A stretch of 64,000 nt of DNA from Candidatus Eiseniibacteriota bacterium. Its GTDB lineage: Bacteria > Orphanbacterota > Orphanbacteria > Orphanbacterales > Orphanbacteraceae. The translations under genes were made by a program, and so were the position numbers. Position 1 is the first letter of the stretch, and each line of letters opens with the position of its first letter. A model generated the notes under the pieces. That model was not told the DNA's origin and made no database searches. It saw only the letters and a program-made list of their open reading frames with translations. Location of the stretch: NCBI GenBank assembly GCA_029262235.1, contig JAJCZU010000004.1:372001-436000 (forward strand), in the 5' to 3' direction. Positions 1-64,000 of the stretch are shown here, in pieces.

Positions 1-249
1 AGCGTGAGCCCGAATCCGTTCAACCCGGTGACGAGAATCTTCTACGATGTCCCCGTAGCGGGGCCGGTCGATCTGCGAGTCTATGATGTCAGGGGACGGC
101 TCGTCAGCACACTGATCGACGGGGAGTACCATCCCCAGGATCGTTTCGCGATCGACTACAGGGCGCAGGATGCGGCATCGGGAATCTACTTCGTGCGTGT
201 CGACTCGCGCGGCGGAACGGCTACGAAGAAGCTCGTGCTGATCAGGTAA
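1..249 (+). CDS. Secreted protein, C-terminal FlgD-like/type-A sorting domain (5' truncated)
   Basis: The reading frame is open from the first base of the window, so this is only the 3' end of a longer gene. The 82 visible residues are one C-terminal sorting/FlgD-like Ig domain. It begins with SPNPFNPVTRI, has the V-DLRVYDVRGRLV strand, the SGIYFVR turn and the basic terminus KKLVLIR. Such domains lie at the extreme C terminus of exported proteins in Bacteroidetes and related phyla, where they direct secretion or surface attachment. At least five more proteins in this window end the same way. Nothing can be said about the function of the missing N-terminal part. Confidence 0.85.
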   Translation, partial: SVSPNPFNPVTRIFYDVPVAGPVDLRVYDVRGRLVSTLIDGEYHPQDRFAIDYRAQDAASGIYFVRVDSRGGTATKKLVLIR

Positions 250-310
250 CCATCTTCCTTCGCCCGGATCCGCATGCGCGGCCGGGCCCTCTGGCACGAT
301 TCGATTCCCG

Positions 311-1111
311 TTACTTGCGGCGACGTCTGCCCCCGCCGTATTTGAGCTTCGTCACGACGTACGTTCCGCTTCGTTCATCCGTTTTCAGATCGATGTGACC
401 GGCTTCCTGTGCCTCTTCGAGCAGTTCGCTGAAGCTGCGGTACCCGTAGCCCGACTCGGTGAACGACGGTCGCTTCCGCTTCATCGTATCCTTCACGAGC
501 GAACTGTAGATCACGTCGTAATTTTCGCGCTGCAGAGCGCGAATCGTGTCGAAGAGCAGGAAGTACACCTCGCGCTTGTCGGCCGGGATCTTCTTGCCGC
601 CCTTGACGACGGTTTCCGGCTCGCGCCCCGCGGTCAGATCTTCGTAATAGATGAACTCGTCGCAGTTGTCGGCGAGCAGCTTCGATGTCGATCCCTTCAT
701 GCCGAGCCCGATCACATGCTTGCCGTTCTCCTTCAGCTTCGAGACGAGCGGCGAGAAATCGCTGTCGCCCGAAACGATGACGAACGTGTTGATGTGCTCT
801 TTGCTGTAGCTTAAGTCCATCGCGTCGACGCAAAGTCGGATGTCGGCGGAATTCTTGCCCGTCATCGCGCGCTTCGGAATTTCGATGAGTTCGATGCCGG
901 CTTCGTGAAGCTGCCTCGTATATTCACGAAAACTGCCCCAGTCGGCATAGGCCGTTTTCACGAGCACTTTGCCTTTTTCGAGAAGACGGTCGAGTACGGG
1001 CACGATTTCGAAGGAACTTCCCTTGCGCCCCGTGAATCCGAGCGCCAGGTTTTCGAAGTCGAGAAAGACGGCGAGGTTACGCTCCTGCGTACTCACCTTG
1101 GTGCTGCTCAT
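311..1111 (-). CDS. NYN-domain (LabA/DUF88-like) protein with C-terminal OST-HTH/LOTUS domain
   Basis: 266 residues. An N-terminal NYN/PIN-like nuclease domain spans about residues 10-160, with the acidic constellation D18 and N21 (VFLDFEN), D90 (NSADIRLCVDAMD) and D116/D118 (SGDSDFSPL). That pattern is expected for a metal-dependent ribonuclease fold. After a Lys-rich linker, residues about 180-255 look like an OST-HTH/LOTUS winged helix (YRSFSELLEEAQEAGHIDL) and the tail is basic (GGGRRRRK), which suggests RNA binding. Start ATG at 1111 is preceded by CAGGAG with 6-nt spacing. The family is thought to act in RNA turnover or regulation, but no substrate is known. The gene is convergent with the fragment at 1-249 and divergent from the SGNH gene. 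Confidence 0.85.
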   Translation of the reverse strand: MSSTKVSTQERNLAVFLDFENLALGFTGRKGSSFEIVPVLDRLLEKGKVLVKTAYADWGSFREYTRQLHEAGIELIEIPKRAMTGKNSADIRLCVDAMDLSYSKEHINTFVIVSGDSDFSPLVSKLKENGKHVIGLGMKGSTSKLLADNCDEFIYYEDLTAGREPETVVKGGKKIPADKREVYFLLFDTIRALQRENYDVIYSSLVKDTMKRKRPSFTESGYGYRSFSELLEEAQEAGHIDLKTDERSGTYVVTKLKYGGGRRRRK

Positions 1112-1275
1112 GCGGCACTCCTGTGGTCAGGGGATCGATGAAGATTACCGCATTCATTCTGCCACCGCCGGGGCGGGCCGTCCAGCGTGCTTTCGAGCGA
1201 CTCCGGTCTTCGCCTTCGTAGTATTCTGAGAGGGGTCGCGGGCGGCACACATCGCGGAGAGGACACGGAGTAACT

Positions 1276-2322
1276 GTGAAGAAACATCTGGCACTTCTGC
1301 TTCTGCTCGCGGTCGGCTTCTTCGTTTACCGCTCTCTTCAGCCGCGGAACTTCCGGCCCTTTCACAACGACGAGTATTTCATCGCGGACGAAGTTGCCGG
1401 GCATGTGCATCGCCCCGGCATTGTGCGCGAATGGGAGTGGCAGGAACATGAGGCAGGTGTCGTCCGCATGGCGACCAACAATCTCGGATTTCGCAGCGAC
1501 AGAGATACACGGACGGAGAAGAGTCACGGAAGCGTGCGAATTCTCGTGACGGGAGACTCGCACACGGACGGGCTCGTCGAGAATCGCGCTACATTCTGCA
1601 CTCTGCTCGAGAGTCGACTGCATGCCGCAGGAGAGTCCGCGACTTTCGAAGTGATCAATGGCGGCGCCGGAATGTACGGGCCATACAACTACCGCGGCAT
1701 GCTTTCGAAGTATCTTTTTCTGAAGCCCGATCTTTTTCTTGTCGTTGTCTATTCCGGAAACGATTTTCTGGATGGACTGCGAACGAGTTCCCTGCGGCGT
1801 ACCATTCGCATTCCGAGAAGGCCGCGTGGTTACTACAGCAGGATCAAAGAGGCGAATCGCCAGCATTCCGGATCCGTGTGGCAGGCTTTCAATCAGGACT
1901 ATTTCTTCGCCCGCTATCCCGAATGGAAAGAGAGCGTGGTATCCATTGCGGTGGAACAACTGCTGGGCGCGAAAGCGGTCTGCGATTCGAACGGGATCGC
2001 GTTTGCTGTCGCGATCCTGCCACGGTACTACGATTTCGCGAACGCGCCGGTTCCCCCCGAAGAGACTCCGGCCGCCAGAACACTCGGTCTTACGAAGGAC
2101 GACATAAACTCGACCCGGCTCATGACGGACGAGTTCCGGACCCGGCTCATGAGAAACGGGCTTCGCGTGATCGATCTTTCTCCCGGCATGCCTTCGGGAG
2201 CAGAACTCTACTGGGAAGAAGATCTTCACTTGAACGTCGCCGGGCATGAAGCGGTGGCCGCGGTGCTTTATGACGAGCTCCGGGAAGACGTTCTCGCTAT
2301 CGGCGCGGCGCCCCGTCGATGA
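1276..2322 (+). CDS. SGNH/GDSL-family hydrolase, membrane-anchored or exported
   Basis: 348 residues. A single N-terminal hydrophobic segment (residues about 3-19) suggests export with a membrane anchor. Block I of the SGNH family is GDSHTDG (nucleophile S95). The catalytic Asp/His pair is in the late block D-L-H-L-N-x-x-G-H (D316, H318). Members of this layout in surface-polysaccharide settings often act as O-acyl esterases or acyltransferases, but the substrate cannot be read from the sequence. The GTG start at 1276 follows GAGAGG and CGGAG. The 3' end overlaps the convergent protease gene by 26 bp. A second, unrelated-looking SGNH-type protein occurs at 40859-42160. Confidence 0.8.
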   Translation: MKKHLALLLLLAVGFFVYRSLQPRNFRPFHNDEYFIADEVAGHVHRPGIVREWEWQEHEAGVVRMATNNLGFRSDRDTRTEKSHGSVRILVTGDSHTDGLVENRATFCTLLESRLHAAGESATFEVINGGAGMYGPYNYRGMLSKYLFLKPDLFLVVVYSGNDFLDGLRTSSLRRTIRIPRRPRGYYSRIKEANRQHSGSVWQAFNQDYFFARYPEWKESVVSIAVEQLLGAKAVCDSNGIAFAVAILPRYYDFANAPVPPEETPAARTLGLTKDDINSTRLMTDEFRTRLMRNGLRVIDLSPGMPSGAELYWEEDLHLNVAGHEAVAAVLYDELREDVLAIGAAPRR

Positions 2323-3496
2323 TGGCCACCATCATGTCGTCGATGTGACCGTGTGCGTCGAGCGTGAAGTGAAACTCGGCCTCGCCTCCCAGCGCGCCCG
2401 CCACACGAAGTACGATTCTCTCGTCCGATGCGTCGACCACACTGCGCGCCGTGACCCGGCCCACGTGATCGTTCAGAAGGCGATGGTAGTAGCCGAGCAG
2501 CTCGTCCTTCGACTTGCGGGCGCGGTACGCTGCAGAAAAATGCTCGTCGATGAAGCGAGCCATGGCCGCGTCCTCTTCACTGTTGTAGGTGGCGAGGTAC
2601 TCTTCGATCAATACGCCCGCGCCGATATCCGCCAGTGACCGGGCAGGGCCGCCGCGTCGCGTCACGGCGCGTTTCTCTCCGCCGCCGGGCCCGCCGGCAG
2701 ATCCCACGACATTGTCGCCGGGAACGAGGCCGGGATCATCGGCGCTGCCGGACACGACCGCGTCGATCCAGTCCGCGTGCGTGGCCACGCGCGTATACGC
2801 TTCGCGCGTGCCGTATCGCCCCGGTTTCCCGTTGAAGCTGTGCGAGCTGACCCCCGCCAGGATGGGCGTGCCGTCCGCTTCGAAGAACGCGGGCCCGCCG
2901 CTGTCACCCGGGCCGCTTACGCCTTCGAGGTCGGTGGCGTTCTCGCCGTCTTCGAACGTGAAGTAGATCCAGTCATCGTCCACTTCATCCACGCGGTTCG
3001 TCGCGGCGCGCATGATGCCGTCCATCTCCTGCGGGCCCGTCACGCCCGTGCCCGTATCTCCGCTTCCGACGAACGTCACGATGCGGCCCGCCTCGTCCTT
3101 CGCGCGTTGGAGCGACGCGGGCGCCGCGTCAAGGGCCGGCTCACGCAGGCGGAAGAGGGCGATATCGTGCGCGCCGTGCCCCGTCCATTCCGGATGAAGA
3201 AAGACGCGTTCGACCGCGTACTCGCGGCCGCCGATTACGACGCGCGGATTCCGGGAGAGCGTGCCGCCTGCGACGTGGGCCGCCGTCACGACGAAGCGCG
3301 GCGCGATCAGGGTGCCGGCGCCGTCGGGGAGAACGGTAACCGCGGCGGGAAAACGGGCGGCGAGCGCGCGATACGACTCGTCGTCACGGTCGTGCCGCGT
3401 CACGATGGCGCCCGCGTCGCGAGCGGATATCGTGCCGGCCAGGAGGAGCGTGAGCAGAACCCCGTATCGGGCGGTGGATGAAGACGGAATCGTCAT
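2297..3496 (-). CDS. Secreted trypsin-like serine protease with C-terminal accessory domain
   Basis: 399 residues from the ATG at 3496, preceded by AAGGAG at 6-nt spacing; an upstream in-frame ATG at 3523 lies in the operator and lacks a Shine-Dalgarno sequence. A signal peptide covers about residues 1-30. The S1 chymotrypsin fold has all three catalytic residues: H74 in TAAHV, D111 in HDIALFRL and S199 in GDSGGP. After about residue 265 comes a Gly/Arg-rich linker and then about 100 residues (SEEDAAMARFIDEHF onward) resembling a small NTF2/SnoaL-like or DUF3887-like alpha+beta module; that assignment is tentative. It is transcribed divergently from an ArsR-like regulator, with a perfect inverted repeat between them, so the regulator probably controls the protease. 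Confidence 0.85.
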   Translation of the reverse strand: MTIPSSSTARYGVLLTLLLAGTISARDAGAIVTRHDRDDESYRALAARFPAAVTVLPDGAGTLIAPRFVVTAAHVAGGTLSRNPRVVIGGREYAVERVFLHPEWTGHGAHDIALFRLREPALDAAPASLQRAKDEAGRIVTFVGSGDTGTGVTGPQEMDGIMRAATNRVDEVDDDWIYFTFEDGENATDLEGVSGPGDSGGPAFFEADGTPILAGVSSHSFNGKPGRYGTREAYTRVATHADWIDAVVSGSADDPGLVPGDNVVGSAGGPGGGEKRAVTRRGGPARSLADIGAGVLIEEYLATYNSEEDAAMARFIDEHFSAAYRARKSKDELLGYYHRLLNDHVGRVTARSVVDASDERIVLRVAGALGGEAEFHFTLDAHGHIDDMMVAIIDGAPRR

Positions 3497-3520
3497 GGCG
3501 TTCTCCTTCTTGACGACAGG

Positions 3521-3556
3521 CAATAACTGTAATATATGTAAATAACACAGTTATTG
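3521..3556. promoter_or_regulatory. Palindromic operator between protease and ArsR-like regulator
   Basis: CAATAACTGT at 3521-3530 and ACAGTTATTG at 3547-3556 are perfect 10-bp inverted repeats separated by 16 bp, giving 26 bp (about 2.5 helical turns) centre to centre. The whole 36-bp block is strongly A+T-rich in a 62% G+C genome. It lies 25 bp from the protease start and 16 bp from the regulator start. It is probably the binding site of the dimeric regulator encoded next to it and overlaps both promoters. The promoter elements themselves are not clear. Confidence 0.65.
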
Positions 3557-3571
3557 TCAACGAGGTTCCCG

Positions 3572-4144
3572 ATGACCGCCAGAAAACGACCCCGGTTCAA
3601 AGTAACGACGGAAAAGCAGATCCGCGCGCTGTCCGGCCCGGTGCAGCACCAGATGGTGGCCACGCTCGAGCGCGTGGGGCCGTCGACGGCGAAAGAGCTC
3701 GCCGGTCATATCGGGCTTGCGCCCGAATCGCTCTATTATCACCTGCGCAGGCTGAAGGACGCGGGTCTTCTCGTGCAGACCGACCGCCGTCCGACGAGCC
3801 GCCGGCCCGAGGCCGTGTACGCGCTTCCCGGCAGTGAGCTCGTGCTCGATTCGGAGGCACGCAGCCCCCGCTTTCTCGAAGCACTGGCCGGCCTCCAGCG
3901 ATCGCTCATGAACACGGCAACTCGCATCTACGAGCGCGCGCTGAGGTCAGGCACGTCCGTCAGGCGCGGTTCCCGCCGCAATCTCTGCCTCATTCAGGTG
4001 CAGGGCCGCCTGCGGCCCCGGCAGCTCGGCGAGCTGAACCGCCGCCTCGAAGAGATCGCGGATTTCGTGGCTGAGCACGATGATCCGTCGCACGACGAAT
4101 TCCTGTCCGTAACAATCTCCATGAGTCCGGTGACGAATCCTTGA
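3572..4144 (+). CDS. ArsR-like winged-helix transcriptional regulator
   Basis: 190 residues from ATG 3572, with GAGG 5-6 nt upstream. A TTG at 3554 is in frame but lies inside the operator palindrome and is unlikely to be used. Residues about 15-85 form an ArsR/HTH_20 winged helix: GPVQHQMVATLE, then AKELAGHIG, the recognition helix region APESLYYHLRRLKDAGLL, and a wing with RRPTSRRPEAVYAL. No Cys-based metal site is visible. The C-terminal 100 residues are helical and Arg-rich (RQLGELNRRLEEIADFV) and may dimerise. It is divergent from the trypsin-like protease, and the shared palindrome suggests control of both genes. Confidence 0.8.
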   Translation: MTARKRPRFKVTTEKQIRALSGPVQHQMVATLERVGPSTAKELAGHIGLAPESLYYHLRRLKDAGLLVQTDRRPTSRRPEAVYALPGSELVLDSEARSPRFLEALAGLQRSLMNTATRIYERALRSGTSVRRGSRRNLCLIQVQGRLRPRQLGELNRRLEEIADFVAEHDDPSHDEFLSVTISMSPVTNP

Positions 4145-4204
4145 AGCCTGCCCCGGCTCTGGCTAGGATCTCGTTGTGCTCGTTCCCGAACCAGGAGGTT
4201 GACC

Positions 4205-4459
4205 TTGCAACGCAAAATGATGATGGCCGTTCTGTTTCTGCTGATCGTGGCAACCGTGTTCGGCTGCGGAAGAAGGCATCGCGCCGTTGTCGTTCACCCG
4301 ACGTACGGCAACGCAGTCATTATTCAGAAAAACCATGTACACGGCGCCCGCTGCGGCCATTTCCGGCACGGCAATACCTGGTACATGGCGAAGAAAGGCC
4401 ACGTGCACGGGCCCCGATGCGGGCATCATCATGTGAACGGGGTCTGGATCATCCGCTGA
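4205..4459 (+). CDS. Small lipoprotein with two His/Cys repeats
   Basis: 84 residues if the TTG at 4205 is used; it sits 6 nt after a perfect AGGAGG (4193-4198), whereas the TTG at 4199 is too close and the ATG at 4217 too far. The hydrophobic leader ends in the lipobox V-F-G-C, so export and lipidation are likely. The mature part contains two tandem units, HVHGARCGH-FRHGNTW and HVHGPRCGHHHVNGVW. Each has three or more His and one Cys, arranged like a metal-binding site. I do not recognise a named family. The downstream MFS gene is on the other strand, so the gene is probably monocistronic. Confidence 0.7.
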   Translation: MQRKMMMAVLFLLIVATVFGCGRRHRAVVVHPTYGNAVIIQKNHVHGARCGHFRHGNTWYMAKKGHVHGPRCGHHHVNGVWIIR

Positions 4460-4475
4460 TCGCGAAGGGTGCGGG

Positions 4476-5756
4476 TCAGGTGCGGCGTCTTCCGATCGAG
4501 GCCAGCACACTGGCCACGACCACGTAGCCGAGACAGAGAAGCGCGATGAACTCGATCGTCGAGCCGCTGTCGATCAGCCGTCCCAGCATGACGGGGGCTG
4601 CTGCTGTCGAAAAGACCATGCACGCCATGACCATCGACCGGATCGCCCCGAGGTGCCGCACGCCGTACGCTTCGGCCCAGTAAGCGCCCGTGATCGTCGT
4701 CATGGCGCCCCCCGAGAGGCCCGCGGCCAGCATGTAGCCGAACGCGATGGCAGGGTGGCTTCCGAGGGCGAGCAGGGCGAGCGCGGCGGCCAGCGGCATG
4801 AGATAGTACGGCAGAAGCGAGGAAGCGCGCAGCCGGTCGACGAACGGCCCCGCGGCGAGTGACGAAACGAGCTGCGAGGCCGCGTAGATCGCGAACGTCG
4901 AAGCGAACATCCCCATCGTCCATCCCTTCGACTCCACCATGAAGATCTGATGGAAGAAGATCCCCGTGCCGATGAACGGCGGCGCGAGCACCGAGGGAAG
5001 CACGAGCAGGAATCGCCGATCGCGCAGTACTTCGGCGCGCGTCCACTCACGGCGGTCGCGTCGATCGCTCCCTTCCGGCGTTACCGCCGGGCCGGCAACC
5101 TGTGCGCCTGCGGGGTTCACCGCTGCGACAACGGCCGTATCCCCCTTCGTGTCCCCGTCACCCTGCGCGGCGGGGGTGCGCGTCGTGCGAAGCAGCCATT
5201 CGACGAACGGGATCAGCACGATCGCGAGCATGACGGCCGCGATCGCCCATGTGGTGCGCCACCCCACGGCGTTCTTCACGGACAGGAACACGCGCGGGAA
5301 GATCGCTTCGCCGAGCGGAAAGCCGAGCGCCGCGATGCTCATTGCTTTGCCGCGCGTCGTGTGAAAGTAGCGGGCCATCGTCGTCATCGACGTGTGTCCC
5401 ATCAGCCCCTGCCCGAACAGGCGCAGCGCGAAGATCGCGATGCCGAGCATGACGATCCCGCGCACGGCGCCGAAGAGCGCGGCGGCAAGCACGAGCCCCA
5501 CCACCACCGCACGTGTGTAGTAACGAAGTCGAATGCGATCGATGGCGCTTCCGAGCCAGATCATGCAGAAACCGCTGGCGAGTGTGGAGAGCGAATAGAG
5601 CGCGCCGAACGAGCCGTGCGTCAATCCGAACTCGGCCCGGATCTCCTTGCTGAAGAGAGCGATGAAGAAGGTCTGGCCGAAGCTGGAAAAGAACGCGAGC
5701 GCAAACCCGAAGCTCAGCAGCTTCCGGTTCCCGGCAATCAGTTCCCGGTAGTTCAT
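4476..5756 (-). CDS. MFS transporter
   Basis: 426 residues from ATG 5756 (MNYRELIAGNRKLL). About twelve hydrophobic helices form two six-helix halves, separated by a charged loop around residues 190-235 that is rich in Ala, Asp and Arg. The first half has the family hallmark between TM2 and TM3 (WLGSAIDRIRLRY), and G-rich helices are present in both halves. This fits a drug/anion or oxalate/formate antiporter-like major facilitator in the inner membrane, but the substrate is not predictable. A longer start with 27 extra polar residues is open but has no hydrophobic or regulatory logic. The gene stands alone, convergent with the small lipoprotein. Confidence 0.85.
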   Translation of the reverse strand: MNYRELIAGNRKLLSFGFALAFFSSFGQTFFIALFSKEIRAEFGLTHGSFGALYSLSTLASGFCMIWLGSAIDRIRLRYYTRAVVVGLVLAAALFGAVRGIVMLGIAIFALRLFGQGLMGHTSMTTMARYFHTTRGKAMSIAALGFPLGEAIFPRVFLSVKNAVGWRTTWAIAAVMLAIVLIPFVEWLLRTTRTPAAQGDGDTKGDTAVVAAVNPAGAQVAGPAVTPEGSDRRDRREWTRAEVLRDRRFLLVLPSVLAPPFIGTGIFFHQIFMVESKGWTMGMFASTFAIYAASQLVSSLAAGPFVDRLRASSLLPYYLMPLAAALALLALGSHPAIAFGYMLAAGLSGGAMTTITGAYWAEAYGVRHLGAIRSMVMACMVFSTAAAPVMLGRLIDSGSTIEFIALLCLGYVVVASVLASIGRRRT

Positions 5757-5944
5757 GGTGTCGTATCGTTTCGCATGGCATGCCATGGTAACCGGAAAGC
5801 CCCGCGACCGCCACGCCCGCGCGGCCCCGGATGACAAATGCTCTCCCGGTCTGCTACGCTGATACTACAGTCGAGAAACCGGAATCGCAGTGTTTCGCCC
5901 CCCGCCGTCCGACGCGCGTTCCGGCTGCAGCAAAAGGAGTGATC

Positions 5945-7540
5945 ATGGCCATCAGGCACACGAGCACACGCACCCCGGCCTCACGGCTGTCGCTTCTCCT
6001 TCCGCCCGGCCTCCTGTTGATCCTGCTTCTCCTCGTCCCTCGCGCGGGCGCGCAGAATCTGCCCGACGGATTCGCGCTCGAAACGGTACGTGCGACCACC
6101 TTCGCGAACGAACCGATCGGTTTCGAGTTCCTTCCCGACGGACGACTGATCGTGATCGACCGCGACGGAGACGTGTTCGTCGCGTTCCCTTACACCGTCG
6201 GGAGTCTCAAGATTTTCACGGTGCCCGACATTACGAACGCCGAAGTCCATCGTGGACTGCTCGGCATGGCCGTCGATCCGGACTGGCCCGCGCGGCCCTA
6301 TCTGTATTTTCTCTACACGCATGTCGATACCATCATGCACATCGCGATGTATACGGCCTCCGGCGATTTGAGCGATCCGGGCAGCACGAACATCACGCTC
6401 AGCAATCGCTTCATCATTGTCGACGATATTCGCGACGACAACGACATTCATAACGGCGGCACACTGCGCTTCGGCCCCGACGGCATGCTTTACGCGTCGA
6501 TCGGCGAAGACAGCGACCCCTGTCTCGCGCAGGATCTCACTTCACTGAACGGCAAAATTCTGCGACTCGATGTCGCCGCTCTGCCCGACACGGGGACGGG
6601 ACCGCCGCCGAAGGCTCTCATCACGCCCTCGGACAATCCGTACCCCGGGCCGAACGAGAACGAGAGGCTCGTGTACGCGTGGGGCCTTCGCAATCCGTGG
6701 AAGTTCACGATCGACGCGCCGACGGGCGATCTCTTTATCGGCGACGTGGGTGCGATGACGTGGGAGGAGATCAACGTCATCGAAAGCGCCGGCTACGCGG
6801 GGAGCAATTTCGGATGGCCGCAGTACGAGGGGACCGATTCACTCACGGAACCGTGGCTTCAGTGCGGCGTGGGGCCGCTCACGCCGCCGGCGCATCAGTA
6901 CATGCACAATATGACGTCGTCGTATTCCGTGATGGGCGGGCCGCGTTATCGCGGCGCATCGACCGCCGTCACGTTTCCTTCTCATTATGAAGGCGACTAC
7001 TTCTTCATGGAGGCGTTCGGCGAGCTGGCGACGGGCGGGATGCGGCGGCTCGAGTTCGACGGGAACGGGTGGGTCGCGGCCGATTCCGTTCCCGGACAGC
7101 CGGATGCGCTGAACTGGGCGACCGGGCTCGGTTTCGTCGTCGACATGCAGATGGGGGACGACGGGGCGATTTATTACGCGAGCATGTTCAACACGTTCTT
7201 CCCGCGCGGGATCTACCGGATCGTGGCGACGACCGCGACCGGAGTGCACGATGCGCAGGCATCGCTCACGCAGCGAACCCGGGCCGTGCCGAATCCGGCG
7301 AGGGCGTCTGCCGGTACGACGATTCACTTTCGCACGGCGCGGGCCCCGGCTGTTACGATGGACATCTTCGATGTGCGCGGGCGCCTGGTGCGTACGCTCA
7401 CAGCGACTTCGCCGCCCGGTTCGATCCACTGGGACGGCCGCACGGACGATCGCAGGACTGCCGGTCCCGGCGTCTATTTCTATCGGGTGCAGGCAGGTGA
7501 AGAGCCGGGCGCGCATGGAAAAATCACGCTGATCCGATAA
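5945..7540 (+). CDS. Secreted PQQ-dependent sugar dehydrogenase-like protein with C-terminal sorting domain
   Basis: 531 residues from ATG 5945, preceded by AAGGAG. A signal peptide of about 38 residues ends near RAGAQ. Residues about 40-430 are a six-bladed beta-propeller of the soluble glucose/aldose sugar dehydrogenase (GSDH) type: GFALETVRATTFANEP, then HRGLLGMAVDP, NGGTLRFGPDGMLY, YAWGLRNPWKF and GDVG-x-x-x-WEEIN. These are the family's cofactor- and calcium-site regions. The last 90 residues are a FlgD-like/type-A sorting domain (PNPARASAG to KITLIR). It probably oxidises sugars outside the cell with PQQ; cofactor use is by family analogy only. The phosphodiesterase-like gene follows 36 bp later, probably in the same transcript. 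Confidence 0.85.
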   Translation: MAIRHTSTRTPASRLSLLLPPGLLLILLLLVPRAGAQNLPDGFALETVRATTFANEPIGFEFLPDGRLIVIDRDGDVFVAFPYTVGSLKIFTVPDITNAEVHRGLLGMAVDPDWPARPYLYFLYTHVDTIMHIAMYTASGDLSDPGSTNITLSNRFIIVDDIRDDNDIHNGGTLRFGPDGMLYASIGEDSDPCLAQDLTSLNGKILRLDVAALPDTGTGPPPKALITPSDNPYPGPNENERLVYAWGLRNPWKFTIDAPTGDLFIGDVGAMTWEEINVIESAGYAGSNFGWPQYEGTDSLTEPWLQCGVGPLTPPAHQYMHNMTSSYSVMGGPRYRGASTAVTFPSHYEGDYFFMEAFGELATGGMRRLEFDGNGWVAADSVPGQPDALNWATGLGFVVDMQMGDDGAIYYASMFNTFFPRGIYRIVATTATGVHDAQASLTQRTRAVPNPARASAGTTIHFRTARAPAVTMDIFDVRGRLVRTLTATSPPGSIHWDGRTDDRRTAGPGVYFYRVQAGEEPGAHGKITLIR

Positions 7541-7576
7541 GGCGGCGCCGGTTGGGAAAGGGAGGAACGCGTTCCC

Positions 7577-9064
7577 GTGCAGGCACAATCCCGCGTACTC
7601 GTGATCGGCATGGACTCTGCAGACCGGGCCCTGCTCGCGCAGTGGGCGGGGGAGGGCCGGCTGCCCGTGATCGCGTCGCTGATCGAGCGGTCGGGCGTGG
7701 GGCTCCTGAAGAGTCCGCCGGCGCTCGGCGACGATGCCGCCTGGGCCTCGTTCGCGACCTCACTCTCGCCGGGAAGGCACGGCCGCTACTACCACAAACA
7801 TCTGGAGCCGGGATCGTATCGCACGCCCTGGTTTCGCGATCATCACTTCGCGCACGCCCCGTTCTGGCAGACGCTCAGCGACGCCGGACACCGCGTGGGC
7901 GTACTGGACGTCCCGAAATGCCCGCTCGGCAGAATCCGCCATGGATTTCAGATCGCCGACTGGCTCGTGCACGGGCGCGACGGCGAAACGCGCAGCGTCC
8001 CGGAACCGCTCGCGGCCGACATTCTGCATCGATTCGGTGACGACGACACCGACCGCCCCGGGAGCAGCGAATACATCTGCGGCCTGCCCTCGCTTTCGCA
8101 CGAAACGCAACGCGTATTCATGAAGCGCCTTCTCGCGGGGCTGCAGCAGAAGCGGGAAGCGGCGTCGGAACTTCTGGCCCGCGGCGGGTGGGATCTCTTT
8201 CTCGTCGTCTTCAAAGAGAGCCACTGCGTGCAGCACCACTTCTGGCACCTGCTCGACGAATCTCATCCGGCGCACGACCCGCACCTGATCGAACGCCTCG
8301 GGAATCCGATCCTGCGCGTCTTCCATGAGCTCGATCGCGCGATCGGCGCGCTGATCGAACAGAGCGGCCCCGATACGAAGGGAATCGTGTTCAGCGATCT
8401 CGGCATGACGGCGAACTACACGGCCGATCATCTTCTCGACGAAGCGCTGCTGCGTATGGAGCCCGACTTTCCCGCGATGCTGCGCGGCCTGTACCGCGAC
8501 GGAGTGCGGATCGAAGAGAAGATGCGGTCCCGCCTGCTGCCGCAAAGCGAACGGTCGTTCCTGCGTGGCATGCGGCGCGCGTACCAGGTCGACCACAACG
8601 AAATCAGCGGCGCAATCCGTATCAACCTGGCAGGACGGGAACCTTCGGGGCGCGTTCTGCCCGGCGCGGAACGGGACGCGCTCTGCAAAGAACTGGCAGC
8701 CGATCTCATGGAGCTGGTCGATCCCGATTCCGGCGAGCGCGCGGTGGATCGCGTCGTGGTTACCGACGACGCTTTTCCGGGTGAGCGCCGTGACCATCTT
8801 CCCGATCTCTTCGCCGTATGGCGCCGCGACCGGCCGATCACGGGGCTCGCGTCTTCGAAGATCGGTGAAGTGCGTGTGAATACACCCGAGTACCGGCCCG
8901 GCAATCATATCGAGAACGGATTTTTCGTGAGCTTCGGGTGCGGGGAAGATACTTCGCATCGCGCGACCGAGGCGTCGATTCAGGACATCGGCCCGACGAT
9001 CGCGGCGCTGCTGGGCGGAGCGCTCCCCGACGTCGACGGCGAACCGATTCCCGGGATCGTGTAG
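7577..9064 (+). CDS. Alkaline-phosphatase-superfamily (type I phosphodiesterase-like) protein
   Basis: 495 residues from GTG 7577, 11 nt after GGAGG. The N terminus VLVIGMDSADR is the first metal site of the alkaline phosphatase/phosphodiesterase superfamily. The segment DDAAWASFATSLSPGRHGR holds the expected nucleophile loop. A further His site is HHFWHLLDESHPAHDP, and the late metal His is in RPGNHIENG. The usual S-D-H-G metal motif reads S-D-L-G (VFSDLGMTANYT), so one canonical His is absent or supplied by a neighbouring residue. There is no signal peptide, so it is probably cytoplasmic. The substrate is unknown; relatives act on phospho- or sulfo-esters of nucleotides, lipids or glycans. 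Confidence 0.75.
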   Translation: MQAQSRVLVIGMDSADRALLAQWAGEGRLPVIASLIERSGVGLLKSPPALGDDAAWASFATSLSPGRHGRYYHKHLEPGSYRTPWFRDHHFAHAPFWQTLSDAGHRVGVLDVPKCPLGRIRHGFQIADWLVHGRDGETRSVPEPLAADILHRFGDDDTDRPGSSEYICGLPSLSHETQRVFMKRLLAGLQQKREAASELLARGGWDLFLVVFKESHCVQHHFWHLLDESHPAHDPHLIERLGNPILRVFHELDRAIGALIEQSGPDTKGIVFSDLGMTANYTADHLLDEALLRMEPDFPAMLRGLYRDGVRIEEKMRSRLLPQSERSFLRGMRRAYQVDHNEISGAIRINLAGREPSGRVLPGAERDALCKELAADLMELVDPDSGERAVDRVVVTDDAFPGERRDHLPDLFAVWRRDRPITGLASSKIGEVRVNTPEYRPGNHIENGFFVSFGCGEDTSHRATEASIQDIGPTIAALLGGALPDVDGEPIPGIV

Positions 9065-9092
9065 CCGCGCGGGCCCATGCTATGGTGGAGAC

Positions 9093-9665
9093 ATGAGTCA
9101 GCTACCTGACGAGATTACCGCGCTTCTCGATCTGGCCACGGCGGGTCGACCGGACGCGTCCGCGCGGGTCTTCGATCTTCTCTACGGCGAACTGCACAGG
9201 ATGGCAGGTTTCATTTTCCGGAGCCAGCCCGCGCAGCACACGCTGCAGCCGACCGCGCTCGTTCATGAAGCGTATATCAAAATGGTCGGGGCGAATCAGC
9301 CGCCGAAGTGGGAGAGCCGTCTGCACTTCATGCGGGTTGCTTCGCGCGCCATGCGGCACATACTGGTCAGTCACAGTCGTGCGAAAAACGCGGAGAAACG
9401 GGGCGGTGCCGATAAGGGAGAGCGCGTTACGCTGAGCATTGTCGCCGATCCCGCCGCACACCAGGTTCTCGACGTGATTGCTCTGCATCAGGCGCTCGAC
9501 CGGCTGCAGGAGCTCGACGCCCGTCAGTCAGAGATCGCGGAGCTTCGCTTTTTCGGGGGGCTCAAGAATCAGGAAGTGGCCGATGCGCTCGGCGTTTCGC
9601 TTCGCACGGTAGAACTCGACTGGAAGATGGCGAAAGCGTGGCTCGCGGAGCAGATGAAGGAGTAG
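9093..9665 (+). CDS. ECF-type RNA polymerase sigma factor (kinase-associated group), copy 1
   Basis: 190 residues. Region 2 is near residues 20-95 (VFDLLYGELHRMAGFIFRS, then LQPTALVHEAYIKMV and RVASRAMRHILVSHSR). Region 4 is near residues 130-185 (LDRLQELDARQSEIAELRFF, then EVADALGVSLRTVELDWKMAKAWL). The pattern matches the Sigma70_ECF (TIGR02999-like) family that is usually encoded beside eukaryotic-type Ser/Thr kinases. Here the kinase gene is convergent, with only 10 bp between the two stop codons. No anti-sigma factor is seen, so phosphorylation by the partner kinase is the likely control. The homologous pair at 58340-61649 has a different layout. Confidence 0.9.
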   Translation: MSQLPDEITALLDLATAGRPDASARVFDLLYGELHRMAGFIFRSQPAQHTLQPTALVHEAYIKMVGANQPPKWESRLHFMRVASRAMRHILVSHSRAKNAEKRGGADKGERVTLSIVADPAAHQVLDVIALHQALDRLQELDARQSEIAELRFFGGLKNQEVADALGVSLRTVELDWKMAKAWLAEQMKE

Positions 9666-9675
9666 TCGCCAAAGC

Positions 9676-12369
9676 TTATTGCGCCTGCAGCGCCTCCCCG
9701 ATCCGTCGTGCGCGTTCGCGCAGTGCGGCCGCCCGGTCGCTCCGGCCCATCTTTTCATAAAGCGCCGCATGTTCCTCGAGATTCGCCTTCACGAACGGGT
9801 GCGCCTCGCCGAGCGCCGCGTCGAAGTTGCGTTGACTGACCTGAAACAGGCTGTCGGCTGTCTCCCACTCTCCTGAATCCCGCTTCACACACGCAAGATT
9901 GTGAATCCCGATGGTCGTATTGGGATGTTCCGGGCCGAGCGCGTCGCTCCAGATTCTCGTAGCCCGCTCGTAGAGAGGGGTGGCGGATGCGTAGTCGCCT
10001 CGCAGACGATACACTTCCGCTACTCCGTTCAGTGCGCTCGCAAACGGCGGCGCTTCGGAACCGTACACACGTTCCGAGATCGCGAGCGTTCGATCGTAGT
10101 ACGCGAGCGCCTCTTCGTAGCGACCCATCGAGACGCGAATGTTCGCCATCTGGTTCAGCGGAATCAGCAGGTGATTGGACATCGGCCCGATCGCGCGTTC
10201 ATAGATCCCCGCAGCCCGCTCGAACAGGGAGTCGGCGCGTGAATGATCACCGCCGTCGAGCGCGAGTGTGCCCAGATTCGTCAGCGTGCTCGCGGTGTTC
10301 AGATGGCCCTCGCCGAAGGCTTCGAGGGCCACGGCGTGAGCGCGTTCGTAATACGCGCGTGCCTTCGCCCGTTCGCCGAGGTCGCGGTATACGAAACCAA
10401 GGCTCGAAAGCGGACCCATCAGACTCGGATGCGTCGCGTCACGCGCGCTCTCGTAGACCTCGATGACGTCCAGAAGCATGTCGCGTGCCGCCTCGAGCCT
10501 CCCGAGTCTTCGCAGGCATTCGGCGTGATTGAAGCGAAGCTGCGCGAATTCGGGATCCGTTTCGGGAAGATGCGTCGCGTAGAGTGCGGTCGCCTGTCGG
10601 AAGAGCGTGTCCGAACGTGTGAAGTTTCCCGCATCGCTTACGATGAGCGCATGGTTGTTCAGGCAGCGTGCGTACGCGAGCGAGGCGGGATCCTCCGCGC
10701 GATAGATCCGGATGGCTTCGGTGATATGCGTGGACGCTTCGGAAAAGCGGTCGCTTTGCGCCAGGTTGATCGCGAGTGTCATATGCGTAAACGCGAGTTC
10801 CGAATCTTCGGGCGACAACGTTTCCTTGCGAAGCGCGAGGGTCTTCTCGAGCAGGGGCGCCGCTTCGTCGTAGAGGCCGAGCTTTCGATACACGTCCCCC
10901 ATGAAGTGCATGAGCCTCGCCTGCACGGCCGGTTCTCCGGCTAGCTCCTGTTCCACTTCCTTCGCGCCGCGGTCGAGGATTTCACGCGCCGTCACCGTGT
11001 TCCCGCGTGATTCGCTCGGATCGGAAAGTTCGAACAGCCCGGTGATGAAAGAGAGAGCTTCTTCCGTTGTCTGCTGGTCACGGCGCGCGGCCTGTTCCGC
11101 GCGCTGAGCGCGGAGGAACCCGACGGCAAGGCCCGCGACGGCGACGACGAGTGCGGCCGCCACGAGAGTTCCGGCAACGACTCCGGCACGGTTGCGCCGT
11201 ACGAACTTCCCGACGCGATAGGAAGCGCCGGGTGGCCCTGCGCTTACCGGTTCGTTGTCGAGATACCGCTGTATGTCGGCCGCAAATTCGTTCGCCGTGC
11301 CATACCTTCTCTGCCGGTCCTTCTCGAGGGCCTTCAGCGTGATCCATTCGAGATCGCCGCGGAGCAGTCTGGCGAGCTGGCCCGGCGTGGTCTTCCGGTT
11401 TCGCGCGATCGCCGTCACGTCCTCGTCGGATCGGCGGAACAGCACGCTCGGTCGCGGCGGCTCCACTTCGCTCAGAATACGCGGCACCTCCGCGAGGCCG
11501 GCGCCGCGCAGTTCGTCGGAGCGGATCGGAAGCCGCCCCGTCAGCAGCACGTAAAGAAGCGTACCCAGGGAATAGATGTCGGAGCGAGTGTCGATGTCGA
11601 GCGCGTCGCCGCGCGCCTGTTCCGGGCTCATGTACTCGGGGGTCCCGATCAGCTGCCCCTTCATCGTGTAAAGCGTGCCTTCCGTCAGTACGCCCTGCGT
11701 GGCCTTTGCGATGCCGAAATCGATGATCTTGAGGTGATATTCCTGATCCACGGCGGAAACGAGAATATTGGCGGGCTTCAAATCGCGATGGATGATGCCG
11801 CGCTGGTGGGCATGCTGCACACCGCGGCAGACGGTGATGAACAGCGAAAGGCGCTCGTGCGTGGAGAGTTTCAGCCGATCGCAGAAGTCGACGATGGACT
11901 CTCCCGGCACGTATTCCATCACGAAGTACGAACGCCCGTCGGAGGAGACGCCGGCGTCGTGGATTTTCGCGATCGCGGGATGATCCATGATCGCGAGCGT
12001 CTGGCGCTCGGCGTTGAAGCGCGCCAGAACTCCCTTCGAATCCATCCCTCTCTTCAGCACTTTGATCGCAACGCGCCGCCGCACCGGGCGCAGCTGATCG
12101 GCGATATACACTTCGCCGAAGCCGCCTTCGCCGATCCGCTCGAGAATGCGATACGGGGAATCGTTGCCGAGTGAAAATTCCCCGGGGACCGGGGGCGCGC
12201 CGAAAGCGGCCGTGCTCACGGATTGCCGGGCGAGATACTCGCGCACATCCTGGAGCAGGCCCGCGTCCGATGCACACTCTCTGAGCAGGAAATCGTCCCG
12301 GTCTTTCTCGCGCACTTCGCTGGCCCGCAGTACGATCTCGCGTATCTTCTGGTAGCGCTTCCGATCCAC
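9676..12369 (-). CDS. Membrane Ser/Thr protein kinase with TPR repeats, copy 1
   Basis: 897 residues from GTG 12369, preceded by CAGGAG; a longer frame would run into the LysE gene. The first 50 residues are an acidic helical extension shared with the second kinase in this window. The kinase domain covers about 73-340, with the glycine loop GEGGFGEV (81-88), K103, the catalytic HRDLKPAN (H194-N201), DFG at D217 and GTPEYMSPEQA. It therefore looks catalytically complete. A juxtamembrane linker leads to one TM helix at about 393-418. Some ten tetratricopeptide repeats (residues about 470-880) follow, presumably periplasmic. It probably phosphorylates or recruits the adjacent ECF sigma factor in response to a signal sensed by the TPRs. 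It lies 28 bp downstream of the LysE gene. Confidence 0.9.
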   Translation of the reverse strand: MDRKRYQKIREIVLRASEVREKDRDDFLLRECASDAGLLQDVREYLARQSVSTAAFGAPPVPGEFSLGNDSPYRILERIGEGGFGEVYIADQLRPVRRRVAIKVLKRGMDSKGVLARFNAERQTLAIMDHPAIAKIHDAGVSSDGRSYFVMEYVPGESIVDFCDRLKLSTHERLSLFITVCRGVQHAHQRGIIHRDLKPANILVSAVDQEYHLKIIDFGIAKATQGVLTEGTLYTMKGQLIGTPEYMSPEQARGDALDIDTRSDIYSLGTLLYVLLTGRLPIRSDELRGAGLAEVPRILSEVEPPRPSVLFRRSDEDVTAIARNRKTTPGQLARLLRGDLEWITLKALEKDRQRRYGTANEFAADIQRYLDNEPVSAGPPGASYRVGKFVRRNRAGVVAGTLVAAALVVAVAGLAVGFLRAQRAEQAARRDQQTTEEALSFITGLFELSDPSESRGNTVTAREILDRGAKEVEQELAGEPAVQARLMHFMGDVYRKLGLYDEAAPLLEKTLALRKETLSPEDSELAFTHMTLAINLAQSDRFSEASTHITEAIRIYRAEDPASLAYARCLNNHALIVSDAGNFTRSDTLFRQATALYATHLPETDPEFAQLRFNHAECLRRLGRLEAARDMLLDVIEVYESARDATHPSLMGPLSSLGFVYRDLGERAKARAYYERAHAVALEAFGEGHLNTASTLTNLGTLALDGGDHSRADSLFERAAGIYERAIGPMSNHLLIPLNQMANIRVSMGRYEEALAYYDRTLAISERVYGSEAPPFASALNGVAEVYRLRGDYASATPLYERATRIWSDALGPEHPNTTIGIHNLACVKRDSGEWETADSLFQVSQRNFDAALGEAHPFVKANLEEHAALYEKMGRSDRAAALRERARRIGEALQAQ

Positions 12370-12397
12370 GTTCTCTCCTGAAGGTTCGTTCCCGCTA

Positions 12398-13036
12398 TTA
12401 TGCCTTTTCCAGGTTCGTCTGGAATAAGAGCATGAGCGCAAGCGCGACGAAGATCACGGCCGCGATCCGGTTCAGCACGCGCTGTGCGCCGTCGGAGCGC
12501 GCCCGCCATTCGCCGAGAGACCCGGCAAGCGTGGCGATCGTTCCGAAGACGAGCAGAACGGCGACGATAAACACGCCGCCGAGCGCGACGACCTGAACCG
12601 GCAGCGGTCCCCGTTCCGGAACCGCGAACTGCGGAAGAAACGCGAGAAAGAAGAACAGTACTTTCGGGTTCGTGATGTTCATGATGATGCCGCGCCCGTA
12701 GAGCCTGCGAAGCGGAATGCGCTCTCTCTGCCCGAACGGAATCTTCGAAGCCGACGCTCGCCACGCCCCCCACGCGAGGTAGAGAAGGTACGCGCCCCCG
12801 ATCAGCTTGAGCGCCGTGAACGCGAGGGGCGACGCGGCGAAGAGAGCCGCCACGCCGACCGCGACGGCCAGAGTGTGTATCAGAAGTCCCGTGCAGAGCC
12901 CGAGCATCACGCTGTACCCTGCGCGCCGTCCCCCGATCGCCGCCTGCGTGAGTACGAAGATGTTGTCGGGGCCCGGCGCGAGGCAGATCAGAAGCGACGC
13001 CACGAAAAACGGAATCAGACTGTCGATCGGAATCAT
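12398..13036 (-). CDS. LysE/RhtB-family amino-acid exporter
   Basis: 212 residues with about six membrane helices. The N-terminal hallmark of the LysE superfamily is present (CLAPGPDNIFVLTQ, then GRRAGYSVMLGLCTG). The family exports amino acids such as homoserine, threonine or lysine, or related metabolites; which one cannot be said. The ATG at 13036 has only a weak Shine-Dalgarno sequence (GGGGG). The downstream kinase starts 28 bp after this gene, so the two may share a transcript. Confidence 0.88.
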   Translation of the reverse strand: MIPIDSLIPFFVASLLICLAPGPDNIFVLTQAAIGGRRAGYSVMLGLCTGLLIHTLAVAVGVAALFAASPLAFTALKLIGGAYLLYLAWGAWRASASKIPFGQRERIPLRRLYGRGIIMNITNPKVLFFFLAFLPQFAVPERGPLPVQVVALGGVFIVAVLLVFGTIATLAGSLGEWRARSDGAQRVLNRIAAVIFVALALMLLFQTNLEKA

Positions 13037-13144
13037 GCCGAACCCCCGCCGTGCGTATTCGTCAAGCGACCCGTCGTCAGAAAGAGTACCATGACTGTTG
13101 ACGGTCGAAAAACGAGACGTCTTTTCCGTACCGTGTGCTCACCC

Positions 13145-13370
13145 CGCGACCCGATCGCGCCGAAGTTGCCGATCATCGTTCCGCGCGAGGAGCACGAAAA
13201 TGCGTGCGCCGCGTCGTACAGCACAACGAGGCGCGCCGGATCGATGACCCGTGAATAGAACCCGTCGCGTCCGGAAGATTCGGAAGCCCCACGTGAAGAG
13301 GCTCGCGAAAGAGCGGCATGGCGCCGGCAATCGCGAGGTCCAGCCAGTGATTTGTTTCCAGTCTGTTCAA
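13145..13370 (-). pseudogene. Remnant of a DegT/DnrJ/EryC1-type sugar aminotransferase
   Basis: Two minus-strand frames together read like pieces of a PLP-dependent sugar aminotransferase. From the ATG at 13370 the first gives LAIAGAMPLFREPLHVGLPN, the typical N terminus of the family. About 13265 the frame shifts by one base and continues FYSRVIDPARLVVLYDAAHA, then FSCSSRGTMIGNFGAIG, which matches the conserved D-A-A-H-A-F block that follows the substrate loop. Roughly 100 residues normally lying between these blocks, and the whole C-terminal half including the PLP lysine, are missing. It is probably a deletion-ridden relic. It occupies most of the 525-bp space between the LysE exporter and the peroxiredoxin. 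Confidence 0.5.
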
Positions 13371-13482
13371 TCTATCGCCATCCCGGACTGTTTCTCATTT
13401 CAATTTTTAACGGAAAATGTGAGTCCTGCTTGAAGTCAGGAAAAGAATCGCGTCCAGAGCACGGGCTGGCGCGCGCGGGGGA

Positions 13483-13511
13483 TTGGACCCCGGATCATAT
13501 TCCAGTATGAT
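13483..13511 (+). promoter_or_regulatory. Sigma-70-type promoter with palindrome over the -10, for peroxiredoxin
   Basis: TTGGAC at 13483-13488 and TATGAT at 13506-13511 are 17 bp apart, a good -35/-10 pair. The -10 forms one arm of an inverted repeat, ATCATA (13494-13499) and TATGAT (13506-13511), with a 6-bp centre. A regulator bound there would occlude RNA polymerase. Predicted transcription would start about 13518, leaving a leader of roughly 44 nt before the AAGGAG (13550-13555) of the peroxiredoxin gene. Confidence 0.5.
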
Positions 13512-13561
13512 TGTACCGTACAGCCCCGTGCAATGGCATAGAACCCCACAAGGAGAATGGC

Positions 13562-14218
13562 ATGTCTCTTCGAATCAATGATCCCGCGCCCGATTTCAAG
13601 GCGCAGACCACACAAGGACCGCTTCATTTCCACGAATGGATGGGGGACGGGTGGGCGATTCTGTTCTCGCATCCCAAGGACTTCACGCCCGTCTGCACCA
13701 CCGAACTCGGTTATATGGCCAAGCTGAAGCCCGAATTCGACAAGCGCAACTGCAAGGTGATCGGTCTCAGCATCGATCCGGTCGAAAGTCACGCCGACTG
13801 GGCAAAGGACATCGAAGAAACGCAGGGCACGGCCGTGAACTACCCGATGATCGCGGACACGGACCTGAGCATCGCGAAGCTCTACAACATGCTGCCGAAT
13901 GAAGAAGTGGGCACGTACGAAGGGCGGACCCCTGTCACGAATCAGACGGTGCGCACCGTTTACGTAATCGGCACGGACAAGCGCATCAAGATGATGATGA
14001 CGTATCCGATGTCCACGGGGCGCAACTTCGATGAGATTCTGCGTGTGGTCGACTCGATGCAGCTCACCGCGAAGCATTTTGTGGCGACGCCCGTGAACTG
14101 GAAGAAGGGCGAGGATGTCATCATTCTGCCGTCCGTTTCGAACGAAGACGCCAAGGAAAAATTCCCGAAGGGGTGGGAAACCGTGAAGCCCTATCTGCGC
14201 GTCGTAAAACAACCGTAG
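13562..14218 (+). CDS. 1-Cys peroxiredoxin (Prx6-type)
   Basis: 218 residues from ATG 13562, with AAGGAG 6 nt upstream. The thioredoxin-fold AhpC/TSA domain carries the peroxidatic cysteine C45 in HPKDFTPVCTTE. The long C-terminal dimerisation domain typical of the Prx6 group follows (MTYPMSTGRNFDEILRVVDS, then TPVNWKKGEDVIILPSVSNE). No obvious resolving Cys pairs with C45, so it should be a one-Cys enzyme that reduces hydrogen peroxide and organic or lipid hydroperoxides in the cytoplasm using an external thiol. It is probably monocistronic, with its own promoter and a strong terminator. Confidence 0.93.
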   Translation: MSLRINDPAPDFKAQTTQGPLHFHEWMGDGWAILFSHPKDFTPVCTTELGYMAKLKPEFDKRNCKVIGLSIDPVESHADWAKDIEETQGTAVNYPMIADTDLSIAKLYNMLPNEEVGTYEGRTPVTNQTVRTVYVIGTDKRIKMMMTYPMSTGRNFDEILRVVDSMQLTAKHFVATPVNWKKGEDVIILPSVSNEDAKEKFPKGWETVKPYLRVVKQP

Positions 14219-14235
14219 AAGTCATCTGAAATCGA

Positions 14236-14268
14236 GAACCCCGCCTCGAACATGGGCGGGGTTCTTCT
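14236..14268 (+). terminator. Intrinsic terminator after peroxiredoxin
   Basis: A perfect 10-bp stem, GAACCCCGCC (14236-14245) with GGCGGGGTTC (14255-14264), has a 9-nt loop and is followed by TTCTTA. It lies 17 bp after the peroxiredoxin stop codon. Confidence 0.8.
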
Positions 14269-14339
14269 TACTCCGCGCGATTCCGCTCGCGTCAATCCGA
14301 GGTGTGCTGCCCCATGCCTTCATTTCCGGACGAGCTGTC

Positions 14340-15509
14340 ATGAAGCTCCTCTTCGCCGTATCGCTGTTGATCGTATTCATGATCGTGGCGATCCGCTACA
14401 TATACCGCACTCGCATTCTGCATCGTGGTCTGCGCGAGAGCGAATCGCGCTATCGTGCCGTCATCCAGCAGAGCGCCGAAGCGATCTTCCTGATCTGCCT
14501 GCAGTCGAAACATGTCATCGAAGCCAACGACACATTCATGCAGCTCACGGGGTATGGCCCGGACGATCTGCCCGGACTCACTCTTTACGATTTCGTCGAT
14601 CATGCGCGGAAGGATGTGGACGACAAGATCCGCGGGATTCTGAGCGGGGGGAAGCGGTTTCTGGGCGAGCGCCGCTACCTGACGAAAGACGGAAGGCGCG
14701 TCCTGATGGAAGTGAACGTGCACGTGATCACATCAGGCGGCGTCGACGTAATGTGTGTCGTGGCGCGTGACGTAACGGCGCGGCGAAAGGCGGATGGCGA
14801 ACTGATGCGGTATCAGGATGAACTGCGTGCGCTCGCCTCCCGATTCGCGCTTGCGGAGGAGGGGGAGCGGCGACGGATTGCGGTCGGCCTTCACGACACC
14901 ACGCTGCAGACCGCGGCCGCCGTGCAGATTCAACTCGCGCGACTCAAGGCGAGGCTTCCGGCCGGTGACGAGCAGGCGATTCTGGCGGAGGCACGCGCGC
15001 TCGTTGACAACATCATTCGCGAAACCCGTACCCTCGTGTTCGAGCTGAGCCCGCCGGCTCTGTATGAAAGCGGGCTCGTGGCGGCGATCGCGTGGCTGGC
15101 GGAACGGTTTCACGAGACTACGGGAGAAACGTGTCACGTCCGGCTGCCGGATGAAGAACTCGGCCTCGGCCGGGAGATCAAAGTCGTTCTCTATCAGGCT
15201 CTCTGCGAACTGCTCGCCAACGCGCGCAAGCATGCGCCGGGGGAGACGGTCGATGTGGCGCTGCGCAAGATCAACGGGCGCGTCTCGCTGACGGTGACCG
15301 ACTCCGGGCCGGGATTCGATCCCGAATCGCTCGGACCATACTCCACGCACGAGGGAGGACTCGGCCTGTTCAACATCCGGGAACGCCTGGACATGATGGG
15401 GGGCTGCATTCGCTTTCGCTGCAAGAAGGGGGGCGGAACGATCATCGAACTGGAGGTACCTGCTCGTCTGGAGCCGGCAAGCGGGGTGGCGGACCGGGCC
15501 GAAGCGTAA
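14340..15509 (+). CDS. PAS-domain sensor histidine kinase (NarL/HisKA_3 type)
   Basis: 389 residues from ATG 14340. One N-terminal membrane helix (residues 2-19) has no sizeable periplasmic domain, so sensing is probably cytoplasmic through the PAS domain at about 30-150 (ESRYRAVIQQSAEAIF, ending VVARDVTARRKA). A coiled-coil leads to the HisKA_3 dimerisation helix with phospho-acceptor H185 in RRRIAVGLHDTTLQ. The HATPase domain has the N box ELLANARKHA, DSGPGFD and GGLGLFNIRER. This class phosphorylates LuxR-type response regulators, but none is encoded nearby, so it is an orphan here. Confidence 0.9.
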   Translation: MKLLFAVSLLIVFMIVAIRYIYRTRILHRGLRESESRYRAVIQQSAEAIFLICLQSKHVIEANDTFMQLTGYGPDDLPGLTLYDFVDHARKDVDDKIRGILSGGKRFLGERRYLTKDGRRVLMEVNVHVITSGGVDVMCVVARDVTARRKADGELMRYQDELRALASRFALAEEGERRRIAVGLHDTTLQTAAAVQIQLARLKARLPAGDEQAILAEARALVDNIIRETRTLVFELSPPALYESGLVAAIAWLAERFHETTGETCHVRLPDEELGLGREIKVVLYQALCELLANARKHAPGETVDVALRKINGRVSLTVTDSGPGFDPESLGPYSTHEGGLGLFNIRERLDMMGGCIRFRCKKGGGTIIELEVPARLEPASGVADRAEA

Positions 15510-16679
15510 CTACGCGAGATCGAATCGAACGTTCGCGAGACAGCGATCGACGGCTTCGCGCACGGCGCGATCCGTATCGGCGCGAAAGAGGGCGTACGCC
15601 GTCGAGTCGCCCGCGCCCTCGCGCGCATGAACCTGCCCCCCGACCGCGGTCATCATGCGGATTTTCACGCATGCCGGATCGGCACGCACTTCCTCGATAC
15701 CGCTTACCGATTTGAGCCGCCCCTCGCCGGCATGCAGCAGGACGCTTGCCGCGTGTGCGCGCGGTTCGTCCGGCCAGAGCGACCAGTCCCACGGCAGATC
15801 GAGCTCGCCCGCCACGAATGCGTCCCAGGCGTCGAATCCGTGCGCGAGCGACATGCATTCCATGATATGCCCGCCCGGCGGACGGAGCGCGATTTCGCCG
15901 AACAGCACGCCACGCTCCGCAAGATAGAACTCCGTGTGCGCCATCCCCCACGAAGTCTTGAGCGCCCGGATCACGGACGCGTTGACGCGCAGGACCTCTT
16001 CACGCGTGCTCTCCGGAATCGGCGCGGGGATGATGTTCGCACACCGCTTGACGTAGTAGCCCGTACAGTTCGCGAACATCACGCGGCCGTTTCGAATGAA
16101 GGATTCGACGCTCATTTCCGGCGCGTCCACGTAGCGTTCGTAGAGAGCACGCCGCTTCTTGAGCGCTCCGAGTGCTTCGGCGGAATCGATGATCTCCATG
16201 CCGCGGCCGCCCGAGTTGCGCGGGTCCTTCACGACTACCGGCGAGCCGAGCCGTGCGATGACCGCGGGCGGCTTGAGGTCCGTGTTGCCGGGGAGATAAT
16301 CCGTCATCGGAATGCCGTGGCGGCTCAGTTCGTCTTTCATGAGGAGCTTGTCGTGGCATCGGATGATCGTCGCGTCTTTCGACTTGCGCGCGCCGAGAAC
16401 GCGCCGCGATACGGATGCCGGCAGAACCGAGGCTTCCGTTCCGGCGATGACGTCCGTGAACGGGCCGAGCGGGGCGAAGTGCGATTCGATGAACGCCCGG
16501 ATGGCGGGCTTGGATCCGGGGAAGGGAGCGGCGATGGTGCCCAGGCAGCGGGGCGCGCGCTTGAACGGTTTTTCGTGCCAGACCGCGAACGGAATCCCGC
16601 GTTTATCGAGCGCGGTGGCGACCGGCTTGCGATACCCGACGAGCAGAACCCGTTTGGAAGCGGCGGTTTCCGAACCCAC
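15510..16679 (-). CDS. ATP-grasp-domain carboxylate-amine ligase-like enzyme
   Basis: 389 residues from GTG 16679, 5 nt after GGAGGG; the preceding in-frame residues are poor candidates. The N-terminal pre-ATP-grasp fold (RVLLVGYRKP) is followed by the ATP-binding region VVVKDPRNSGGRGMEIIDSA, AHTEFYLAERGVLFGEIALR with the metal-binding acidic residues, and the PPGGH substrate loop. The architecture resembles carbamoyl-phosphate-synthase/PurK-like ligases that join a carboxylate to an amine or thiol through an acyl phosphate. The substrate is unknown. Its position at the edge of the glycan region, divergent from a flippase, hints at making or modifying a surface component. Confidence 0.75.
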   Translation of the reverse strand: MGSETAASKRVLLVGYRKPVATALDKRGIPFAVWHEKPFKRAPRCLGTIAAPFPGSKPAIRAFIESHFAPLGPFTDVIAGTEASVLPASVSRRVLGARKSKDATIIRCHDKLLMKDELSRHGIPMTDYLPGNTDLKPPAVIARLGSPVVVKDPRNSGGRGMEIIDSAEALGALKKRRALYERYVDAPEMSVESFIRNGRVMFANCTGYYVKRCANIIPAPIPESTREEVLRVNASVIRALKTSWGMAHTEFYLAERGVLFGEIALRPPGGHIMECMSLAHGFDAWDAFVAGELDLPWDWSLWPDEPRAHAASVLLHAGEGRLKSVSGIEEVRADPACVKIRMMTAVGGQVHAREGAGDSTAYALFRADTDRAVREAVDRCLANVRFDLA

Positions 16680-16837
16680 GATAACCCTCCGTGCTGGCCC
16701 GGATTGTAAGGGAAAAGGGCGGGCGCATGGAAATCCTATCTTACGGTGCACGGCCGTCTGCGGTCGTAGTATGATCGTCGCATGCGAGCCGCCGTCGGAC
16801 GGGTCGGGGCGATTGCGTGCGAGGGGGCGTCTGGACC

Positions 16838-18100
16838 GTGGTCATCAACAAGCGGAAAGTCCGCGCGGACATCCTGCTCTACACGTCGTCTCAGTTTCTG
16901 TACAAGCTCGTCGGCTACGGCGTTCTGATGATGCTGACGCGGCACCTGAGCCAGGACCGCATGGGCGAATTCTTCCTCGCCGCCTCGCTGGCCGGCGTCA
17001 CGGCCATGCTGGCCGAACTCGGCACGAACTCGTACATGACACGCTCCCTTGCCTCCCGCGCCGACGAGCGTGTCACGATCTTTTCCGAAGTCATCTCGTT
17101 TCAGATCCCGCTCATGCTGGTTCTGTTCGCCATTCTGAACGGGGCGGTCTGGTTCATCAAGCCGCACATTCTGGGCATTCTGGCGCTCACCTCCGTTTAC
17201 ATCATTCTGGAGCAGATCTACCTGGCGTTCGGCGCGCTCTTCGTCGGCATGCATCGCGTTTCGTACAACGTGATCTGCGGGGTCGCCGCCAAGCTGTTTC
17301 TGATCGTGCTCGTCGCCGTGGCCGTGAACCGTCAGTTCACGCTGAACGGCATCCTTCTCTGCTACATCACGGCAAACCTCGTTCTACTCGGAATCGCTCT
17401 CTATCTTTCGCGGCGCGTGATTCGCGGCGTTCGTTTTCAGTGGGAACCGAAGGAAGTGCGCCGCTTCGTCGGGATCGCGCTCAGCTTCTTCGGAATCGGC
17501 CTGCTCGGGACGATTCATTTCAGCGCCGACACGCTGATGCTCGGCACTCTGTCGACGCTCGTGGCCGTCGCGACCTACGAGACGGCATTCAAGCTGCTCG
17601 AAGCGGCGCGGTTCGTCATTCGCGCCGTGTATACGATCTACTTCCCGGTGTTCGCCACACTGGCTCAGCACGAGAAATGGGACGACGTAAGACGTCAGCT
17701 TAATCGCCTTCTCGCGCTTGCCGGCGGGGGCGGACTTCTCCTGAGCGTGTTCGTCTTCTTTACCGCGCACTGGATCATTCCGTTCATCTTCGGGCCGCAG
17801 TACTCCGCATCGGTACCGGTCCTGATCATTCTGTATATCTGCCTGCCGGTCTTCTATGTTTCGCAGATCGGGTCTCTCGTCGCCAACGCGCTCGGGTTCG
17901 AGCGCCAGAACCTGATCATCACGACATCGGCCGTCGTATTGAATATCGTGCTGAACCTGATCGTGATTCCGCGCTACGGTCCGATCGGCGCGGCATGGAC
18001 GACCGTGATCTCCCACACGTATCTTGCCGTCGTGCTCGCCTTCACGGCGTATCGCAAACTCGGCGAGCGGTCCCGCATCGCCGCCGGGACAGGCGTCTAG
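16838..18100 (+). CDS. Polysaccharide/oligosaccharide flippase (Wzx/MATE-like)
   Basis: 420 residues from GTG 16838, 10 nt after GAGGGGG; an in-frame GTG at 16817 is less well placed. About twelve to fourteen membrane helices form two related halves. The N-terminal part is typical of polysaccharide_synt proteins (LYTSSQFLYKLVGYGVLMM, then RHLSQDRMGEFFLAASL). The C-terminal portion IIVLNLIVIP-R-YGPIGAAW is the standard second-half signature. It should flip lipid-linked glycan units across the inner membrane. The next gene starts 1 nt after the stop codon, so flippase and glycosyltransferase fusion are coupled. Confidence 0.88.
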   Translation: MVINKRKVRADILLYTSSQFLYKLVGYGVLMMLTRHLSQDRMGEFFLAASLAGVTAMLAELGTNSYMTRSLASRADERVTIFSEVISFQIPLMLVLFAILNGAVWFIKPHILGILALTSVYIILEQIYLAFGALFVGMHRVSYNVICGVAAKLFLIVLVAVAVNRQFTLNGILLCYITANLVLLGIALYLSRRVIRGVRFQWEPKEVRRFVGIALSFFGIGLLGTIHFSADTLMLGTLSTLVAVATYETAFKLLEAARFVIRAVYTIYFPVFATLAQHEKWDDVRRQLNRLLALAGGGGLLLSVFVFFTAHWIIPFIFGPQYSASVPVLIILYICLPVFYVSQIGSLVANALGFERQNLIITTSAVVLNIVLNLIVIPRYGPIGAAWTTVISHTYLAVVLAFTAYRKLGERSRIAAGTGV

Positions 18101-18101
18101 C

Positions 18102-20477
18102 GTGTTCGGCAAACAGACCCTGCGCCGGTTCATTCTCGCGACTTCCGTACCGCCGCTCCTGAACCTCTATCGTGGCTACTATTCGTTCGTGACGATGCTT
18201 GCGCTTCGCCTGTTCCGCACGTTTCCCGAAGTCAAAGCCGTGTATCTTCGCCGCGGGGGCGGAAGCGGTAAAATCTTTCCGCTCATCAGCGACCTCGACT
18301 TCGCGGTCTTCGTCGAGGAACTCGGCGAACAGCGCCGCCGGGAACTCGTTCGGCGCTACAAGGAGCTCGGGCGACGAACGACCGTTCTCGATCACTTTCT
18401 CGAACTCTACGACGTCCGCACGTTTGCGAACCTCTATCAGCGAAGCCGCCGCCAGTACCGGTTCATGGAAGGGCGCGCGACGTGGAAGCTGCTGTACGGC
18501 GAACCGTTCATGCAGACACTCCCCGCGCTATCGCTGGAGCAGATGCAGCCCGGGTTCTATCGGGAGCTCAAGATCTGGTGGACCGTGTTCGTATGGCGCC
18601 AGGTACAGAAAGGGCGCTACTACGACGAGCCGACCTCGCGGAATTCGCTCTGTTTCAAGGCCACGGCCGAAATCCTGAAAATGGAACTCGGGTTGTTTCA
18701 CGGCCGTCTGATCTATTCGAAGGACGAGGCGCTGGCGCAATCGACACCGTTCCTCGACGCGACCGAAGCCGCGCACGTTGCGAACGTGCGGAAGATCGGG
18801 CGGCGACACTATCGCGGGGGGAGCGCGGCACTCGCGGGCGAAACGCTGCACTTTCTGATGGAGCGGTTCGACCGCGTTGCGGCGAGATTCAGCGATCATC
18901 CGCTGGGCCGCGCACCGGACCGGGCCGGGCTCGACGCGCCCGCGGTCGTGACCGAACCCGCAGCGGGTGTGAGCGGGGAGGGGGGCGCACTGCGCGCGCG
19001 CGCGGATCGCATCGTGGCCCATGTGCGCGCGTCCTGGGGGGATACGTATCGAGGGGCGGCTCTCGTTACGGGCTTCTACTTCGAGATGGGGGAGAGGGCC
19101 CTCGTCCTCGCGGTCGATCCCGCGCGCCCGCCTTCGATCGAGCAACTGCGCGCACTCTACGAACGGCACCTGGCCAATGGCGCCCGCACGAACGCTCCCC
19201 CGACAGACACCGGCGGTGAGGAACGCGAAGAGACGGCCCTTCGACTCTACGTGCTCCTCCGCCGCGTCGCTCTTCAGATCGATGTCGACTACTACGCACG
19301 CGGATGGCAATCGGTGCTGCTCCCCGAAAGCAACCCGGACGTGTTCACGCTTCTGGCGCATCCGGAGTCGTGGATCGACGGCGCGCCGGACGCGTCTTCG
19401 GAGCCGGGCCGCGCGCAGCCGAATGCGCCGGGATACCCGTGGACCGCTCTTGCGGGGAATTTCGTGGACGAGGAACGCGACGAGAGCCGGGAGCAACTGC
19501 GAGGAGCAACGCCGGCGCAGGCCGGGAACGGGGCCATCCGCGCTGCCGCGTGGAGTCTGCTTCGCTACGAAGTCATGCGGGCAGGAACCCGTGCGGGAAC
19601 TGCACTCGTTCCGCTGACGAAGAGTGCGCTGCTCAGAGCGGCGTCTCAGTGCGGGCTCGGTCCTGTCGTCACGATCCTGATGCCGTGTCGCGATGCCGAC
19701 CCTGCGCTTTTTCGCAGGGCGATCGCTTCCGTACTCTCGCAGACCGACGCAGCCTGGCGCCTGATCGTGATCGACGACGGAAGTGAAGACGCCGGGACGC
19801 GCGCGGAACTGGACGCGCTCCGGGATACGCGCGATCCGCGCATTCGCGTCGCGCCGAGCGAGGCGCGCATGGTGACGGGCGCTCTCAATACGGGCATGCG
19901 CCTGGCCGACACTCCGTTCGTCTGCATGTTTCATTGCGACGATCTTCTCGCGCTTCACGCACTTTCCGTTCTACGCCGGGAAATCGAAAACAGCCCGGCC
20001 GTCGATTATTTTCATTCGTCACGTGTTCATATCGACGAGCACGACGCCCCGCTCGACGAACCGTATGAGGCGCGCGAGTCGTTCACGCTGGACGACTTCA
20101 AGGCACACGGCCCCGTGAAGCACCTGCACTGCTGGCGCGTGGGCAAAGCAATCGAAGCCGGGGGGATGGACGAGACGCTCGGGCCGCACGGCGCCGACGA
20201 TTACGACTTCCCCTGGACGATGATGGAGGCGGGCGCGCGTTTCCAGGCGATCCGCGAGTGCCTCTACTATTATCGCGACCGAGGGGCGCAGAAACGCCTG
20301 ACGACACATGTGCCGCTCGATACGCAGGTGGGCGAGCTCGTGAAGATCTTCCGGAAGCACGGCATGACGGAACAGGAAATCGAAGACCAGATCAGAATAC
20401 GGCGCGCGGGGTATCTGCAGCAGGCGCTCTACAAAACGGACGCGGATGTGCCCCCGGGCGGAACCGGCACGAGCTGA
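18102..20477 (+). CDS. Nucleotidyltransferase-fold protein fused to a family-2 glycosyltransferase
   Basis: 791 residues from GTG 18102, one base after the flippase stop. The N terminus (about 1-110) has a nucleotidyltransferase-like motif: YLRRGGGSG at 48-56, then SDLDFAVF with D64 and D66, recalling the G-S...D-x-D site of polymerase-beta-type enzymes. Residues up to about 500 are an uncharacterised helical region shared with the gene at 26999-28657 (for example WQSVLLPESNPDVF). From about 520 to 760 there is a GT2 domain: VTILMPCRDADPALFRRAI, VIDDGSED, CMFHCDD for the metal site and GADDYDFPW for the late acidic motif. I infer a bifunctional enzyme of surface-glycan assembly. The pairing is unfamiliar to me. 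The 3' end overlaps the convergent propeller gene by 49 bp. Confidence 0.75.
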   Translation: MFGKQTLRRFILATSVPPLLNLYRGYYSFVTMLALRLFRTFPEVKAVYLRRGGGSGKIFPLISDLDFAVFVEELGEQRRRELVRRYKELGRRTTVLDHFLELYDVRTFANLYQRSRRQYRFMEGRATWKLLYGEPFMQTLPALSLEQMQPGFYRELKIWWTVFVWRQVQKGRYYDEPTSRNSLCFKATAEILKMELGLFHGRLIYSKDEALAQSTPFLDATEAAHVANVRKIGRRHYRGGSAALAGETLHFLMERFDRVAARFSDHPLGRAPDRAGLDAPAVVTEPAAGVSGEGGALRARADRIVAHVRASWGDTYRGAALVTGFYFEMGERALVLAVDPARPPSIEQLRALYERHLANGARTNAPPTDTGGEEREETALRLYVLLRRVALQIDVDYYARGWQSVLLPESNPDVFTLLAHPESWIDGAPDASSEPGRAQPNAPGYPWTALAGNFVDEERDESREQLRGATPAQAGNGAIRAAAWSLLRYEVMRAGTRAGTALVPLTKSALLRAASQCGLGPVVTILMPCRDADPALFRRAIASVLSQTDAAWRLIVIDDGSEDAGTRAELDALRDTRDPRIRVAPSEARMVTGALNTGMRLADTPFVCMFHCDDLLALHALSVLRREIENSPAVDYFHSSRVHIDEHDAPLDEPYEARESFTLDDFKAHGPVKHLHCWRVGKAIEAGGMDETLGPHGADDYDFPWTMMEAGARFQAIRECLYYYRDRGAQKRLTTHVPLDTQVGELVKIFRKHGMTEQEIEDQIRIRRAGYLQQALYKTDADVPPGGTGTS

Positions 20478-21805
20478 ACGAGGCGCGCGCCGTTTCTGTT
20501 CAGCGTGTGGTAGCAGTAGTAAAGGCGTCCTTCGCGATCGAACACCCCGTTGCCGGATATCCAGGAGCCCATCGGAAGGTTCGGAAACCGCCCCGCAATT
20601 CGTTTCTCCCCCGTCGCAATGTCGAACGTGTACAGTTTCGCGCTGCTCCCTTCGGACGTGCGCGCAGCGTTCCCGCCGGCGGAGGCAGTCTTCTCCGAAC
20701 GACGCGCGCGCGCTTCGAGCAGCGAGAGCCGCCATCGCGCGAGGGCCGCCTTGAGCTTCGGGGAGACGAGCGTCAGTGTCTTCATGGTCGCGCGCAGGAA
20801 CGGGTGCTCGCTGTTCACGCGGGAGGGAATCGTGTAGAGCGTTTTCTCGTCCGGTGAAAGCGCAATTCCGTGCACGGCCGTTACACGCGTTCCGCGTTTC
20901 CATTCCGCGTCCGTGAGCAGGTTGCCGAGATCGCGCAGGCGGTTTTCGGCCGTTTCGAACGCGTACAGGTTGCCGCGCAGGTCGACGAGGTAAACAACCG
21001 AACCGTCCTTCTTCGAGGCCATGCCGCAGAGATAACCCGTGCGTAACGAGTTTCTGTGTTTCGTGCGGGAGATTGCGCCGGTCGCCAGGTCGAGTGAGAG
21101 CAGGTGAAAGTTGTCTCTCTCGTAGGCGAAGAATACGCGTTCCTGCTTCGTGGCGATGATCTCGCGCGCGATATTCACGGTCCGGTCGCTGCGGTACTCG
21201 GGCGCCCCGTCATAGCGGCGCGTGTCGCCCGTTTTGAGGTCGTGCACGACAATGTCGCCGTGGGGGAACGTGAACGCAACGAGCTTGTCGTGCCCGGGCA
21301 TGACCGTGAGCGCCGCGATCGATTCGTTCTTCGCGGCAACGCCGCCGGGCGCCGATTTTGTGACGTCTTCGAATGATTCCGTTTCGATATCGTAAGCAAA
21401 GATATGGGCGCCGCGATGGAGGGGGAGGTCGTCGTAAATCGTGCGGTACGGCTGCATGGGATCGGCGAAGTTGTGCGTCGCGAAGTACATTTTGCCGGCG
21501 TGTTCGAGAAACGAAACGTGGATCTTCGCGATGGCCTCTTCACGTGGCCAGTGTTCGTTCGGCCCGAGGTTGTCGCAGCGCGCCGCGATTGCGCGCGCCG
21601 TCGCAAGCAGCGTACGTTCGCCCGTGTTCGTGTCGTAGCGAAAAACCGCCACGTCCTGCGGATCGCGGTCGTCCTGCGCCGCGAAGTAAACGCGTCCTTT
21701 GTGGTCGATGCCGATTCCGCCCGCGCATTCGTCGAGGTGAGCGCCGGGAGGTTTGATGTCGCCAAAGTCGATGAGGCGGGCTTCGAAGTCTGCCATACGG
21801 TTCAA
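20429..21805 (-). CDS. Beta-propeller-like protein of unknown function in the glycan region
   Basis: 458 residues if the TTG at 21805 is used; an ATG at 21796 is equally possible and neither has a clear Shine-Dalgarno sequence. The sequence is a series of short beta-rich units such as GIDHKGRVYFAAQDD, HAGKMYFATH, AKNESIAALTVMPGHDKLVA, KKDGSVVYLVDLRGNLYAFE and GVFDREGRLYYCYHTL, suggesting a six- or seven-bladed propeller of the WD40-like or lyase type. There is no signal peptide, so it is probably cytoplasmic. A low-complexity Arg/Ala/Ser stretch near residues 365-390 interrupts one blade. It starts 7 bp after the stop of the upstream GT2 gene, in the same direction, so both act in one transcript. 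No catalytic motif is recognised. Confidence 0.65.
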   Translation of the reverse strand: MNRMADFEARLIDFGDIKPPGAHLDECAGGIGIDHKGRVYFAAQDDRDPQDVAVFRYDTNTGERTLLATARAIAARCDNLGPNEHWPREEAIAKIHVSFLEHAGKMYFATHNFADPMQPYRTIYDDLPLHRGAHIFAYDIETESFEDVTKSAPGGVAAKNESIAALTVMPGHDKLVAFTFPHGDIVVHDLKTGDTRRYDGAPEYRSDRTVNIAREIIATKQERVFFAYERDNFHLLSLDLATGAISRTKHRNSLRTGYLCGMASKKDGSVVYLVDLRGNLYAFETAENRLRDLGNLLTDAEWKRGTRVTAVHGIALSPDEKTLYTIPSRVNSEHPFLRATMKTLTLVSPKLKAALARWRLSLLEARARRSEKTASAGGNAARTSEGSSAKLYTFDIATGEKRIAGRFPNLPMGSWISGNGVFDREGRLYYCYHTLNRNGARLVQLVPVPPGGTSASVL

Positions 21806-21812
21806 GAACGCC

Positions 21813-22616
21813 CTACCCGCGCTGCAGTTTTTCCACTTCGCGGGCGGCGTCGAATCCCTTCAGCTTCGTGATCGCGAACAGGCGGTTCTCGTGTCCGTGC
21901 TGCTCCATGAACGCGCGGAGGAAACGAAAGTCTTCGGTCTCTTCGTACCCGACGTGCGCACACTTTTCGAGCTTGTTGAACACGCCGTGGCAGAATGCGA
22001 TGAGAGCGAGGTCCGCCATGGGGTGCGCGCTCTTCTTCAGGCCGTGAAGGACGCCCTGAAATTCGTCGTATGAGTTTCGATTCCGCACGGCGGATCCCAT
22101 GACGGAAAATTTCCCGTAGACATATTTCGGGTCGTCGTAGTGCGGGCGATGGCACCCGAGTACGTCGGCCGCGTGCCCGTGGTCCGGACCCTCCCGGCTC
22201 GCGAATGAAATCCAGCTCCCCTCCTCGCGCATCTTCGTGATGCGGTCGGAGTCGGATGTCACGGAATCGCCGAAAGGAGAGCGTTTCAGATTCGCGGTCC
22301 GGTAAAGCTTGACGGCCTGGATCGTCCCGAGGATCTCGTCGTCCAGATAACCGATGGCAACGCCCGTCCTCTCGGTCATCGCGCTCCGCAACGTGGCGAG
22401 GCAGTCGGGATCGAGAATCATGTCCGCGTCGCACTGCACGAGAAACGGTGTTCGTACGCGCCGGATTCCCTTGTTCATGGCGGCGACGAAGGGCGATACG
22501 TTTTTGATGACGACGATATCGACGGGCGGCATCGACTGTCGTTTCAGCGCGGCGAGGCAATCCGAAAGCGTCCGTTCGCCGATCGTCGGAACGACCGCTG
22601 TAATATCTGACCTCAT
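21813..22616 (-). CDS. Family-2 glycosyltransferase
   Basis: 267 residues from ATG 22616, with GGAG 7 nt upstream; a longer frame to 22766 would overlap the divergent purU start. A GT-A fold begins at the N terminus (ITAVVPTIGERTLSDCLAAL), then VDIVVIKN and the metal-binding region LVQCDADMIL. The C-terminal half is unusual, with the segment EGSWISFASREGPDHGHAAD and many aromatic and His residues. It probably adds a sugar in surface-glycan synthesis; donor and acceptor are unknown. It is followed immediately by the propeller gene. Confidence 0.75.
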   Translation of the reverse strand: MRSDITAVVPTIGERTLSDCLAALKRQSMPPVDIVVIKNVSPFVAAMNKGIRRVRTPFLVQCDADMILDPDCLATLRSAMTERTGVAIGYLDDEILGTIQAVKLYRTANLKRSPFGDSVTSDSDRITKMREEGSWISFASREGPDHGHAADVLGCHRPHYDDPKYVYGKFSVMGSAVRNRNSYDEFQGVLHGLKKSAHPMADLALIAFCHGVFNKLEKCAHVGYEETEDFRFLRAFMEQHGHENRLFAITKLKGFDAAREVEKLQRG

Positions 22617-22765
22617 GGAAAAGCTCCGATGTTCGATCTGGTCAAGGTTTGGCAATAACGAGTAAGCCTCTATTTTATCAGATCGGCACGAATGGGTGGG
22701 GACGTTACTGACGCCGGAATCGCCCATGATGGTAGAATGGACGTCCGAGGAAAGGAGCGTTCGCA

Positions 22766-23629
22766 TTGACCCAGGATCGCAAAGTTTATGTTCTCACGGT
22801 GGAGTGCCCGGACCGGCCGGGGATCGTGGCGAAGACCTCCACGTTCCTCTACGAGGCGGGGGCCAGCATCGACGAGGCCGCCCAGTTCGGGGACCCGGAC
22901 ACGCAGCGGTTCTTTGCCCGCGTCGTGTTCTCCTTCGGCGGGGAGCACGATCTCGACGCGATCCGGGAGGGGATGGCGGCGGTCGCCGCGCCGTTCGACA
23001 TGATCTGGACCGTTTCGCCGACCGATGTTCCGATGAAGCTGCTGATCGCGGTTTCCCGCTTCGGCCACTGCCTGAACGACCTGCTGCATCGCTGGCGAGC
23101 CGGGTCGCTTCCGGTCGATATTGCCGCCGTGATTTCGAATCACGACGATATGCGAAGCCTCGTCGAGTGGCACGGAATCCCGTATCACCATCTGCCTGTC
23201 ACGAAGAGCACGAAAGCGGCGCAGGAACAGAAGCTGCTCGCGCTCGTCGACTCGCTCGATATCGATCTCGTGGTGCTGGCGCGGTATATGCAGATCCTGA
23301 CGCCGGCAACCTGCGCGGCGCTTTCTCGCAAGTGCATCAATATTCATCATTCGTTTCTGCCGAGCTTCAAAGGCGCGCGCCCGTATCACGCCGCGCACGA
23401 CAAGGGCGTCAAGCTGATCGGGGCTACGGCGCATTACGTGACGTCCGACCTCGATGAAGGGCCGATCATCGAGCAGGACGTGAAGCGTGTTTCGCACGCG
23501 CATACGCCGCATAAAATGGTGGAGATCGGGCGCGATATCGAATCGGTGGTGCTCGCCCGCGCTGTTCGCTGGCATGCCGAGCGGCGTGTCTTCATCGACG
23601 AAAACAAGACCGTGGTCTTTACGCCCTGA
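22766..23629 (+). CDS. purU: Formyltetrahydrofolate deformylase
   Basis: 287 residues from TTG 22766, 8 nt after AAAGGAG. An N-terminal ACT domain (residues about 5-85, VECPDRPGIVAKTSTFLYEA) is followed by the formyltransferase/hydrolase domain with the catalytic region CINIHHSFLPSFKGARPY and TAHYVTSDLDEGPII. Length and layout match PurU, which hydrolyses 10-formyl-THF to formate and THF and so balances one-carbon units for purine synthesis. It is unlinked to purEK (14 kb away) and sits between two glycan-related minus-strand genes. Confidence 0.95.
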   Translation: MTQDRKVYVLTVECPDRPGIVAKTSTFLYEAGASIDEAAQFGDPDTQRFFARVVFSFGGEHDLDAIREGMAAVAAPFDMIWTVSPTDVPMKLLIAVSRFGHCLNDLLHRWRAGSLPVDIAAVISNHDDMRSLVEWHGIPYHHLPVTKSTKAAQEQKLLALVDSLDIDLVVLARYMQILTPATCAALSRKCINIHHSFLPSFKGARPYHAAHDKGVKLIGATAHYVTSDLDEGPIIEQDVKRVSHAHTPHKMVEIGRDIESVVLARAVRWHAERRVFIDENKTVVFTP

Positions 23630-23665
23630 TCCCCGCCCTGCCCCCCGACCTGCCCCCCGACCTGA

Positions 23666-24601
23666 TTACGGCCGAATCCCGGGGCGGACCCCGCGTGTGG
23701 TCGTTTTTACGCGATACACCGACGTCTCGGCCGTGATGTAGAGCGTGTTGCCCTCTTCGTCTCCCCAGGCGCAGTTCGACGGCTTCTCGGGCATCACCAC
23801 CGTTCCCCGCTTTTCGCCCCCGGGCCCCAGCACCCATAGGCCGCGCGCGCCCGTACACCAGATTCGCCCTTCGACGTCGAGCTTCATGCCGTCCGGCGCG
23901 CCCGGCGCCCGCACGTTCATGTCATGAAAGAGGCCGCCGCGGTCCGTGAGCGAGTTGTCGTCGTTCACACGAAACGATCGAATGTGGCGGCGCGACCGGC
24001 TGGAATCGTCGACGTAGAGAACGCGCTCGTCGGGTGAGAATCCAAGCCCGTTCGGCTTCGCGAAGTCGTGAACGACGGGTTCGGGCGGACCGCCTTCCGG
24101 TGGAATGCGAAATACGCCCTGGAACGGCAGCTCCTGCTCTTCCGGTCGAATCCCGTACGGCGGGTCCGTGAACCAGATTGCGCCGCCGGAATGAACGACC
24201 ACGTCGTTCGGGCTGTTCAGGCGCTTGCCGTTGTATGCGTCGGCGAGCACCGTGATCGTGCCGTCGCGCTCCGTACGCGTGACACGCCGCGATCCGTGTT
24301 CGCACGCGATCAGGCGACCCTGCCCGTCGAGCGTCAGCCCGTTCGCATGATAGCTCGGCTCGCGAAAAATCGCCGGCGCGCGTCCCGGTTCCAGTCGATA
24401 GATCCGGCCCGCGGGAATGTCGGTGAAGAGAAGTGCGTGTTCGTCCGGAAGCCAGACGGGTCCTTCGGTGAATTGAAATCCCGTGGCGAGACGTTCGACA
24501 CGAAACTGCGCAGGAAAAAGCGCGCGGAAATCGGGGGCGTTGCTTTCGAGCCGGCCGTTTCGAAGCAGGAAGCGACGAAGCCTGCGTTTCAACCCCGCCA
24601 T
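23666..24601 (-). CDS. SMP-30/gluconolactonase/LRE-family protein
   Basis: 311 residues from ATG 24601, preceded by GAGGAGG. A six-bladed SMP-30 propeller: FQFTEGPVWLPDEHALLFTD supplies the first metal-site Glu, then LNSPNDVVVHSGGAIWFTDP with the central Asn, and PNGLGFSPDERVLYVDDSS with the catalytic-site Asp. The family hydrolyses sugar lactones or related esters with a divalent metal. There is no signal peptide; a short basic N terminus (MAGLKRRLRRFLLR) precedes the propeller. It is the last gene of the long minus-strand operon, 13 bp after the Gfo/Idh/MocA gene, which could produce the lactone that this enzyme opens. Confidence 0.85.
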   Translation of the reverse strand: MAGLKRRLRRFLLRNGRLESNAPDFRALFPAQFRVERLATGFQFTEGPVWLPDEHALLFTDIPAGRIYRLEPGRAPAIFREPSYHANGLTLDGQGRLIACEHGSRRVTRTERDGTITVLADAYNGKRLNSPNDVVVHSGGAIWFTDPPYGIRPEEQELPFQGVFRIPPEGGPPEPVVHDFAKPNGLGFSPDERVLYVDDSSRSRRHIRSFRVNDDNSLTDRGGLFHDMNVRAPGAPDGMKLDVEGRIWCTGARGLWVLGPGGEKRGTVVMPEKPSNCAWGDEEGNTLYITAETSVYRVKTTTRGVRPGIRP

Positions 24602-24614
24602 GGCGCCTCCTCTT

Positions 24615-25829
24615 TCATCCGCGGAACCGGCGCATCTGCGTGCGCCCCGATACCAGTTCGTCCATGAGCTGTGCGTCTTCGGTGCGGTCGACGGGGAAGG
24701 CCACGGCGCGCCCCCGTATCGCCGACAGATAAATGGCGCGCACGAATTCGAGCGTGCCGCGCGCGTCCTCGCCGGTGATGATCGGATCGCCCCCCGTTCG
24801 AATCGCATGCGCGAAACTTTGCAGCAGAACCGCGAGGCCGTGCGGTTTCAGCCCGCGCACGAGACCGAACCGTTCGAGCAGCTTCTTCCATTTCGGCGGG
24901 TCTCCCACGAGGGGCACGGGCGACCATTGTACGTGCGGCTGCCCGGTGAGGCCGCCGATGCCGGCCGGGGCGGGGGGAGCGTGCGTGTCGAACCGCCCGA
25001 GCAGTACGTGGTCTTTGTGGTCGAACGTGAGGCTCTGCGTGTCGGGAATCTCGATCATGCCGCGCTCGCCGATGATCTGGCGAACGACATGCGACTGCGG
25101 ACGGTTGACGCTCGCCGTGATCGTAGCAAGCGCGCCCCCTTCAAACAGCACGGAGGCGCTCATGATGTCCTCGGTTTCCGCATCGTGCTTCTGGTTCACT
25201 GCCAGCGCGCTCACTTCAACCGGTGCGCCGATCAGCCAGGTGAGCACATTCAGGTCGTGGCTCAGGCTGTGCATTGTGACGCCGCCCCCCGCGTCCTTCC
25301 AGTTCTGGCGCCAGGGATAATGGGAGTAGTATTTCTCGTCCCGGTGCTGGGCCCATGTCCACAGAATCTGGCGGGGCCTGCCGATCGCGCCGTCTTCGAT
25401 CAGCTTCTTCGTCGTCCGGTGCAGGCGGTGCACGCGATACTGGTGGCCCACGGTCAGCACCCGCTTTTTCGCGCGTGCTGTTTCGACCACGCGATCCGCG
25501 TCGGCCAGTGTGAGCGCGATGGGCTTTTCGAGAAAGACGTGAAGGCCGGCTTCCATGCACTCGATGGCCATATGCGCGTGGAGCAGGCTCGGAGTCGCGA
25601 TCGCCACGGAGTCGAGCCGGCCCGAAGCCAGCATGTCACGCCAGTCCGCGAACGGTGCGGCGCCGTACATCGTGGCGGCCTTCTCGATCCGGGCCGGGTC
25701 GCTGTCGGCCACGCCGACGAGCGTGACATCGGGAGACGCGGCCGCGATCCGGCAGTGGACGCCCCCGATCCCGCCGACTCCGATCACCCCGTGCCGCAGA
25801 AGCGGTCCCTGTTCATTGCCTCGCATCAT
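24615..25829 (-). CDS. Gfo/Idh/MocA-family oxidoreductase
   Basis: 404 residues from ATG 25829 (ATG 25826 is equivalent). The N-terminal Rossmann fold has GVIGVGGIGGVHCRIAA. The family's NAD-site and catalytic motif EKPIALTLADADRVV contains the conserved E-K-P. The C-terminal domain carries GGGVTMHSLSHDLNVLTWL, in which the His/Asp cluster is the likely catalytic site. It oxidises or reduces a sugar or inositol-like ring with NAD(P). It sits within the glycan operon, 7 bp after the split GT2 genes and before an SMP-30 lactonase, so a nucleotide-sugar or free-sugar modification is plausible. Confidence 0.88.
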   Translation of the reverse strand: MMRGNEQGPLLRHGVIGVGGIGGVHCRIAAASPDVTLVGVADSDPARIEKAATMYGAAPFADWRDMLASGRLDSVAIATPSLLHAHMAIECMEAGLHVFLEKPIALTLADADRVVETARAKKRVLTVGHQYRVHRLHRTTKKLIEDGAIGRPRQILWTWAQHRDEKYYSHYPWRQNWKDAGGGVTMHSLSHDLNVLTWLIGAPVEVSALAVNQKHDAETEDIMSASVLFEGGALATITASVNRPQSHVVRQIIGERGMIEIPDTQSLTFDHKDHVLLGRFDTHAPPAPAGIGGLTGQPHVQWSPVPLVGDPPKWKKLLERFGLVRGLKPHGLAVLLQSFAHAIRTGGDPIITGEDARGTLEFVRAIYLSAIRGRAVAFPVDRTEDAQLMDELVSGRTQMRRFRG

Positions 25830-25836
25830 TTTTCGC

Positions 25837-26541
25837 CTACCGCCTCCTCGTTCGTGTGGCTTCGATGTAGAGCATGCCCTCGCGCAGGCCGCCGAGAAAC
25901 CCGCCGAGCACATAGGCCGCGTCGGCGATGTAGCGAATGCCGGAGAACACGATCGAGCGCACGGGTGTGCGGGGGTCGAAGCGAATCCCGAAGTACCAGC
26001 CGGCGCTGAGCAGGAAAAGTGCGCCTGCCGCGAGCATGAGCCCGCCCGCGTTCGTGATCGCCGCCGCCGCGCCGAGAAACAGCGCAAGATGCATGAAGTG
26101 GAAGCTGCTGAGGAAGATCATCCCGGGCACCGGGAACGGGATGTCGAGCACGCACGCGATGCCGAACGGGTTCGCGTTGTTCTCGGACAGGTCGTAGCGA
26201 AACATCTGCAGACGCCGGCGCGGTTCGTGCTTGCGCCAGAGATACGCGTGGCCGAGGCCGTAGTGGTACCACTGTTTCAAGAGACCGCGCAGCGTGTAGC
26301 GATGGAAGTGCGCGATGCGCGCCGTCGGTTCGAACCAGAGTTCGTAGCCCGCGCGCGCGACGCGGATGCAAAGATCCACGTCTTCGCCCGTATCGCAGCG
26401 CGTGTCGAACCCGTCGACTTTCTCGAGCGCCTCTTTTCGAAACGCCGCGTTCGCCGTCGCGAAAAACGGATGAAAGACGCCGGTTCCCTCGCGCGGCAGG
26501 TATCCTTTGCGATATCCGCACTTCGTGATGTCGATGATCAT
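25837..26541 (-). CDS. C-terminal half of a split family-2 glycosyltransferase, with membrane helices
   Basis: 234 residues from ATG 26541, whose ATGA overlaps the TGA of the upstream gene. The N-terminal third is the late half of a GT2 catalytic domain: FHPFFATANAAFRKEALEKV, DGFDTRCDTGEDVDLCIRVA with the base-providing E-D motif, and WFEPTARIAHFHRYTLRGL. Two to three hydrophobic helices follow (MIFLSSFHFMHLALFLGAAA, then GLMLAAGALFLLSAGWYFGI), as in membrane-attached GT2 enzymes. The nucleotide-binding and D-D-D parts are absent and are supplied by the overlapping upstream gene. The two products may assemble into one active enzyme. A sequencing or biological frameshift is the alternative. 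Confidence 0.75.
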   Translation of the reverse strand: MIIDITKCGYRKGYLPREGTGVFHPFFATANAAFRKEALEKVDGFDTRCDTGEDVDLCIRVARAGYELWFEPTARIAHFHRYTLRGLLKQWYHYGLGHAYLWRKHEPRRRLQMFRYDLSENNANPFGIACVLDIPFPVPGMIFLSSFHFMHLALFLGAAAAITNAGGLMLAAGALFLLSAGWYFGIRFDPRTPVRSIVFSGIRYIADAAYVLGGFLGGLREGMLYIEATRTRRR

Positions 26542-27002
26542 GCTTCGTCCTCGCCCGGGCGCCCCATCCGCATGAGTGTCTCCGCCGCGCAGAAGGACTC
26601 GATCCACGTGCCGGCACGTTCGTCGGAAAGAATCTCGCCGCCGACCGCTCCGATATGCGGATTGAGCGTGAACGGCGCGAGCATCCGCTCCACCCAGTCG
26701 GGCTCGGCCACGCAGTCGTCGTCGGTGAAGATCACGATCTCGCTCATCGCTTCCCGCCATCCGCGGTTGCGCGCGTGCGGGATCCCGGGCGTCTTCTCGA
26801 TCACCACGCGGAGCGGAAGCGAATTGCGATACCGCGCGATCGTTTCTTCGTAGCTTACGGAAGAGTTGTTGTCGACCACGAGCACCTCTTCCGGCATGCG
26901 CGTCTGCTCCACGAGCGAGGCGAGAAGCCGGTCGAGCAGCTCCGGGCGGTCCTTCGTTACGACCACCACGCTGGCGGTCGGGATTTCTGTCGGCTTGTTC
27001 AC
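26538..27002 (-). CDS. N-terminal half of a split family-2 glycosyltransferase
   Basis: 154 residues from GTG 27002, which overlaps the upstream stop as GTGA and has GGAGAGG 8 nt before it; an ATG at 27023 is open but worse placed. The sequence is the donor-binding half of a GT2 fold: SVVVVTKDRPELLDRLLASL, EVLVVDNNSS, TPGIPHARNRGWREA and the metal motif IVIFTDDDCVAEPDWVERML. It stops at GRPGEDEA, just before the acceptor-binding part, which continues in the next gene through an ATGA overlap. Full-length GT2 enzymes need both halves. Confidence 0.78.
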   Translation of the reverse strand: MNKPTEIPTASVVVVTKDRPELLDRLLASLVEQTRMPEEVLVVDNNSSVSYEETIARYRNSLPLRVVIEKTPGIPHARNRGWREAMSEIVIFTDDDCVAEPDWVERMLAPFTLNPHIGAVGGEILSDERAGTWIESFCAAETLMRMGRPGEDEA

Positions 27003-28657
27003 GAGTCGATCCTCTCCAGCCATGCGAGCGCTTCGCTCATGAGCGAAGCCACGGATGAGTTCGCGTCCTGCGCGCGATCGCCGGCACGCACTGCCGCCTC
27101 GTAGGCCGGGCCGAGCGGGCGCAGTTCCACGGGGAGCGGCATGCCCGCTGTTTTCAGCGCCTCTTCGAGCGCAGACGTCGTCATGGCGTAAACGACCTCA
27201 CCTTCGGCCGCCGTGCGGTTCAGGAGCACGAGCTGCGCCGTCTTCCAGAAGATGCGCAGAAAGTCACGATCGTTCAGTTTATAGATCGACGGCTTTTTCA
27301 CCAGTTCGTAGAACAGAAACTTCTCCTCTTCGAAAAAATGGGCGACCGGGCGCGTCCACGCCGGACGATCGTCGCGCGGTCCGTCCAGGATTTCGAAGAC
27401 ATCCGGGTTGTTGAACGGTGTGAGCACGGATTGCCAGCTCTGTTCCAGATCCTGCGTGTCGATCTGAAAGGCGGCTTCCGGTGTGCGGAGATAGACGCGA
27501 AATCGAGCGGCGAGGTCAGGAGGCAGCGTTTCGTGAAAGCGATTGAGCGCCGCGATCTGTGCGACGGTCGGCGCGTTTTCCGGATCGATCGGGATGAAAT
27601 AGCCGAATTCGTCCAGATTGAAATACGCGGCGGGCGCGAGTTTCGTCCCGCCCGATGCGCCCGGTCCCCATTCGGCCTCGAGCCAGTCATCGAGCGCCTT
27701 CCTGTGAGCCCTTTCCCGCGGCCCCCCCGCCCCCCGCGCACCAGGCGCACCAGGAACCCCGCTGTTCGCGGGAACAACTCGCTGCCCGATCGCGCGTCCG
27801 GGACAGGCATCGTGATCGATCGGCCCCGCGAAAGAATGATCGCGTCGGAGGCGCGTGTAGAAATCGTTCAGATGTCGAAACAGAAACGCGTGCGTCTCTT
27901 CGAGCACTCCCGGAATATCGCCGCGGAAGCCGCGTCCGGCCGATGCGAGCAGGCGGGCGCCCAGCTTCTGTTCGTCCGGCGGAAGGGCGGGCATCGCGTT
28001 CTCGAGCGCTTCCCCGCGGTCGAAAGTAAGATCGTCCCGCGTCAGCGCCCGATCCATCTTGAGAATCTCACTCATCGTCTTGAAGCAGAAGCTGTTGCGC
28101 GTAACGGACTCCGCGTTGTACTTCCGGTCATGGAAGAAGCGCCACGCGAAAAGCGACCACCACACTTTGACTTCGTTCGCGAACCCGCCGTACAGATCGC
28201 TCACGCCCTTCGCCGGAAGCGCGGCCACGGGATCCGCCCCGTCACGCGAGTAGAGCAGCTTCCATGTGGCCTTTCCCTCGACGAAGCGAAACCGGAAATA
28301 GTCGTTCCGTTCGTAGACGGCCAGCAGCTCCTCCTGCGTGTAGATCTCGAGCGTGCGATCGAGGAGAGTCGTGATCTCTGCCACGCGATCGTAGGAACGA
28401 CGAAGAGACCGCATCTCCTCTTCGGGGAACGGCCCGCCGATCACGGCGAAATCGATGTCGCTTACGAGTGGCACGATCTGGCCCTTGGCGCCACCACGCC
28501 GGAGATACACGGCCTCGACGTGCGGGTGACGGCGAATCGCATGAAGCGCCCACGCGGTCACGGCCCGGTAGATGCCGAGGTAAACCGCGAGAAACGGGGG
28601 GAACGAAGTCGCGAGCACGAACCTTCGAACGGCGAGTTTGAAACGCGGCGCACTCAG
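26999..28657 (-). CDS. Nucleotidyltransferase-fold protein, paralogue of the 18102-20477 N-terminal region
   Basis: 552 residues if translation starts at the CTG at 28657, which overlaps the upstream stop as CTGA and lies 6 nt after GGGAGG; the next in-frame candidate is GTG 28618, which would cut into the conserved start. RRFVLATSFPPFLAVYLGIY matches the paralogue closely. The putative active site is YLRRGGAKGQIVPLVSDIDF (G-G...D-x-D). Shared downstream blocks are EGKATWKLLY, RNSFCFKTMSEILKMDRALT and WQSVLTPFNNPDVFEIL. Unlike its paralogue it has no glycosyltransferase domain. A Gly/Ala/Pro-rich spacer occurs near residues 300-325. A role in activating or transferring a group in surface-glycan synthesis is inferred from context only. 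Confidence 0.7.
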   Translation of the reverse strand: MSAPRFKLAVRRFVLATSFPPFLAVYLGIYRAVTAWALHAIRRHPHVEAVYLRRGGAKGQIVPLVSDIDFAVIGGPFPEEEMRSLRRSYDRVAEITTLLDRTLEIYTQEELLAVYERNDYFRFRFVEGKATWKLLYSRDGADPVAALPAKGVSDLYGGFANEVKVWWSLFAWRFFHDRKYNAESVTRNSFCFKTMSEILKMDRALTRDDLTFDRGEALENAMPALPPDEQKLGARLLASAGRGFRGDIPGVLEETHAFLFRHLNDFYTRLRRDHSFAGPIDHDACPGRAIGQRVVPANSGVPGAPGARGAGGPRERAHRKALDDWLEAEWGPGASGGTKLAPAAYFNLDEFGYFIPIDPENAPTVAQIAALNRFHETLPPDLAARFRVYLRTPEAAFQIDTQDLEQSWQSVLTPFNNPDVFEILDGPRDDRPAWTRPVAHFFEEEKFLFYELVKKPSIYKLNDRDFLRIFWKTAQLVLLNRTAAEGEVVYAMTTSALEEALKTAGMPLPVELRPLGPAYEAAVRAGDRAQDANSSVASLMSEALAWLERIDS

Positions 28658-29871
28658 CGTCCGCCTCCCGCGTTCCGGTTGCCGGCTGCGACTGCGTGTT
28701 CCGCCAGGACCTTTTCGTAAACCGCCTCCGTACCGATCGCCGTCTGCTCCCACGTCGACTTTTCGAGTACCAGCGCGCGTGCGCGCGCACCGAGTTCCGC
28801 TCCGAGCTTCGGCTTCGCGAGAAGGTCGAGCATCGCGTTCGTGAAGCCGGGAATGTCGTGGTCTTCCACAATCCAGCCGTTCCTGCCGTGATCGATATTT
28901 CTGGCGGATCCGGCGAACGAAAGCACGGGCAGACCCCCCGCCATGTAGTTCAGGAGCTTCTGGGGAATGCCGTCGCACTCGGTGCGCGGATTCACGGCGA
29001 GATGGGCGCGACCGAACTCTTCGGGAAGGCGTTCGAAACCGCCGGGAACCACTTCGATCCGGTCACGGATTCCGAGCGCGCGTGCGAGCTCCTCGTAGGC
29101 ATCGAAGCGGGATCCTGTCACCAGCACGAGCTTCAGGTCGTGCCGTTTCCTGCATGCCCCACTGAACGCGTGAAGCAGCAGTTCGATCCCCTGGTATGCC
29201 GACAGATTCCCCGCGTAGATCACGCGGCGTTCGGCGCTGTCGTCCTGCCACCGGCTCCCGTTCATCGCGGACCCGAAATGGGCGGCTTCGACGCCGTTCT
29301 GCACTTTGCTCACGCGATCCGGCGAAAGACCGGCGTGGCGCACGAGATGCGAGCGGATCTGTTCGGTTACCGCGATCACATGTTCGGCTTTGCGGGGAAG
29401 CCAGCTGTCGATTTTACGCCCGATGCCGCGCTTCCAGCTCGCGGGAAGGCCGAGCTTGTAAAACGGCAACTCGGACTCGAGAAGCGTGTGTGCGTCGTAG
29501 ACGATCGGATGCTTCGTAGCGCGTCGTGCCGCGGCGGCCACGAGGAGTCCTTCATAATGATGGGCGTGAATCAGATCGATGTCGTGTTCGCGCACGACCG
29601 CCCGCAGCTTGCGCGCAAGGAGCGGATCGATCAGCAGCAGTTTCTGATATGTGGGGCCGGGCGAAAGCTTGCGATACGTTTTCACATCCCCGATCCGATG
29701 CACGGGAAACGGCGTCGGTTCGTTCATGTCGCCGTGGTGGTACGTTACGACATGCACTTCGTTTCCGCGCGCGATCAGTGCCTCGGTCATGCGCAGAATA
29801 CGCACGGGCGTCCCGCGCTGGTACGGGAAGGGACACGCGGCGACCATCGCGATCTTGTACGTCCGGCTCAT
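28654..29871 (-). CDS. Family-4 glycosyltransferase (GT-B, glycosyl_transf_4/1)
   Basis: 405 residues from ATG 29871, overlapping the upstream stop as ATGA. The GT-B fold has an N-terminal acceptor domain (KIAMVAACPFPYQRGTPVRI, then EHDIDLIHAHHYEGLLVAAA) and a C-terminal donor domain with RRVIYAGNLSAYQGIELLLH and the retaining E-x7-E-like region ECDGIPQKLLNYMAGGLPVL. It probably transfers a sugar from a nucleotide-sugar donor to a lipid-linked glycan at the inner face of the membrane. It is embedded in the overlapping operon between an HprK-like kinase and the nucleotidyltransferase-fold protein. Confidence 0.88.
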   Translation of the reverse strand: MSRTYKIAMVAACPFPYQRGTPVRILRMTEALIARGNEVHVVTYHHGDMNEPTPFPVHRIGDVKTYRKLSPGPTYQKLLLIDPLLARKLRAVVREHDIDLIHAHHYEGLLVAAAARRATKHPIVYDAHTLLESELPFYKLGLPASWKRGIGRKIDSWLPRKAEHVIAVTEQIRSHLVRHAGLSPDRVSKVQNGVEAAHFGSAMNGSRWQDDSAERRVIYAGNLSAYQGIELLLHAFSGACRKRHDLKLVLVTGSRFDAYEELARALGIRDRIEVVPGGFERLPEEFGRAHLAVNPRTECDGIPQKLLNYMAGGLPVLSFAGSARNIDHGRNGWIVEDHDIPGFTNAMLDLLAKPKLGAELGARARALVLEKSTWEQTAIGTEAVYEKVLAEHAVAAGNRNAGGGR

Positions 29872-30917
29872 GACGACGCCTTTCCGTACCGCGCGCGCAG
29901 GAACTGCGCGACCTCGTCGGCGTTGCAATCGATGTCCGTGCCGAGCAGGAGTTCGTATGTCTCGCTTCTGCGAATGAGACGGAGCGACGCGACGAAGCGC
30001 GACCAGTGAATCGGAATCTGCCGGAACGGGTCGCCGAGGTCGAAGCGAATCACGTACTCGAGAAGCTGCGGCAGCCCCGATCCCGCCACGCAGAGCTGAA
30101 AGAGCGTGCGAAACGCCTTCATGCGTGAGATCGGCACGATCTTCGGTTTCTCCTGCTCGGTCCTTCGGCCGATGAACAGAACGCCCGGTGTGGTTTCGCC
30201 CGCGATGCGATCCTGGAAGTAACGCGTGTCGATCAGTGTCTTCGGTCCGTACCGCCTGCGCTGAAACGGCTTCGTAAACGACGCCGGGATCTTGTGCGGG
30301 AAGCCGGGAAGCACGCCGATTCGAATGGGCATCGGCAGAAGGGTGCCGCTGCGCGTCACGAGGGGTATCTCTTCGGAGAGCAGCTCGAAGCCGTCCCGCT
30401 CCATCAGCGAAAGGGCCAGAGTCGTTTTTCCGCCCCCCATGTTCATAAGGCAGAGCGCCGCGCGTCCTTCGTGTGCGACTCCCATCGCGTGAATGCGATG
30501 AATCCCTTTTGCGTCGAGAAGCGCGCCGGCCCGTGTCACGATCATGAGATACGCTTTCTCGTACAGGAGGTCGCGGTCGCGTGTGTGGATCCCGGCATGC
30601 CCGCTCCTCGGATCGAAAATGACGAGCACTTCGCGCCGGGAGTCGTAGTAGAGCACGCCGCCGATCCTGTAAACGTCGGCATCTTTCGTTCGCCAGATAC
30701 GTTTTCGTCCGGCGATCGAATCCCAGGGCGGCTCACTATAATGGAGACGAACCGTGGCATCGGGCGCCGCGCCCCTCGCATCCGGCGCCTCATCCGGCCC
30801 CGCACCCGGCGCATCGAGAAACAGCGAAAAGTCGGTCTCCACGAAACGCATCGCTTCCTCGTCTTCGGATTCCACACGAATGCGGGCACCGTGAAATGTG
30901 AAGTCGAGCGCCGTCAT
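29868..30917 (-). CDS. HprK-like (HPr kinase-type) P-loop protein
   Basis: 349 residues, ATG 30917 overlapping the upstream stop as ATGA. The N-terminal 100 residues are mixed and include an Ala/Pro/Asp-rich insert (about 37-55). The C-terminal domain holds a Walker A loop, MNMGGGKTTLALSLMERDG (160-166 core), followed by FELLSEEIPLV with the acidic residues at the position used by HPr kinases. Such stand-alone HprK C-domain homologues are common in exopolysaccharide loci of many phyla and do not act on HPr; their substrates are not settled. Context suggests phosphorylation of a sugar, lipid or protein in glycan assembly. Confidence 0.75.
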   Translation of the reverse strand: MTALDFTFHGARIRVESEDEEAMRFVETDFSLFLDAPGAGPDEAPDARGAAPDATVRLHYSEPPWDSIAGRKRIWRTKDADVYRIGGVLYYDSRREVLVIFDPRSGHAGIHTRDRDLLYEKAYLMIVTRAGALLDAKGIHRIHAMGVAHEGRAALCLMNMGGGKTTLALSLMERDGFELLSEEIPLVTRSGTLLPMPIRIGVLPGFPHKIPASFTKPFQRRRYGPKTLIDTRYFQDRIAGETTPGVLFIGRRTEQEKPKIVPISRMKAFRTLFQLCVAGSGLPQLLEYVIRFDLGDPFRQIPIHWSRFVASLRLIRRSETYELLLGTDIDCNADEVAQFLRARYGKASS

Positions 30918-32470
30918 CGGGGGAGCGCGCTTTCACTTCCGGTCGTGTCCGCCATGCCGGTCGTGCCGGTGGCACTCGTCATGCCGGTCGCGTCCTGCTT
31001 TCGCTCATACAATCTCGCGTCGATCGAAACGGTCTTGCCCATCGCCGTGTTCACGGTATCCCATCGCTTTTCGAATACTACGTCGCGGTTGTTCGCGAGC
31101 ACATCCCGGATTTCACCCTTCGGATCGCGCGAGTACGACTCGACGTACCATACCCGTGTCTCCGTCACTACAGCCGTTCCGAGCGAATCGAGAAGATCCG
31201 TGAAGTAGAACGTGCCGGTGGGCGGAAACAGGGCGAGTCGGGGCGGATCACCCGGCCAGTAGTGGAGGAACGGGGTTCTTGCAACACTGCTGTGCAGGAT
31301 CATCAGGTCGCCCGGCTCGTACCGCTCGCCGATCGTGGCTGTCGCTTCCCGCCAGGGCGCCCGGTTTTCGGTCGTGTAGTACGTCCGAAGATCCGCAGCC
31401 GCGAGAAGCAGGACCACCGCGACCGCCGCTGCGCGGATACGGGGCGAGGGGAGCAGGCGGATACCCCACGCGACGAGAATGTAGAACGCCAGGGAGGACC
31501 CGATCGTATAGCGCGTGATGAATGCCTGGGGCATGAAAAGATGCGCTCCCACGAACGGCACGATGATCGGGACGAACAGCCAGAGCAGCAGCAGGAATAC
31601 CCTGCGATCGAAGCGTGTCAGAACGGGAACTGCGGCGAGCAGTCCGTAAAGCACGAACTGAACGTGCGTGCCCGAATAGGTGATGAACGGGCCGATCAGT
31701 TTTCTGAGAGCAGGCGGCGGATAGTCCGGTCGTTTGGATTCGTGCGTCTGGACGTCGTGCACGAGCTGTCCGATCCAGGGAAAGAACAGGGCGACGATCA
31801 TCGCCTGCAGCAGGAACCAGTGAACGAGTCCGGCTGCCGGACGATCCGCCGCAGTGCCGTTCGGATCGTCGTTCGATCTCCCCGCACGCTCGATCAGTCG
31901 CGCGCCGCCGAAGTACATCGTGAGAAAGTACGCGTTCTGAGCGAAGATCACGAAGATCCCGTAGAAATGAGTGTAGAGCGCACCGACGTTCGCGAGAACG
32001 AGGAACGCCGAGTTCAGGACCGTCGGCTTTTCCATGAAGCGGACGAACGCGAGCAGCGTCAGCGCGACCATCAGCGCGAGCAGCGAATACGGCCGCGCGT
32101 CCTGTGCGTAGTGAATCTGGAAGACCGCAACCGCAAGGATCAAAGTCGTAAGGAGCGCCGTAGATCGATCGGTCAGGCGCCGCGTGGCGAAGAAAGCCGT
32201 GCCGAGCGCAAGCATGCTGAAGAGGAACGAAGGGAAGCGTAGCGCGAACTCGGAAGAACCGAAGGTCCCCGCCCACATGTGAGCGATCATGAAGTAAAGA
32301 GGCGTGTGGTTCCAGTTCGACGCGATCATGTCGTCGATCGTCATGTGAACGAGATCATACGTAGAGACTTCATCGAGCCAGAAGCTCTCGAGGCCGAGGT
32401 GATACAGGCGAAGGCCCGCCGCGAGAGCGAGAATGAGGACGAAGATCGCGATTCCGCGTGCGCTTTTCAT
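30914..32470 (-). CDS. Membrane glycosyltransferase, GT39/ArnT-like (PMT_2)
   Basis: 518 residues from ATG 32470, overlapping the upstream stop as ATGA. The N-terminal helix is followed by the hallmark first loop HLGLESFWLDEVSTYDL with D33-E34, the catalytic-type Asp-Glu pair of GT-C enzymes using polyprenyl-phosphate sugars. A second family block is YAQDARPYSLLALMVALTLL. Nine to eleven membrane helices are visible, then a C-terminal periplasmic domain of about 130 residues ending in a Met/Thr/Gly-rich repeat tail (TGMTSATGTTGMADTTG). It should transfer a sugar from a lipid carrier on the periplasmic side of the membrane. Confidence 0.85.
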   Translation of the reverse strand: MKSARGIAIFVLILALAAGLRLYHLGLESFWLDEVSTYDLVHMTIDDMIASNWNHTPLYFMIAHMWAGTFGSSEFALRFPSFLFSMLALGTAFFATRRLTDRSTALLTTLILAVAVFQIHYAQDARPYSLLALMVALTLLAFVRFMEKPTVLNSAFLVLANVGALYTHFYGIFVIFAQNAYFLTMYFGGARLIERAGRSNDDPNGTAADRPAAGLVHWFLLQAMIVALFFPWIGQLVHDVQTHESKRPDYPPPALRKLIGPFITYSGTHVQFVLYGLLAAVPVLTRFDRRVFLLLLWLFVPIIVPFVGAHLFMPQAFITRYTIGSSLAFYILVAWGIRLLPSPRIRAAAVAVVLLLAAADLRTYYTTENRAPWREATATIGERYEPGDLMILHSSVARTPFLHYWPGDPPRLALFPPTGTFYFTDLLDSLGTAVVTETRVWYVESYSRDPKGEIRDVLANNRDVVFEKRWDTVNTAMGKTVSIDARLYERKQDATGMTSATGTTGMADTTGSESALPR

Positions 32471-33597
32471 CGGGCGCCTTTCGGAAGCAGGCGGACGACG
32501 AGCGCCCACCAGAAGTTCGTGGCGCCGTTCAGCACGGCCAGTCCGGCACGCGTAATCGCGCCGGCGGCAAGTTCGGGCGTGAAAGGCACGGGCCCGCTTG
32601 CGAGAATGTCGCGGTCCGGTACGCGCCTCGCATTCTGCGCGGCGCGCCGTTTCGCGAATACTTCGCCCGCATGTGCGATCATCCAGCCCGCCGCGCGAAG
32701 CCATTCGCCCAGCCATCCCTTCGCGATCGCGCCGGCGAACTGAAACGCTTCGAAGAGCAGCAGGGCCGGGGCGAGCAGCATGAGCGTCGCCGCCTGGTAG
32801 TGAATCAGCAGAATCTGCCACCGGTTCCGGATCGTGCAGAAGACGCGGCGCTTCGTGTGGACGCCGGTGCGGCGCAGCGAAAGTCCTTTCGTGCCTTCGC
32901 GATGAAGCGCGTGCGCGGCGGGAACGCTGAGAACGCGATGCCCTTGCGCCCGCGCTCGTATGCCCGTTTCGAGATCCTCGAGATAGATGAAGAACGATTC
33001 GTCGAACGGATTCCCGCACGGCCAGCGCGTCCGGTCGATCATGTAGCAGGCCGTGACAACGGCCCCGATCGCGCGCGTTTCCGTCGGAGCGCCCGCAAGC
33101 GCCCGGCGTTCGTTGTGCAGGGCCATGAGTCCCAGAAAGTGGCAGTGTGCGCCGTCGTACTGGATCGTGTCGGGGCTCGTCGCGTAGAGAATGCGCGGCA
33201 TGGCGAGAACAGCCGCCGGGTCGCGGTCGAGCGCCTCGTTCAGCAGGCGAAAGCAGCCCGGTGCGGGGATTACGTCGTTGTCGATCATCGCCACGCGCCC
33301 GCTGCTGGCGTTTCGAAGCGCGGCGTTCCGGGCGGCGGCAGGGCCGTGGTTCTCTTCGAGTTTCACGATACGGACCGAGGGGAAATGGCGTGTGACAATC
33401 GCAACACTGGCGTCCGTCGATCCGTTGTCGACGAGTACGACTTCGCCGTAGTAGTCACTGTCGTCCCCTTCGAGAACGGACGAAATCACGTCTTTCAGAA
33501 ACTCTTCACCATTATAGTTGATGATACAGAGGCTCGGCTTTTCCGCGGGGTTGCGCGTTGCCGCGCCGCTCTCGTGCATGGAATCGGTCATCGGCAT
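32467..33597 (-). CDS. Family-2 glycosyltransferase with C-terminal membrane region
   Basis: 376 residues from ATG 33597, with GGAGG 11 nt upstream (ATG 33591 is also possible). The GT2 fold has SLCIINYNGEEFLKDVISSV, EVVLVDNGSTDASV, MIDNDVIPAPGCFRLL for the metal site and ESFFIYLEDLETGIRARAQG for the E-D motif, like rhamnosyltransferase-type enzymes. A hydrophobic segment around 260-290 (LLIHYQAATLMLLAPALLLF) suggests membrane attachment. It begins 5 bp after the SDR gene stop and overlaps the GT39 gene by 4 bp, so it is co-translated with both. Confidence 0.88.
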   Translation of the reverse strand: MPMTDSMHESGAATRNPAEKPSLCIINYNGEEFLKDVISSVLEGDDSDYYGEVVLVDNGSTDASVAIVTRHFPSVRIVKLEENHGPAAARNAALRNASSGRVAMIDNDVIPAPGCFRLLNEALDRDPAAVLAMPRILYATSPDTIQYDGAHCHFLGLMALHNERRALAGAPTETRAIGAVVTACYMIDRTRWPCGNPFDESFFIYLEDLETGIRARAQGHRVLSVPAAHALHREGTKGLSLRRTGVHTKRRVFCTIRNRWQILLIHYQAATLMLLAPALLLFEAFQFAGAIAKGWLGEWLRAAGWMIAHAGEVFAKRRAAQNARRVPDRDILASGPVPFTPELAAGAITRAGLAVLNGATNFWWALVVRLLPKGAR

Positions 33598-33602
33598 TCC
33601 GA

Positions 33603-34430
33603 TCAGCGCCTCCGGCCGTTCGTATCATCAAGGTGATTGTAGAGCGAGAGACCGGAATCGATCGTGAGCATGCTTCCTGTCGTGTATTTCGAATAATGAT
33701 CGGAAGCGAGATACACCGCGGCTCGCCCGATGTACTCCGGCGGGATGCTGGTTCCATGCAGCGGGGTGTGTCTGTGCGGAACCGGCTTGCCCTTTTGCGA
33801 GTTTTCGACATAGCCCGGCGCGATTCCGTTGACGCGGATCCCGTCCCCGGCATACTCGACGGCCATCTCCTTTACGAGCATCCCGATCGCCGCCTTCGAC
33901 GCGCTGTAACTCGGAATTCTACGTACGCGCCACTGATGAATCGAGCTCAGAAAGAGGAGCGAACCAGTAGATTTCGCTTTCCGAAGTCGTTTCGCGAACG
34001 CCGCACAGAGACTCAGCGATCCGAATACGTTCGTATCGAACATTTTCTGCCAGCGTGCACGATCGAATCGCTGTTCGCCCGATTCGTCCGGCTCGGTGGA
34101 GCCTACATTGTTGACGAGTATGTCGATCGGCGCTCTTCGATTCGCGATCGTGCGGGACAGCTTTTGACACTCTTCCTCCTGCGCCAGATCGAGAACGAAC
34201 GCCTGCGCTCCCGGTGTGATCGCGGCGAGTTCCGACTCCACTTGCTCCGCGCGGCCCGCGTCGATATCCGCGATGAGAACGACCGCGCCTTCGCGCGCCA
34301 TCTCGAGCGCGATCGCTCGCCCGATATTCCGTCCGCCGCCTGTCACGAGCGCCGTTTGCCCTGCAAGGAGCCCGCTGCCCGCGCGACTACCGGAACTGTC
34401 TCTTTCCTTCCGAAACCCGCGTCCGATCAT
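33603..34430 (-). CDS. Short-chain dehydrogenase/reductase
   Basis: 275 residues from ATG 34430, overlapping the upstream stop as ATGA. A 20-residue polar leader precedes the Rossmann fold: cofactor loop TGGGRNIG (30-37), the NNVG motif (107-110), and the catalytic S163, Y175 and K179 (LSSIHQ...YSASK). GYVENS and GSMLTIDSG close the substrate pocket. The N in place of the usual G in T-G-x-x-x-G-x-G is a small variation. It presumably oxidises or reduces a sugar-related alcohol or ketone for the glycan pathway; the substrate is unknown. Confidence 0.88.
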   Translation of the reverse strand: MIGRGFRKERDSSGSRAGSGLLAGQTALVTGGGRNIGRAIALEMAREGAVVLIADIDAGRAEQVESELAAITPGAQAFVLDLAQEEECQKLSRTIANRRAPIDILVNNVGSTEPDESGEQRFDRARWQKMFDTNVFGSLSLCAAFAKRLRKAKSTGSLLFLSSIHQWRVRRIPSYSASKAAIGMLVKEMAVEYAGDGIRVNGIAPGYVENSQKGKPVPHRHTPLHGTSIPPEYIGRAAVYLASDHYSKYTTGSMLTIDSGLSLYNHLDDTNGRRR

Positions 34431-35209
34431 GAGTTCTTCCCGCCCTTGAACAGAGCGCGCATCGTTTTCCGGATACCGATTCCGCGCTCCATTGCCTGGC
34501 GCAGCCATGACATCGTCGACATGCGATACGTGCGGGGTGGCGTGATGCTGGAATAGTGCTCACCCCGGCCGACGAGCGACGGCGCGATTTTCATAGCCGC
34601 CGATTGTTCCGTAAGCGCGCGTAGTTCTACGCCGAGCTCCGGGTAACCCATTTTTTCCGCCAGGCTCTCCATCGGCGCGAGCATGCTCTCGGCCCGCCGC
34701 AGTCGCGCGGCGGCATTCACCGAGTACATAAGGCCACCGTCGAGCAGGTGATCGATGTGATCCGCCAGTCGAAGGAGAATCGTCTGATATGTGGTCTGGT
34801 CGAGATCGTCAAAGTTCAGCAGCAGGTCGGCCACTGTCTCTTCATTCCAGCGCAGATCATGAAACCGTTCGAGACACGGGACGATGTCATCGCCGAGACG
34901 CTGCCGCACCTCCTCGCGCTTCGCATTCGTAATGCCCTTCAATCCGTCCTTCCAGACACCGTTCCAGAATACGTTATGAAGGATTCCGGCCGCGACCATC
35001 ATCGCCGGCTCGCCGATCTGCACGAGAACGCTGGCAGACCCGATGCCGTGCTCGATAAACACGCGGCGAGACGAAACGTACCTTGCCGTAAAAACCTCGA
35101 TTCCGAATTCGTATGCATTGCGAACGAAGGCGAGATCCTCGTCCGAGTACCCTGCCGCCTGCATCTGGTTGTAGAGCTGCAGATTGGTTTGTGCGATCGG
35201 ATGCTTCAT
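34427..35209 (-). CDS. HD-domain-like (RelA/SpoT-hydrolase-related) protein
   Basis: 260 residues, ATG 35209 overlapping the upstream stop as ATGA. The all-helical sequence follows the order of the (p)ppGpp-hydrolase HD fold: H54 in FIEHGIGSASVLVQIG, the central pair H78-N79 in AAGILHNVFWNG where HD enzymes have His-Asp, and D150 in ILLRLADHIDHLLDG. The Asp-to-Asn change at the metal centre suggests a different metal, a changed reaction or a non-catalytic role. Similar small HD-like proteins (DUF6817-like) occur in polysaccharide loci. Function is unknown; regulation or a nucleotide-sugar hydrolysis step are guesses. Confidence 0.65.
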   Translation of the reverse strand: MKHPIAQTNLQLYNQMQAAGYSDEDLAFVRNAYEFGIEVFTARYVSSRRVFIEHGIGSASVLVQIGEPAMMVAAGILHNVFWNGVWKDGLKGITNAKREEVRQRLGDDIVPCLERFHDLRWNEETVADLLLNFDDLDQTTYQTILLRLADHIDHLLDGGLMYSVNAAARLRRAESMLAPMESLAEKMGYPELGVELRALTEQSAAMKIAPSLVGRGEHYSSITPPRTYRMSTMSWLRQAMERGIGIRKTMRALFKGGKNS

Positions 35210-36432
35210 GCGTTTCCGCCTTCATTTCGTTTGGGCAGGGATTGCTGCGATTTTCCCCCCGCGGCCCCGAGATGCTCCAGCGATCGCAGGAGTGCCCGCC
35301 CCGAGTGATACGCGGCTTTCCAGGGACCCGCTTTCCGCCCCTTCGGTCCGAGTATCGGCCGGATCCGCTCGTGCCATTCGCCTTCTATCGAGTCCGCCTG
35401 TTTCCGGTCAATCCAGTCGAGAGTGGCCGCAAATGCCTCTTCGTCCGGGCTGTCGGGCGGTAGAAGCGCCAGGAGCCCTTCTGCCTGCACCCACCAGACT
35501 TTGTCCTTCGCGGTCGCGGGCTTTCCGACCGGGCCCGACTCGAAAAAGCCGCCCTGTCTGCGGTCGAATCCGCAGCGCAGCGCGTTCTGAATCAGACGCT
35601 CCGGCTTGTCGCCGATTGCCGCGGACGAGCCGAGTCGCGCCCGTACGAGGCGCGCGATCCAGGCCAGTTCGAGATCGTGACCGTAGGAGACGGGCCCTTC
35701 TGACGAGGTGTCTCTTTGTGACCAGTCTTCGCGCACGGCTTCGATTCCGGAAACCGGTTCGTCGCGAACGAGATGTGCGAACAGTCGATCCACGATCTCC
35801 GTGAGTTCCGGGCGCGACGCGCCCCAGTGGTCGATCGCGAGAAGCGTTTCTATTATATGCAGGTTCGTGTTCAACGTTTTGTCGCCCGCGCTCGTCCCGA
35901 TGAGCGTGCGTGTACCGGCGGGCAGCGGAGTCCAGTCGCGCGAGAACGCCTCGACATAGCCTCCGTGCTCATGATCGCGGGCCTTCTCGTTCACGCGGGA
36001 CAGGATCGAATGCGCGAGGTCGGCCGCGTCGCGCGAGTCGGTCAGGGCATGATATTCAGCAAGAGCGTAAATCGCCTGAAACTGCGCGTAGAGATGCTTG
36101 CCTGCTTCCGTCGCGGCCTGCCCGTCGGCATCGACTCCCCAGAAAACTCCGCCGTGTTCCGGGTCGATCAGCGATTTCTTCAGGAACGCGAACCCATGGT
36201 ACGCGCTGTCACGATGAAGATCGCTTCCATAGGGAGAGCGGCCGACGGCCGAGAAAAACCAGAGCATGCGCGCCTGGGCCACCGTGCGCTTGTTCGCGGG
36301 GCCCATGTCACGTCCGCGGCCGTCGTGATTCAGATGGTAACCGCCGCGCACTTCATCAACGGCATGACGCTCCCAGAACGGAAGCACGTTCTCACGCAGG
36401 AGGCGTTCGAGGATGGCAGAGTACGGTTGCAC
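35206..36432 (-). CDS. AGE-family sugar 2-epimerase (N-acylglucosamine/cellobiose 2-epimerase-like)
   Basis: 408 residues from ATG 36432. The (alpha/alpha)6-barrel signature blocks are all present: KRTVAQARMLWFFSAV with the substrate Arg, NTNLHIIETLLA, SYGHDLELAWIARLV, KVWWVQAEGLLAL and GPWKAAYHSGRALL, supplying the catalytic His pair and aromatic platform. The KVWWVQAE form is closer to cellobiose/mannose 2-epimerases than to the renin-binding protein. It would interconvert gluco- and manno-type sugars for glycan synthesis. It is the first gene of the overlapping minus-strand operon, 33 bp after purK, with which it may be co-transcribed. Confidence 0.88.
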   Translation of the reverse strand: MQPYSAILERLLRENVLPFWERHAVDEVRGGYHLNHDGRGRDMGPANKRTVAQARMLWFFSAVGRSPYGSDLHRDSAYHGFAFLKKSLIDPEHGGVFWGVDADGQAATEAGKHLYAQFQAIYALAEYHALTDSRDAADLAHSILSRVNEKARDHEHGGYVEAFSRDWTPLPAGTRTLIGTSAGDKTLNTNLHIIETLLAIDHWGASRPELTEIVDRLFAHLVRDEPVSGIEAVREDWSQRDTSSEGPVSYGHDLELAWIARLVRARLGSSAAIGDKPERLIQNALRCGFDRRQGGFFESGPVGKPATAKDKVWWVQAEGLLALLPPDSPDEEAFAATLDWIDRKQADSIEGEWHERIRPILGPKGRKAGPWKAAYHSGRALLRSLEHLGAAGGKSQQSLPKRNEGGNA

Positions 36433-36465
36433 TGGTAGAGGAATGGTAACAGAGGCGATGCGGCG

Positions 36466-37560
36466 TCAGCAGGAAAACCGAAAAGACGGGAGCTGCGCAT
36501 CCAGTTTCGCGAGGCGCGCGGCGAGTTCGTCTTCGCTGCGCGCGCGGACCGTGATGTGGCCGAGTTTCCTGCCGGGGCGGGGCGCCTTGCCGTAGAAGTG
36601 CGCGTGCACGCCCTCGAGACGGAGAAGCGGGGCGGGATCGGGGATCGTGCCGATGCAGTTTCGCATCGCGACCGCGCCGAGGGCGGCTGTCGATCCGAGC
36701 GGCATGCCGGCCACCGCGCGCAGGTGGTTCTCGAACTGGCTCGTTTCCGCGCCTTCGATCGTCCAGTGTCCGGAGTTATGGACGCGCGGGGCGAACTCGT
36801 TCGCGAGCAGCTCGCCTTCGTACTCGAAAAATTCGAGCGCGAGCGTGCCGACGTACTGCAGCCGTTCGAGCAGCCGGCCCGTAAGCGCGCAGGCCCGTTC
36901 GGTCATCGGGTCGAGCGGCCGGCTCTCCGCGCGTACCAGGATTCCGTTGTCGTGCGTGTTCTCGGAAATCGGATAGAATGCCTGCGCCCCGTCGCTCCCC
37001 CTGACAGCAATGACCGAGAGCTCGCGTTCGAAAGGGATGAAACGCTCGGCGATCAAACGATGTTCGCCGAGTTCCCGGAGCGCGCGCGCATCGTCATTCG
37101 CGTCGCGCACGATCCGCTGCCCCTTGCCATCGTACCCCTGTGAACGCGTTTTCAGCACCACGGGGCGGCCGAACGCCTGAACGGCCGCGGCAAGATCTTC
37201 CGGTCCGTCGACGGTGCGAAACGGCGTTGTCGGAATGGCGAGTTCCTGAAAGAGAGCCTTCTCGCTGTTCCTGTCTTTCTTGATGCTGAGTGCTTCGAGC
37301 GGAGGGTCGAGCGCGATGCCCGAAAGCGACTGCAGCGCGGCGGCGGAGATGTTCTCGAACTCGAAAGTGAGCTTGTCCGTATCGTTGGCGAGTTGTGCGA
37401 GAAGATCGAGGTCGTCGTAGGCGCCGTGCAGCGCTTCGCCGAGCGGAAAAGCGCACGCGTCGGGCGCGGGGTCGAGAAACAGAAACCGGAATCCGAGCGG
37501 ATACCCCGCCAGCGCCAGCATGCGCGCGAGCTGACCTCCGCCGAGAATCCCGAGGCGCAT
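36466..37560 (-). CDS. purK: 5-(carboxyamino)imidazole ribonucleotide synthase
   Basis: 364 residues, starting at ATG 37560, which shares one base with the purE stop (TGATG). It opens with LGILGGGQLARMLALAGYPL, has the family glycine-rich start, the ATP-grasp lysine region VVLKTRSQGYDGKGQRIV, and the late block FEYEGELLANEFAPRVHNSG, which is diagnostic of PurK. It uses ATP and bicarbonate to carboxylate AIR in de novo purine synthesis and hands the product to PurE, encoded directly upstream. Confidence 0.96.
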   Translation of the reverse strand: MRLGILGGGQLARMLALAGYPLGFRFLFLDPAPDACAFPLGEALHGAYDDLDLLAQLANDTDKLTFEFENISAAALQSLSGIALDPPLEALSIKKDRNSEKALFQELAIPTTPFRTVDGPEDLAAAVQAFGRPVVLKTRSQGYDGKGQRIVRDANDDARALRELGEHRLIAERFIPFERELSVIAVRGSDGAQAFYPISENTHDNGILVRAESRPLDPMTERACALTGRLLERLQYVGTLALEFFEYEGELLANEFAPRVHNSGHWTIEGAETSQFENHLRAVAGMPLGSTAALGAVAMRNCIGTIPDPAPLLRLEGVHAHFYGKAPRPGRKLGHITVRARSEDELAARLAKLDAQLPSFRFSC

Positions 37561-38054
37561 CAGTCGGCTTCCCGCGGGTCGGCGTGATCGAGCACGGACT
37601 GCGTCTGCGCCTCCCGAAACCGTTCATACGCCTCTCGAATCGGCGGATGCTTCGTGCCCAGAATCGCAGCGGCAAGGAGCGCCGCGTTCACGGCGCCCGC
37701 CCGCCCGATCGCGAGCGTGCCCACGGGGACGCCCGCTGGCATCTGGGCGATCGAGAGGATGGAGTCGATCCCGGAGAGCGTCTTCGATTGCACGGGAACG
37801 CCGAGTACCGGGAGCACGGTCTTGGCGGCCGTCATCCCGGGGAGGTGGGCCGCGCCACCCGCGCCGGCGATGATGACTTCGAGGCCGCGGCCGGCGGCCC
37901 CTTCTGCGTAAGCGTACAGCTTGTCGGGAGTGCGGTGGGCGGAGACCACTTCCACCTCGTGGGGTATGCCGAGCTTCTCCAGCGTTTCGGCCGCGTGGCG
38001 CATGGTTTCCCAGTCGGATCGTGATCCCATGATGATCCCTGCGAGCGGTTTCAT
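37560..38054 (-). CDS. purE: 5-(carboxyamino)imidazole ribonucleotide mutase
   Basis: 164 residues from ATG 38054, with AAGGAGG 7 nt upstream. The small PurE fold is complete: [12 protein letters not shown] binds the substrate phosphate, [12 protein letters not shown] carries the catalytic His, [20 protein letters not shown] follows, and the terminal [11 protein letters not shown] tail is typical. It converts N5-CAIR to CAIR. The coupled purE-purK arrangement indicates the two-step bacterial route. Confidence 0.97.
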
Positions 38055-38262
38055 GATGCGGCCTCCTTTTCGGGCCTCACGATACATGATACGAGGCAAA
38101 AAATCAGTCGGCGCCGGGGGCGAATCGACCGCCCGGACGCCCCGCAATCGAAAAAATCCGCAAAATTCCGCCCATTCGTCCGTGCCAATGATCAGTGCTC
38201 ACTCCCATTCCGAGCATCGAAAGCAACTGTCCGCCTCACATCTGAACGGAGGGAACTCTCAA

Positions 38263-39771
38263 ATGACACGTTCGATTCAAGCTCTCACATTCCTCGTACT
38301 CGGCGGGATCGCGGCCCTGCCCGGCGTCGTATCCGCCCAGAACCAGGGGGATTACGGGGACGCGCCCGAAGGCGTACTCGCGTACCCGGCCCTCGGCGTA
38401 ATCGGCACGTTCCCGACCTGTATCGGGGGACCCGCGGGATTCGTTTACCACGGCCCCCAGATCGACCCCGCGCTCTTCATCGGCCCGTTCGTCGACATGG
38501 AATTCGACGGAAACGCCGGCATCTGCCCCCAGCCTCCGTACGACCAGGACGAATGCGCTCTCGGCGACGGCGACTGCGGTCTCCTGTTCCCGGATCCGTG
38601 CACGATCGTCGGCGGCGTCGTTACGAGCTGCAACCCGGCCGGGGCGGCTCCGATCGGCAAGGTCTGCAACGTCGCGACCTGGGGCGTCGACATCGACGTC
38701 GACGTCACGAACTTCACGAATCAAACGGCCTTCTTCAATCTCCTTGCCGACTGGGACCAGAGCGGTTTCTGGGGCGGAGGCTCGCTTTGCCCCGCCGGCG
38801 GCGCCGCGCCCGAATGGACGACCGTGAACATTCCCGTGCCGCCCGGATTCTCGGGACCGATTTCGATTCTCGGGCCGCCGCCGTTCCTGATCGGGCCCCG
38901 TGCGGGTAAGGCGTGGTTTCGCGCCACGCTGTCCGATCTGCCGGTGCCCCAGGGGTGGAACGGAAACGGTGTATTCGAAAACGGCGAATCGGAAGACTAC
39001 ATGATCGAAATCGAGAACGACGATGTCGGCGAGAACCTCGAGTACGGCGACGCGCCCGAGAACTCGCTCGCGTACCCGTCGGCCGGCGTTTTCGGCTCCT
39101 TCCCGACGTGCATCGCGGGAGCGGCGGGCTTCGTCAGCCATATGTCATCGGGAAGCGTGTACTTCGGGAACTCGGTCGACTTCGAAATCGACGGTAACGC
39201 AGGCATCTGCCCGCAGCCCCCGTACGATCAGGACGAATGCGACATTTCAGGCGGCGACGCCGGTCTCATGATTCCGGATCCGTACACGGTGGCCGGCGGG
39301 CTCGAAGTGCCCTGCCCCGGCGTCCCCGGGCAGCCGCTCGGTCGTCTCTGCCAGCTCATCAACTGGGGGCCGGACGTCGATATTCTCGTGAACAACCTGC
39401 TGCCGATCGACATCTTCTTCAACCTGCTCGTCGACTGGAATCGGGATGGCGTATGGACGGGTTCCAGTGTCGTGTGCGGCGGTGTCGTCGCCCCCGAACA
39501 CGTCGTCGTCAACTTCGTGATCCCGGGCGGGTTCGTCGGTCCGCTTTCGGCGCTCGGTAATCCGGCGTTCGTGGCGGCCGCGGATGACTACGTCTGGTCG
39601 CGCTTCACGCTCAGCGACACGCCCGTCGCTCTGAACTGGGACGGCCAGGGTCAGTTCGATGAAGGGGAGACGGAAGACTATCTTCTGTGGCTCCGCGAAA
39701 TCGACACGTCCCTTCCGCAGACGAGGACCGAGCAGTCTTCGTGGACGGAAGTGAAGGAACTCTTCCGCTAG
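38263..39771 (+). CDS. Secreted protein with two tandem GEVED domains and a short W-LFR tail
   Basis: 502 residues from ATG 38263, with CGGAGGG 9 nt upstream; longer in-frame extensions cross the purE promoter region. The signal peptide ends about GVVSAQ. Two repeats of about 225 residues follow, each opening with YGDAPE, containing FDGNAGICPQPPYDQDEC or its near copy, and closing with the GEVED signature (GESEDY, then GETEDY). Conserved Cys pairs suggest disulfides outside the cell. GEVED units are bacterial surface modules of unknown ligand. The protein has no FlgD-like sorting domain. It ends in SSWTEVKELFR, a tail seen on two other reading frames here. A strong terminator lies 50 bp downstream. 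Confidence 0.8.
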   Translation: MTRSIQALTFLVLGGIAALPGVVSAQNQGDYGDAPEGVLAYPALGVIGTFPTCIGGPAGFVYHGPQIDPALFIGPFVDMEFDGNAGICPQPPYDQDECALGDGDCGLLFPDPCTIVGGVVTSCNPAGAAPIGKVCNVATWGVDIDVDVTNFTNQTAFFNLLADWDQSGFWGGGSLCPAGGAAPEWTTVNIPVPPGFSGPISILGPPPFLIGPRAGKAWFRATLSDLPVPQGWNGNGVFENGESEDYMIEIENDDVGENLEYGDAPENSLAYPSAGVFGSFPTCIAGAAGFVSHMSSGSVYFGNSVDFEIDGNAGICPQPPYDQDECDISGGDAGLMIPDPYTVAGGLEVPCPGVPGQPLGRLCQLINWGPDVDILVNNLLPIDIFFNLLVDWNRDGVWTGSSVVCGGVVAPEHVVVNFVIPGGFVGPLSALGNPAFVAAADDYVWSRFTLSDTPVALNWDGQGQFDEGETEDYLLWLREIDTSLPQTRTEQSSWTEVKELFR

Positions 39772-39820
39772 GAAAACCGGGTATCGAACCGGTAGAAGAA
39801 CCGGATCGAGTTCGAATCGA

Positions 39821-39850
39821 GACCCCGCCCGCATCCGGGCGGGGTCTTTT
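39821..39850. terminator. Bidirectional intrinsic terminator
   Basis: A perfect 11-bp stem, GACCCCGCCCG (39821-39831) with CGGGCGGGGTC (39836-39846), has loop CATC and is followed by TTTT on the plus strand. It sits between the GEVED gene and the convergent AraC gene and can serve both. Confidence 0.85.
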
Positions 39851-39854
39851 GCGT

Positions 39855-40766
39855 TCAGTGGCTGCGGATTTCGCTTCGCACGGACCGGGGCGTTCGCCCG
39901 AAGTGCCTGCGGAAGACGGCGGTCATGTGACTGTGGCTGGCGAACCCCGTTTCGAGCGCGAGATCGGTGAGCGACTCTGCGCCGCCCGCGAGGCCCTCGA
40001 TCACAGCGGCCAGACGGATTCTTCGCAGGTATTCGCCCGGCGTCATACCGCGTTGCCGTCGGAATGCACGATAGATTCCGAATTCAGAACATCCGATTGC
40101 AACGGCGACATCGCGAAGACGAAGGGGGTCTCCCGTGTGAGCCCGCATGGCTTCGCACGCACGATCCACGAGGATCCGATCGGAACGACGCGCGGGATCC
40201 GAAGGCGACCAGGAGAACGCATCGGGATCGTGAACGAGAGTGAACAGGTGAAGGGCCGCTTCCTGCGCGGCGAACGAATCGAATGCCGGAGTGCGGTCGA
40301 GACGAAACAGCGTCGTGAGCGGTGCTGTGAACGCGCGATGCCTGCGAACGGCAACCAGGCGCGAAGGCCGGTCCGGTGTGCGGTTCGCGTGCAGTGTCGA
40401 CAGGATCTCGGCGGCCGTTTCTTCGTCGTAGGCGAGGCTCCAGCCCGCGTCGATCAAACCGTACGGATGGCGCGTTCGATACGTGGCGCCGGGCCGGTGA
40501 ACGACAACGCTTGCTGTGTCGATTGTCGCCGATCGCCCCGCCTGTTCGATCGTGCAGGCGCCGCGCTTCAGGATCGAAATCACATGGTGAGAATGCGTCC
40601 GCTCGGCGCGGAGTTCCTCGCAGTCATGCCGGCAGGCCCATGAAATAATCTGCACGCAGCCGTTATCATGGAGGAGCGCAGTCTCGGCCCCCTTCGTCAC
40701 GGACCCCGGGACCGGGATGCGGGGAAGGGGCCACGGATCGATCCTGTCGTCGGGGCGGGCGCTCAT
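39855..40766 (-). CDS. AraC-family transcriptional regulator
   Basis: 303 residues. The N-terminal 180 residues are a cupin-like sensor domain (HSHHVISILKRGACTIEQAG). The C-terminal 100 residues carry two helix-turn-helix motifs, LRLRDVAVAIGCSEFGIYRA and LTDLALETGFASHSHMTAVF, ending RRHFGRTPRSVR as in classic AraC proteins. The inducer is unknown. It is divergent from the membrane SGNH-like gene (92 bp apart) and convergent with the GEVED gene, so the SGNH gene is the likeliest target besides itself. Confidence 0.9.
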   Translation of the reverse strand: MSARPDDRIDPWPLPRIPVPGSVTKGAETALLHDNGCVQIISWACRHDCEELRAERTHSHHVISILKRGACTIEQAGRSATIDTASVVVHRPGATYRTRHPYGLIDAGWSLAYDEETAAEILSTLHANRTPDRPSRLVAVRRHRAFTAPLTTLFRLDRTPAFDSFAAQEAALHLFTLVHDPDAFSWSPSDPARRSDRILVDRACEAMRAHTGDPLRLRDVAVAIGCSEFGIYRAFRRQRGMTPGEYLRRIRLAAVIEGLAGGAESLTDLALETGFASHSHMTAVFRRHFGRTPRSVRSEIRSH

Positions 40767-40858
40767 GCATTCGATCCTGACATATGATTCTCCTCGAATG
40801 CAACGGTTCGCGCAGGATCGTGATAGTCGGCATTCACGGATCCGGTCATAGTGTTCTT

Positions 40859-42160
40859 ATGACAGACAAGACGAACGCGACCGGCGCGCCGCTCAAGAAA
40901 ATCGCATTCTGGCTTCTCCTGATCGTCCTCGTCGCGGTGTCGATCGAAGGAATCGCGGCCCTGCTCTATCGCGGCGTGCTCGGTGAGACCATGGGCGACG
41001 CCGCCGTCGAGCTCGAGGCGCTTGCTCCCGAAGTCGCGGAGGGGCGCGAGAAGGCCGGACTCGGTTTCAAGGACCCGGCGATGTCGCTTCATCCGTTTCT
41101 CGGGTACGTCTACACGCCGAAAGACTCGGGAGACGCGCCGCCCCCCGCGGGGATCTCCATTTCGCCCGACGGCTTTCTCGACGACAAGCCCGCCGTGCAG
41201 AAGCGTCGCGACGGCGCGCTGCTGATCGGGATCCTGGGCGGTTCCGTTTCGGGGCAGCTCGGCAGTTTTCACCTGGCGCACTTCGAACGGGCCCTTCGCC
41301 GCTACCCGGAGTTTCAGGATGTCGAACTCACGTTCGTGCGGCTCGGAATGCCCGGCTACCATCAGCCGCAGCAGGTCATTCAGGTAGCATACATTCTCGC
41401 CCAGGGGGGAGAGTTCGACGTTCTGCTGAACCTCGACGGGTTCAACGAGGTCGCTGTTCCCGGTGCATTGAACGCGCCGCAGGGCGCACACCCTCTGTTC
41501 CCGATGAACTGGAGCATGGTGGCGCGCGACACGCCGGACCAGGAAGTGCGGCGCGCTCTCGGGGCGATCGTCTGGCTCAAGGAGAAGCGCGCGGAGCGGG
41601 CGGCGCGGTTCCGTACGAGCCCGTGGGCGGGCACCGCGACAGGGCGGCTCGTCTGGAAGCTGCGTGACCGCGAGCTGGAGCGCGACCTTGCGCGCTTTGC
41701 GTGGGAACTGCAGGAGTACCCGGCCGGCGAGATTCCGTACTTCGTGCGAGGGCCGGCGCGCGATCACGATCCCCCGGGTGGTCTGGTTCCGTGGTGCGTC
41801 GCGATCTGGGAGCGGTCCTCCGTGCAGTTGCACGCGATCTGCGAGGCGCACGACATACGCTACTTTCACATGCTGCAGCCGAATCAGTATCTGCCCGGCT
41901 CGAAGCCTCTCTCGCGCGCCGAGAGCGAAACCGCATACGATCCCGAAAGTCCGTATCGCGCCGTGATCGAAGAAGGGTATCCGCTCCTGCGCACGGCGGG
42001 AGAGGGGTTGCGCGCATCCGGTATCTCGTTTCACGACCTCAGCATGATCTTCGCCGACACGAAAGAAACTCTCTACGGCGACAACTGCTGTCATTTTAAC
42101 GGTGAAGGGAATCGGATTCTGTGCGACGCGATCGCGGCCGCGTTTCATGAAGAGTGGTAG
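40859..42160 (+). CDS. Membrane-anchored SGNH-like protein
   Basis: 433 residues from ATG 40859; no convincing Shine-Dalgarno sequence precedes it, and an in-frame ATG at 40784 would add 25 polar residues. One N-terminal helix (about 15-35) anchors the protein with the rest outside. A weak SGNH block I reads GILGGSVSGQLG, and the late catalytic Asp/His block reads YGDNCCHFNGEGN, so the catalytic triad seems conserved although overall similarity to typical GDSL enzymes is low. Such proteins often act as acyltransferases or esterases on cell-envelope glycans. The substrate is unknown. Confidence 0.65.
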   Translation: MTDKTNATGAPLKKIAFWLLLIVLVAVSIEGIAALLYRGVLGETMGDAAVELEALAPEVAEGREKAGLGFKDPAMSLHPFLGYVYTPKDSGDAPPPAGISISPDGFLDDKPAVQKRRDGALLIGILGGSVSGQLGSFHLAHFERALRRYPEFQDVELTFVRLGMPGYHQPQQVIQVAYILAQGGEFDVLLNLDGFNEVAVPGALNAPQGAHPLFPMNWSMVARDTPDQEVRRALGAIVWLKEKRAERAARFRTSPWAGTATGRLVWKLRDRELERDLARFAWELQEYPAGEIPYFVRGPARDHDPPGGLVPWCVAIWERSSVQLHAICEAHDIRYFHMLQPNQYLPGSKPLSRAESETAYDPESPYRAVIEEGYPLLRTAGEGLRASGISFHDLSMIFADTKETLYGDNCCHFNGEGNRILCDAIAAAFHEEW

Positions 42161-42181
42161 CGGCACTGCCCGTGCGGCTCT

Positions 42182-43189
42182 CTACGGCGTGAATCGGGAA
42201 ACGATTTCCTTCGCCTGGAACGCGGCGCGATGGACCGCGGAGCGGAAATGCCGCGACTCCCAGTAGGGGGTGAGGGGGGCCCCGAACCCGGCCTTGAAAG
42301 CGGCAATGGATTCGGTGTTGGCGCCCATGAAGTCGAGCGCGTCGTGGGTCTTGTGAAACTCTTCGTACATGTGAAAGAGAATCAGCGAAGATCCGCCATG
42401 CTTCATGAGATCGGGGTCGGAGCCCGCGATCCAGTCGTAGAGCACCGGCCCGTCGAACACGATGATCCGGAATCCGTGCAGCCTGCCGCTTGTGTCGCGC
42501 GCCTCGTAGGCCGCGGCCAGCCCCGCGGATGCCATGCTGTCGAACCAGCGCACCATCACCGCGGTCGGCACCGGCGGCGCCTGCTTATGCCGCGCATAGC
42601 TGCTCGCGTACAGTTCGACCGCCTCGCCGAAATCCGTCGTCTTCCGGACTTCGATCCCGCTCTCACGGGCACTCTTGATGCGCTTTCGAATGTCATACCG
42701 AAACGCAGCAAGCGCTTCATCGGGTTCTTTCAGTTCTAAACGAAACGTGTAGCGCGGGACCGTTTCCCAGCCGTTCCAGACGAGCGGTCGCAGGTCGGGG
42801 AGCGCGGGGTGATGAACGAGAACGGCCATCGGGTGCCTTTCGCGGATCCCGCTTTCGATTTCACCGACGACCTTGACCGCGCTCTCGACGTTCGCGTGAA
42901 TCCGCGGGCTTGTTTCCGCGCGGAGCACGATCCCCTGGTACGGCGTAAAGAGCGGGGGAAGAAGACAGTCGAACCCGGCCTTGCGCACGCGGACGGAAAT
43001 CACGCCGCCGGCGAGTTCGTCTTTCTTTCGGCAGCCGTAGACGATCCAGTCCTTGTCGAGCGCTTCGGCGAGAATGCGATACCATGCGGTGGTGTTGAAG
43101 ACGGTGCCTTGCGGGGAGGCCGCGGTGAGTTCGTCCCATGCGGGGTATTCGGACTCCGGAAGCACGTCGAACGAGTATTTCTCCGCCAT
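42182..43189 (-). CDS. FemAB/GNAT-like acyltransferase
   Basis: 335 residues from ATG 43189, 6 nt after GGGAGAG. Two GNAT-like lobes are visible: TVFNTTAWYRILAEALDKDW opens the first. The middle block RYDIRKRIKSARESGIEVRK is the basic helix typical of FemAB/CelD-like (PF13480) proteins. The second lobe has DTSGRLHGFRIIVFDGPVLY and ALDFMGANTESIAAFKAGFG. These enzymes transfer amino-acyl or acetyl groups to peptidoglycan precursors, sugars or lipids, and many occur with surface-glycan genes. It is convergent with the SGNH-like gene, 21 bp away. Confidence 0.78.
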   Translation of the reverse strand: MAEKYSFDVLPESEYPAWDELTAASPQGTVFNTTAWYRILAEALDKDWIVYGCRKKDELAGGVISVRVRKAGFDCLLPPLFTPYQGIVLRAETSPRIHANVESAVKVVGEIESGIRERHPMAVLVHHPALPDLRPLVWNGWETVPRYTFRLELKEPDEALAAFRYDIRKRIKSARESGIEVRKTTDFGEAVELYASSYARHKQAPPVPTAVMVRWFDSMASAGLAAAYEARDTSGRLHGFRIIVFDGPVLYDWIAGSDPDLMKHGGSSLILFHMYEEFHKTHDALDFMGANTESIAAFKAGFGAPLTPYWESRHFRSAVHRAAFQAKEIVSRFTP

Positions 43190-43539
43190 CGTCTGCTCTC
43201 CCGGCGCGCCTTCGGGCGGCGCCAAACAAAGGCCCTGGCTTCATCGCGAAGTGCGGCGGCTTCCTGCGCCCGCCGGACACTTCCTGCTCACGCCGGTCAC
43301 GCGGAGCCGTCTCAACATAGCCGTCCGGCGTGCCGGGTGCAACCGGCGCAGAAGACCGGGAATCAGGCGTCCGGTCACGATTTCATCGGCCGGAATCATA
43401 GCAGAGGCGAGCTCTTTCAGAATCCGGCCGCCGGACATGTGGATCGGATTCGCCTGATCCAGCCCGATCAGAGGCAATTCCCGCTGTTTTCTCCCCGGTG
43501 CAGTGCGCACGATTCGCACAGAGGGCCCGAGGGCGCCTC
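43190..43539. other. Intergenic stretch with one uncertain minus-strand frame
   Basis: About 440 bp separate the acyltransferase and propeller gene starts. A 92-codon minus-strand frame (43241-43519) is open but has no good Shine-Dalgarno sequence, no recognisable family and an Arg-rich C terminus (RRLHPARRTAMLRRLRVTG). It may be chance coding in G+C-rich DNA or a short unknown gene upstream of the acyltransferase. Nothing else was recognised apart from the promoter at 43540. Confidence 0.3.
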
Positions 43540-43569
43540 TTGACCGGCCCTTCGCCCGTCCTGTAAAAT
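43540..43569 (+). promoter_or_regulatory. Sigma-70-type promoter for the propeller/ASPIC gene
   Basis: TTGACC at 43540-43545 and TAAAAT at 43564-43569 are separated by 18 bp; each matches the consensus at five of six positions. The predicted transcript would start near 43576, about 55 nt before the ATG at 43631, which has CCAGGAG just upstream. Confidence 0.5.
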
Positions 43570-43630
43570 AGACCCCTACACGGCCCCCACACCATGTTCC
43601 GTCAACTTGCGCGACGGCCAGGAGTTCTCC

Positions 43631-46600
43631 ATGCGAGTTCGTCCCCTTGTCTGCAATTTTCGATTGCTGATCCTTATCGCAGGAATTGTCATGAGCCTGC
43701 CGGGCTTCGCGTCGGCCGTGTTCGTAGAAGTCGGGAATCAGATGGGCGTCGCGTACAACAGTACAGGGCGTTCCGTCGTATGGATGGACTTCGACGGCGA
43801 CGGCTGGCTCGACCTCTACGTGGGGAACGTCGACGAGAGTAATCTTCTGATGCGAAACCGGATTCCGAGCGGCCTTCCGTTCGTGAACGTGGCCGTGGCA
43901 CGGGGAGTCACGAATACGGCTTATCCGACGTGGAGCGTCACTTCGGTCGACATAGACAACGACGACGACCTCGACATCTTCGTTGCCAACGATGTGCAGT
44001 TCCCGTGCCGTCTCTATCGCAACGACAACTGGCTGTTCGCCGAGATCGGTCTTGCGAAAGGAGTGACGGGCGACGAGAACAACATGGGCGTTGCCTTCTC
44101 GGACATGGACAGGGACGGCGATCTCGACTTCCTGCTTTCGATCTGGGGACCGAATCTCTTTTATCGCGGGGACGGGCGTACCGGCTTCGCGAATATCGCA
44201 ACGGACATGGGAACCGCAAGTGACGCGATCGGTTTCCAGGTGGCGTGGGCGGACTACGACAACGACGGCGATCCCGACTTATACAATGCCAACATGCCGA
44301 ACATGATCGGCAACAAGTCCCATCTCTATCGAAACGACGGCGGAGAGTTCGCCGACGTATCGCTTGCGATGAATGCGTCGCTCGACGAGCGTGCGCTCGG
44401 CGCCTCCTGGGCCGACTTCGACGCTGACGGCGACATGGATCTGTTCGTGGCGCGCGGGATCTTCGCCGGCACCGGGCAGGCCGAACCGAATCGTCTCTAT
44501 CGAAATGACGGGAACGCGTTCGTCGATATCGCCCCGCAGTTCGCGGGGATGGCCGACTCTCTCTCTTCGATGTCCGGGATCTGGGGCGACTACGACCTCG
44601 ACGGCGACCTCGATCTCTTCATTGATGGTGGACACGCGAATCAGCTGTTCCGGAACGACAACACGGTACTCGTAAACGTGGCGGCGCAGGAAGGGCTGAT
44701 CGATTCGACGAATACGGGCCCTGGGCGCGGCGCCTCGTGGGGTGACTACGATCGTGACGGCGACCTCGACCTGGTCGTGGTGCACCGCGGCGGCAAGATC
44801 CGTCTCTACAGGAACGACAACGCGAACAGCAATCACTGGCTCACGCTTCATCTGAAGGGTGTGGCGTCGAATCGTTCCGCGATCGGGGCGAAAGTGGAAG
44901 TGACCGCGAACGGCAATACGCAGCTTCACGAAGTGACGGCGGGCGACGGCTATTTCTCGCAGCAGTCCCTGCCGCTCGAGCTCGGTGTCGGGAGTGCGAC
45001 GAGTGTGACAGCCGTCGTCGAATGGCCGAACGGTATCCAGCAGCAGATCGTCTCGCTCCCGGTCGACCAGGAGTTCACGATTCTCGAAGACTATCCCGTA
45101 ACCGAGCAGATCAAGTTCACCGAGATCAGCAGCACGAAGAGTATCGACGACAACGGAGACGGCCGCGGTTCCGCCTGGGCCGACTACGACGATGACGGCG
45201 ATCTCGACCTGTTTGTCGCGAACTTCACGGGTGCGAACCGTCTCTGGCGAAACGACGCCGGCACGTTCGCGGAAGTCGCCTCGCTTCTCGGCGTCGACGA
45301 TCCGGGTGCGGCGTCGCTGAGCGCGACGTTCGCCGACTTCGACAACGACGGCCTGCTCGATCTTCACGTTTCAAACAACGGCAGCGCCTGCCGCCTCTAT
45401 CAGAATACGGGATCCGGCTTCACGGACGTGGCCGGTGCGATGGGGCTCGGCAACGCCAACATGGAACACTGGGGCGCCGCGTGGGCCGATTACGACGGTG
45501 ATGGCGACGTCGATCTCTATCAGACGCGCCGGCAGCAGCCCAATTCGCTCTATCGCAACGACGGTTCCGGCTTCTTCGATATCGCGCCGTCTCTGGGCGT
45601 CGACTACTCCGGCCGCCAGCGAATGGCGACGTGGGGAGACTACGACAACGACGGGCTTCCCGATCTCTATCTCGTGAACATCGCGTCGAACGCGCTGCTT
45701 CGCAACACGGGGACCGGCTTCACCGACGTGTCGCTGGCCGCGGGTGTGAACGACGGCGGAAGAGGAACGGGCGCCGCCTGGGGCGACTGGGACAATGACG
45801 GCGACCTCGATCTCTATGTGGCCAACGACGGCCCCAACAAGTTCTATGAAAACCAGGGCACGGGGACGTTCCTCGCGAAGGAAAACACGAGGCGCATCGG
45901 ATACGCCGGACTCGACTATTCCCCGGTGTGGGCCGACTGGGATGCGGACGGCCGCCTCGATCTCTCGCTCGTTTCCGACGGCGGCACGATCCGGCTTCTC
46001 GACAATATCGGCACGAAGTTCCGCGACATCGGCGTATTGAAGGGGATCGGCGACTACGGCTACGCGCGAAGCGGCGCCTGGGCCGACTTCGACAATGACG
46101 GCGACCTCGATTTCTACGCGGCGCGCGACGGCGAGGCGAATCGGTTCTATGAGCGCACGGGCGCCGAAGGGGGCAACTGGCTCCGCATCCGACCCACGGG
46201 CGTGATCTCGAACCGCGCCGCGATCGGCGCACGCATTGAAGTCGAAGCCGGCGGCGTTACGCAGACGCGCGTCGTGCAGTCCGGTTCCGGGTGGCTCTCG
46301 CAGGGCGATCTCTGGCCGCAGTTCGGCCTCGGCGCCGCGGGAACAGCCGACCGCGTCACGATATTCTGGCCGAGCGGCATCGAAGACGAATACCTGAACG
46401 TGGCAGCCGGCCAGGAGCTCGCGCTGGAGGAGGGGGCCACGATCACGGGCGTAACCGATACCGCGCCCGCGCGCCCGCTCGCGATCATCGGCAACCACCC
46501 GAACCCGTTTAATCCGATCACGCGCATCGCATTCGACTTGCCGCAGTCGGGACTCGTCGAACTCGATATTTACGATGCGTCCGGCCGGCACGTTCGCCGG

Positions 46601-46750
46601 CTCACGCGCTCCGTTCTTCCGGCCGGTCGCAACACGGTTCGCTGGGATGGCCGCGACGAATCCGGACGCTCCGTCGGCTCCGGGATCTATTTCAGCCGGC
46701 TTCTCATGAGCGGCGAAAAACGAACACACAAGATGCTTCTCCTACGCTGA
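43631..46750 (+). CDS. Secreted double-propeller protein: two sets of FG-GAP/VCBS repeats each followed by ASPIC/UnbV, plus sorting domain
   Basis: 1039 residues from ATG 43631. The signal peptide ends about FASA. Seven calcium-loop repeats of the form W-A-D-(F/Y)-D-x-D-G-D-x-D-L follow, then an ASPIC/UnbV domain (about 396-490, SNHWLTLHLKGVASNRSAIG). Then come seven more repeats and a second ASPIC domain (about 845-936, NWLRIRPTGVISNRAAIGAR). The last 90 residues are a FlgD-like sorting domain (NHPNPFNPITRIAF to KMLLLR). Each set of seven repeats should fold as one seven-bladed calcium-stabilised propeller. Such proteins are surface adhesins or glycan-binding factors in this group; the ligand is unknown. 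The haloperoxidase-like gene follows after 14 bp. Confidence 0.9.
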   Translation: MRVRPLVCNFRLLILIAGIVMSLPGFASAVFVEVGNQMGVAYNSTGRSVVWMDFDGDGWLDLYVGNVDESNLLMRNRIPSGLPFVNVAVARGVTNTAYPTWSVTSVDIDNDDDLDIFVANDVQFPCRLYRNDNWLFAEIGLAKGVTGDENNMGVAFSDMDRDGDLDFLLSIWGPNLFYRGDGRTGFANIATDMGTASDAIGFQVAWADYDNDGDPDLYNANMPNMIGNKSHLYRNDGGEFADVSLAMNASLDERALGASWADFDADGDMDLFVARGIFAGTGQAEPNRLYRNDGNAFVDIAPQFAGMADSLSSMSGIWGDYDLDGDLDLFIDGGHANQLFRNDNTVLVNVAAQEGLIDSTNTGPGRGASWGDYDRDGDLDLVVVHRGGKIRLYRNDNANSNHWLTLHLKGVASNRSAIGAKVEVTANGNTQLHEVTAGDGYFSQQSLPLELGVGSATSVTAVVEWPNGIQQQIVSLPVDQEFTILEDYPVTEQIKFTEISSTKSIDDNGDGRGSAWADYDDDGDLDLFVANFTGANRLWRNDAGTFAEVASLLGVDDPGAASLSATFADFDNDGLLDLHVSNNGSACRLYQNTGSGFTDVAGAMGLGNANMEHWGAAWADYDGDGDVDLYQTRRQQPNSLYRNDGSGFFDIAPSLGVDYSGRQRMATWGDYDNDGLPDLYLVNIASNALLRNTGTGFTDVSLAAGVNDGGRGTGAAWGDWDNDGDLDLYVANDGPNKFYENQGTGTFLAKENTRRIGYAGLDYSPVWADWDADGRLDLSLVSDGGTIRLLDNIGTKFRDIGVLKGIGDYGYARSGAWADFDNDGDLDFYAARDGEANRFYERTGAEGGNWLRIRPTGVISNRAAIGARIEVEAGGVTQTRVVQSGSGWLSQGDLWPQFGLGAAGTADRVTIFWPSGIEDEYLNVAAGQELALEEGATITGVTDTAPARPLAIIGNHPNPFNPITRIAFDLPQSGLVELDIYDASGRHVRRLTRSVLPAGRNTVRWDGRDESGRSVGSGIYFSRLLMSGEKRTHKMLLLR

Positions 46751-46764
46751 GGTACTGAAACGGC

Positions 46765-49011
46765 ATGAGATTCAAACAGCTTGCTCTCTGCATCATGGGA
46801 ATCCTGCTCGCTCTGCCCGCGGCGGCATTTGCCCAGCATTCGACCGCGCGCCTCTGGAACGACGCTCTGCTCGAAGCCATTCGTACCGACTTTGCGCGTC
46901 CGACGGTGCACTCGCGGAATCTGTTTCACACCGGGATCGCGATGTACGACGCGTGGGCCGCGTATGACAACGTGGCGGAAACGTATTTTCTCGGCCGCAC
47001 GCTCGGCGGGTACACGACGCCGTTCACCGGTGTCCCCGCGCCCGGCAATCTGCAGGCCGCGCGCGAGGAAGCGATCAGCTACGCGGTGTTCCGCCTGCTG
47101 AAGCATCGCTTCGTCAATTCACCGGGAGCTTTCGTGGCGCTCGGCCGTTTCGACTCGCTGTTCGTGGCGCTCGGGTACGACACGACGTTCACTTCCACGG
47201 ACTACACGACCGGCAATCCGGCCGCGCTCGGAAACTACATCGGCAATCAGCTGATCTTCTTCGGGCTGCAGGACGACGCGAACGAGCAATACGAATTCGA
47301 AAACGAGTATTACGAACCGGTGAACCCGGCGCTCCTTCCCGAGGAGCCGGGCAACCCGGACATGGTCGATCCGAACCGCTGGCAGCCGCTCGGTTTCGAC
47401 AGCTTCGTCGATCAGTCGGGGAACCCGCTGCCGCTCTCCGTCCCCGAGTTCCTGGGACCGGAGTGGGGGAACGTGACGGCGTTCGCGCTGTCCGAAGACG
47501 ACCTCACCGTGTACAACCGCGACGGCTTCGATTACTGGGTGTATCACGATCCGGGCCCGCCGCCGTATCTCGACACGCTCTCGCTCGGCGGGCTGTCCGA
47601 AGAGTATAAGTGGGGCCACTCGCTCGTTGCGCTCTGGTCGTCGCATCTCGATCCGGCGGACAGTGTCTGGATCAACATCTCACCGGGCGCGATCGGCAAT
47701 ATTCAGAACTACCCGACGACATTCGCAGAGCATCGCAACTTCTATGACGCGCTGAACGGGGGCGACCCGAGCATCGGCTGGCCGACCAATCCTTCGACCG
47801 GACAGCCGTATGATGATCAGTGGGTTCCGCGGGCGGATTACGCGCGCGTGCTCGCCGAGTTCTGGGCCGACGGTCCCGCGTCGGAAACGCCGCCCGGCCA
47901 CTGGTTCACGATTCTGAATTACGTGAATGATCATCCGATGTTCGAAAAGCGCTTCAAGGGCGTGGGGCCGATCGTCGACGATCTCGAGTGGGACGTGAAA
48001 GCGTATTTCGGGCTCGGCGGCGTGATGCACGACGCGGCCGTCACTGCATGGGGTGTCAAAGGCTGGTACGATTACGCGCGCCCGATCTCGGCGATTCGCT
48101 ACATGGCGGAGCGCGGCCAGTCCTCCGACACGACGCTCACGAACTTCGATCCGGGCGGGATTCTGCTCGAACCGGGTCTGATCGAAGTGATCCAGCCGGG
48201 AGATTCGCTTGCGCTCATCGATTCCGCGAACATCGGCAAGATCAAGCTGCGCGCGTGGCGCGGCCCCGACTACGTCGCGGATCCGGAGTCCACGTACGCG
48301 GGCGTCGGGTGGATTCTCGCCGACAACTGGTGGCCGTATCAGCGGCCCACGTTCGTGACGCCGCCGTTCGCGGGTTATGTGTCCGGTCACTCGACGTTTT
48401 CACGCGCCGCGGCCGAGTACATGACTCTGCTGTCGGGCGATCCGTTCTTCCCTGGCGGCATGGGCGAATTCCTGGCGCCGATGAACGAGTTTCTCGTGTT
48501 CGAAGACGGCCCGAGCGTGGATGTCACGCTGCAGTGGGCCACGTATCGCGACGCATCCGATCAGACGAGCCTGTCGCGCATCTGGGGCGGGATTCATCCG
48601 CCTGCGGACGACATTCCCGGCCGGCTCATGGGCGACGTCATCGGCCCCGAGGCCTTCAACCTTGCCGAACTCTACTACAACGGAACGATTACTGGTGTGG
48701 GCGACCCCGCGCCGCCGACTTCCGCCTATGTTTTACGCCCGAACTATCCGAATCCGTTCAACCCGACCACGACGATCGAGTACACGCTGCCGGCCGACGC
48801 GCACGTGGAACTCGTGATCCATGAAGTCGGCGGGCGCGAAGTCATTCGCCTCGTCGACCAGCCCGAATCCGCGGGAACGCACCGGGTGATCTGGAACGGG
48901 CGCGCCGCGAACGGAAGGGACGTTTCGAGCGGCACGTACTTCTATCGCCTGAGCGCCCGTGACGCCGCCGAGCGCGTGACGCGTGCCGGCAAGATGTCGC
49001 TCATCCGCTGA
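46765..49011 (+). CDS. Secreted vanadium-dependent haloperoxidase/PAP2-like protein with sorting domain
   Basis: 748 residues. The signal peptide ends about AAAFAQ. The helical core carries vanadium haloperoxidase/acid phosphatase motifs in order: WYDYARPISAIRY, YVSGHSTFSRAAAE (S540-H542) and SRIWGGIHPPADDIPG with the vanadate/phosphate-binding His near 611. This arrangement fits the haloperoxidase-related PAP2 family, so halide oxidation or phosphate-ester hydrolysis outside the cell are the two options. The final 95 residues are a FlgD-like/type-A domain (NYPNPFNPTTTIEY to KMSLIR). It follows the propeller/ASPIC gene by 14 bp and is probably co-transcribed with it. Confidence 0.85.
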   Translation: MRFKQLALCIMGILLALPAAAFAQHSTARLWNDALLEAIRTDFARPTVHSRNLFHTGIAMYDAWAAYDNVAETYFLGRTLGGYTTPFTGVPAPGNLQAAREEAISYAVFRLLKHRFVNSPGAFVALGRFDSLFVALGYDTTFTSTDYTTGNPAALGNYIGNQLIFFGLQDDANEQYEFENEYYEPVNPALLPEEPGNPDMVDPNRWQPLGFDSFVDQSGNPLPLSVPEFLGPEWGNVTAFALSEDDLTVYNRDGFDYWVYHDPGPPPYLDTLSLGGLSEEYKWGHSLVALWSSHLDPADSVWINISPGAIGNIQNYPTTFAEHRNFYDALNGGDPSIGWPTNPSTGQPYDDQWVPRADYARVLAEFWADGPASETPPGHWFTILNYVNDHPMFEKRFKGVGPIVDDLEWDVKAYFGLGGVMHDAAVTAWGVKGWYDYARPISAIRYMAERGQSSDTTLTNFDPGGILLEPGLIEVIQPGDSLALIDSANIGKIKLRAWRGPDYVADPESTYAGVGWILADNWWPYQRPTFVTPPFAGYVSGHSTFSRAAAEYMTLLSGDPFFPGGMGEFLAPMNEFLVFEDGPSVDVTLQWATYRDASDQTSLSRIWGGIHPPADDIPGRLMGDVIGPEAFNLAELYYNGTITGVGDPAPPTSAYVLRPNYPNPFNPTTTIEYTLPADAHVELVIHEVGGREVIRLVDQPESAGTHRVIWNGRAANGRDVSSGTYFYRLSARDAAERVTRAGKMSLIR

Positions 49012-49016
49012 CGCGC

Positions 49017-49451
49017 TCAGCGCACGAACAGCTTTTTCAGTTCACTCCATGTCGCCGAAACGGAAGGCTGCGGACCCGCCACGCCGGTTGCGGGATCGAC
49101 CACGGTCACGGTTCCGTTCATCGGCATCAGCTCGTGTACGCGGCAGAAGTACGGATAGACGCCGGCGGTGTCGTTGAACGTGTACCAGAACCGGGCGCCT
49201 GCGCCTTCGAGGGGTGCATCGAACAGAGTCCCCACGTTCGGGTCACCGGAACCGGTTCCGCTCGTCACCGTGTGTCCGAAGAAGGTCGTCTTGCGCCATT
49301 CGATCGTGTCGCCGATCGGGATCATGACGTGTTGCGGGCTGAAGGTGGCGTTCGGGGTGGTGACGACGAGCGTGTCCGCGGCAGCCGGAGCCGCCGTCAT
49401 CAGCAAAAGGAACAGAAAAACGAACGCGGCGGGAAAGATTCGATCGATCAT
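49017..49451 (-). CDS. Secreted cupredoxin (plastocyanin-like) with W-LFR tail
   Basis: 144 residues from ATG 49451, with CAGGAG 7 nt upstream. The signal peptide ends about APAAA. The type-1 copper ligands are H60 (FFGHTV), C103, H106 and M111 in the classic C-x2-H-x4-M loop (YFCRVHELMPM). It should be a small periplasmic or outer-surface electron carrier. After the fold, a linker of about 20 residues leads to the terminus SATWSELKKLFVR, which resembles the tails of the GEVED protein and of the remnant at 62880. It is convergent with the haloperoxidase-like gene (5 bp apart). Confidence 0.88.
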   Translation of the reverse strand: MIDRIFPAAFVFLFLLLMTAAPAAADTLVVTTPNATFSPQHVMIPIGDTIEWRKTTFFGHTVTSGTGSGDPNVGTLFDAPLEGAGARFWYTFNDTAGVYPYFCRVHELMPMNGTVTVVDPATGVAGPQPSVSATWSELKKLFVR

Positions 49452-49505
49452 GGCTGCTCCTGCTGTTGGGATTAGCGGGGAAGCTGTGTTATCAGTATAC
49501 ACATC

Positions 49506-50012
49506 ATGAGAAACTACCGCCTGTTGATCCTGGTCGCTTTCCTTTCCGGTTGTTACACGCAGCTTGAAAAGCCCGTCGCGCTGGACCCCGTTGACTCGTC
49601 ACGACCCGCTGCCGGTGAAGAAGGCGCAGGGCCGGGCCCCGGAGTGCCGGGCGGCGGCGTTGACCCTCACGAAAACGTCGATTGGATGAACGAGTACGAT
49701 CACGACTGGCAGGCACTGGCCGAGATGCGGAACGAGATCGAAGCGCTCGTAGGCGACGGGTCGTGCGCGGGACACGGAAACTGCAAGGTAGTCGGCCTGG
49801 GAGCGAAACCATGCGGTGGTCCATGGGAGTGGCTCGTCTATTCTGATTTCATGATGTACGAGGATGAGTTTCTGGCTCGAGTTAACGAGTACAACCGGTA
49901 CGAACGTGCACTCAATACCAAGTGGGGGAAGTTCTCGGACTGTTTCTACACGGCACAGCCCGAAGTCCACTGCGAGTTCGGGCGATGTGTCGTGAAATCC
50001 CGCCGTCACTAA
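49506..50012 (+). CDS. Lipoprotein with conserved Cys-rich C-terminal domain
   Basis: 168 residues. The lipobox LSGC (Cys16) follows a short hydrophobic leader, so export and lipidation are likely. A Gly/Pro-rich spacer (about 35-52) separates it from a C-terminal domain with SCAGHGNCKVVGLGAKPCGG, PWEWLVYSDFMM, VNEYNRYERALNTKWGKFSD and CxxxxxPxVHCEFGRC. That pattern of paired cysteines, G-A-K-P-C-G-G-P-W and Y-N recurs in Bacteroidetes lipoproteins, in my recollection, without an assigned function. The gene is probably monocistronic. Confidence 0.75.
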   Translation: MRNYRLLILVAFLSGCYTQLEKPVALDPVDSSRPAAGEEGAGPGPGVPGGGVDPHENVDWMNEYDHDWQALAEMRNEIEALVGDGSCAGHGNCKVVGLGAKPCGGPWEWLVYSDFMMYEDEFLARVNEYNRYERALNTKWGKFSDCFYTAQPEVHCEFGRCVVKSRRH

Positions 50013-50043
50013 ATAAAAAGAGGCCCGCTCGACTGAGCGGGCC
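50012..50043 (-). terminator. Intrinsic terminator, chiefly for the minus-strand lipoprotein gene
   Basis: GGCCCGCTC (50022-50030) pairs with GAGCGGGCC (50035-50043) around the loop GACT. On the minus strand it is followed by TCTTTTTATTT, a good U tract, so it terminates the gene ending at 50101. The plus-strand side has no T run but the hairpin may still act. Confidence 0.75.
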
Positions 50044-50100
50044 CCTGACAATTCACTGTTTTGCGGCGGCTTATTCCGCCTGACCGACTCGATCCGCCTG

Positions 50101-52089
50101 TCAGCGAACGAGTACCGGCACTTCCCGTCGCACGGCGTCTCCGTTTTCGTTGTAGGCTTCGACGATGATCGATCCTTCGCCCGGCGTATCCGACGCGCGG
50201 AAGAAGCGCATGGAGAAGCCGAGCTCTTCGTCCGATCCGTCCGGGCGTCCTGGATGTTCATCCCCACCACCCGCAAGCGTCGAGTCGTACTCGGGTTCAT
50301 GCGGGCCGTCGTAGATATCACCGAGGCTCGGTGACGAAAGAATCCAGTCGAACTTGACGTTCGTCACGACATCGCCGTCTTCTGCGATCGCGAACGCATG
50401 GAGCGGGATCTCGTGGCCCCGTTCGACGTCCACCACTTCCGGTTCGATGATCACGTCGATCAGCCGTGGCGGCGCTTCCACGATCACGCGTGCGCGTGCT
50501 TCGATCGAGCGCTCTGTTGCCGGGTCGGTCACCGTGACGATCACTTCGCCCTCGCCGGTCTGTTCCGGGGAGAACAGGCGGAACGCTTCGATCTCCATGG
50601 GCGGGCGGATCGGCTCGTCGTCGTCCATTCCCATGCCGCCGTGATCCTCGTGGTTCGTGCCGTCCGGTCCGACGTCCGTTCCTTCGTGCGGCGGAAATCC
50701 CTCATCGGGTCCCCCCGGCCCGCCCGGCCCGCCCGGCCCGTTCGGTTCGTCGAATTCCGAAAAAACACCGAACCCGTCGGGCTCGACACGCCACTCGAAT
50801 GTAAGGCCTTCCAGAGCGTGGCCGAACTCGTTCAGTCCCACAGCCGTGAAGAAGACCCGCGACTCGCGCCGCACATGAATTTCGTCGGGCGCGATGTATA
50901 CGCGTTCGAGAACGCCGCGTCGTCTCACATGGACTTCGGTGTCGGCATGCACATCGCCGAGCGTAGCGCGGACGACGCCGGACGCCTGCCCTTCCGCGGG
51001 CTCCGCGGCCGTGAACTTCACGAGCGAAACCTTACCGATCAGTTCTTCCCGTTCGTATTCGGGATTCCATTCGTCGGCCGGCGGTACATCGGGATATCCG
51101 TAATCGAGGTATTCATAATAATAGAACGGCAGCGACCGGACGATCTCGGCTTCCTCTTCGGCCGTGAGCCCCGTAACAGGTTCCAGCGTTCCGAGTATCG
51201 CGGGGTCGAGCGACCAGTCGATGGCCGGGTTCTCGAGCAGCGTGCCCCTTCCCGTGATCGCATAGGCGCCCATGTATTGCTCCGCGCCACTTTGCAGCGA
51301 CACGTAATAGCCCGGCGCCATCTGAACGCGGACGACATCGCCGTCGGCAACGACTTCGACAGTCGCGGTCGCGACGAGGTCCGTGGCGAACGTGGCGACG
51401 ATCGTCCCGCGACCCACGGCCGTTCCGATGAACGTGCCTTCGCGCGAGATTACGCCGATCGGCGTGTCCGATTTGATCGACCAGGTGGGGCGGAGATACG
51501 GGGAGCTGCCGCTTTTCTCGGCCCCGATCCCGCCGTCGGTTCCACGCGGCGGTACGAACTCGTCTTCGTTTTCGTATTCGCCGTCGACGTCAACGCCGCC
51601 GTGGCCTTCGCCGGGACCCTGGCCGTCTTCACCGAGCCAGTCCGCCCAGACGTTGACCCAGAAACGGGTCTCTTCGAGAATGCCGAGCCGCGCTTCTGAC
51701 GGGTAGAGTTGGATGCGGTCGGGGCGCAGATCGTGCGGCAGAACCGACACGTCGAGATCGACGGTGCCTCCGCCGTGAACCGAGACTTCGATTTCGCTCG
51801 ACTCGTAGCCGGAGCCGGCCGGGGCGTCGATGACGATCCGGACGTCGCCGTCCGTGACGCCGTCGAATGCGAATGAACCGTCTGCGGCCGTTACGGCCGT
51901 CATGTCGGTGCCTTCGATACGAACGGTGGCGCCGGCGACCGCAGCGCCGGGATCGGCGGAGCTTACGACGCGCCCCTGAACCTTGCCTGTCGTGTCGGTC
52001 GAGCCGCCCGTGGGGCTTTCACCGCAGCCGGTCCAGAAAATAGCGAGAAAGAACAAAAATGAGACGAACAGAGATCGAAATGTATGCAT
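50101..52089 (-). CDS. Large lipoprotein with carboxypeptidase-regulatory-like and Ig-like domains
   Basis: 662 residues from ATG 52089, with GGGAG 8 nt upstream. The signal peptide ends in the lipobox W-T-G-C (Cys22). Residues about 35-115 are a carboxypeptidase-regulatory-like (CNA-B-type) fold: VQGRVVSSADPGAAVAGATV, GSFAFDGVTDGDVRIVIDAP. Several Ig/BIG-like units follow (for example GVISREGTFIGTAVGRGTIV ATF and RRRGVLERVYIAPDEIHVRR). They are separated by acidic or Gly/Pro-rich spacers, including a triple GGP repeat near residue 455. There is no catalytic motif. It is probably an outer-membrane or periplasmic scaffold or adhesin. Confidence 0.75.
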   Translation of the reverse strand: MHTFRSLFVSFLFFLAIFWTGCGESPTGGSTDTTGKVQGRVVSSADPGAAVAGATVRIEGTDMTAVTAADGSFAFDGVTDGDVRIVIDAPAGSGYESSEIEVSVHGGGTVDLDVSVLPHDLRPDRIQLYPSEARLGILEETRFWVNVWADWLGEDGQGPGEGHGGVDVDGEYENEDEFVPPRGTDGGIGAEKSGSSPYLRPTWSIKSDTPIGVISREGTFIGTAVGRGTIVATFATDLVATATVEVVADGDVVRVQMAPGYYVSLQSGAEQYMGAYAITGRGTLLENPAIDWSLDPAILGTLEPVTGLTAEEEAEIVRSLPFYYYEYLDYGYPDVPPADEWNPEYEREELIGKVSLVKFTAAEPAEGQASGVVRATLGDVHADTEVHVRRRGVLERVYIAPDEIHVRRESRVFFTAVGLNEFGHALEGLTFEWRVEPDGFGVFSEFDEPNGPGGPGGPGGPDEGFPPHEGTDVGPDGTNHEDHGGMGMDDDEPIRPPMEIEAFRLFSPEQTGEGEVIVTVTDPATERSIEARARVIVEAPPRLIDVIIEPEVVDVERGHEIPLHAFAIAEDGDVVTNVKFDWILSSPSLGDIYDGPHEPEYDSTLAGGGDEHPGRPDGSDEELGFSMRFFRASDTPGEGSIIVEAYNENGDAVRREVPVLVR

Positions 52090-52209
52090 GAGAATCGCTC
52101 CCTCCATGGGATGGGGAGATTAGACGAGCCGGAACGCTTACCATTATATATCGGCGGGCGTGGGGGGTCAATTGATCCCGCCTCGATCCTGCCTCAGCTA
52201 TTCATCGAT

Positions 52210-55119
52210 TTACTGAAGGGGAGGCAGGGACGCCGTGATCTCGTCCAGTCGATGCGCAAGGTCGGCGTCGAGAGTCGTGTTGCGTCCTTCCGCTTTCTGT
52301 CGCAACAGCCGCAGGCGCGCGGCCATCTCGTGGGCGCGAATTCGCTCACCGCGCGAAACGGCATCCTCGAGCTCCGCAAGCCAGTCACCTGCCCGTGCCA
52401 TCTGGTCTTCGAACGAACTGAGCGGACCTGTTTCCGGTGGCGTGATCTGCGCGCGCATCTTTTCGACGAAAGCGCGCGTTTCTCGCTCGTCGACAGCCCG
52501 CCCCGATGCGAGTTCGTTCTCCAGCGAGCCGAAGATCTGATTCAGGAAGTAGTAGATGCGCCAGTCGTTCGGATCGGTGGCGTAAAGTTCATCGAGAGCG
52601 CGGAGCATTTCGGTGCGCAGCATGCCTTCGCTGTTCGTAAGTGCGTATCCTTGAAAGATGCCGTCCCGGCTCCGGCGCTCGAGGCTGCCAAGCGCACGCG
52701 TCCAGTTGCTCTTGTCGTCCGTGATCCAGGAGCCGACTGGAGAGGACTGGTAGCGCGCCAGGGAACGGGCGATATCGCGCGAATCTTCACGATGCAGATG
52801 AAACGGCGCGGAGAATTCGAGCAGTGAATTGTCGTCGGTGTTGATCGGCCCGGGACCGACCCAGCGCGCGAGCTTGTCGGATTGCACGAGGCAGCTCGCC
52901 AGAAAACGGGACGGGTGCTCGAGCCCGATCATCTCGAGATCCTCGTAAATCGCAGGCTCGAACATGCGCGCGGCGATCGCGCTGACGTCGGCCCCCTCAT
53001 TCCCCGCGATCAACAGGAAGTCGGCGTACTTCGGCTGCCAGAGCGTGACGTTCGGAAACACTTCATGCAGCGTCCGCACGATCATCAGAAAGTCGGAAGG
53101 CGCCATCGAATACGAGTGAACCCACTGGCAGTAGACGCCGTCTTCCCGGAGCCTGCTCTTCGCGAGCTCGAAGAACTCGCGCGTGAACAGGTTCGCAATG
53201 CCTGCCATCCAGGGGTTCGACGGCTCCGAAATGATGACGTCGTACGTGCGATCCACGAGAAGCAGGTGATTCCGACCGTCGTTACGATAGAGATGTACGC
53301 GGGGATCGTCGAGCACGTCGCGATTGTACCGGCCGAAGTAGTCGCGCGCGGCCTCGACCACGCCGCCCGAAACTTCCAGCACGTCGAGGCTCTTCACGTT
53401 TTCGTGCAGCGCCGCCGACGCGACCGTGATGCCGGCGCCGAGCCCGATCACGAGAACATCCTCCTGCTCCTTCGCGAGAATCAGCGGCATCTGCGCGAGC
53501 GATACCTGCGTCGGCATGTCGCCGAGCAGCGAACTCGCGTCGCTCTTTCCGTTGATGCGGAGAAAGCGGTTCCCGTCTTCCGTTTCGTGAACGGACACCG
53601 TGGCGTCGACCCCGTCCTTATAGAAGAGAATCGTTCCTGCCGGGCTCTTCTCGCCGAGATACGCGCCTGCCGTAATCGTTGCCCTCTCGAGCGGCACGCT
53701 CCTCGTATAGAGAATCGCGCCCGTGAAGCCCGCGATCAGGAGCACGGCCCCGATCAGGCCGCTCTGTCGTGAGTGGCCGCTTCCGAACAGAAACACGAGC
53801 AGGGCAAGCCCGCCCGAAATCGCCGCTCCCGTGACGAGCGTGCCGTAAATACCGAGCGGGCTCGTGAGCAGAAAGAAGCCGCACAGGATGGACCCCAGGA
53901 TCGTGCCTGTCGTGTTGATCGAGTACACACGCCCCGTTGTAGCGGAAGCATCGCCGCGGGAACGCGTCACCGCGAGCATCACGAGCGGGAGCGTGGCGCC
54001 CATGAAGAACGTCGGGAGGAACAGAACGCGGGCGATGTAGAAGAACTCGCGCTTCAGCAGCGCCGGTACCGCGCCGCCGGACGCCTCGATCCATCCCACG
54101 ACGAGATCGGGGAGATGCGAGAAGCCCGGTATCGAGAGCAGCACCGTGATCGTGAGCGCGGCCTGCGATACGGCGATCCAGAATGCGTAGCGGCGAATGC
54201 GCTCCCCGATCAGGCCGATCATGTAGGAGCCGAAACCGAGCCCGAGGATGAACACGATCAGAATCATCGAAAATGCGTACGTGGACGAGCCGAGCTGCAC
54301 GACGAGCAGTCTGTTCCATGCAATCTGATACGCCATCGCCGAAAGTCCTGATACGAACGCGATCAACAGATAGGGCTCGAATGCGGAACGGTGTTTCGTG
54401 CCGCGCTCTTCGCTGCGGTCCCCGCCGCGCCCTTCGCTGCGGTCCCCGCCGCGCTCTTCGCTGCGGTTCGCCACGGCACGGGAATCCTCCCCGTTTGGCG
54501 CCCGCTCCCGATCCCATAGCCGGCTGAGAGCCAGAGAGAGTACTCCGAGCGTGAGGTTGGCGGCGCAGACGACGAGCAGCGATCGCGAACGGCCGAGGTA
54601 CGGAATCAGCAGGAAGCCGGCGGCGGCCGCGCCGAGAGCGGCGCCGATCGTGTTCAGGCCGTACAGCAGTCCCGGCACCCGCTCGTAACGCGCAATCCGG
54701 CGCGAAGCGAATTCGACGAGAACCGGGAGCGTGGCGCCCATGAGCGCCGTCGGAACGAGCAGGATCAGAAAGCTCAGCAGAAATCGTGCGATCTGCAGCG
54801 GAACCGTCGTCTCGAATCCGGTCTGCGCCACAAGAGCACGGTAAAGCGGCACTGTAGAATGAAACAGAAACGGGGTCAGGGCGGCGGAAAGACCGATCCC
54901 GATCTCGAGGAACCCGTACGCCCGCAGGGGGCGTGGCATCCGGTGCGCGTAGCGGGATCCGACCGCGCTTCCGATCGCGAGACCCGCCATGAACGAAGCG
55001 AGCACGGTCGCGATCGCGTGCGTCGTGCCACCCATGACGAGCGTAAGCTGCCGTACCCACAGCAGTTCGTATACGAGCCCCGCAGCGCCGGAGATGAAGA
55101 AAAACAGATAGACGAGCAT
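52210..55119 (-). CDS. Membrane-fused spermidine-synthase-like protein
   Basis: 969 residues. The N-terminal half has about twelve to fourteen membrane helices in two related sets, each with the block M-G-A-T-L-P (VPTALMGATLPVLVEF, then PTFFMGATLPLVMLAV). From about 500 there is a spermine/spermidine-synthase fold: DGVDATVSVHET, VLVIGLGAGITVASAA for the nucleoside site, YDVIISEPSNPWMAG and LFTREFFELAKSRL. The E-P-S-N in place of the aminopropyltransferase D-x-S-D-P suggests a different substrate. A 24-bp repeat, three times, encodes a linker RSEERGGD between the helix sets (54401-54472). The last 180 residues are helical. The family is widespread in FCB-type bacteria and its function is unproven. 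Confidence 0.85.
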   Translation of the reverse strand: MLVYLFFFISGAAGLVYELLWVRQLTLVMGGTTHAIATVLASFMAGLAIGSAVGSRYAHRMPRPLRAYGFLEIGIGLSAALTPFLFHSTVPLYRALVAQTGFETTVPLQIARFLLSFLILLVPTALMGATLPVLVEFASRRIARYERVPGLLYGLNTIGAALGAAAAGFLLIPYLGRSRSLLVVCAANLTLGVLSLALSRLWDRERAPNGEDSRAVANRSEERGGDRSEGRGGDRSEERGTKHRSAFEPYLLIAFVSGLSAMAYQIAWNRLLVVQLGSSTYAFSMILIVFILGLGFGSYMIGLIGERIRRYAFWIAVSQAALTITVLLSIPGFSHLPDLVVGWIEASGGAVPALLKREFFYIARVLFLPTFFMGATLPLVMLAVTRSRGDASATTGRVYSINTTGTILGSILCGFFLLTSPLGIYGTLVTGAAISGGLALLVFLFGSGHSRQSGLIGAVLLIAGFTGAILYTRSVPLERATITAGAYLGEKSPAGTILFYKDGVDATVSVHETEDGNRFLRINGKSDASSLLGDMPTQVSLAQMPLILAKEQEDVLVIGLGAGITVASAALHENVKSLDVLEVSGGVVEAARDYFGRYNRDVLDDPRVHLYRNDGRNHLLLVDRTYDVIISEPSNPWMAGIANLFTREFFELAKSRLREDGVYCQWVHSYSMAPSDFLMIVRTLHEVFPNVTLWQPKYADFLLIAGNEGADVSAIAARMFEPAIYEDLEMIGLEHPSRFLASCLVQSDKLARWVGPGPINTDDNSLLEFSAPFHLHREDSRDIARSLARYQSSPVGSWITDDKSNWTRALGSLERRSRDGIFQGYALTNSEGMLRTEMLRALDELYATDPNDWRIYYFLNQIFGSLENELASGRAVDERETRAFVEKMRAQITPPETGPLSSFEDQMARAGDWLAELEDAVSRGERIRAHEMAARLRLLRQKAEGRNTTLDADLAHRLDEITASLPPLQ
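54401..54472. repeat. Three-copy 24-bp in-frame tandem repeat
   Basis: Units at 54401-54424, 54425-54448 and 54449-54472 differ from each other at one to four bases. On the minus strand each encodes eight residues of an Arg/Glu/Gly linker in the spermidine-synthase-like membrane protein. The period keeps the frame, so copy number can vary without breaking the gene. Confidence 0.85.
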
Positions 55120-55451
55120 CTGAGCAGATTAGAGGCTTTCGAATTCGGCCGCCACCAATAGTTATGGCCCCGTTCCTGCGGTTCGAGGACGTGACGAGAG
55201 GAGAGGAGAGGATGTGCCGCACTCAATCGAATATTCTGCGATCCATTGCGTTTAGCAATCGTATTGCGGGAGCAAGCAATGGTTCATGAGTGAATGTTCA
55301 TGTCACGAGTTTTGCACGTCGAAGATAATGATGTTGCTATCGAACCCGCCGCTCGCCTAGTGTAGGGCAGGAACTACATGGCAGGTACCGGCACGTGCCT
55401 GCGATGAGTGTTCTGGTCCATGAAGCTCCAACCCTCACAAGGAGTCCCCTT
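55120..55451. other. Intergenic promoter region with nested inverted repeats
   Basis: Between two divergent genes, locally A+T-richer than the surroundings. CCATTGC (55243-55249) and GCAATGG (55276-55282) form an outer inverted repeat, inside which GCAAT (55255-55259) and ATTGC (55263-55267) repeat the same core. TTCATG occurs twice at about 55283 and 55297. These are candidates for a regulator site governing the metalloprotease, the synthase-like gene or both. No confident -35/-10 pair was found. AAGGAG at 55439-55444 serves the metalloprotease. Confidence 0.35.
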
Positions 55452-58172
55452 ATGCACCGATCGTTAACCCTGTGTGCCGCTCTGTTTGTTCTCGCCCTCG
55501 CCTTCGCGCCCCCTGCGCTCGCTGATTCCCCACTCGAAGAAGTCTTCGCCCAGTACATCGGAGAGAACGGAGAGACCGTAACGGCCGACCGCTGCGGTAC
55601 CTACATTCCGACGCGCGAAGAAGCGATTCGACAGAACGAGCAGGTCGACAGGTGGCTGCAGGCTCATCCCGAGTTCTTCAACAAAGCGGCGGCGATCACG
55701 ACGATCCCGATTGCGTTTCATGTCGTGCGGAGCAATTCCGGCGCCTGGGACGTGACCGACACGCAGATCGCAAATCAGCTGGCGGTGCTGAACGCCGCGT
55801 ATGCGAGCACCAACTTCCAGTTCTCACATTTGAGCACAGACCGCACGAACAACTCGAACTGGTCGCAGCATACGATGGGCAGCGCAAACGAAACCAACAT
55901 GAAGAGCGCTCTCGCGATCAGCCCGGCGACGACGCTGAACTTCTATATATGCAACATCGGCGGGGGCCTTCTCGGTTACGCCACGTTCCCCGACATGTAT
56001 GCCGAAAGCAGCTTCATGCACGGCGTTGTCTGTCTCTACTCGTCGCTCCCGGGCGGTTCCGCGGCACCGTACAATCTCGGCGACACGGCCACGCATGAAG
56101 TCGGCCACTGGGTCGGCCTCTATCACACGTTCCAGGGCGGCTGCTCGGGGAACGGCGACTTCGTTGCCGATACGCCGCCGGAAGCGAGCCCGGCTTACGG
56201 TTGCCCGGCCGGTCGCAACACCTGCTCCGGCGGTGGCGACGATCCCATCTACAATTTCATGGATTACACGGACGACTCGTGCATGGATCACTTTACGTCC
56301 GGCCAGTCGACGCGCGCGGACCAGCAGATGGCCGCGTATCGCCCGAGCATGTTCGGCGGCGGCTGCTCGCCGACCGCGAACGCCGAGTTCACGGCGAACA
56401 CGACTTCGGGTACGGCGCCGCTGAACGTGAGCTTCACCGACCAGTCGACCGGCAGCCCCACGGCATGGGACTGGACGTTCGGTGACGGCGGCACGTCGAC
56501 GTCGCAAAACCCGTCGCACAACTACACGAGCGCCGGCAACTACACGGTATCGCTTACCGTGACGAACGCCTGCGGCATCGACACAGAAACGAAAACGAGT
56601 TACATCAGCGTGACGAATCCGGGCGGCGGCTATGCGAGCCTTCCGTACAGCACCGGTTTCGAGGGCGGCGCGGTCGACCAGTACTGGACGACGCAGTCCA
56701 CTAGCAACGGCCGCGTCCAGGTCACGACGTCGAACACGCCGCACAGCGGTTCGTGGCACATGACGATGGACGCTGTTTCCAACGGCACATACGCGACCAA
56801 CGAAGCGTGGCTTCATCTCGATCTCGCCGGTGTCAGCAATGCCGATCTCGATTTCTGGTGGAAAGACTTCAGCGACGAAACGCATACGCAGGACGGCGTG
56901 TTCTTCTCGAACAACGGCGGCGCGAGCTTCACGAAAGTATTCAATCTGCCGGGCGCCAGCTATGCGAACAATTCGTGGAACAACTTCAGTCTCGACGTGG
57001 ATGCTCTCGCATCCGGCGCCGGTCTCAGCCTGAACAGCACGTTCGTGATCAAGTTCCAGCAGTACGACAACTACGTCATCGCGACCGACGGCATGGCGTT
57101 CGACGACATCAGCGTCACGGAAACGGGTGGCGGTTCGCCCCCGGTCGCGGACTTCTCGGGAACGCCGACTTCAGGCACGGCTCCGGTGAACGTCTCGTTC
57201 ACGGACGCGTCGACCAACGGCCCCACGTCGTGGAGCTGGACATTCGGTGACGGCGGCACGTCGAGTGCGCAGAATCCGTCGCACAATTACACGGCGGCGG
57301 GTACCTACTCGGTGACCCTCACCGCTTCAAACGCGTTCGGATCGGACGGTGAAACGAAGACGAACTACATCACCGTGGACGCTCCGGGCGGCGGCGGATG
57401 GGAAACCATCACGTATGACGACTGGGAGTCGGGCTACGGCAACTACTCGGACGGCGGCAGCGACATGACCCGTTCGAGCCAGAGCCAGTACGCGTGGGAA
57501 GGCTCGTGGTCGGGCCGCATTCGTGACAACACGAACTCGTCCGTCTTCTCGCACACGAACTGCCAGAACGTGACCGGCTACACGGATCTCGAAGTGGAGT
57601 TCTACTTCTATCCGCGCAGCATGGAAAACGGCGAAGACTTCTGGGTGCAGTGGTATAACGGTTCGAGCTGGCAGACCGTCGCGGCGTTCGCGGCCGGTTC
57701 GAGTTTCAATAACAACTCGTTCTACACAGCCACCGTGAATATCCCGTCCGGCTCGTACCCGTACACGACCTGCGGCGCGCTTCGCTTCCGTTGCGACGCT
57801 TCGGGGAACTCGGATTACATCTACGTCGACAACATCGACTTCCGCGGATTCTCGAGTTCGCGCGAAGTCGGGCAGGAAGAGGCGCTGGTCAAAAATGAAG
57901 CCGTACCCGGCGTCATGACGCTCGACCAGAACGTGCCGAACCCGTTCAACCCGACAACGACGATTCGCTTCAATCTGCCCGAAGCGACGCACGTGCAGCT
58001 CGAAGTGTTCGACATTACCGGGCGTCGCGTTTCGACCGTGCTGAACGAAAGGCGCATGGCCGGCCAGAACTCGGTCGAGTTTCATGCGAACGGTCTCAGC
58101 TCGGGCATCTACTTCTACAAGCTGAACGCCGGCGGCAAGACCGACCAGAAGCGCATGGTGCTCGTGAAGTAG
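55452..58172 (+). CDS. Secreted M43-family metalloprotease with two PKD domains and a sorting domain
   Basis: 906 residues from ATG 55452, with AAGGAG 7 nt upstream. The signal peptide ends about PPALA. A propeptide-like region is followed by the metzincin active site HEVGHWVGLYH (H215, E216, H219, H225) and the Met-turn NFMDYTDDSCMDHF, placing it with pappalysin/cytophagalysin (M43) proteases. Then come PKD domain 1 (about 315-390), a jelly-roll/MAM-like domain (TGFEGGAVDQYW to MAFDDISVTE), PKD domain 2 (about 560-640), a second jelly-roll-like domain (DDWESGYGNYSDGGSD) and a FlgD-like sorting domain (NVPNPFNPTTTIRF to RMVLVK). It should cleave proteins outside the cell. Confidence 0.92.
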   Translation: MHRSLTLCAALFVLALAFAPPALADSPLEEVFAQYIGENGETVTADRCGTYIPTREEAIRQNEQVDRWLQAHPEFFNKAAAITTIPIAFHVVRSNSGAWDVTDTQIANQLAVLNAAYASTNFQFSHLSTDRTNNSNWSQHTMGSANETNMKSALAISPATTLNFYICNIGGGLLGYATFPDMYAESSFMHGVVCLYSSLPGGSAAPYNLGDTATHEVGHWVGLYHTFQGGCSGNGDFVADTPPEASPAYGCPAGRNTCSGGGDDPIYNFMDYTDDSCMDHFTSGQSTRADQQMAAYRPSMFGGGCSPTANAEFTANTTSGTAPLNVSFTDQSTGSPTAWDWTFGDGGTSTSQNPSHNYTSAGNYTVSLTVTNACGIDTETKTSYISVTNPGGGYASLPYSTGFEGGAVDQYWTTQSTSNGRVQVTTSNTPHSGSWHMTMDAVSNGTYATNEAWLHLDLAGVSNADLDFWWKDFSDETHTQDGVFFSNNGGASFTKVFNLPGASYANNSWNNFSLDVDALASGAGLSLNSTFVIKFQQYDNYVIATDGMAFDDISVTETGGGSPPVADFSGTPTSGTAPVNVSFTDASTNGPTSWSWTFGDGGTSSAQNPSHNYTAAGTYSVTLTASNAFGSDGETKTNYITVDAPGGGGWETITYDDWESGYGNYSDGGSDMTRSSQSQYAWEGSWSGRIRDNTNSSVFSHTNCQNVTGYTDLEVEFYFYPRSMENGEDFWVQWYNGSSWQTVAAFAAGSSFNNNSFYTATVNIPSGSYPYTTCGALRFRCDASGNSDYIYVDNIDFRGFSSSREVGQEEALVKNEAVPGVMTLDQNVPNPFNPTTTIRFNLPEATHVQLEVFDITGRRVSTVLNERRMAGQNSVEFHANGLSSGIYFYKLNAGGKTDQKRMVLVK

Positions 58173-58232
58173 AGACCGCAGACAACCGATCGATCATGCC
58201 GACCCGGTGCCGTGGGCCGGAATGATCAAGCG

Positions 58233-58265
58233 ACCGCCCCGGGGATTCGTTCTCCGGGGCGGTTT
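58233..58265 (+). terminator. Terminator-like hairpin (37-bp sequence repeated at 63288)
   Basis: ACCGCCCCGG (58233-58242) pairs with CCGGGGCGGT (58254-58263), followed by TTT. It lies 61 bp after the metalloprotease stop. The 37 bases 58228-58264 are identical to 63288-63324. Confidence 0.65.
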
Positions 58266-58339
58266 CGTGTTCGGCAAGTATTTCGTGTGTCGAAAATGGC
58301 GGCGAGCAAGTCGGGCGGGCTCGTTCTCGATGCTCGCTC

Positions 58340-61066
58340 TCAGCGCATCGTGCCCTCGACCTGCACGAGTTCCTGCCGCGCGTCCTCCACGCCCTCGCCG
58401 TCTTCGCCGAAGAGCTTGACGCGAATCGCGAGCGCGCGCCCGAACGCAGCGACCGCTTCTTCCGGGTGACCGCGCCGCACATGGTTTCGCCCCAGGTTCA
58501 GCAGGGAACTCGCGACGCTCTCGCCCTCCGGCCCCTCGGTTTCCTCCCAGGCCTCCACGCAACTGATTCGCCAGAAGAGCGCCTCCTCGTCGCGCCCGGC
58601 ACGCTCGTAGGAAAATGCGATGTCGTTCCTGATCCGGGCGATATCGGGGTAGCCTGCGCCGAAGCTTTCCTCGTAGATCTCCATCGCCCGCTTGTAGGTG
58701 TCGACGGCTTCGTCCACGCGGCCGCTCCTCTGAACGGCGAACGCGATGTTCACACTGCTCTGACCGACATAGGGGTGGTCCAGTCCGAGCGCCGCTTCCC
58801 GAATCGCGAGCGCGCGACGGTGAAGCGACTCCGCGACCGCGTAGCGCTCCTGATCATTCTCGACGAGACCGAGATTGTTGAGGCTCGCCGCCACATCGAC
58901 ATGATCGGGCCCGAGCACCTTCTCCCGAATGGCAAGCGACCGCTTGAATGCGGGAATCGCGTCATCCGGTTTCCCCTGCACGCGGTAGAGCATGCCGAGG
59001 TTGGACCAGCTCAATGCGGTGCCCGGGTGATCGGGCCCGAGTACGGTCCGGCGAACTTCGAGCGCCTGATGGAACAGGGGATCGGCCTCGTCGATGCGTC
59101 CCTGCCTCGCGGCGAGAACGGCCATGGCGTCCAGATACTCGGCGAACCGCTCGCTTTCACCGTCATCCGCATTCTCCGCGATCGCAAGCGCTCTCCGAAC
59201 GAACGGCTCGGCTTCGGAAAGCTTCCCCTGTTGCGACTGAAGCATCCCCAGCGCATGCAGCGTCTGCGCGATCGCGAGGTCGTCGGGGTCGAGCTCCCGT
59301 TCACGAATCGCGAGCGAACGTGCGAGAAGCGCGGCCGCTTCGGCAAACCGTCCCGCGTTCGCATGAAGCGTCCCGACCTGATAGCAGCTTTCCGCGACGT
59401 CGATCGGGTTCGAATCCGGAAGTCCTTCTCGTATCGCGAGCGCTTCCTCGAGAAGCGGGCGTGCCTGCTTGTAGAGACCGAGGGCCTGATAGACGTCGCC
59501 GATCGTATTCAGCATGGTCGCGCGGATCTCGGGGCGATCGGCCAGTTCCGATTCGATGCGAACCGCGCCCTGATCGAGAATTTCGCGGGCCGTGATGCTG
59601 TTCCCCATAGCTTCGCCTGGATTCGAAACGTGAAAGAGATCGGTCACGAAGTTCGTGACTTCGTGTGCCGCGTCGCGCTCGACGCGCGCGACACGCTCCG
59701 CGCGCAGCGTGCGCGCAAAGAGCACGCTCATCGAGACGGCGACGCCGAGCAGCAGGATCATCGTGCCGGCCGCGAACGCGAACGGCAGTTTGTGACGCGC
59801 GACGAGCTTTCGCAGTCGATAGATGCCGGTCTGCGGGCGCGCCACCACGGCCTCGTTCGCCAGATAGCGCCGGATGTCGTCGCCGAACGCCGCCGCGCTC
59901 TCGTAGCGGCGCGCGCGATTCTTTTCGAGCGCTCTCAGAACGATCCAGTCGAGGTCTCCCGCCAGCTTTCGCCTCAGTGCCGAAGCGGAGGTCGCCCGCA
60001 GTTCTGCTGCGGCTTCCAGCTTGTCGCCGCCTTCGCCGAGCCTCGTGCTCGGCCTGGGCGGGTCGTCTTCGCGGATGATCCGCCGGATCTCGTCGATTCC
60101 CTTGCTTCGAAGCGTATCGGATGCAAACGGCAGCGCGCCCGTAAGCAGTTCGTAGAGAAGAACGCCGAGGGCGTACACATCGGTGCGCGTATCGACGTCT
60201 TTCCCCGCGAGATCGGCCTGCTCGGGACTCATGTACTCCGGCGTACCGATCAGCTGGCCCTGCTCGGTGAAAAGCGTCTTCTCCGTGAGTGCGCCGCCCG
60301 TCGCTTTTGCGATTCCGAAATCGATCACTTTGGGCACGGGTTCGTCGGGGACGGTCGAAACGAGGATGTTCGAGGGCTTCAGGTCGCGATGAATGATCCC
60401 TTTCTGATGCGCGTGATGCACGGCCGCGCACACGGTATGAAAAAGAGAAAGGCGGGCGCGAATCGAAAGGCGCTCCCGGTCCGCGAACTCCGTGATCGGG
60501 ATTCCGCGCACGTACTCCATGACGAAGTAGGGGCGGCCGTGCTTCGTCGCTCCCGCGTCGAACACTTTCGCAATGCTCGGGTGATCCATCAGCGCGAGCG
60601 CCTGGCGTTCCGACTCGAAGCGCGCGATCACTTCCCGCGTGTCCATGCCCAGTTTGATCAGCTTGAGCGCGACCTCGCGCCGGATCGGGGCCGTCTGCTC
60701 CGCCCGATAGACGATTCCCATGCCGCCGGTGCCGAGGATCCCCAGGATGCGGTAGGGACCGATCAGTTCGGGTTCGCGCCTGTCGCCCGCGCTCATGCTC
60801 TCGGTCGGGTCGTCACTGCCCGCGAACGCACCCCCTGCGACCGTATCATCGGCGAACGCTTCGCCCGCACGAAGCACATTGGCGGCACCGCCGGTTTCGA
60901 GAAGGGAGTCGTCGTCGCCGAGACGCGCCAGATGCGCCTTCGCATCTTTCAGCAGGGCGCGATCTTCGCCGCACGCCGCTTCGAGGTACGCGCTCCGATC
61001 AGCTTCGGGAAGTTCGGATGCGGCCAGGACGATTTTCTTCAATCGGACGAAGCGGTTGTCCGCCAT
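58340..61066 (-). CDS. Membrane Ser/Thr protein kinase with TPR repeats, copy 2
   Basis: 908 residues from ATG 61066, 4 bp after the sigma-factor stop. It has the same layout as the kinase at 9676-12369. A 50-residue helical extension (NRFVRLKKIVLAASELPEAD) comes first, then an Asp/Ala-rich linker. The kinase domain (about 103-385) has GTGGMGIV, K135, HRDLKPSN (D228), DFGIAKA and GTPEYMSPEQA, all intact. One membrane helix (FAFAAGTMILLLGVAVSMSV) follows, then about ten TPRs to the C terminus. An insert rich in Glu and Ala sits in the C-lobe before the final helices. It is translationally coupled to the ECF sigma factor and is therefore its likely partner. Confidence 0.92.
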   Translation of the reverse strand: MADNRFVRLKKIVLAASELPEADRSAYLEAACGEDRALLKDAKAHLARLGDDDSLLETGGAANVLRAGEAFADDTVAGGAFAGSDDPTESMSAGDRREPELIGPYRILGILGTGGMGIVYRAEQTAPIRREVALKLIKLGMDTREVIARFESERQALALMDHPSIAKVFDAGATKHGRPYFVMEYVRGIPITEFADRERLSIRARLSLFHTVCAAVHHAHQKGIIHRDLKPSNILVSTVPDEPVPKVIDFGIAKATGGALTEKTLFTEQGQLIGTPEYMSPEQADLAGKDVDTRTDVYALGVLLYELLTGALPFASDTLRSKGIDEIRRIIREDDPPRPSTRLGEGGDKLEAAAELRATSASALRRKLAGDLDWIVLRALEKNRARRYESAAAFGDDIRRYLANEAVVARPQTGIYRLRKLVARHKLPFAFAAGTMILLLGVAVSMSVLFARTLRAERVARVERDAAHEVTNFVTDLFHVSNPGEAMGNSITAREILDQGAVRIESELADRPEIRATMLNTIGDVYQALGLYKQARPLLEEALAIREGLPDSNPIDVAESCYQVGTLHANAGRFAEAAALLARSLAIRERELDPDDLAIAQTLHALGMLQSQQGKLSEAEPFVRRALAIAENADDGESERFAEYLDAMAVLAARQGRIDEADPLFHQALEVRRTVLGPDHPGTALSWSNLGMLYRVQGKPDDAIPAFKRSLAIREKVLGPDHVDVAASLNNLGLVENDQERYAVAESLHRRALAIREAALGLDHPYVGQSSVNIAFAVQRSGRVDEAVDTYKRAMEIYEESFGAGYPDIARIRNDIAFSYERAGRDEEALFWRISCVEAWEETEGPEGESVASSLLNLGRNHVRRGHPEEAVAAFGRALAIRVKLFGEDGEGVEDARQELVQVEGTMR

Positions 61067-61070
61067 AGCG

Positions 61071-61649
61071 CTACCCTTCCATGAATTCGAGCAGCCATAC
61101 CTTTGCAAACTTCCAGTCCGATTTCACGGTCCGCTCGGAGATGTCGAGGACATGCGCCGTTTCCTTCACGGTCATGCCCGCGAATACGCGAAGTTCGACA
61201 ATGCGCATCATCCGCTCGTCCTCCTTCGCAAGAGCGTCGAGCGCTTCGTTCAGTGCGAGCACATCGAGAAATCCGCTCCCTTCGTCGCCTGCGAACCGTT
61301 CGTCGAGCGTGACCCGCTGCGCGCCGCCGCCGCGCTTTTCCGCGGAGCGCTCGCGCGCGTAGTTCACGAGAATGTGACGCATCGCTCGCGCGGCCACGTT
61401 GAAGAAATGGGCGCGGTCGTTCCACGCGAGTTCCCGCTGATTCACGAGCTTCACGTACGCTTCGTGAACGAGGGCCGTCGGCTGCAGCGTGTGGTCGCTG
61501 CGCTGCGCGCGCATGATGCCGCCCGCAACGCGGCGCAGTTCGGAATAAACCACGGGATACAGTTCGTCCATGGCCTGCCGGGAATCGATTTTGCGGGCGC
61601 CGAGATCGTGAAGGATGGCCGTTACGTCGGACCGGGGGGAAGGATCCAA
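61071..61649 (-). CDS. ECF-type RNA polymerase sigma factor (kinase-associated group), copy 2
   Basis: 192 residues from TTG 61649, 8 nt after GGAGG. It has the same family signature as copy 1: ELRRVAGGIMRAQRSDHTLQ, PTALVHEAYVKLVNQRELAW and RAMRHILVNYARERSAEKRG in region 2, and LDALAKEDERMMRIVELRVF with VLDISERTVKSDWKFAKVWL in region 4. The kinase starts 4 bp downstream of its stop, forming a two-gene operon, whereas in copy 1 the genes are convergent. The region upstream (61650-61700) is A+T-rich and probably holds the promoter. Confidence 0.92.
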   Translation of the reverse strand: MDPSPRSDVTAILHDLGARKIDSRQAMDELYPVVYSELRRVAGGIMRAQRSDHTLQPTALVHEAYVKLVNQRELAWNDRAHFFNVAARAMRHILVNYARERSAEKRGGGAQRVTLDERFAGDEGSGFLDVLALNEALDALAKEDERMMRIVELRVFAGMTVKETAHVLDISERTVKSDWKFAKVWLLEFMEG

Positions 61650-61856
61650 GGAATTTCCTCCGCTGTGTGAAGTGATTTAACTCTAATGATTTCAAGCTGC
61701 TTTCGTCAAGTTGGATCGCGCCGTGCCCTCTACTCGCGATCTTTTTCTGCCCCCCGCTCCGCCGATCCGTGTTTCCCGGGATGAAGACAGCGAGCCGAGA
61801 GGCTCGACAAGATGCAACCGCGAATCGGCCGCACGGCCGGGTAGGGAGCTGGAAAA

Positions 61857-62654
61857 ATGAAGATCGGAAACAGCAGCACACCGAAGATGCCGACACTGCC
61901 GTCCTCACCGAAGAAACCGGGTTCGGGAAAGAAGCCGGGATCGGGAAACGGCGGCGGCGGGATCGCCGATACGGCAAAGAAGCTGCAGCAGAGCCGGAAC
62001 TCGGGCGCTTCGAAACTCCTGAAGCAGGGCGCGAGCGGGGCCTCCGCCGCGGGCCTCAGCCCGGCCGAACTGCAGAAAATGCAGTCGATCGGCAAGCAGG
62101 TCGGCGAAGTCGCCGCAACGGGAGCGAAGCTCGCGGATCAGGTGCAGGGGATCAAGACGACGGTCGAGGATTACGTGACCGAAGTCATCGACACCGCGAC
62201 CGGCCCGATCAAGGCGATGCAGGCCAAGATCGAAGAGATCCAGGGACGCGAGAGCCTGCGCGACAAGATCGTCGATCACTATACCCAGCCCGGGATTACC
62301 GATCCCGTTCCCGTGACGCCGCGGGACAAGCTGGAGCGGGCCGCCGAGAACGCCGTCAGCGAAGCGAAGTGGGCCGGGGGCCTGACGAAGGAGACCGCCC
62401 AAACGCTCGTGAACGACGGCAAGTGGCTCGTCGGCTGGTCGAAGGACACGCTGGACGCTACGAAACACATGGTCGAGCTGATCAGGGAAGCCCCGGGCGT
62501 GACACGAAGCGTGATCGAGCAGACGCAGGCGGCCGTGGAAACCGCGACGGTGCTCTACGAACAGGTCACGCAGCTCCAGAAGGACATCGAGTCGCTGTCG
62601 GACGACACGGGCGCCGGCGGGTACCTGCCGTCCACGGGTCAGATGAAAGTCTAG
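61857..62654 (+). CDS. Helical protein of unknown function
   Basis: 265 residues from ATG 61857, with GGAG 8 nt upstream. There is no signal peptide or membrane helix. Residues 1-40 are a low-complexity Pro/Lys/Ser/Gly segment (SSPKKPGSGKKPGSGNGGGG). The remainder is predicted helical, with long amphipathic stretches such as SIGKQVGEVAATGAKLADQV, IKAMQAKIEEIQGRESLRDK and VIEQTQAAVETATVLYEQVT, so coiled-coil assembly is likely. I do not recognise a family. The codon use is like that of its neighbours. It is followed by a structured G+C-rich stretch. Confidence 0.65.
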   Translation: MKIGNSSTPKMPTLPSSPKKPGSGKKPGSGNGGGGIADTAKKLQQSRNSGASKLLKQGASGASAAGLSPAELQKMQSIGKQVGEVAATGAKLADQVQGIKTTVEDYVTEVIDTATGPIKAMQAKIEEIQGRESLRDKIVDHYTQPGITDPVPVTPRDKLERAAENAVSEAKWAGGLTKETAQTLVNDGKWLVGWSKDTLDATKHMVELIREAPGVTRSVIEQTQAAVETATVLYEQVTQLQKDIESLSDDTGAGGYLPSTGQMKV

Positions 62655-62655
62655 T

Positions 62656-62760
62656 GAGTTGCCGGCCTGACTGCCGGCGGCATGACCCGGGGTAGCAAGG
62701 CGTCGCCCGGCAGCGGGCGGCGCCCCCGGAACCCTTGCCCGGCACTGGTCGAGCGGCCCG
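62656..62760. other. Highly structured G+C-rich stretch
   Basis: GCCGGC (62661-62666) and GCCGGC (62673-62678) can pair. GCGTCGCCC (62700-62708) and GGGCGGCGC (62715-62723) form a 9-bp stem with one G-T wobble and the loop GGCAGC. GCAAGG (62695-62700) and CCTTGC (62733-62738) can close around it, or CCGGGG (62687-62692) with CCCCGG (62724-62729) as an alternative. It follows the helical-protein gene and is trailed by T-rich DNA (62761-62769), so it may be a terminator; an RNA element is also possible. It matches no riboswitch that I know. Confidence 0.4.
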
Positions 62761-62771
62761 TTTGATTTTGA

Positions 62772-62798
62772 TTGACAGGTAAGATTTCGTGATACAGT
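62772..62798 (+). promoter_or_regulatory. Possible sigma-70 promoter of the decayed region
   Basis: A perfect TTGACA (62772-62777) is followed after 15 bp by TACAGT (62793-62798), in a locally A+T-rich segment. The spacing is short, so activity is uncertain. It would transcribe the remnant frames at 62802-63240, whose leader can form a hairpin (62828-62836 with 62841-62850). Confidence 0.35.
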
Positions 62799-62801
62799 TA
62801 A

Positions 62802-63240
62802 CGCGTTCGCAAAGGTCGGGAGAATCCGTGGAGACCTTGTGGTCCTCCACCGCCTCCGGGCGATATTATTCTCACCACAATGACCGCCCCTCCAATACGA
62901 ACGTCCTCCGCGGCTCCGCCACCCTTTCGCGAGGTTCGTATATGGAACGGCTCAGGCACCTTCTTCTCGTCACGCAACAACGCCGCGGGCACGGCCGCGC
63001 AGTCCGATCTGCTGTTCTGGCAGCCTCTCACCGAGGAGCTCGCCTGGCAGCTCACGTCAACACCGATCGCCATCCGCGCGCTGGCCAAGAACGCAGCCGC
63101 ATCCCGGGGAGTCGAAACGACCTGGGGAGAATTGAAGGAGCTTTTCCGATGATCGCATCAAGATTCACACCGATTCGCATCTCATCCGCGTGGGTTCCTG
63201 CGCGTTCGACGCGAAACAGAAAGTCGTGCTCGTGCGATAG
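62802..63240 (+). pseudogene. Decayed 3' ends of secreted-protein genes
   Basis: Two overlapping plus-strand frames look like tails without heads. One (62880-63152, no earlier ATG and no signal peptide) has coding-like composition after about 62930 and ends VETTWGELKELFR, the short tail found on the GEVED and cupredoxin proteins. The other (63136-63240) ends SHLIRVGSCAFDAKQKVVLV followed by R, resembling the last strand of a FlgD-like sorting domain. A hairpin identical to the one after the metalloprotease lies 53 bp beyond its stop. I read this as the remains of one or two secreted-protein genes, although the first frame could be a short expressed gene. Confidence 0.4.
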
Positions 63241-63292
63241 GGGCTTCGCAGCCTTGTAACCACTTCTTATCAGGCCACTGACTTGAGAAGCG

Positions 63293-63323
63293 ACCGCCCC
63301 GGGGATTCGTTCTCCGGGGCGGT
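63293..63323. terminator. Second copy of the 37-bp terminator-like hairpin
   Basis: 63288-63324 is identical to 58228-58264. The 10-bp stem is ACCGCCCCGG with CCGGGGCGGT. There is no T run on either side here. It lies between the plus-strand remnant and the minus-strand propeller gene and could serve both. Confidence 0.5.
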
Positions 63324-63335
63324 TCCGCATCTCGT

Positions 63336-64000
63336 TCAACGCACCAGCGTGATTTTTCCCGTCGCGGCGTCGCCGTTTGCCTCCACGCGATAGAAGTAGA
63401 CGCCCGCCGGAAGCCGCGCACCATGCGCGTCACGTCCGTTCCAGACGACCGATCGCGTCAGAGACCGCGCTGCCGAGCCGCGGTCCGTAAGGTCACGCAC
63501 GAGGCGCCCCGCTGCCGTATACACACGCACGGTCGCTTCGGCCGCATCCGCCCCGCCCCGCGCTCCGCCTGTCAGATCGAATCGAAGTGTCGTCGCGCTG
63601 GTGAACGGATTGGGGGATCCCGGGTAGAGTTGCACGAGATCGCCGCGTCCCTCCATGTTCGGCACGCTCACACTGACCGAGCTCTGAATGCGGTAGATGA
63701 CATCTCTGTCGTACGCGGATACGTAGAGCGCGTCGCCGCTCGGAGAAAACTGGAAGTTGACATGTCCGGGCGTGAAATCATAGGCGAACGGTGTCAGCGA
63801 GCCGCCCGGAGTTAACGTGTACACCGTATCGCCGGCACTCACGAAGAGATCGTTCCCGAAACCGAATCCCTTGGCGAACTCGATCGCGATCGGAGTGGTG
63901 GGGAATGTCGCAAGAGGTGCGCCGGCGACCCCGAGTGAATCTGCGATGCGAATGCAGTCGCACCCTTCTCCGAATTCGGTGAAGTAGAGCCCGCTGCCGT
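63336..64000 (-). CDS. Secreted propeller protein with C-terminal sorting domain (5' end beyond the window)
   Basis: The frame is open to the right edge, so only the C-terminal 221 residues are present; a GTG at 63842 is internal, not the start. The visible N-terminal part has beta-propeller blades of the NHL/SMP-30 kind (SGLYFTEFGEGCDCIRIADS, NDLFVSAGDTVYTLTPGG, SGDALYVSAYDRDVIYRI). The last 95 residues are a FlgD-like/type-A sorting domain (LYPGSPNPFTSATTLRFDL, then PAGVYFYRVEANGDAATGKI, ending TLVR), with an Ala/Gly/Asp-rich insert in its first strand pair. It is probably a surface or secreted protein; the ligand or activity is unknown. Confidence 0.85.
   Translation of the reverse strand, partial: GSGLYFTEFGEGCDCIRIADSLGVAGAPLATFPTTPIAIEFAKGFGFGNDLFVSAGDTVYTLTPGGSLTPFAYDFTPGHVNFQFSPSGDALYVSAYDRDVIYRIQSSVSVSVPNMEGRGDLVQLYPGSPNPFTSATTLRFDLTGGARGGADAAEATVRVYTAAGRLVRDLTDRGSAARSLTRSVVWNGRDAHGARLPAGVYFYRVEANGDAATGKITLVR

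Follow-up and report, generated by a model that had tools for sequence, protein, structure and literature searches.

The window analysed here, a stretch of 64,000 nucleotides from a Candidatus Eiseniibacteriota genome (G000; 4.47 Mb in 11 contigs), carries a family-2 glycosyltransferase (GT2) on two consecutive open reading frames (ORFs) (Table 1). The N half runs from a GTG start to a TGA stop and displays the TDDDC motif at residues 93-97; the C half starts with ATG and has its GED motif at residues 52-54. The first-pass annotation had given only the donor half of one GT2 domain to the former product and only the acceptor half with the membrane part to the latter, and both assignments were borne out. 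PF00535 matched the N half with 82.8 bits (cut-off 23.3) over profile positions 1-114 of 168, and PF13632 matched the C half with 51.1 bits (cut-off 27) over positions 71-182 of 198, so that both halves pass curated GT2 cut-offs of Pfam on complementary parts of the profiles. By Kyte-Doolittle (19 residues, at least 1.4), only the C half of the window pair has hydrophobic segments, at about residues 126-188. As also claimed there, the two genes are joined by an ATGA stop/start overlap at the middle of the domain; the break falls between the VGG-strand/helix on the donor side and the FFATAN strand on the acceptor side, and the ATGA is the same in all three orthologous loci found in the phylum sample. 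A GT2 domain on one chain is the usual form but no formal requirement; in these three loci, it is distributed over two ORFs. TDDD (N half, residues 93-96) and GED (C half, residues 52-54) are invariant in the three orthologues, and we take them to have a DXD-type donor role and an acidic (ED) role, respectively, in the split pair.

Table 1. Features of the split GT2 locus and its conserved neighbours (window coordinates).
Feature	Position	Strand	Remarks
N half, donor (nucleotide-sugar) half of GT2	26538..27002	(-)	154 aa, TDDDC, without hydrophobic segment
C half, acceptor half (FFATAN...TGEDVD) with C-terminal hydrophobic region	25837..26541	(-)	234 aa
ATGA stop/start overlap, N half/C half	26538..26541	(-)	identical in two other orthologues
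Upstream gene, family unknown (nucleotidyltransferase-like by eye, SDIDFAV)	26999..28723	(-)	in the same three of seven phylum genomes as the split GT2
GFO/IDH/MocA oxidoreductase, downstream, conserved neighbour	24615..25829	(-)	
SMP-30/gluconolactonase-like protein, conserved neighbour	23666..24808	(-)	listed 5' end overlaps oxidoreductase ORF
GT4-type glycosyltransferase, conserved neighbour	28654..29928	(-)	
HprK-related kinase-like protein (weak), conserved neighbour	29868..30917	(-)	
PMT_2 mannosyltransferase-like membrane protein, conserved neighbour	30914..32419	(-)	
Second GT2 glycosyltransferase of the cluster, intact	32467..33597	(-)	

The neighbours of the pair, including two other glycosyltransferases, a PMT-like protein, and an oxidoreductase, suggest a role in surface-polysaccharide synthesis. 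The gene directly upstream had no match in Pfam or NCBIfam at the thresholds applied; a second copy with 39% identity lies in the window at 18108-19367 (+) (G000:C4:390108-391367). By eye, the HprK-like protein has a GGGKTT nucleotide-binding loop; its match to HprK-related kinase A is weak, with 27 bits (cut-off 200). Away from the cluster, reading of the translations only pointed to what are presumably a sigma-factor-like ORF and, beside it, a long ORF beginning like a regulatory kinase, at 9093-12441 and again at 58340-61649. The neighbouring genes had been said to share the overlap type of the two halves. This is correct for four 4-nt junctions (GT2c/PMT, PMT/HprK-like, HprK-like/GT4, and nucleotidyltransferase-like gene/N half), the last being GTGA in the window and ATGA at the N-half start of the orthologous locus in genome G005, but not for the C half and the oxidoreductase, which are separated by a 7-nt gap with no overlap. 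As an argument for a real split, the overlap type of the neighbours is weak by itself, and it is conservation that decides.

Our phylum sample comprised seven genomes, that of the window included, and orthologues of the C half were present in three of them, namely G000, G001 of the same genus, and G005 of another genus. Identity to the window copy amounted to 91% (G001) and 74% (G005) for the C half and to 88% and 68%, respectively, for the N half, and conservation reached up to the junction in both halves. In G001 and G005, the N half is likewise a separate ORF with the same break point and the same ATGA. The other four genomes of the sample lack the gene, their best matches being weaker, more distant GT2s. 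A search with a profile of single-chain relatives returned the split pair as the best match in all three orthologue genomes; none of the seven has a whole GT2 copy that scores comparably. The comparison of orthologous loci called for by the first-pass annotation thus gave three loci split at one point with ATGA and not a single intact close orthologue among the seven phylum genomes. The observation of a split GT2 is confirmed, and its recurrence at the same place is more than chance. In G005, nine genes are syntenic, in the order GT2, PMT-like, HprK-like, GT4, unknown upstream gene, N half, C half, oxidoreductase, and SMP-30-like, and the two halves are the most similar of the nine (N half 71%, C half 74%), the other seven showing 40-61% identity.

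In a wider search, 15 of 386 genomes matched the C-half profile (E 1e-14). Three were the split trio, 11 carried both halves in one ORF, and the remaining one, G365 of another phylum (L050, 706-2061 (+)), has a GT2 that an in-frame TAG interrupts close to its GED region, not at the break of the trio; this TAG could be decay, error, or readthrough. Across the loci examined, the trio's own left out, we counted 61 distinct ORFs with both halves in one frame, and the sole case outside the trio above 40 bits with a C part only (G006, L007/L037) is cut by a contig end. Further searches at E 1e-18 gave matches in nine of 74 genomes of the phylum of G265 and in 19 of 45 of that of G070; at E 1e-14, none of 64 genomes matched in the phylum of G150, which was picked for the closest 16S outside the window's phylum (85%). 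Among plasmid records, two matched the C half, one of them annotated as mftF, and 30 the N half, all at less than 60% identity.

Aligned by profile with 11 single-chain proteins, the split halves are colinear with them, hydrophobic tail included; residues 3-141 of the N half fall on columns 10-153 (99.6%) and residues 22-228 of the C half on columns 185-394 (99.9%). Between fixed points, the single chains have 16-35 residues (median 35, n = 30 ORFs with a C-half score of 70 bits or more) and the split pair has 38, which together with the colinearity places the break in a connecting segment with no part lost. These 30 single-chain GT2s with a C-terminal hydrophobic tail are colinear with the pair over almost the full length and share its motifs and tail, but each is one gene and one chain, and they belong to other phyla. 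In trees of 57 single-chain ORFs and the trio (four of the 61 were dropped for low score; the C-half tree was made by a quick method), the trio formed one group with a support of 100/100 for the N half and 99 for the C half, and was not placed inside any single-chain group in either tree. Since its place among the single chains is thus unsettled, a single-chain ancestor is the economical reading rather than a demonstrated step. The nearest single-chain relatives, from other phyla, are only about 26-36% identical, and with this distance and the lack of a tree placement the immediate ancestor is out of sight; none was found in the 386 genomes and the phyla of G265, G070, and G150.

We consider it probable that the locus goes back to an old gene fission and that two chains, made by termination-reinitiation, reassemble into a single membrane-bound GT2 in which the donor and the acceptor each have a subunit of their own. 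An ancestral single-chain GT2 with a C-terminal membrane tail would have been split between the VGG-strand/helix on the donor side and the FFATAN strand on the acceptor side, and the split would then have been fixed in the lineage. A ribosome would end the N half at the TGA of ATGA and restart on the overlapping ATG, so that both chains should be made together and at similar levels. Soluble donor subunit and membrane-bound acceptor subunit may then fold together into one GT-A catalytic unit, which would transfer a sugar to a surface-polysaccharide acceptor that is lipid-linked or lies near the membrane.

The halves might instead stay apart, as separate proteins (one soluble and sugar-nucleotide-binding or regulatory, the other a membrane protein) or with each partnering other glycosyltransferases of the cluster. 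Other GT2s do lie nearby, and the stem branch of the trio is 1.8 in the N tree against 0.5 in the C tree, values that come from differing methods and columns. Nevertheless, we regard such a separation as unlikely, as the halves are adjacent and in order in all three loci with a 4-nt overlap, and the pair together keeps every segment of the single chains, TDDD and GED included.

A second question is whether the ribosome or the transcript slips at the junction, so that programmed -1 frameshifting or transcript slippage would join the frames into one full-length working chain. The frames are indeed related by -1, and G000 has one heptamer of the X XXY YYZ type, CCCGGGC, 19 nt ahead of the stop. 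However, over the region in which a slip could bring the frames together (57 nt in G005), neither G001 nor G005 has any heptamer of this type, so that no slippery heptamer upstream of the stop is conserved (one of three genomes), and the last 200 nt before the stop contain no homopolymer of five or more in any of the three. Neither does the RNA in the 100 nt downstream of the junction fold better than shuffles (z +1.28, +0.07, and +1.18). What is conserved instead is an in-frame ATG exactly at the stop; in all three genomes, the ATG of the C half overlaps the TGA of the N half in the 4-nt ATGA typical of termination-reinitiation pairs. This ATG, along with the lack of a shared heptamer, homopolymer, or unusual fold, favours termination-reinitiation, and we rate a joined chain as quite improbable. 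The 22 nt ahead of this ATG pair with the anti-Shine-Dalgarno no better than background in G000 and G001, where 33.6% and 42.5% of windows, respectively, do as well; the 8.0% of G005 is no more than suggestive. According to the tests described in PMC6728339, overlapping gene pairs were strictly coupled in 13 of 14 cases, and the need for a Shine-Dalgarno motif varied among coupled pairs. Pairs at a distance of -8 to +10 nt are reported in PMC10666635 to encode subunits of a complex more often (30.4% vs 6.8% in E. coli). Our split pair shares the ATGA overlap type with such coupled, complex-subunit-enriched pairs (PMC6728339, PMC10666635), and by analogy its halves may be coupled as well.

Purifying selection acts on both halves: pairwise comparison of the three orthologues (Nei-Gojobori, NG86) gave dN/dS values of 0.19, 0.19, and 0.16 in the N half and of 0.12, 0.10, and 0.11 in the C half. 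For the close pair, the value of the N half (0.19) exceeds that of the C half and those of three of the four measured neighbours (0.10, 0.12, and 0.13), the PMT-like gene showing 0.26. For pairs with G005, dS reached 1.4-1.9, with synonymous sites near saturation, and the split arrangement must thus be long-lasting. Within 46 codons of the junction, G000 and G001 differ at 1, 1, and 11 codon positions in the N half and at 0, 0, and 7 in the C half, third positions differing most on both sides. A decaying pseudogene, whose inactivating frameshift was inherited by three lineages, might be suspected, given that a single chain is usual elsewhere (61 distinct ORFs), but neither reading frame has closed, changes at third positions predominate to either side of the junction, dN/dS stays at 0.10-0.19 with dS near saturation, and the catalytic-type motifs are invariant, which makes decay highly improbable. 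Purifying selection on both halves, together with synteny, supports a functional pair. A frameshift introduced into an intact gene by sequencing or assembly, a common artefact of metagenome-assembled genomes (MAGs; G001 and G005 are such assemblies) for which the single base step between the frames would speak, is rejected as having next to no probability, because the same break stands in three separate assemblies, at 74-91% C-half identity and differing sequence around the junction.

With the same break and ATGA in two other orthologous loci, the split is no error, and since it is kept in three separate genomes of two genera, the two-part enzyme is probably real and not a sequencing slip. The reading of the first-pass annotation as a real split is supported; that one enzyme arises from the two chains, we infer. 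By homology, the N half is predicted to bind the nucleotide-sugar via TDDD, and the C half to provide the acceptor side and the membrane anchor along with the acidic GED motif. As each chain is without the part of the other, a heterodimer completing one GT-A domain at the membrane is the simplest working form, and we infer both the association of the chains into a complex and its enzyme activity. AlphaFold2 models of each half, based on three-row alignments, were poor (mean pLDDT 38.6 and 51.9). Among the 50 PDB matches listed, the N-half model, poor as it is, resembled GT-A enzymes with query TM-scores of only about 0.33-0.45, the best (E about 1e-4, query TM about 0.4) including chondroitin polymerase and dolichyl-phosphate mannose synthase; no solved structure credibly matched the C-half profile. 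It is somewhat more doubtful than fission with reassembly, though still more likely than not, that the enzyme is an obligate two-chain GT-A, split inside the catalytic domain, with a soluble subunit for the donor, a membrane-embedded one for the acceptor, and an activity dependent on their association.

Which known systems come closest? The best NCBIfam match of both halves is the mycofactocin biosynthesis glycosyltransferase MftF (TIGR03965), at adjacent profile positions 72-215 and 227-312 of 467, but with 102.1 (N half) and 82.0 bits (C half) both remain far under the equivalog cut-off of 280 bits; MftF is a single chain, and its profile reaches well beyond the split pair. Alg13/Alg14 and EpsF/EpsE are enzymes of the GT-B fold. 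These GT1/GT28-related enzymes of two domains are split between the domains, whereas the window pair is split inside one domain of the GT-A type, and its matches over curated cut-offs are to GT2 families, not GT1/GT28. In Alg13/Alg14 and the bacterial EpsF/EpsE, as described in PMC8993221, a donor-binding chain and a membrane/acceptor chain work as a pair, and both pairs arose by gene split. A separately encoded donor chain and membrane/acceptor chain are also what our locus displays, the roles being assigned by homology. For PGAP4, a GPI-GalNAc transferase, PMC5785973 describes a "split GT-A fold" whose membrane helices lie close to the catalytic cavity; unlike the window pair, PGAP4 is one chain with inserted tandem transmembrane helices, and a eukaryotic Golgi enzyme (PMC5785973). 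Heterodimers of whole glycosyltransferases, such as chondroitin synthases, have been described. Our literature search, whose scope did not extend to many subscription papers, returned no two-chain GT-A made from one split catalytic domain.

Enzymes of the GT-A type are usually pictured as one compact domain. Half-genes such as those at our locus may be discarded by annotation pipelines as fragments or frameshifts. The split GT2 offers a natural test case for the assembly of a GT-A active site and a natural scaffold for swaps of donor or acceptor halves. A lineage that has kept a GT-A enzyme on two chains suggests that donor half and acceptor half can each be a folding or assembly unit of its own, and, if the dependence on both chains is true, association of the donor and acceptor subunits could control GT-A activity.
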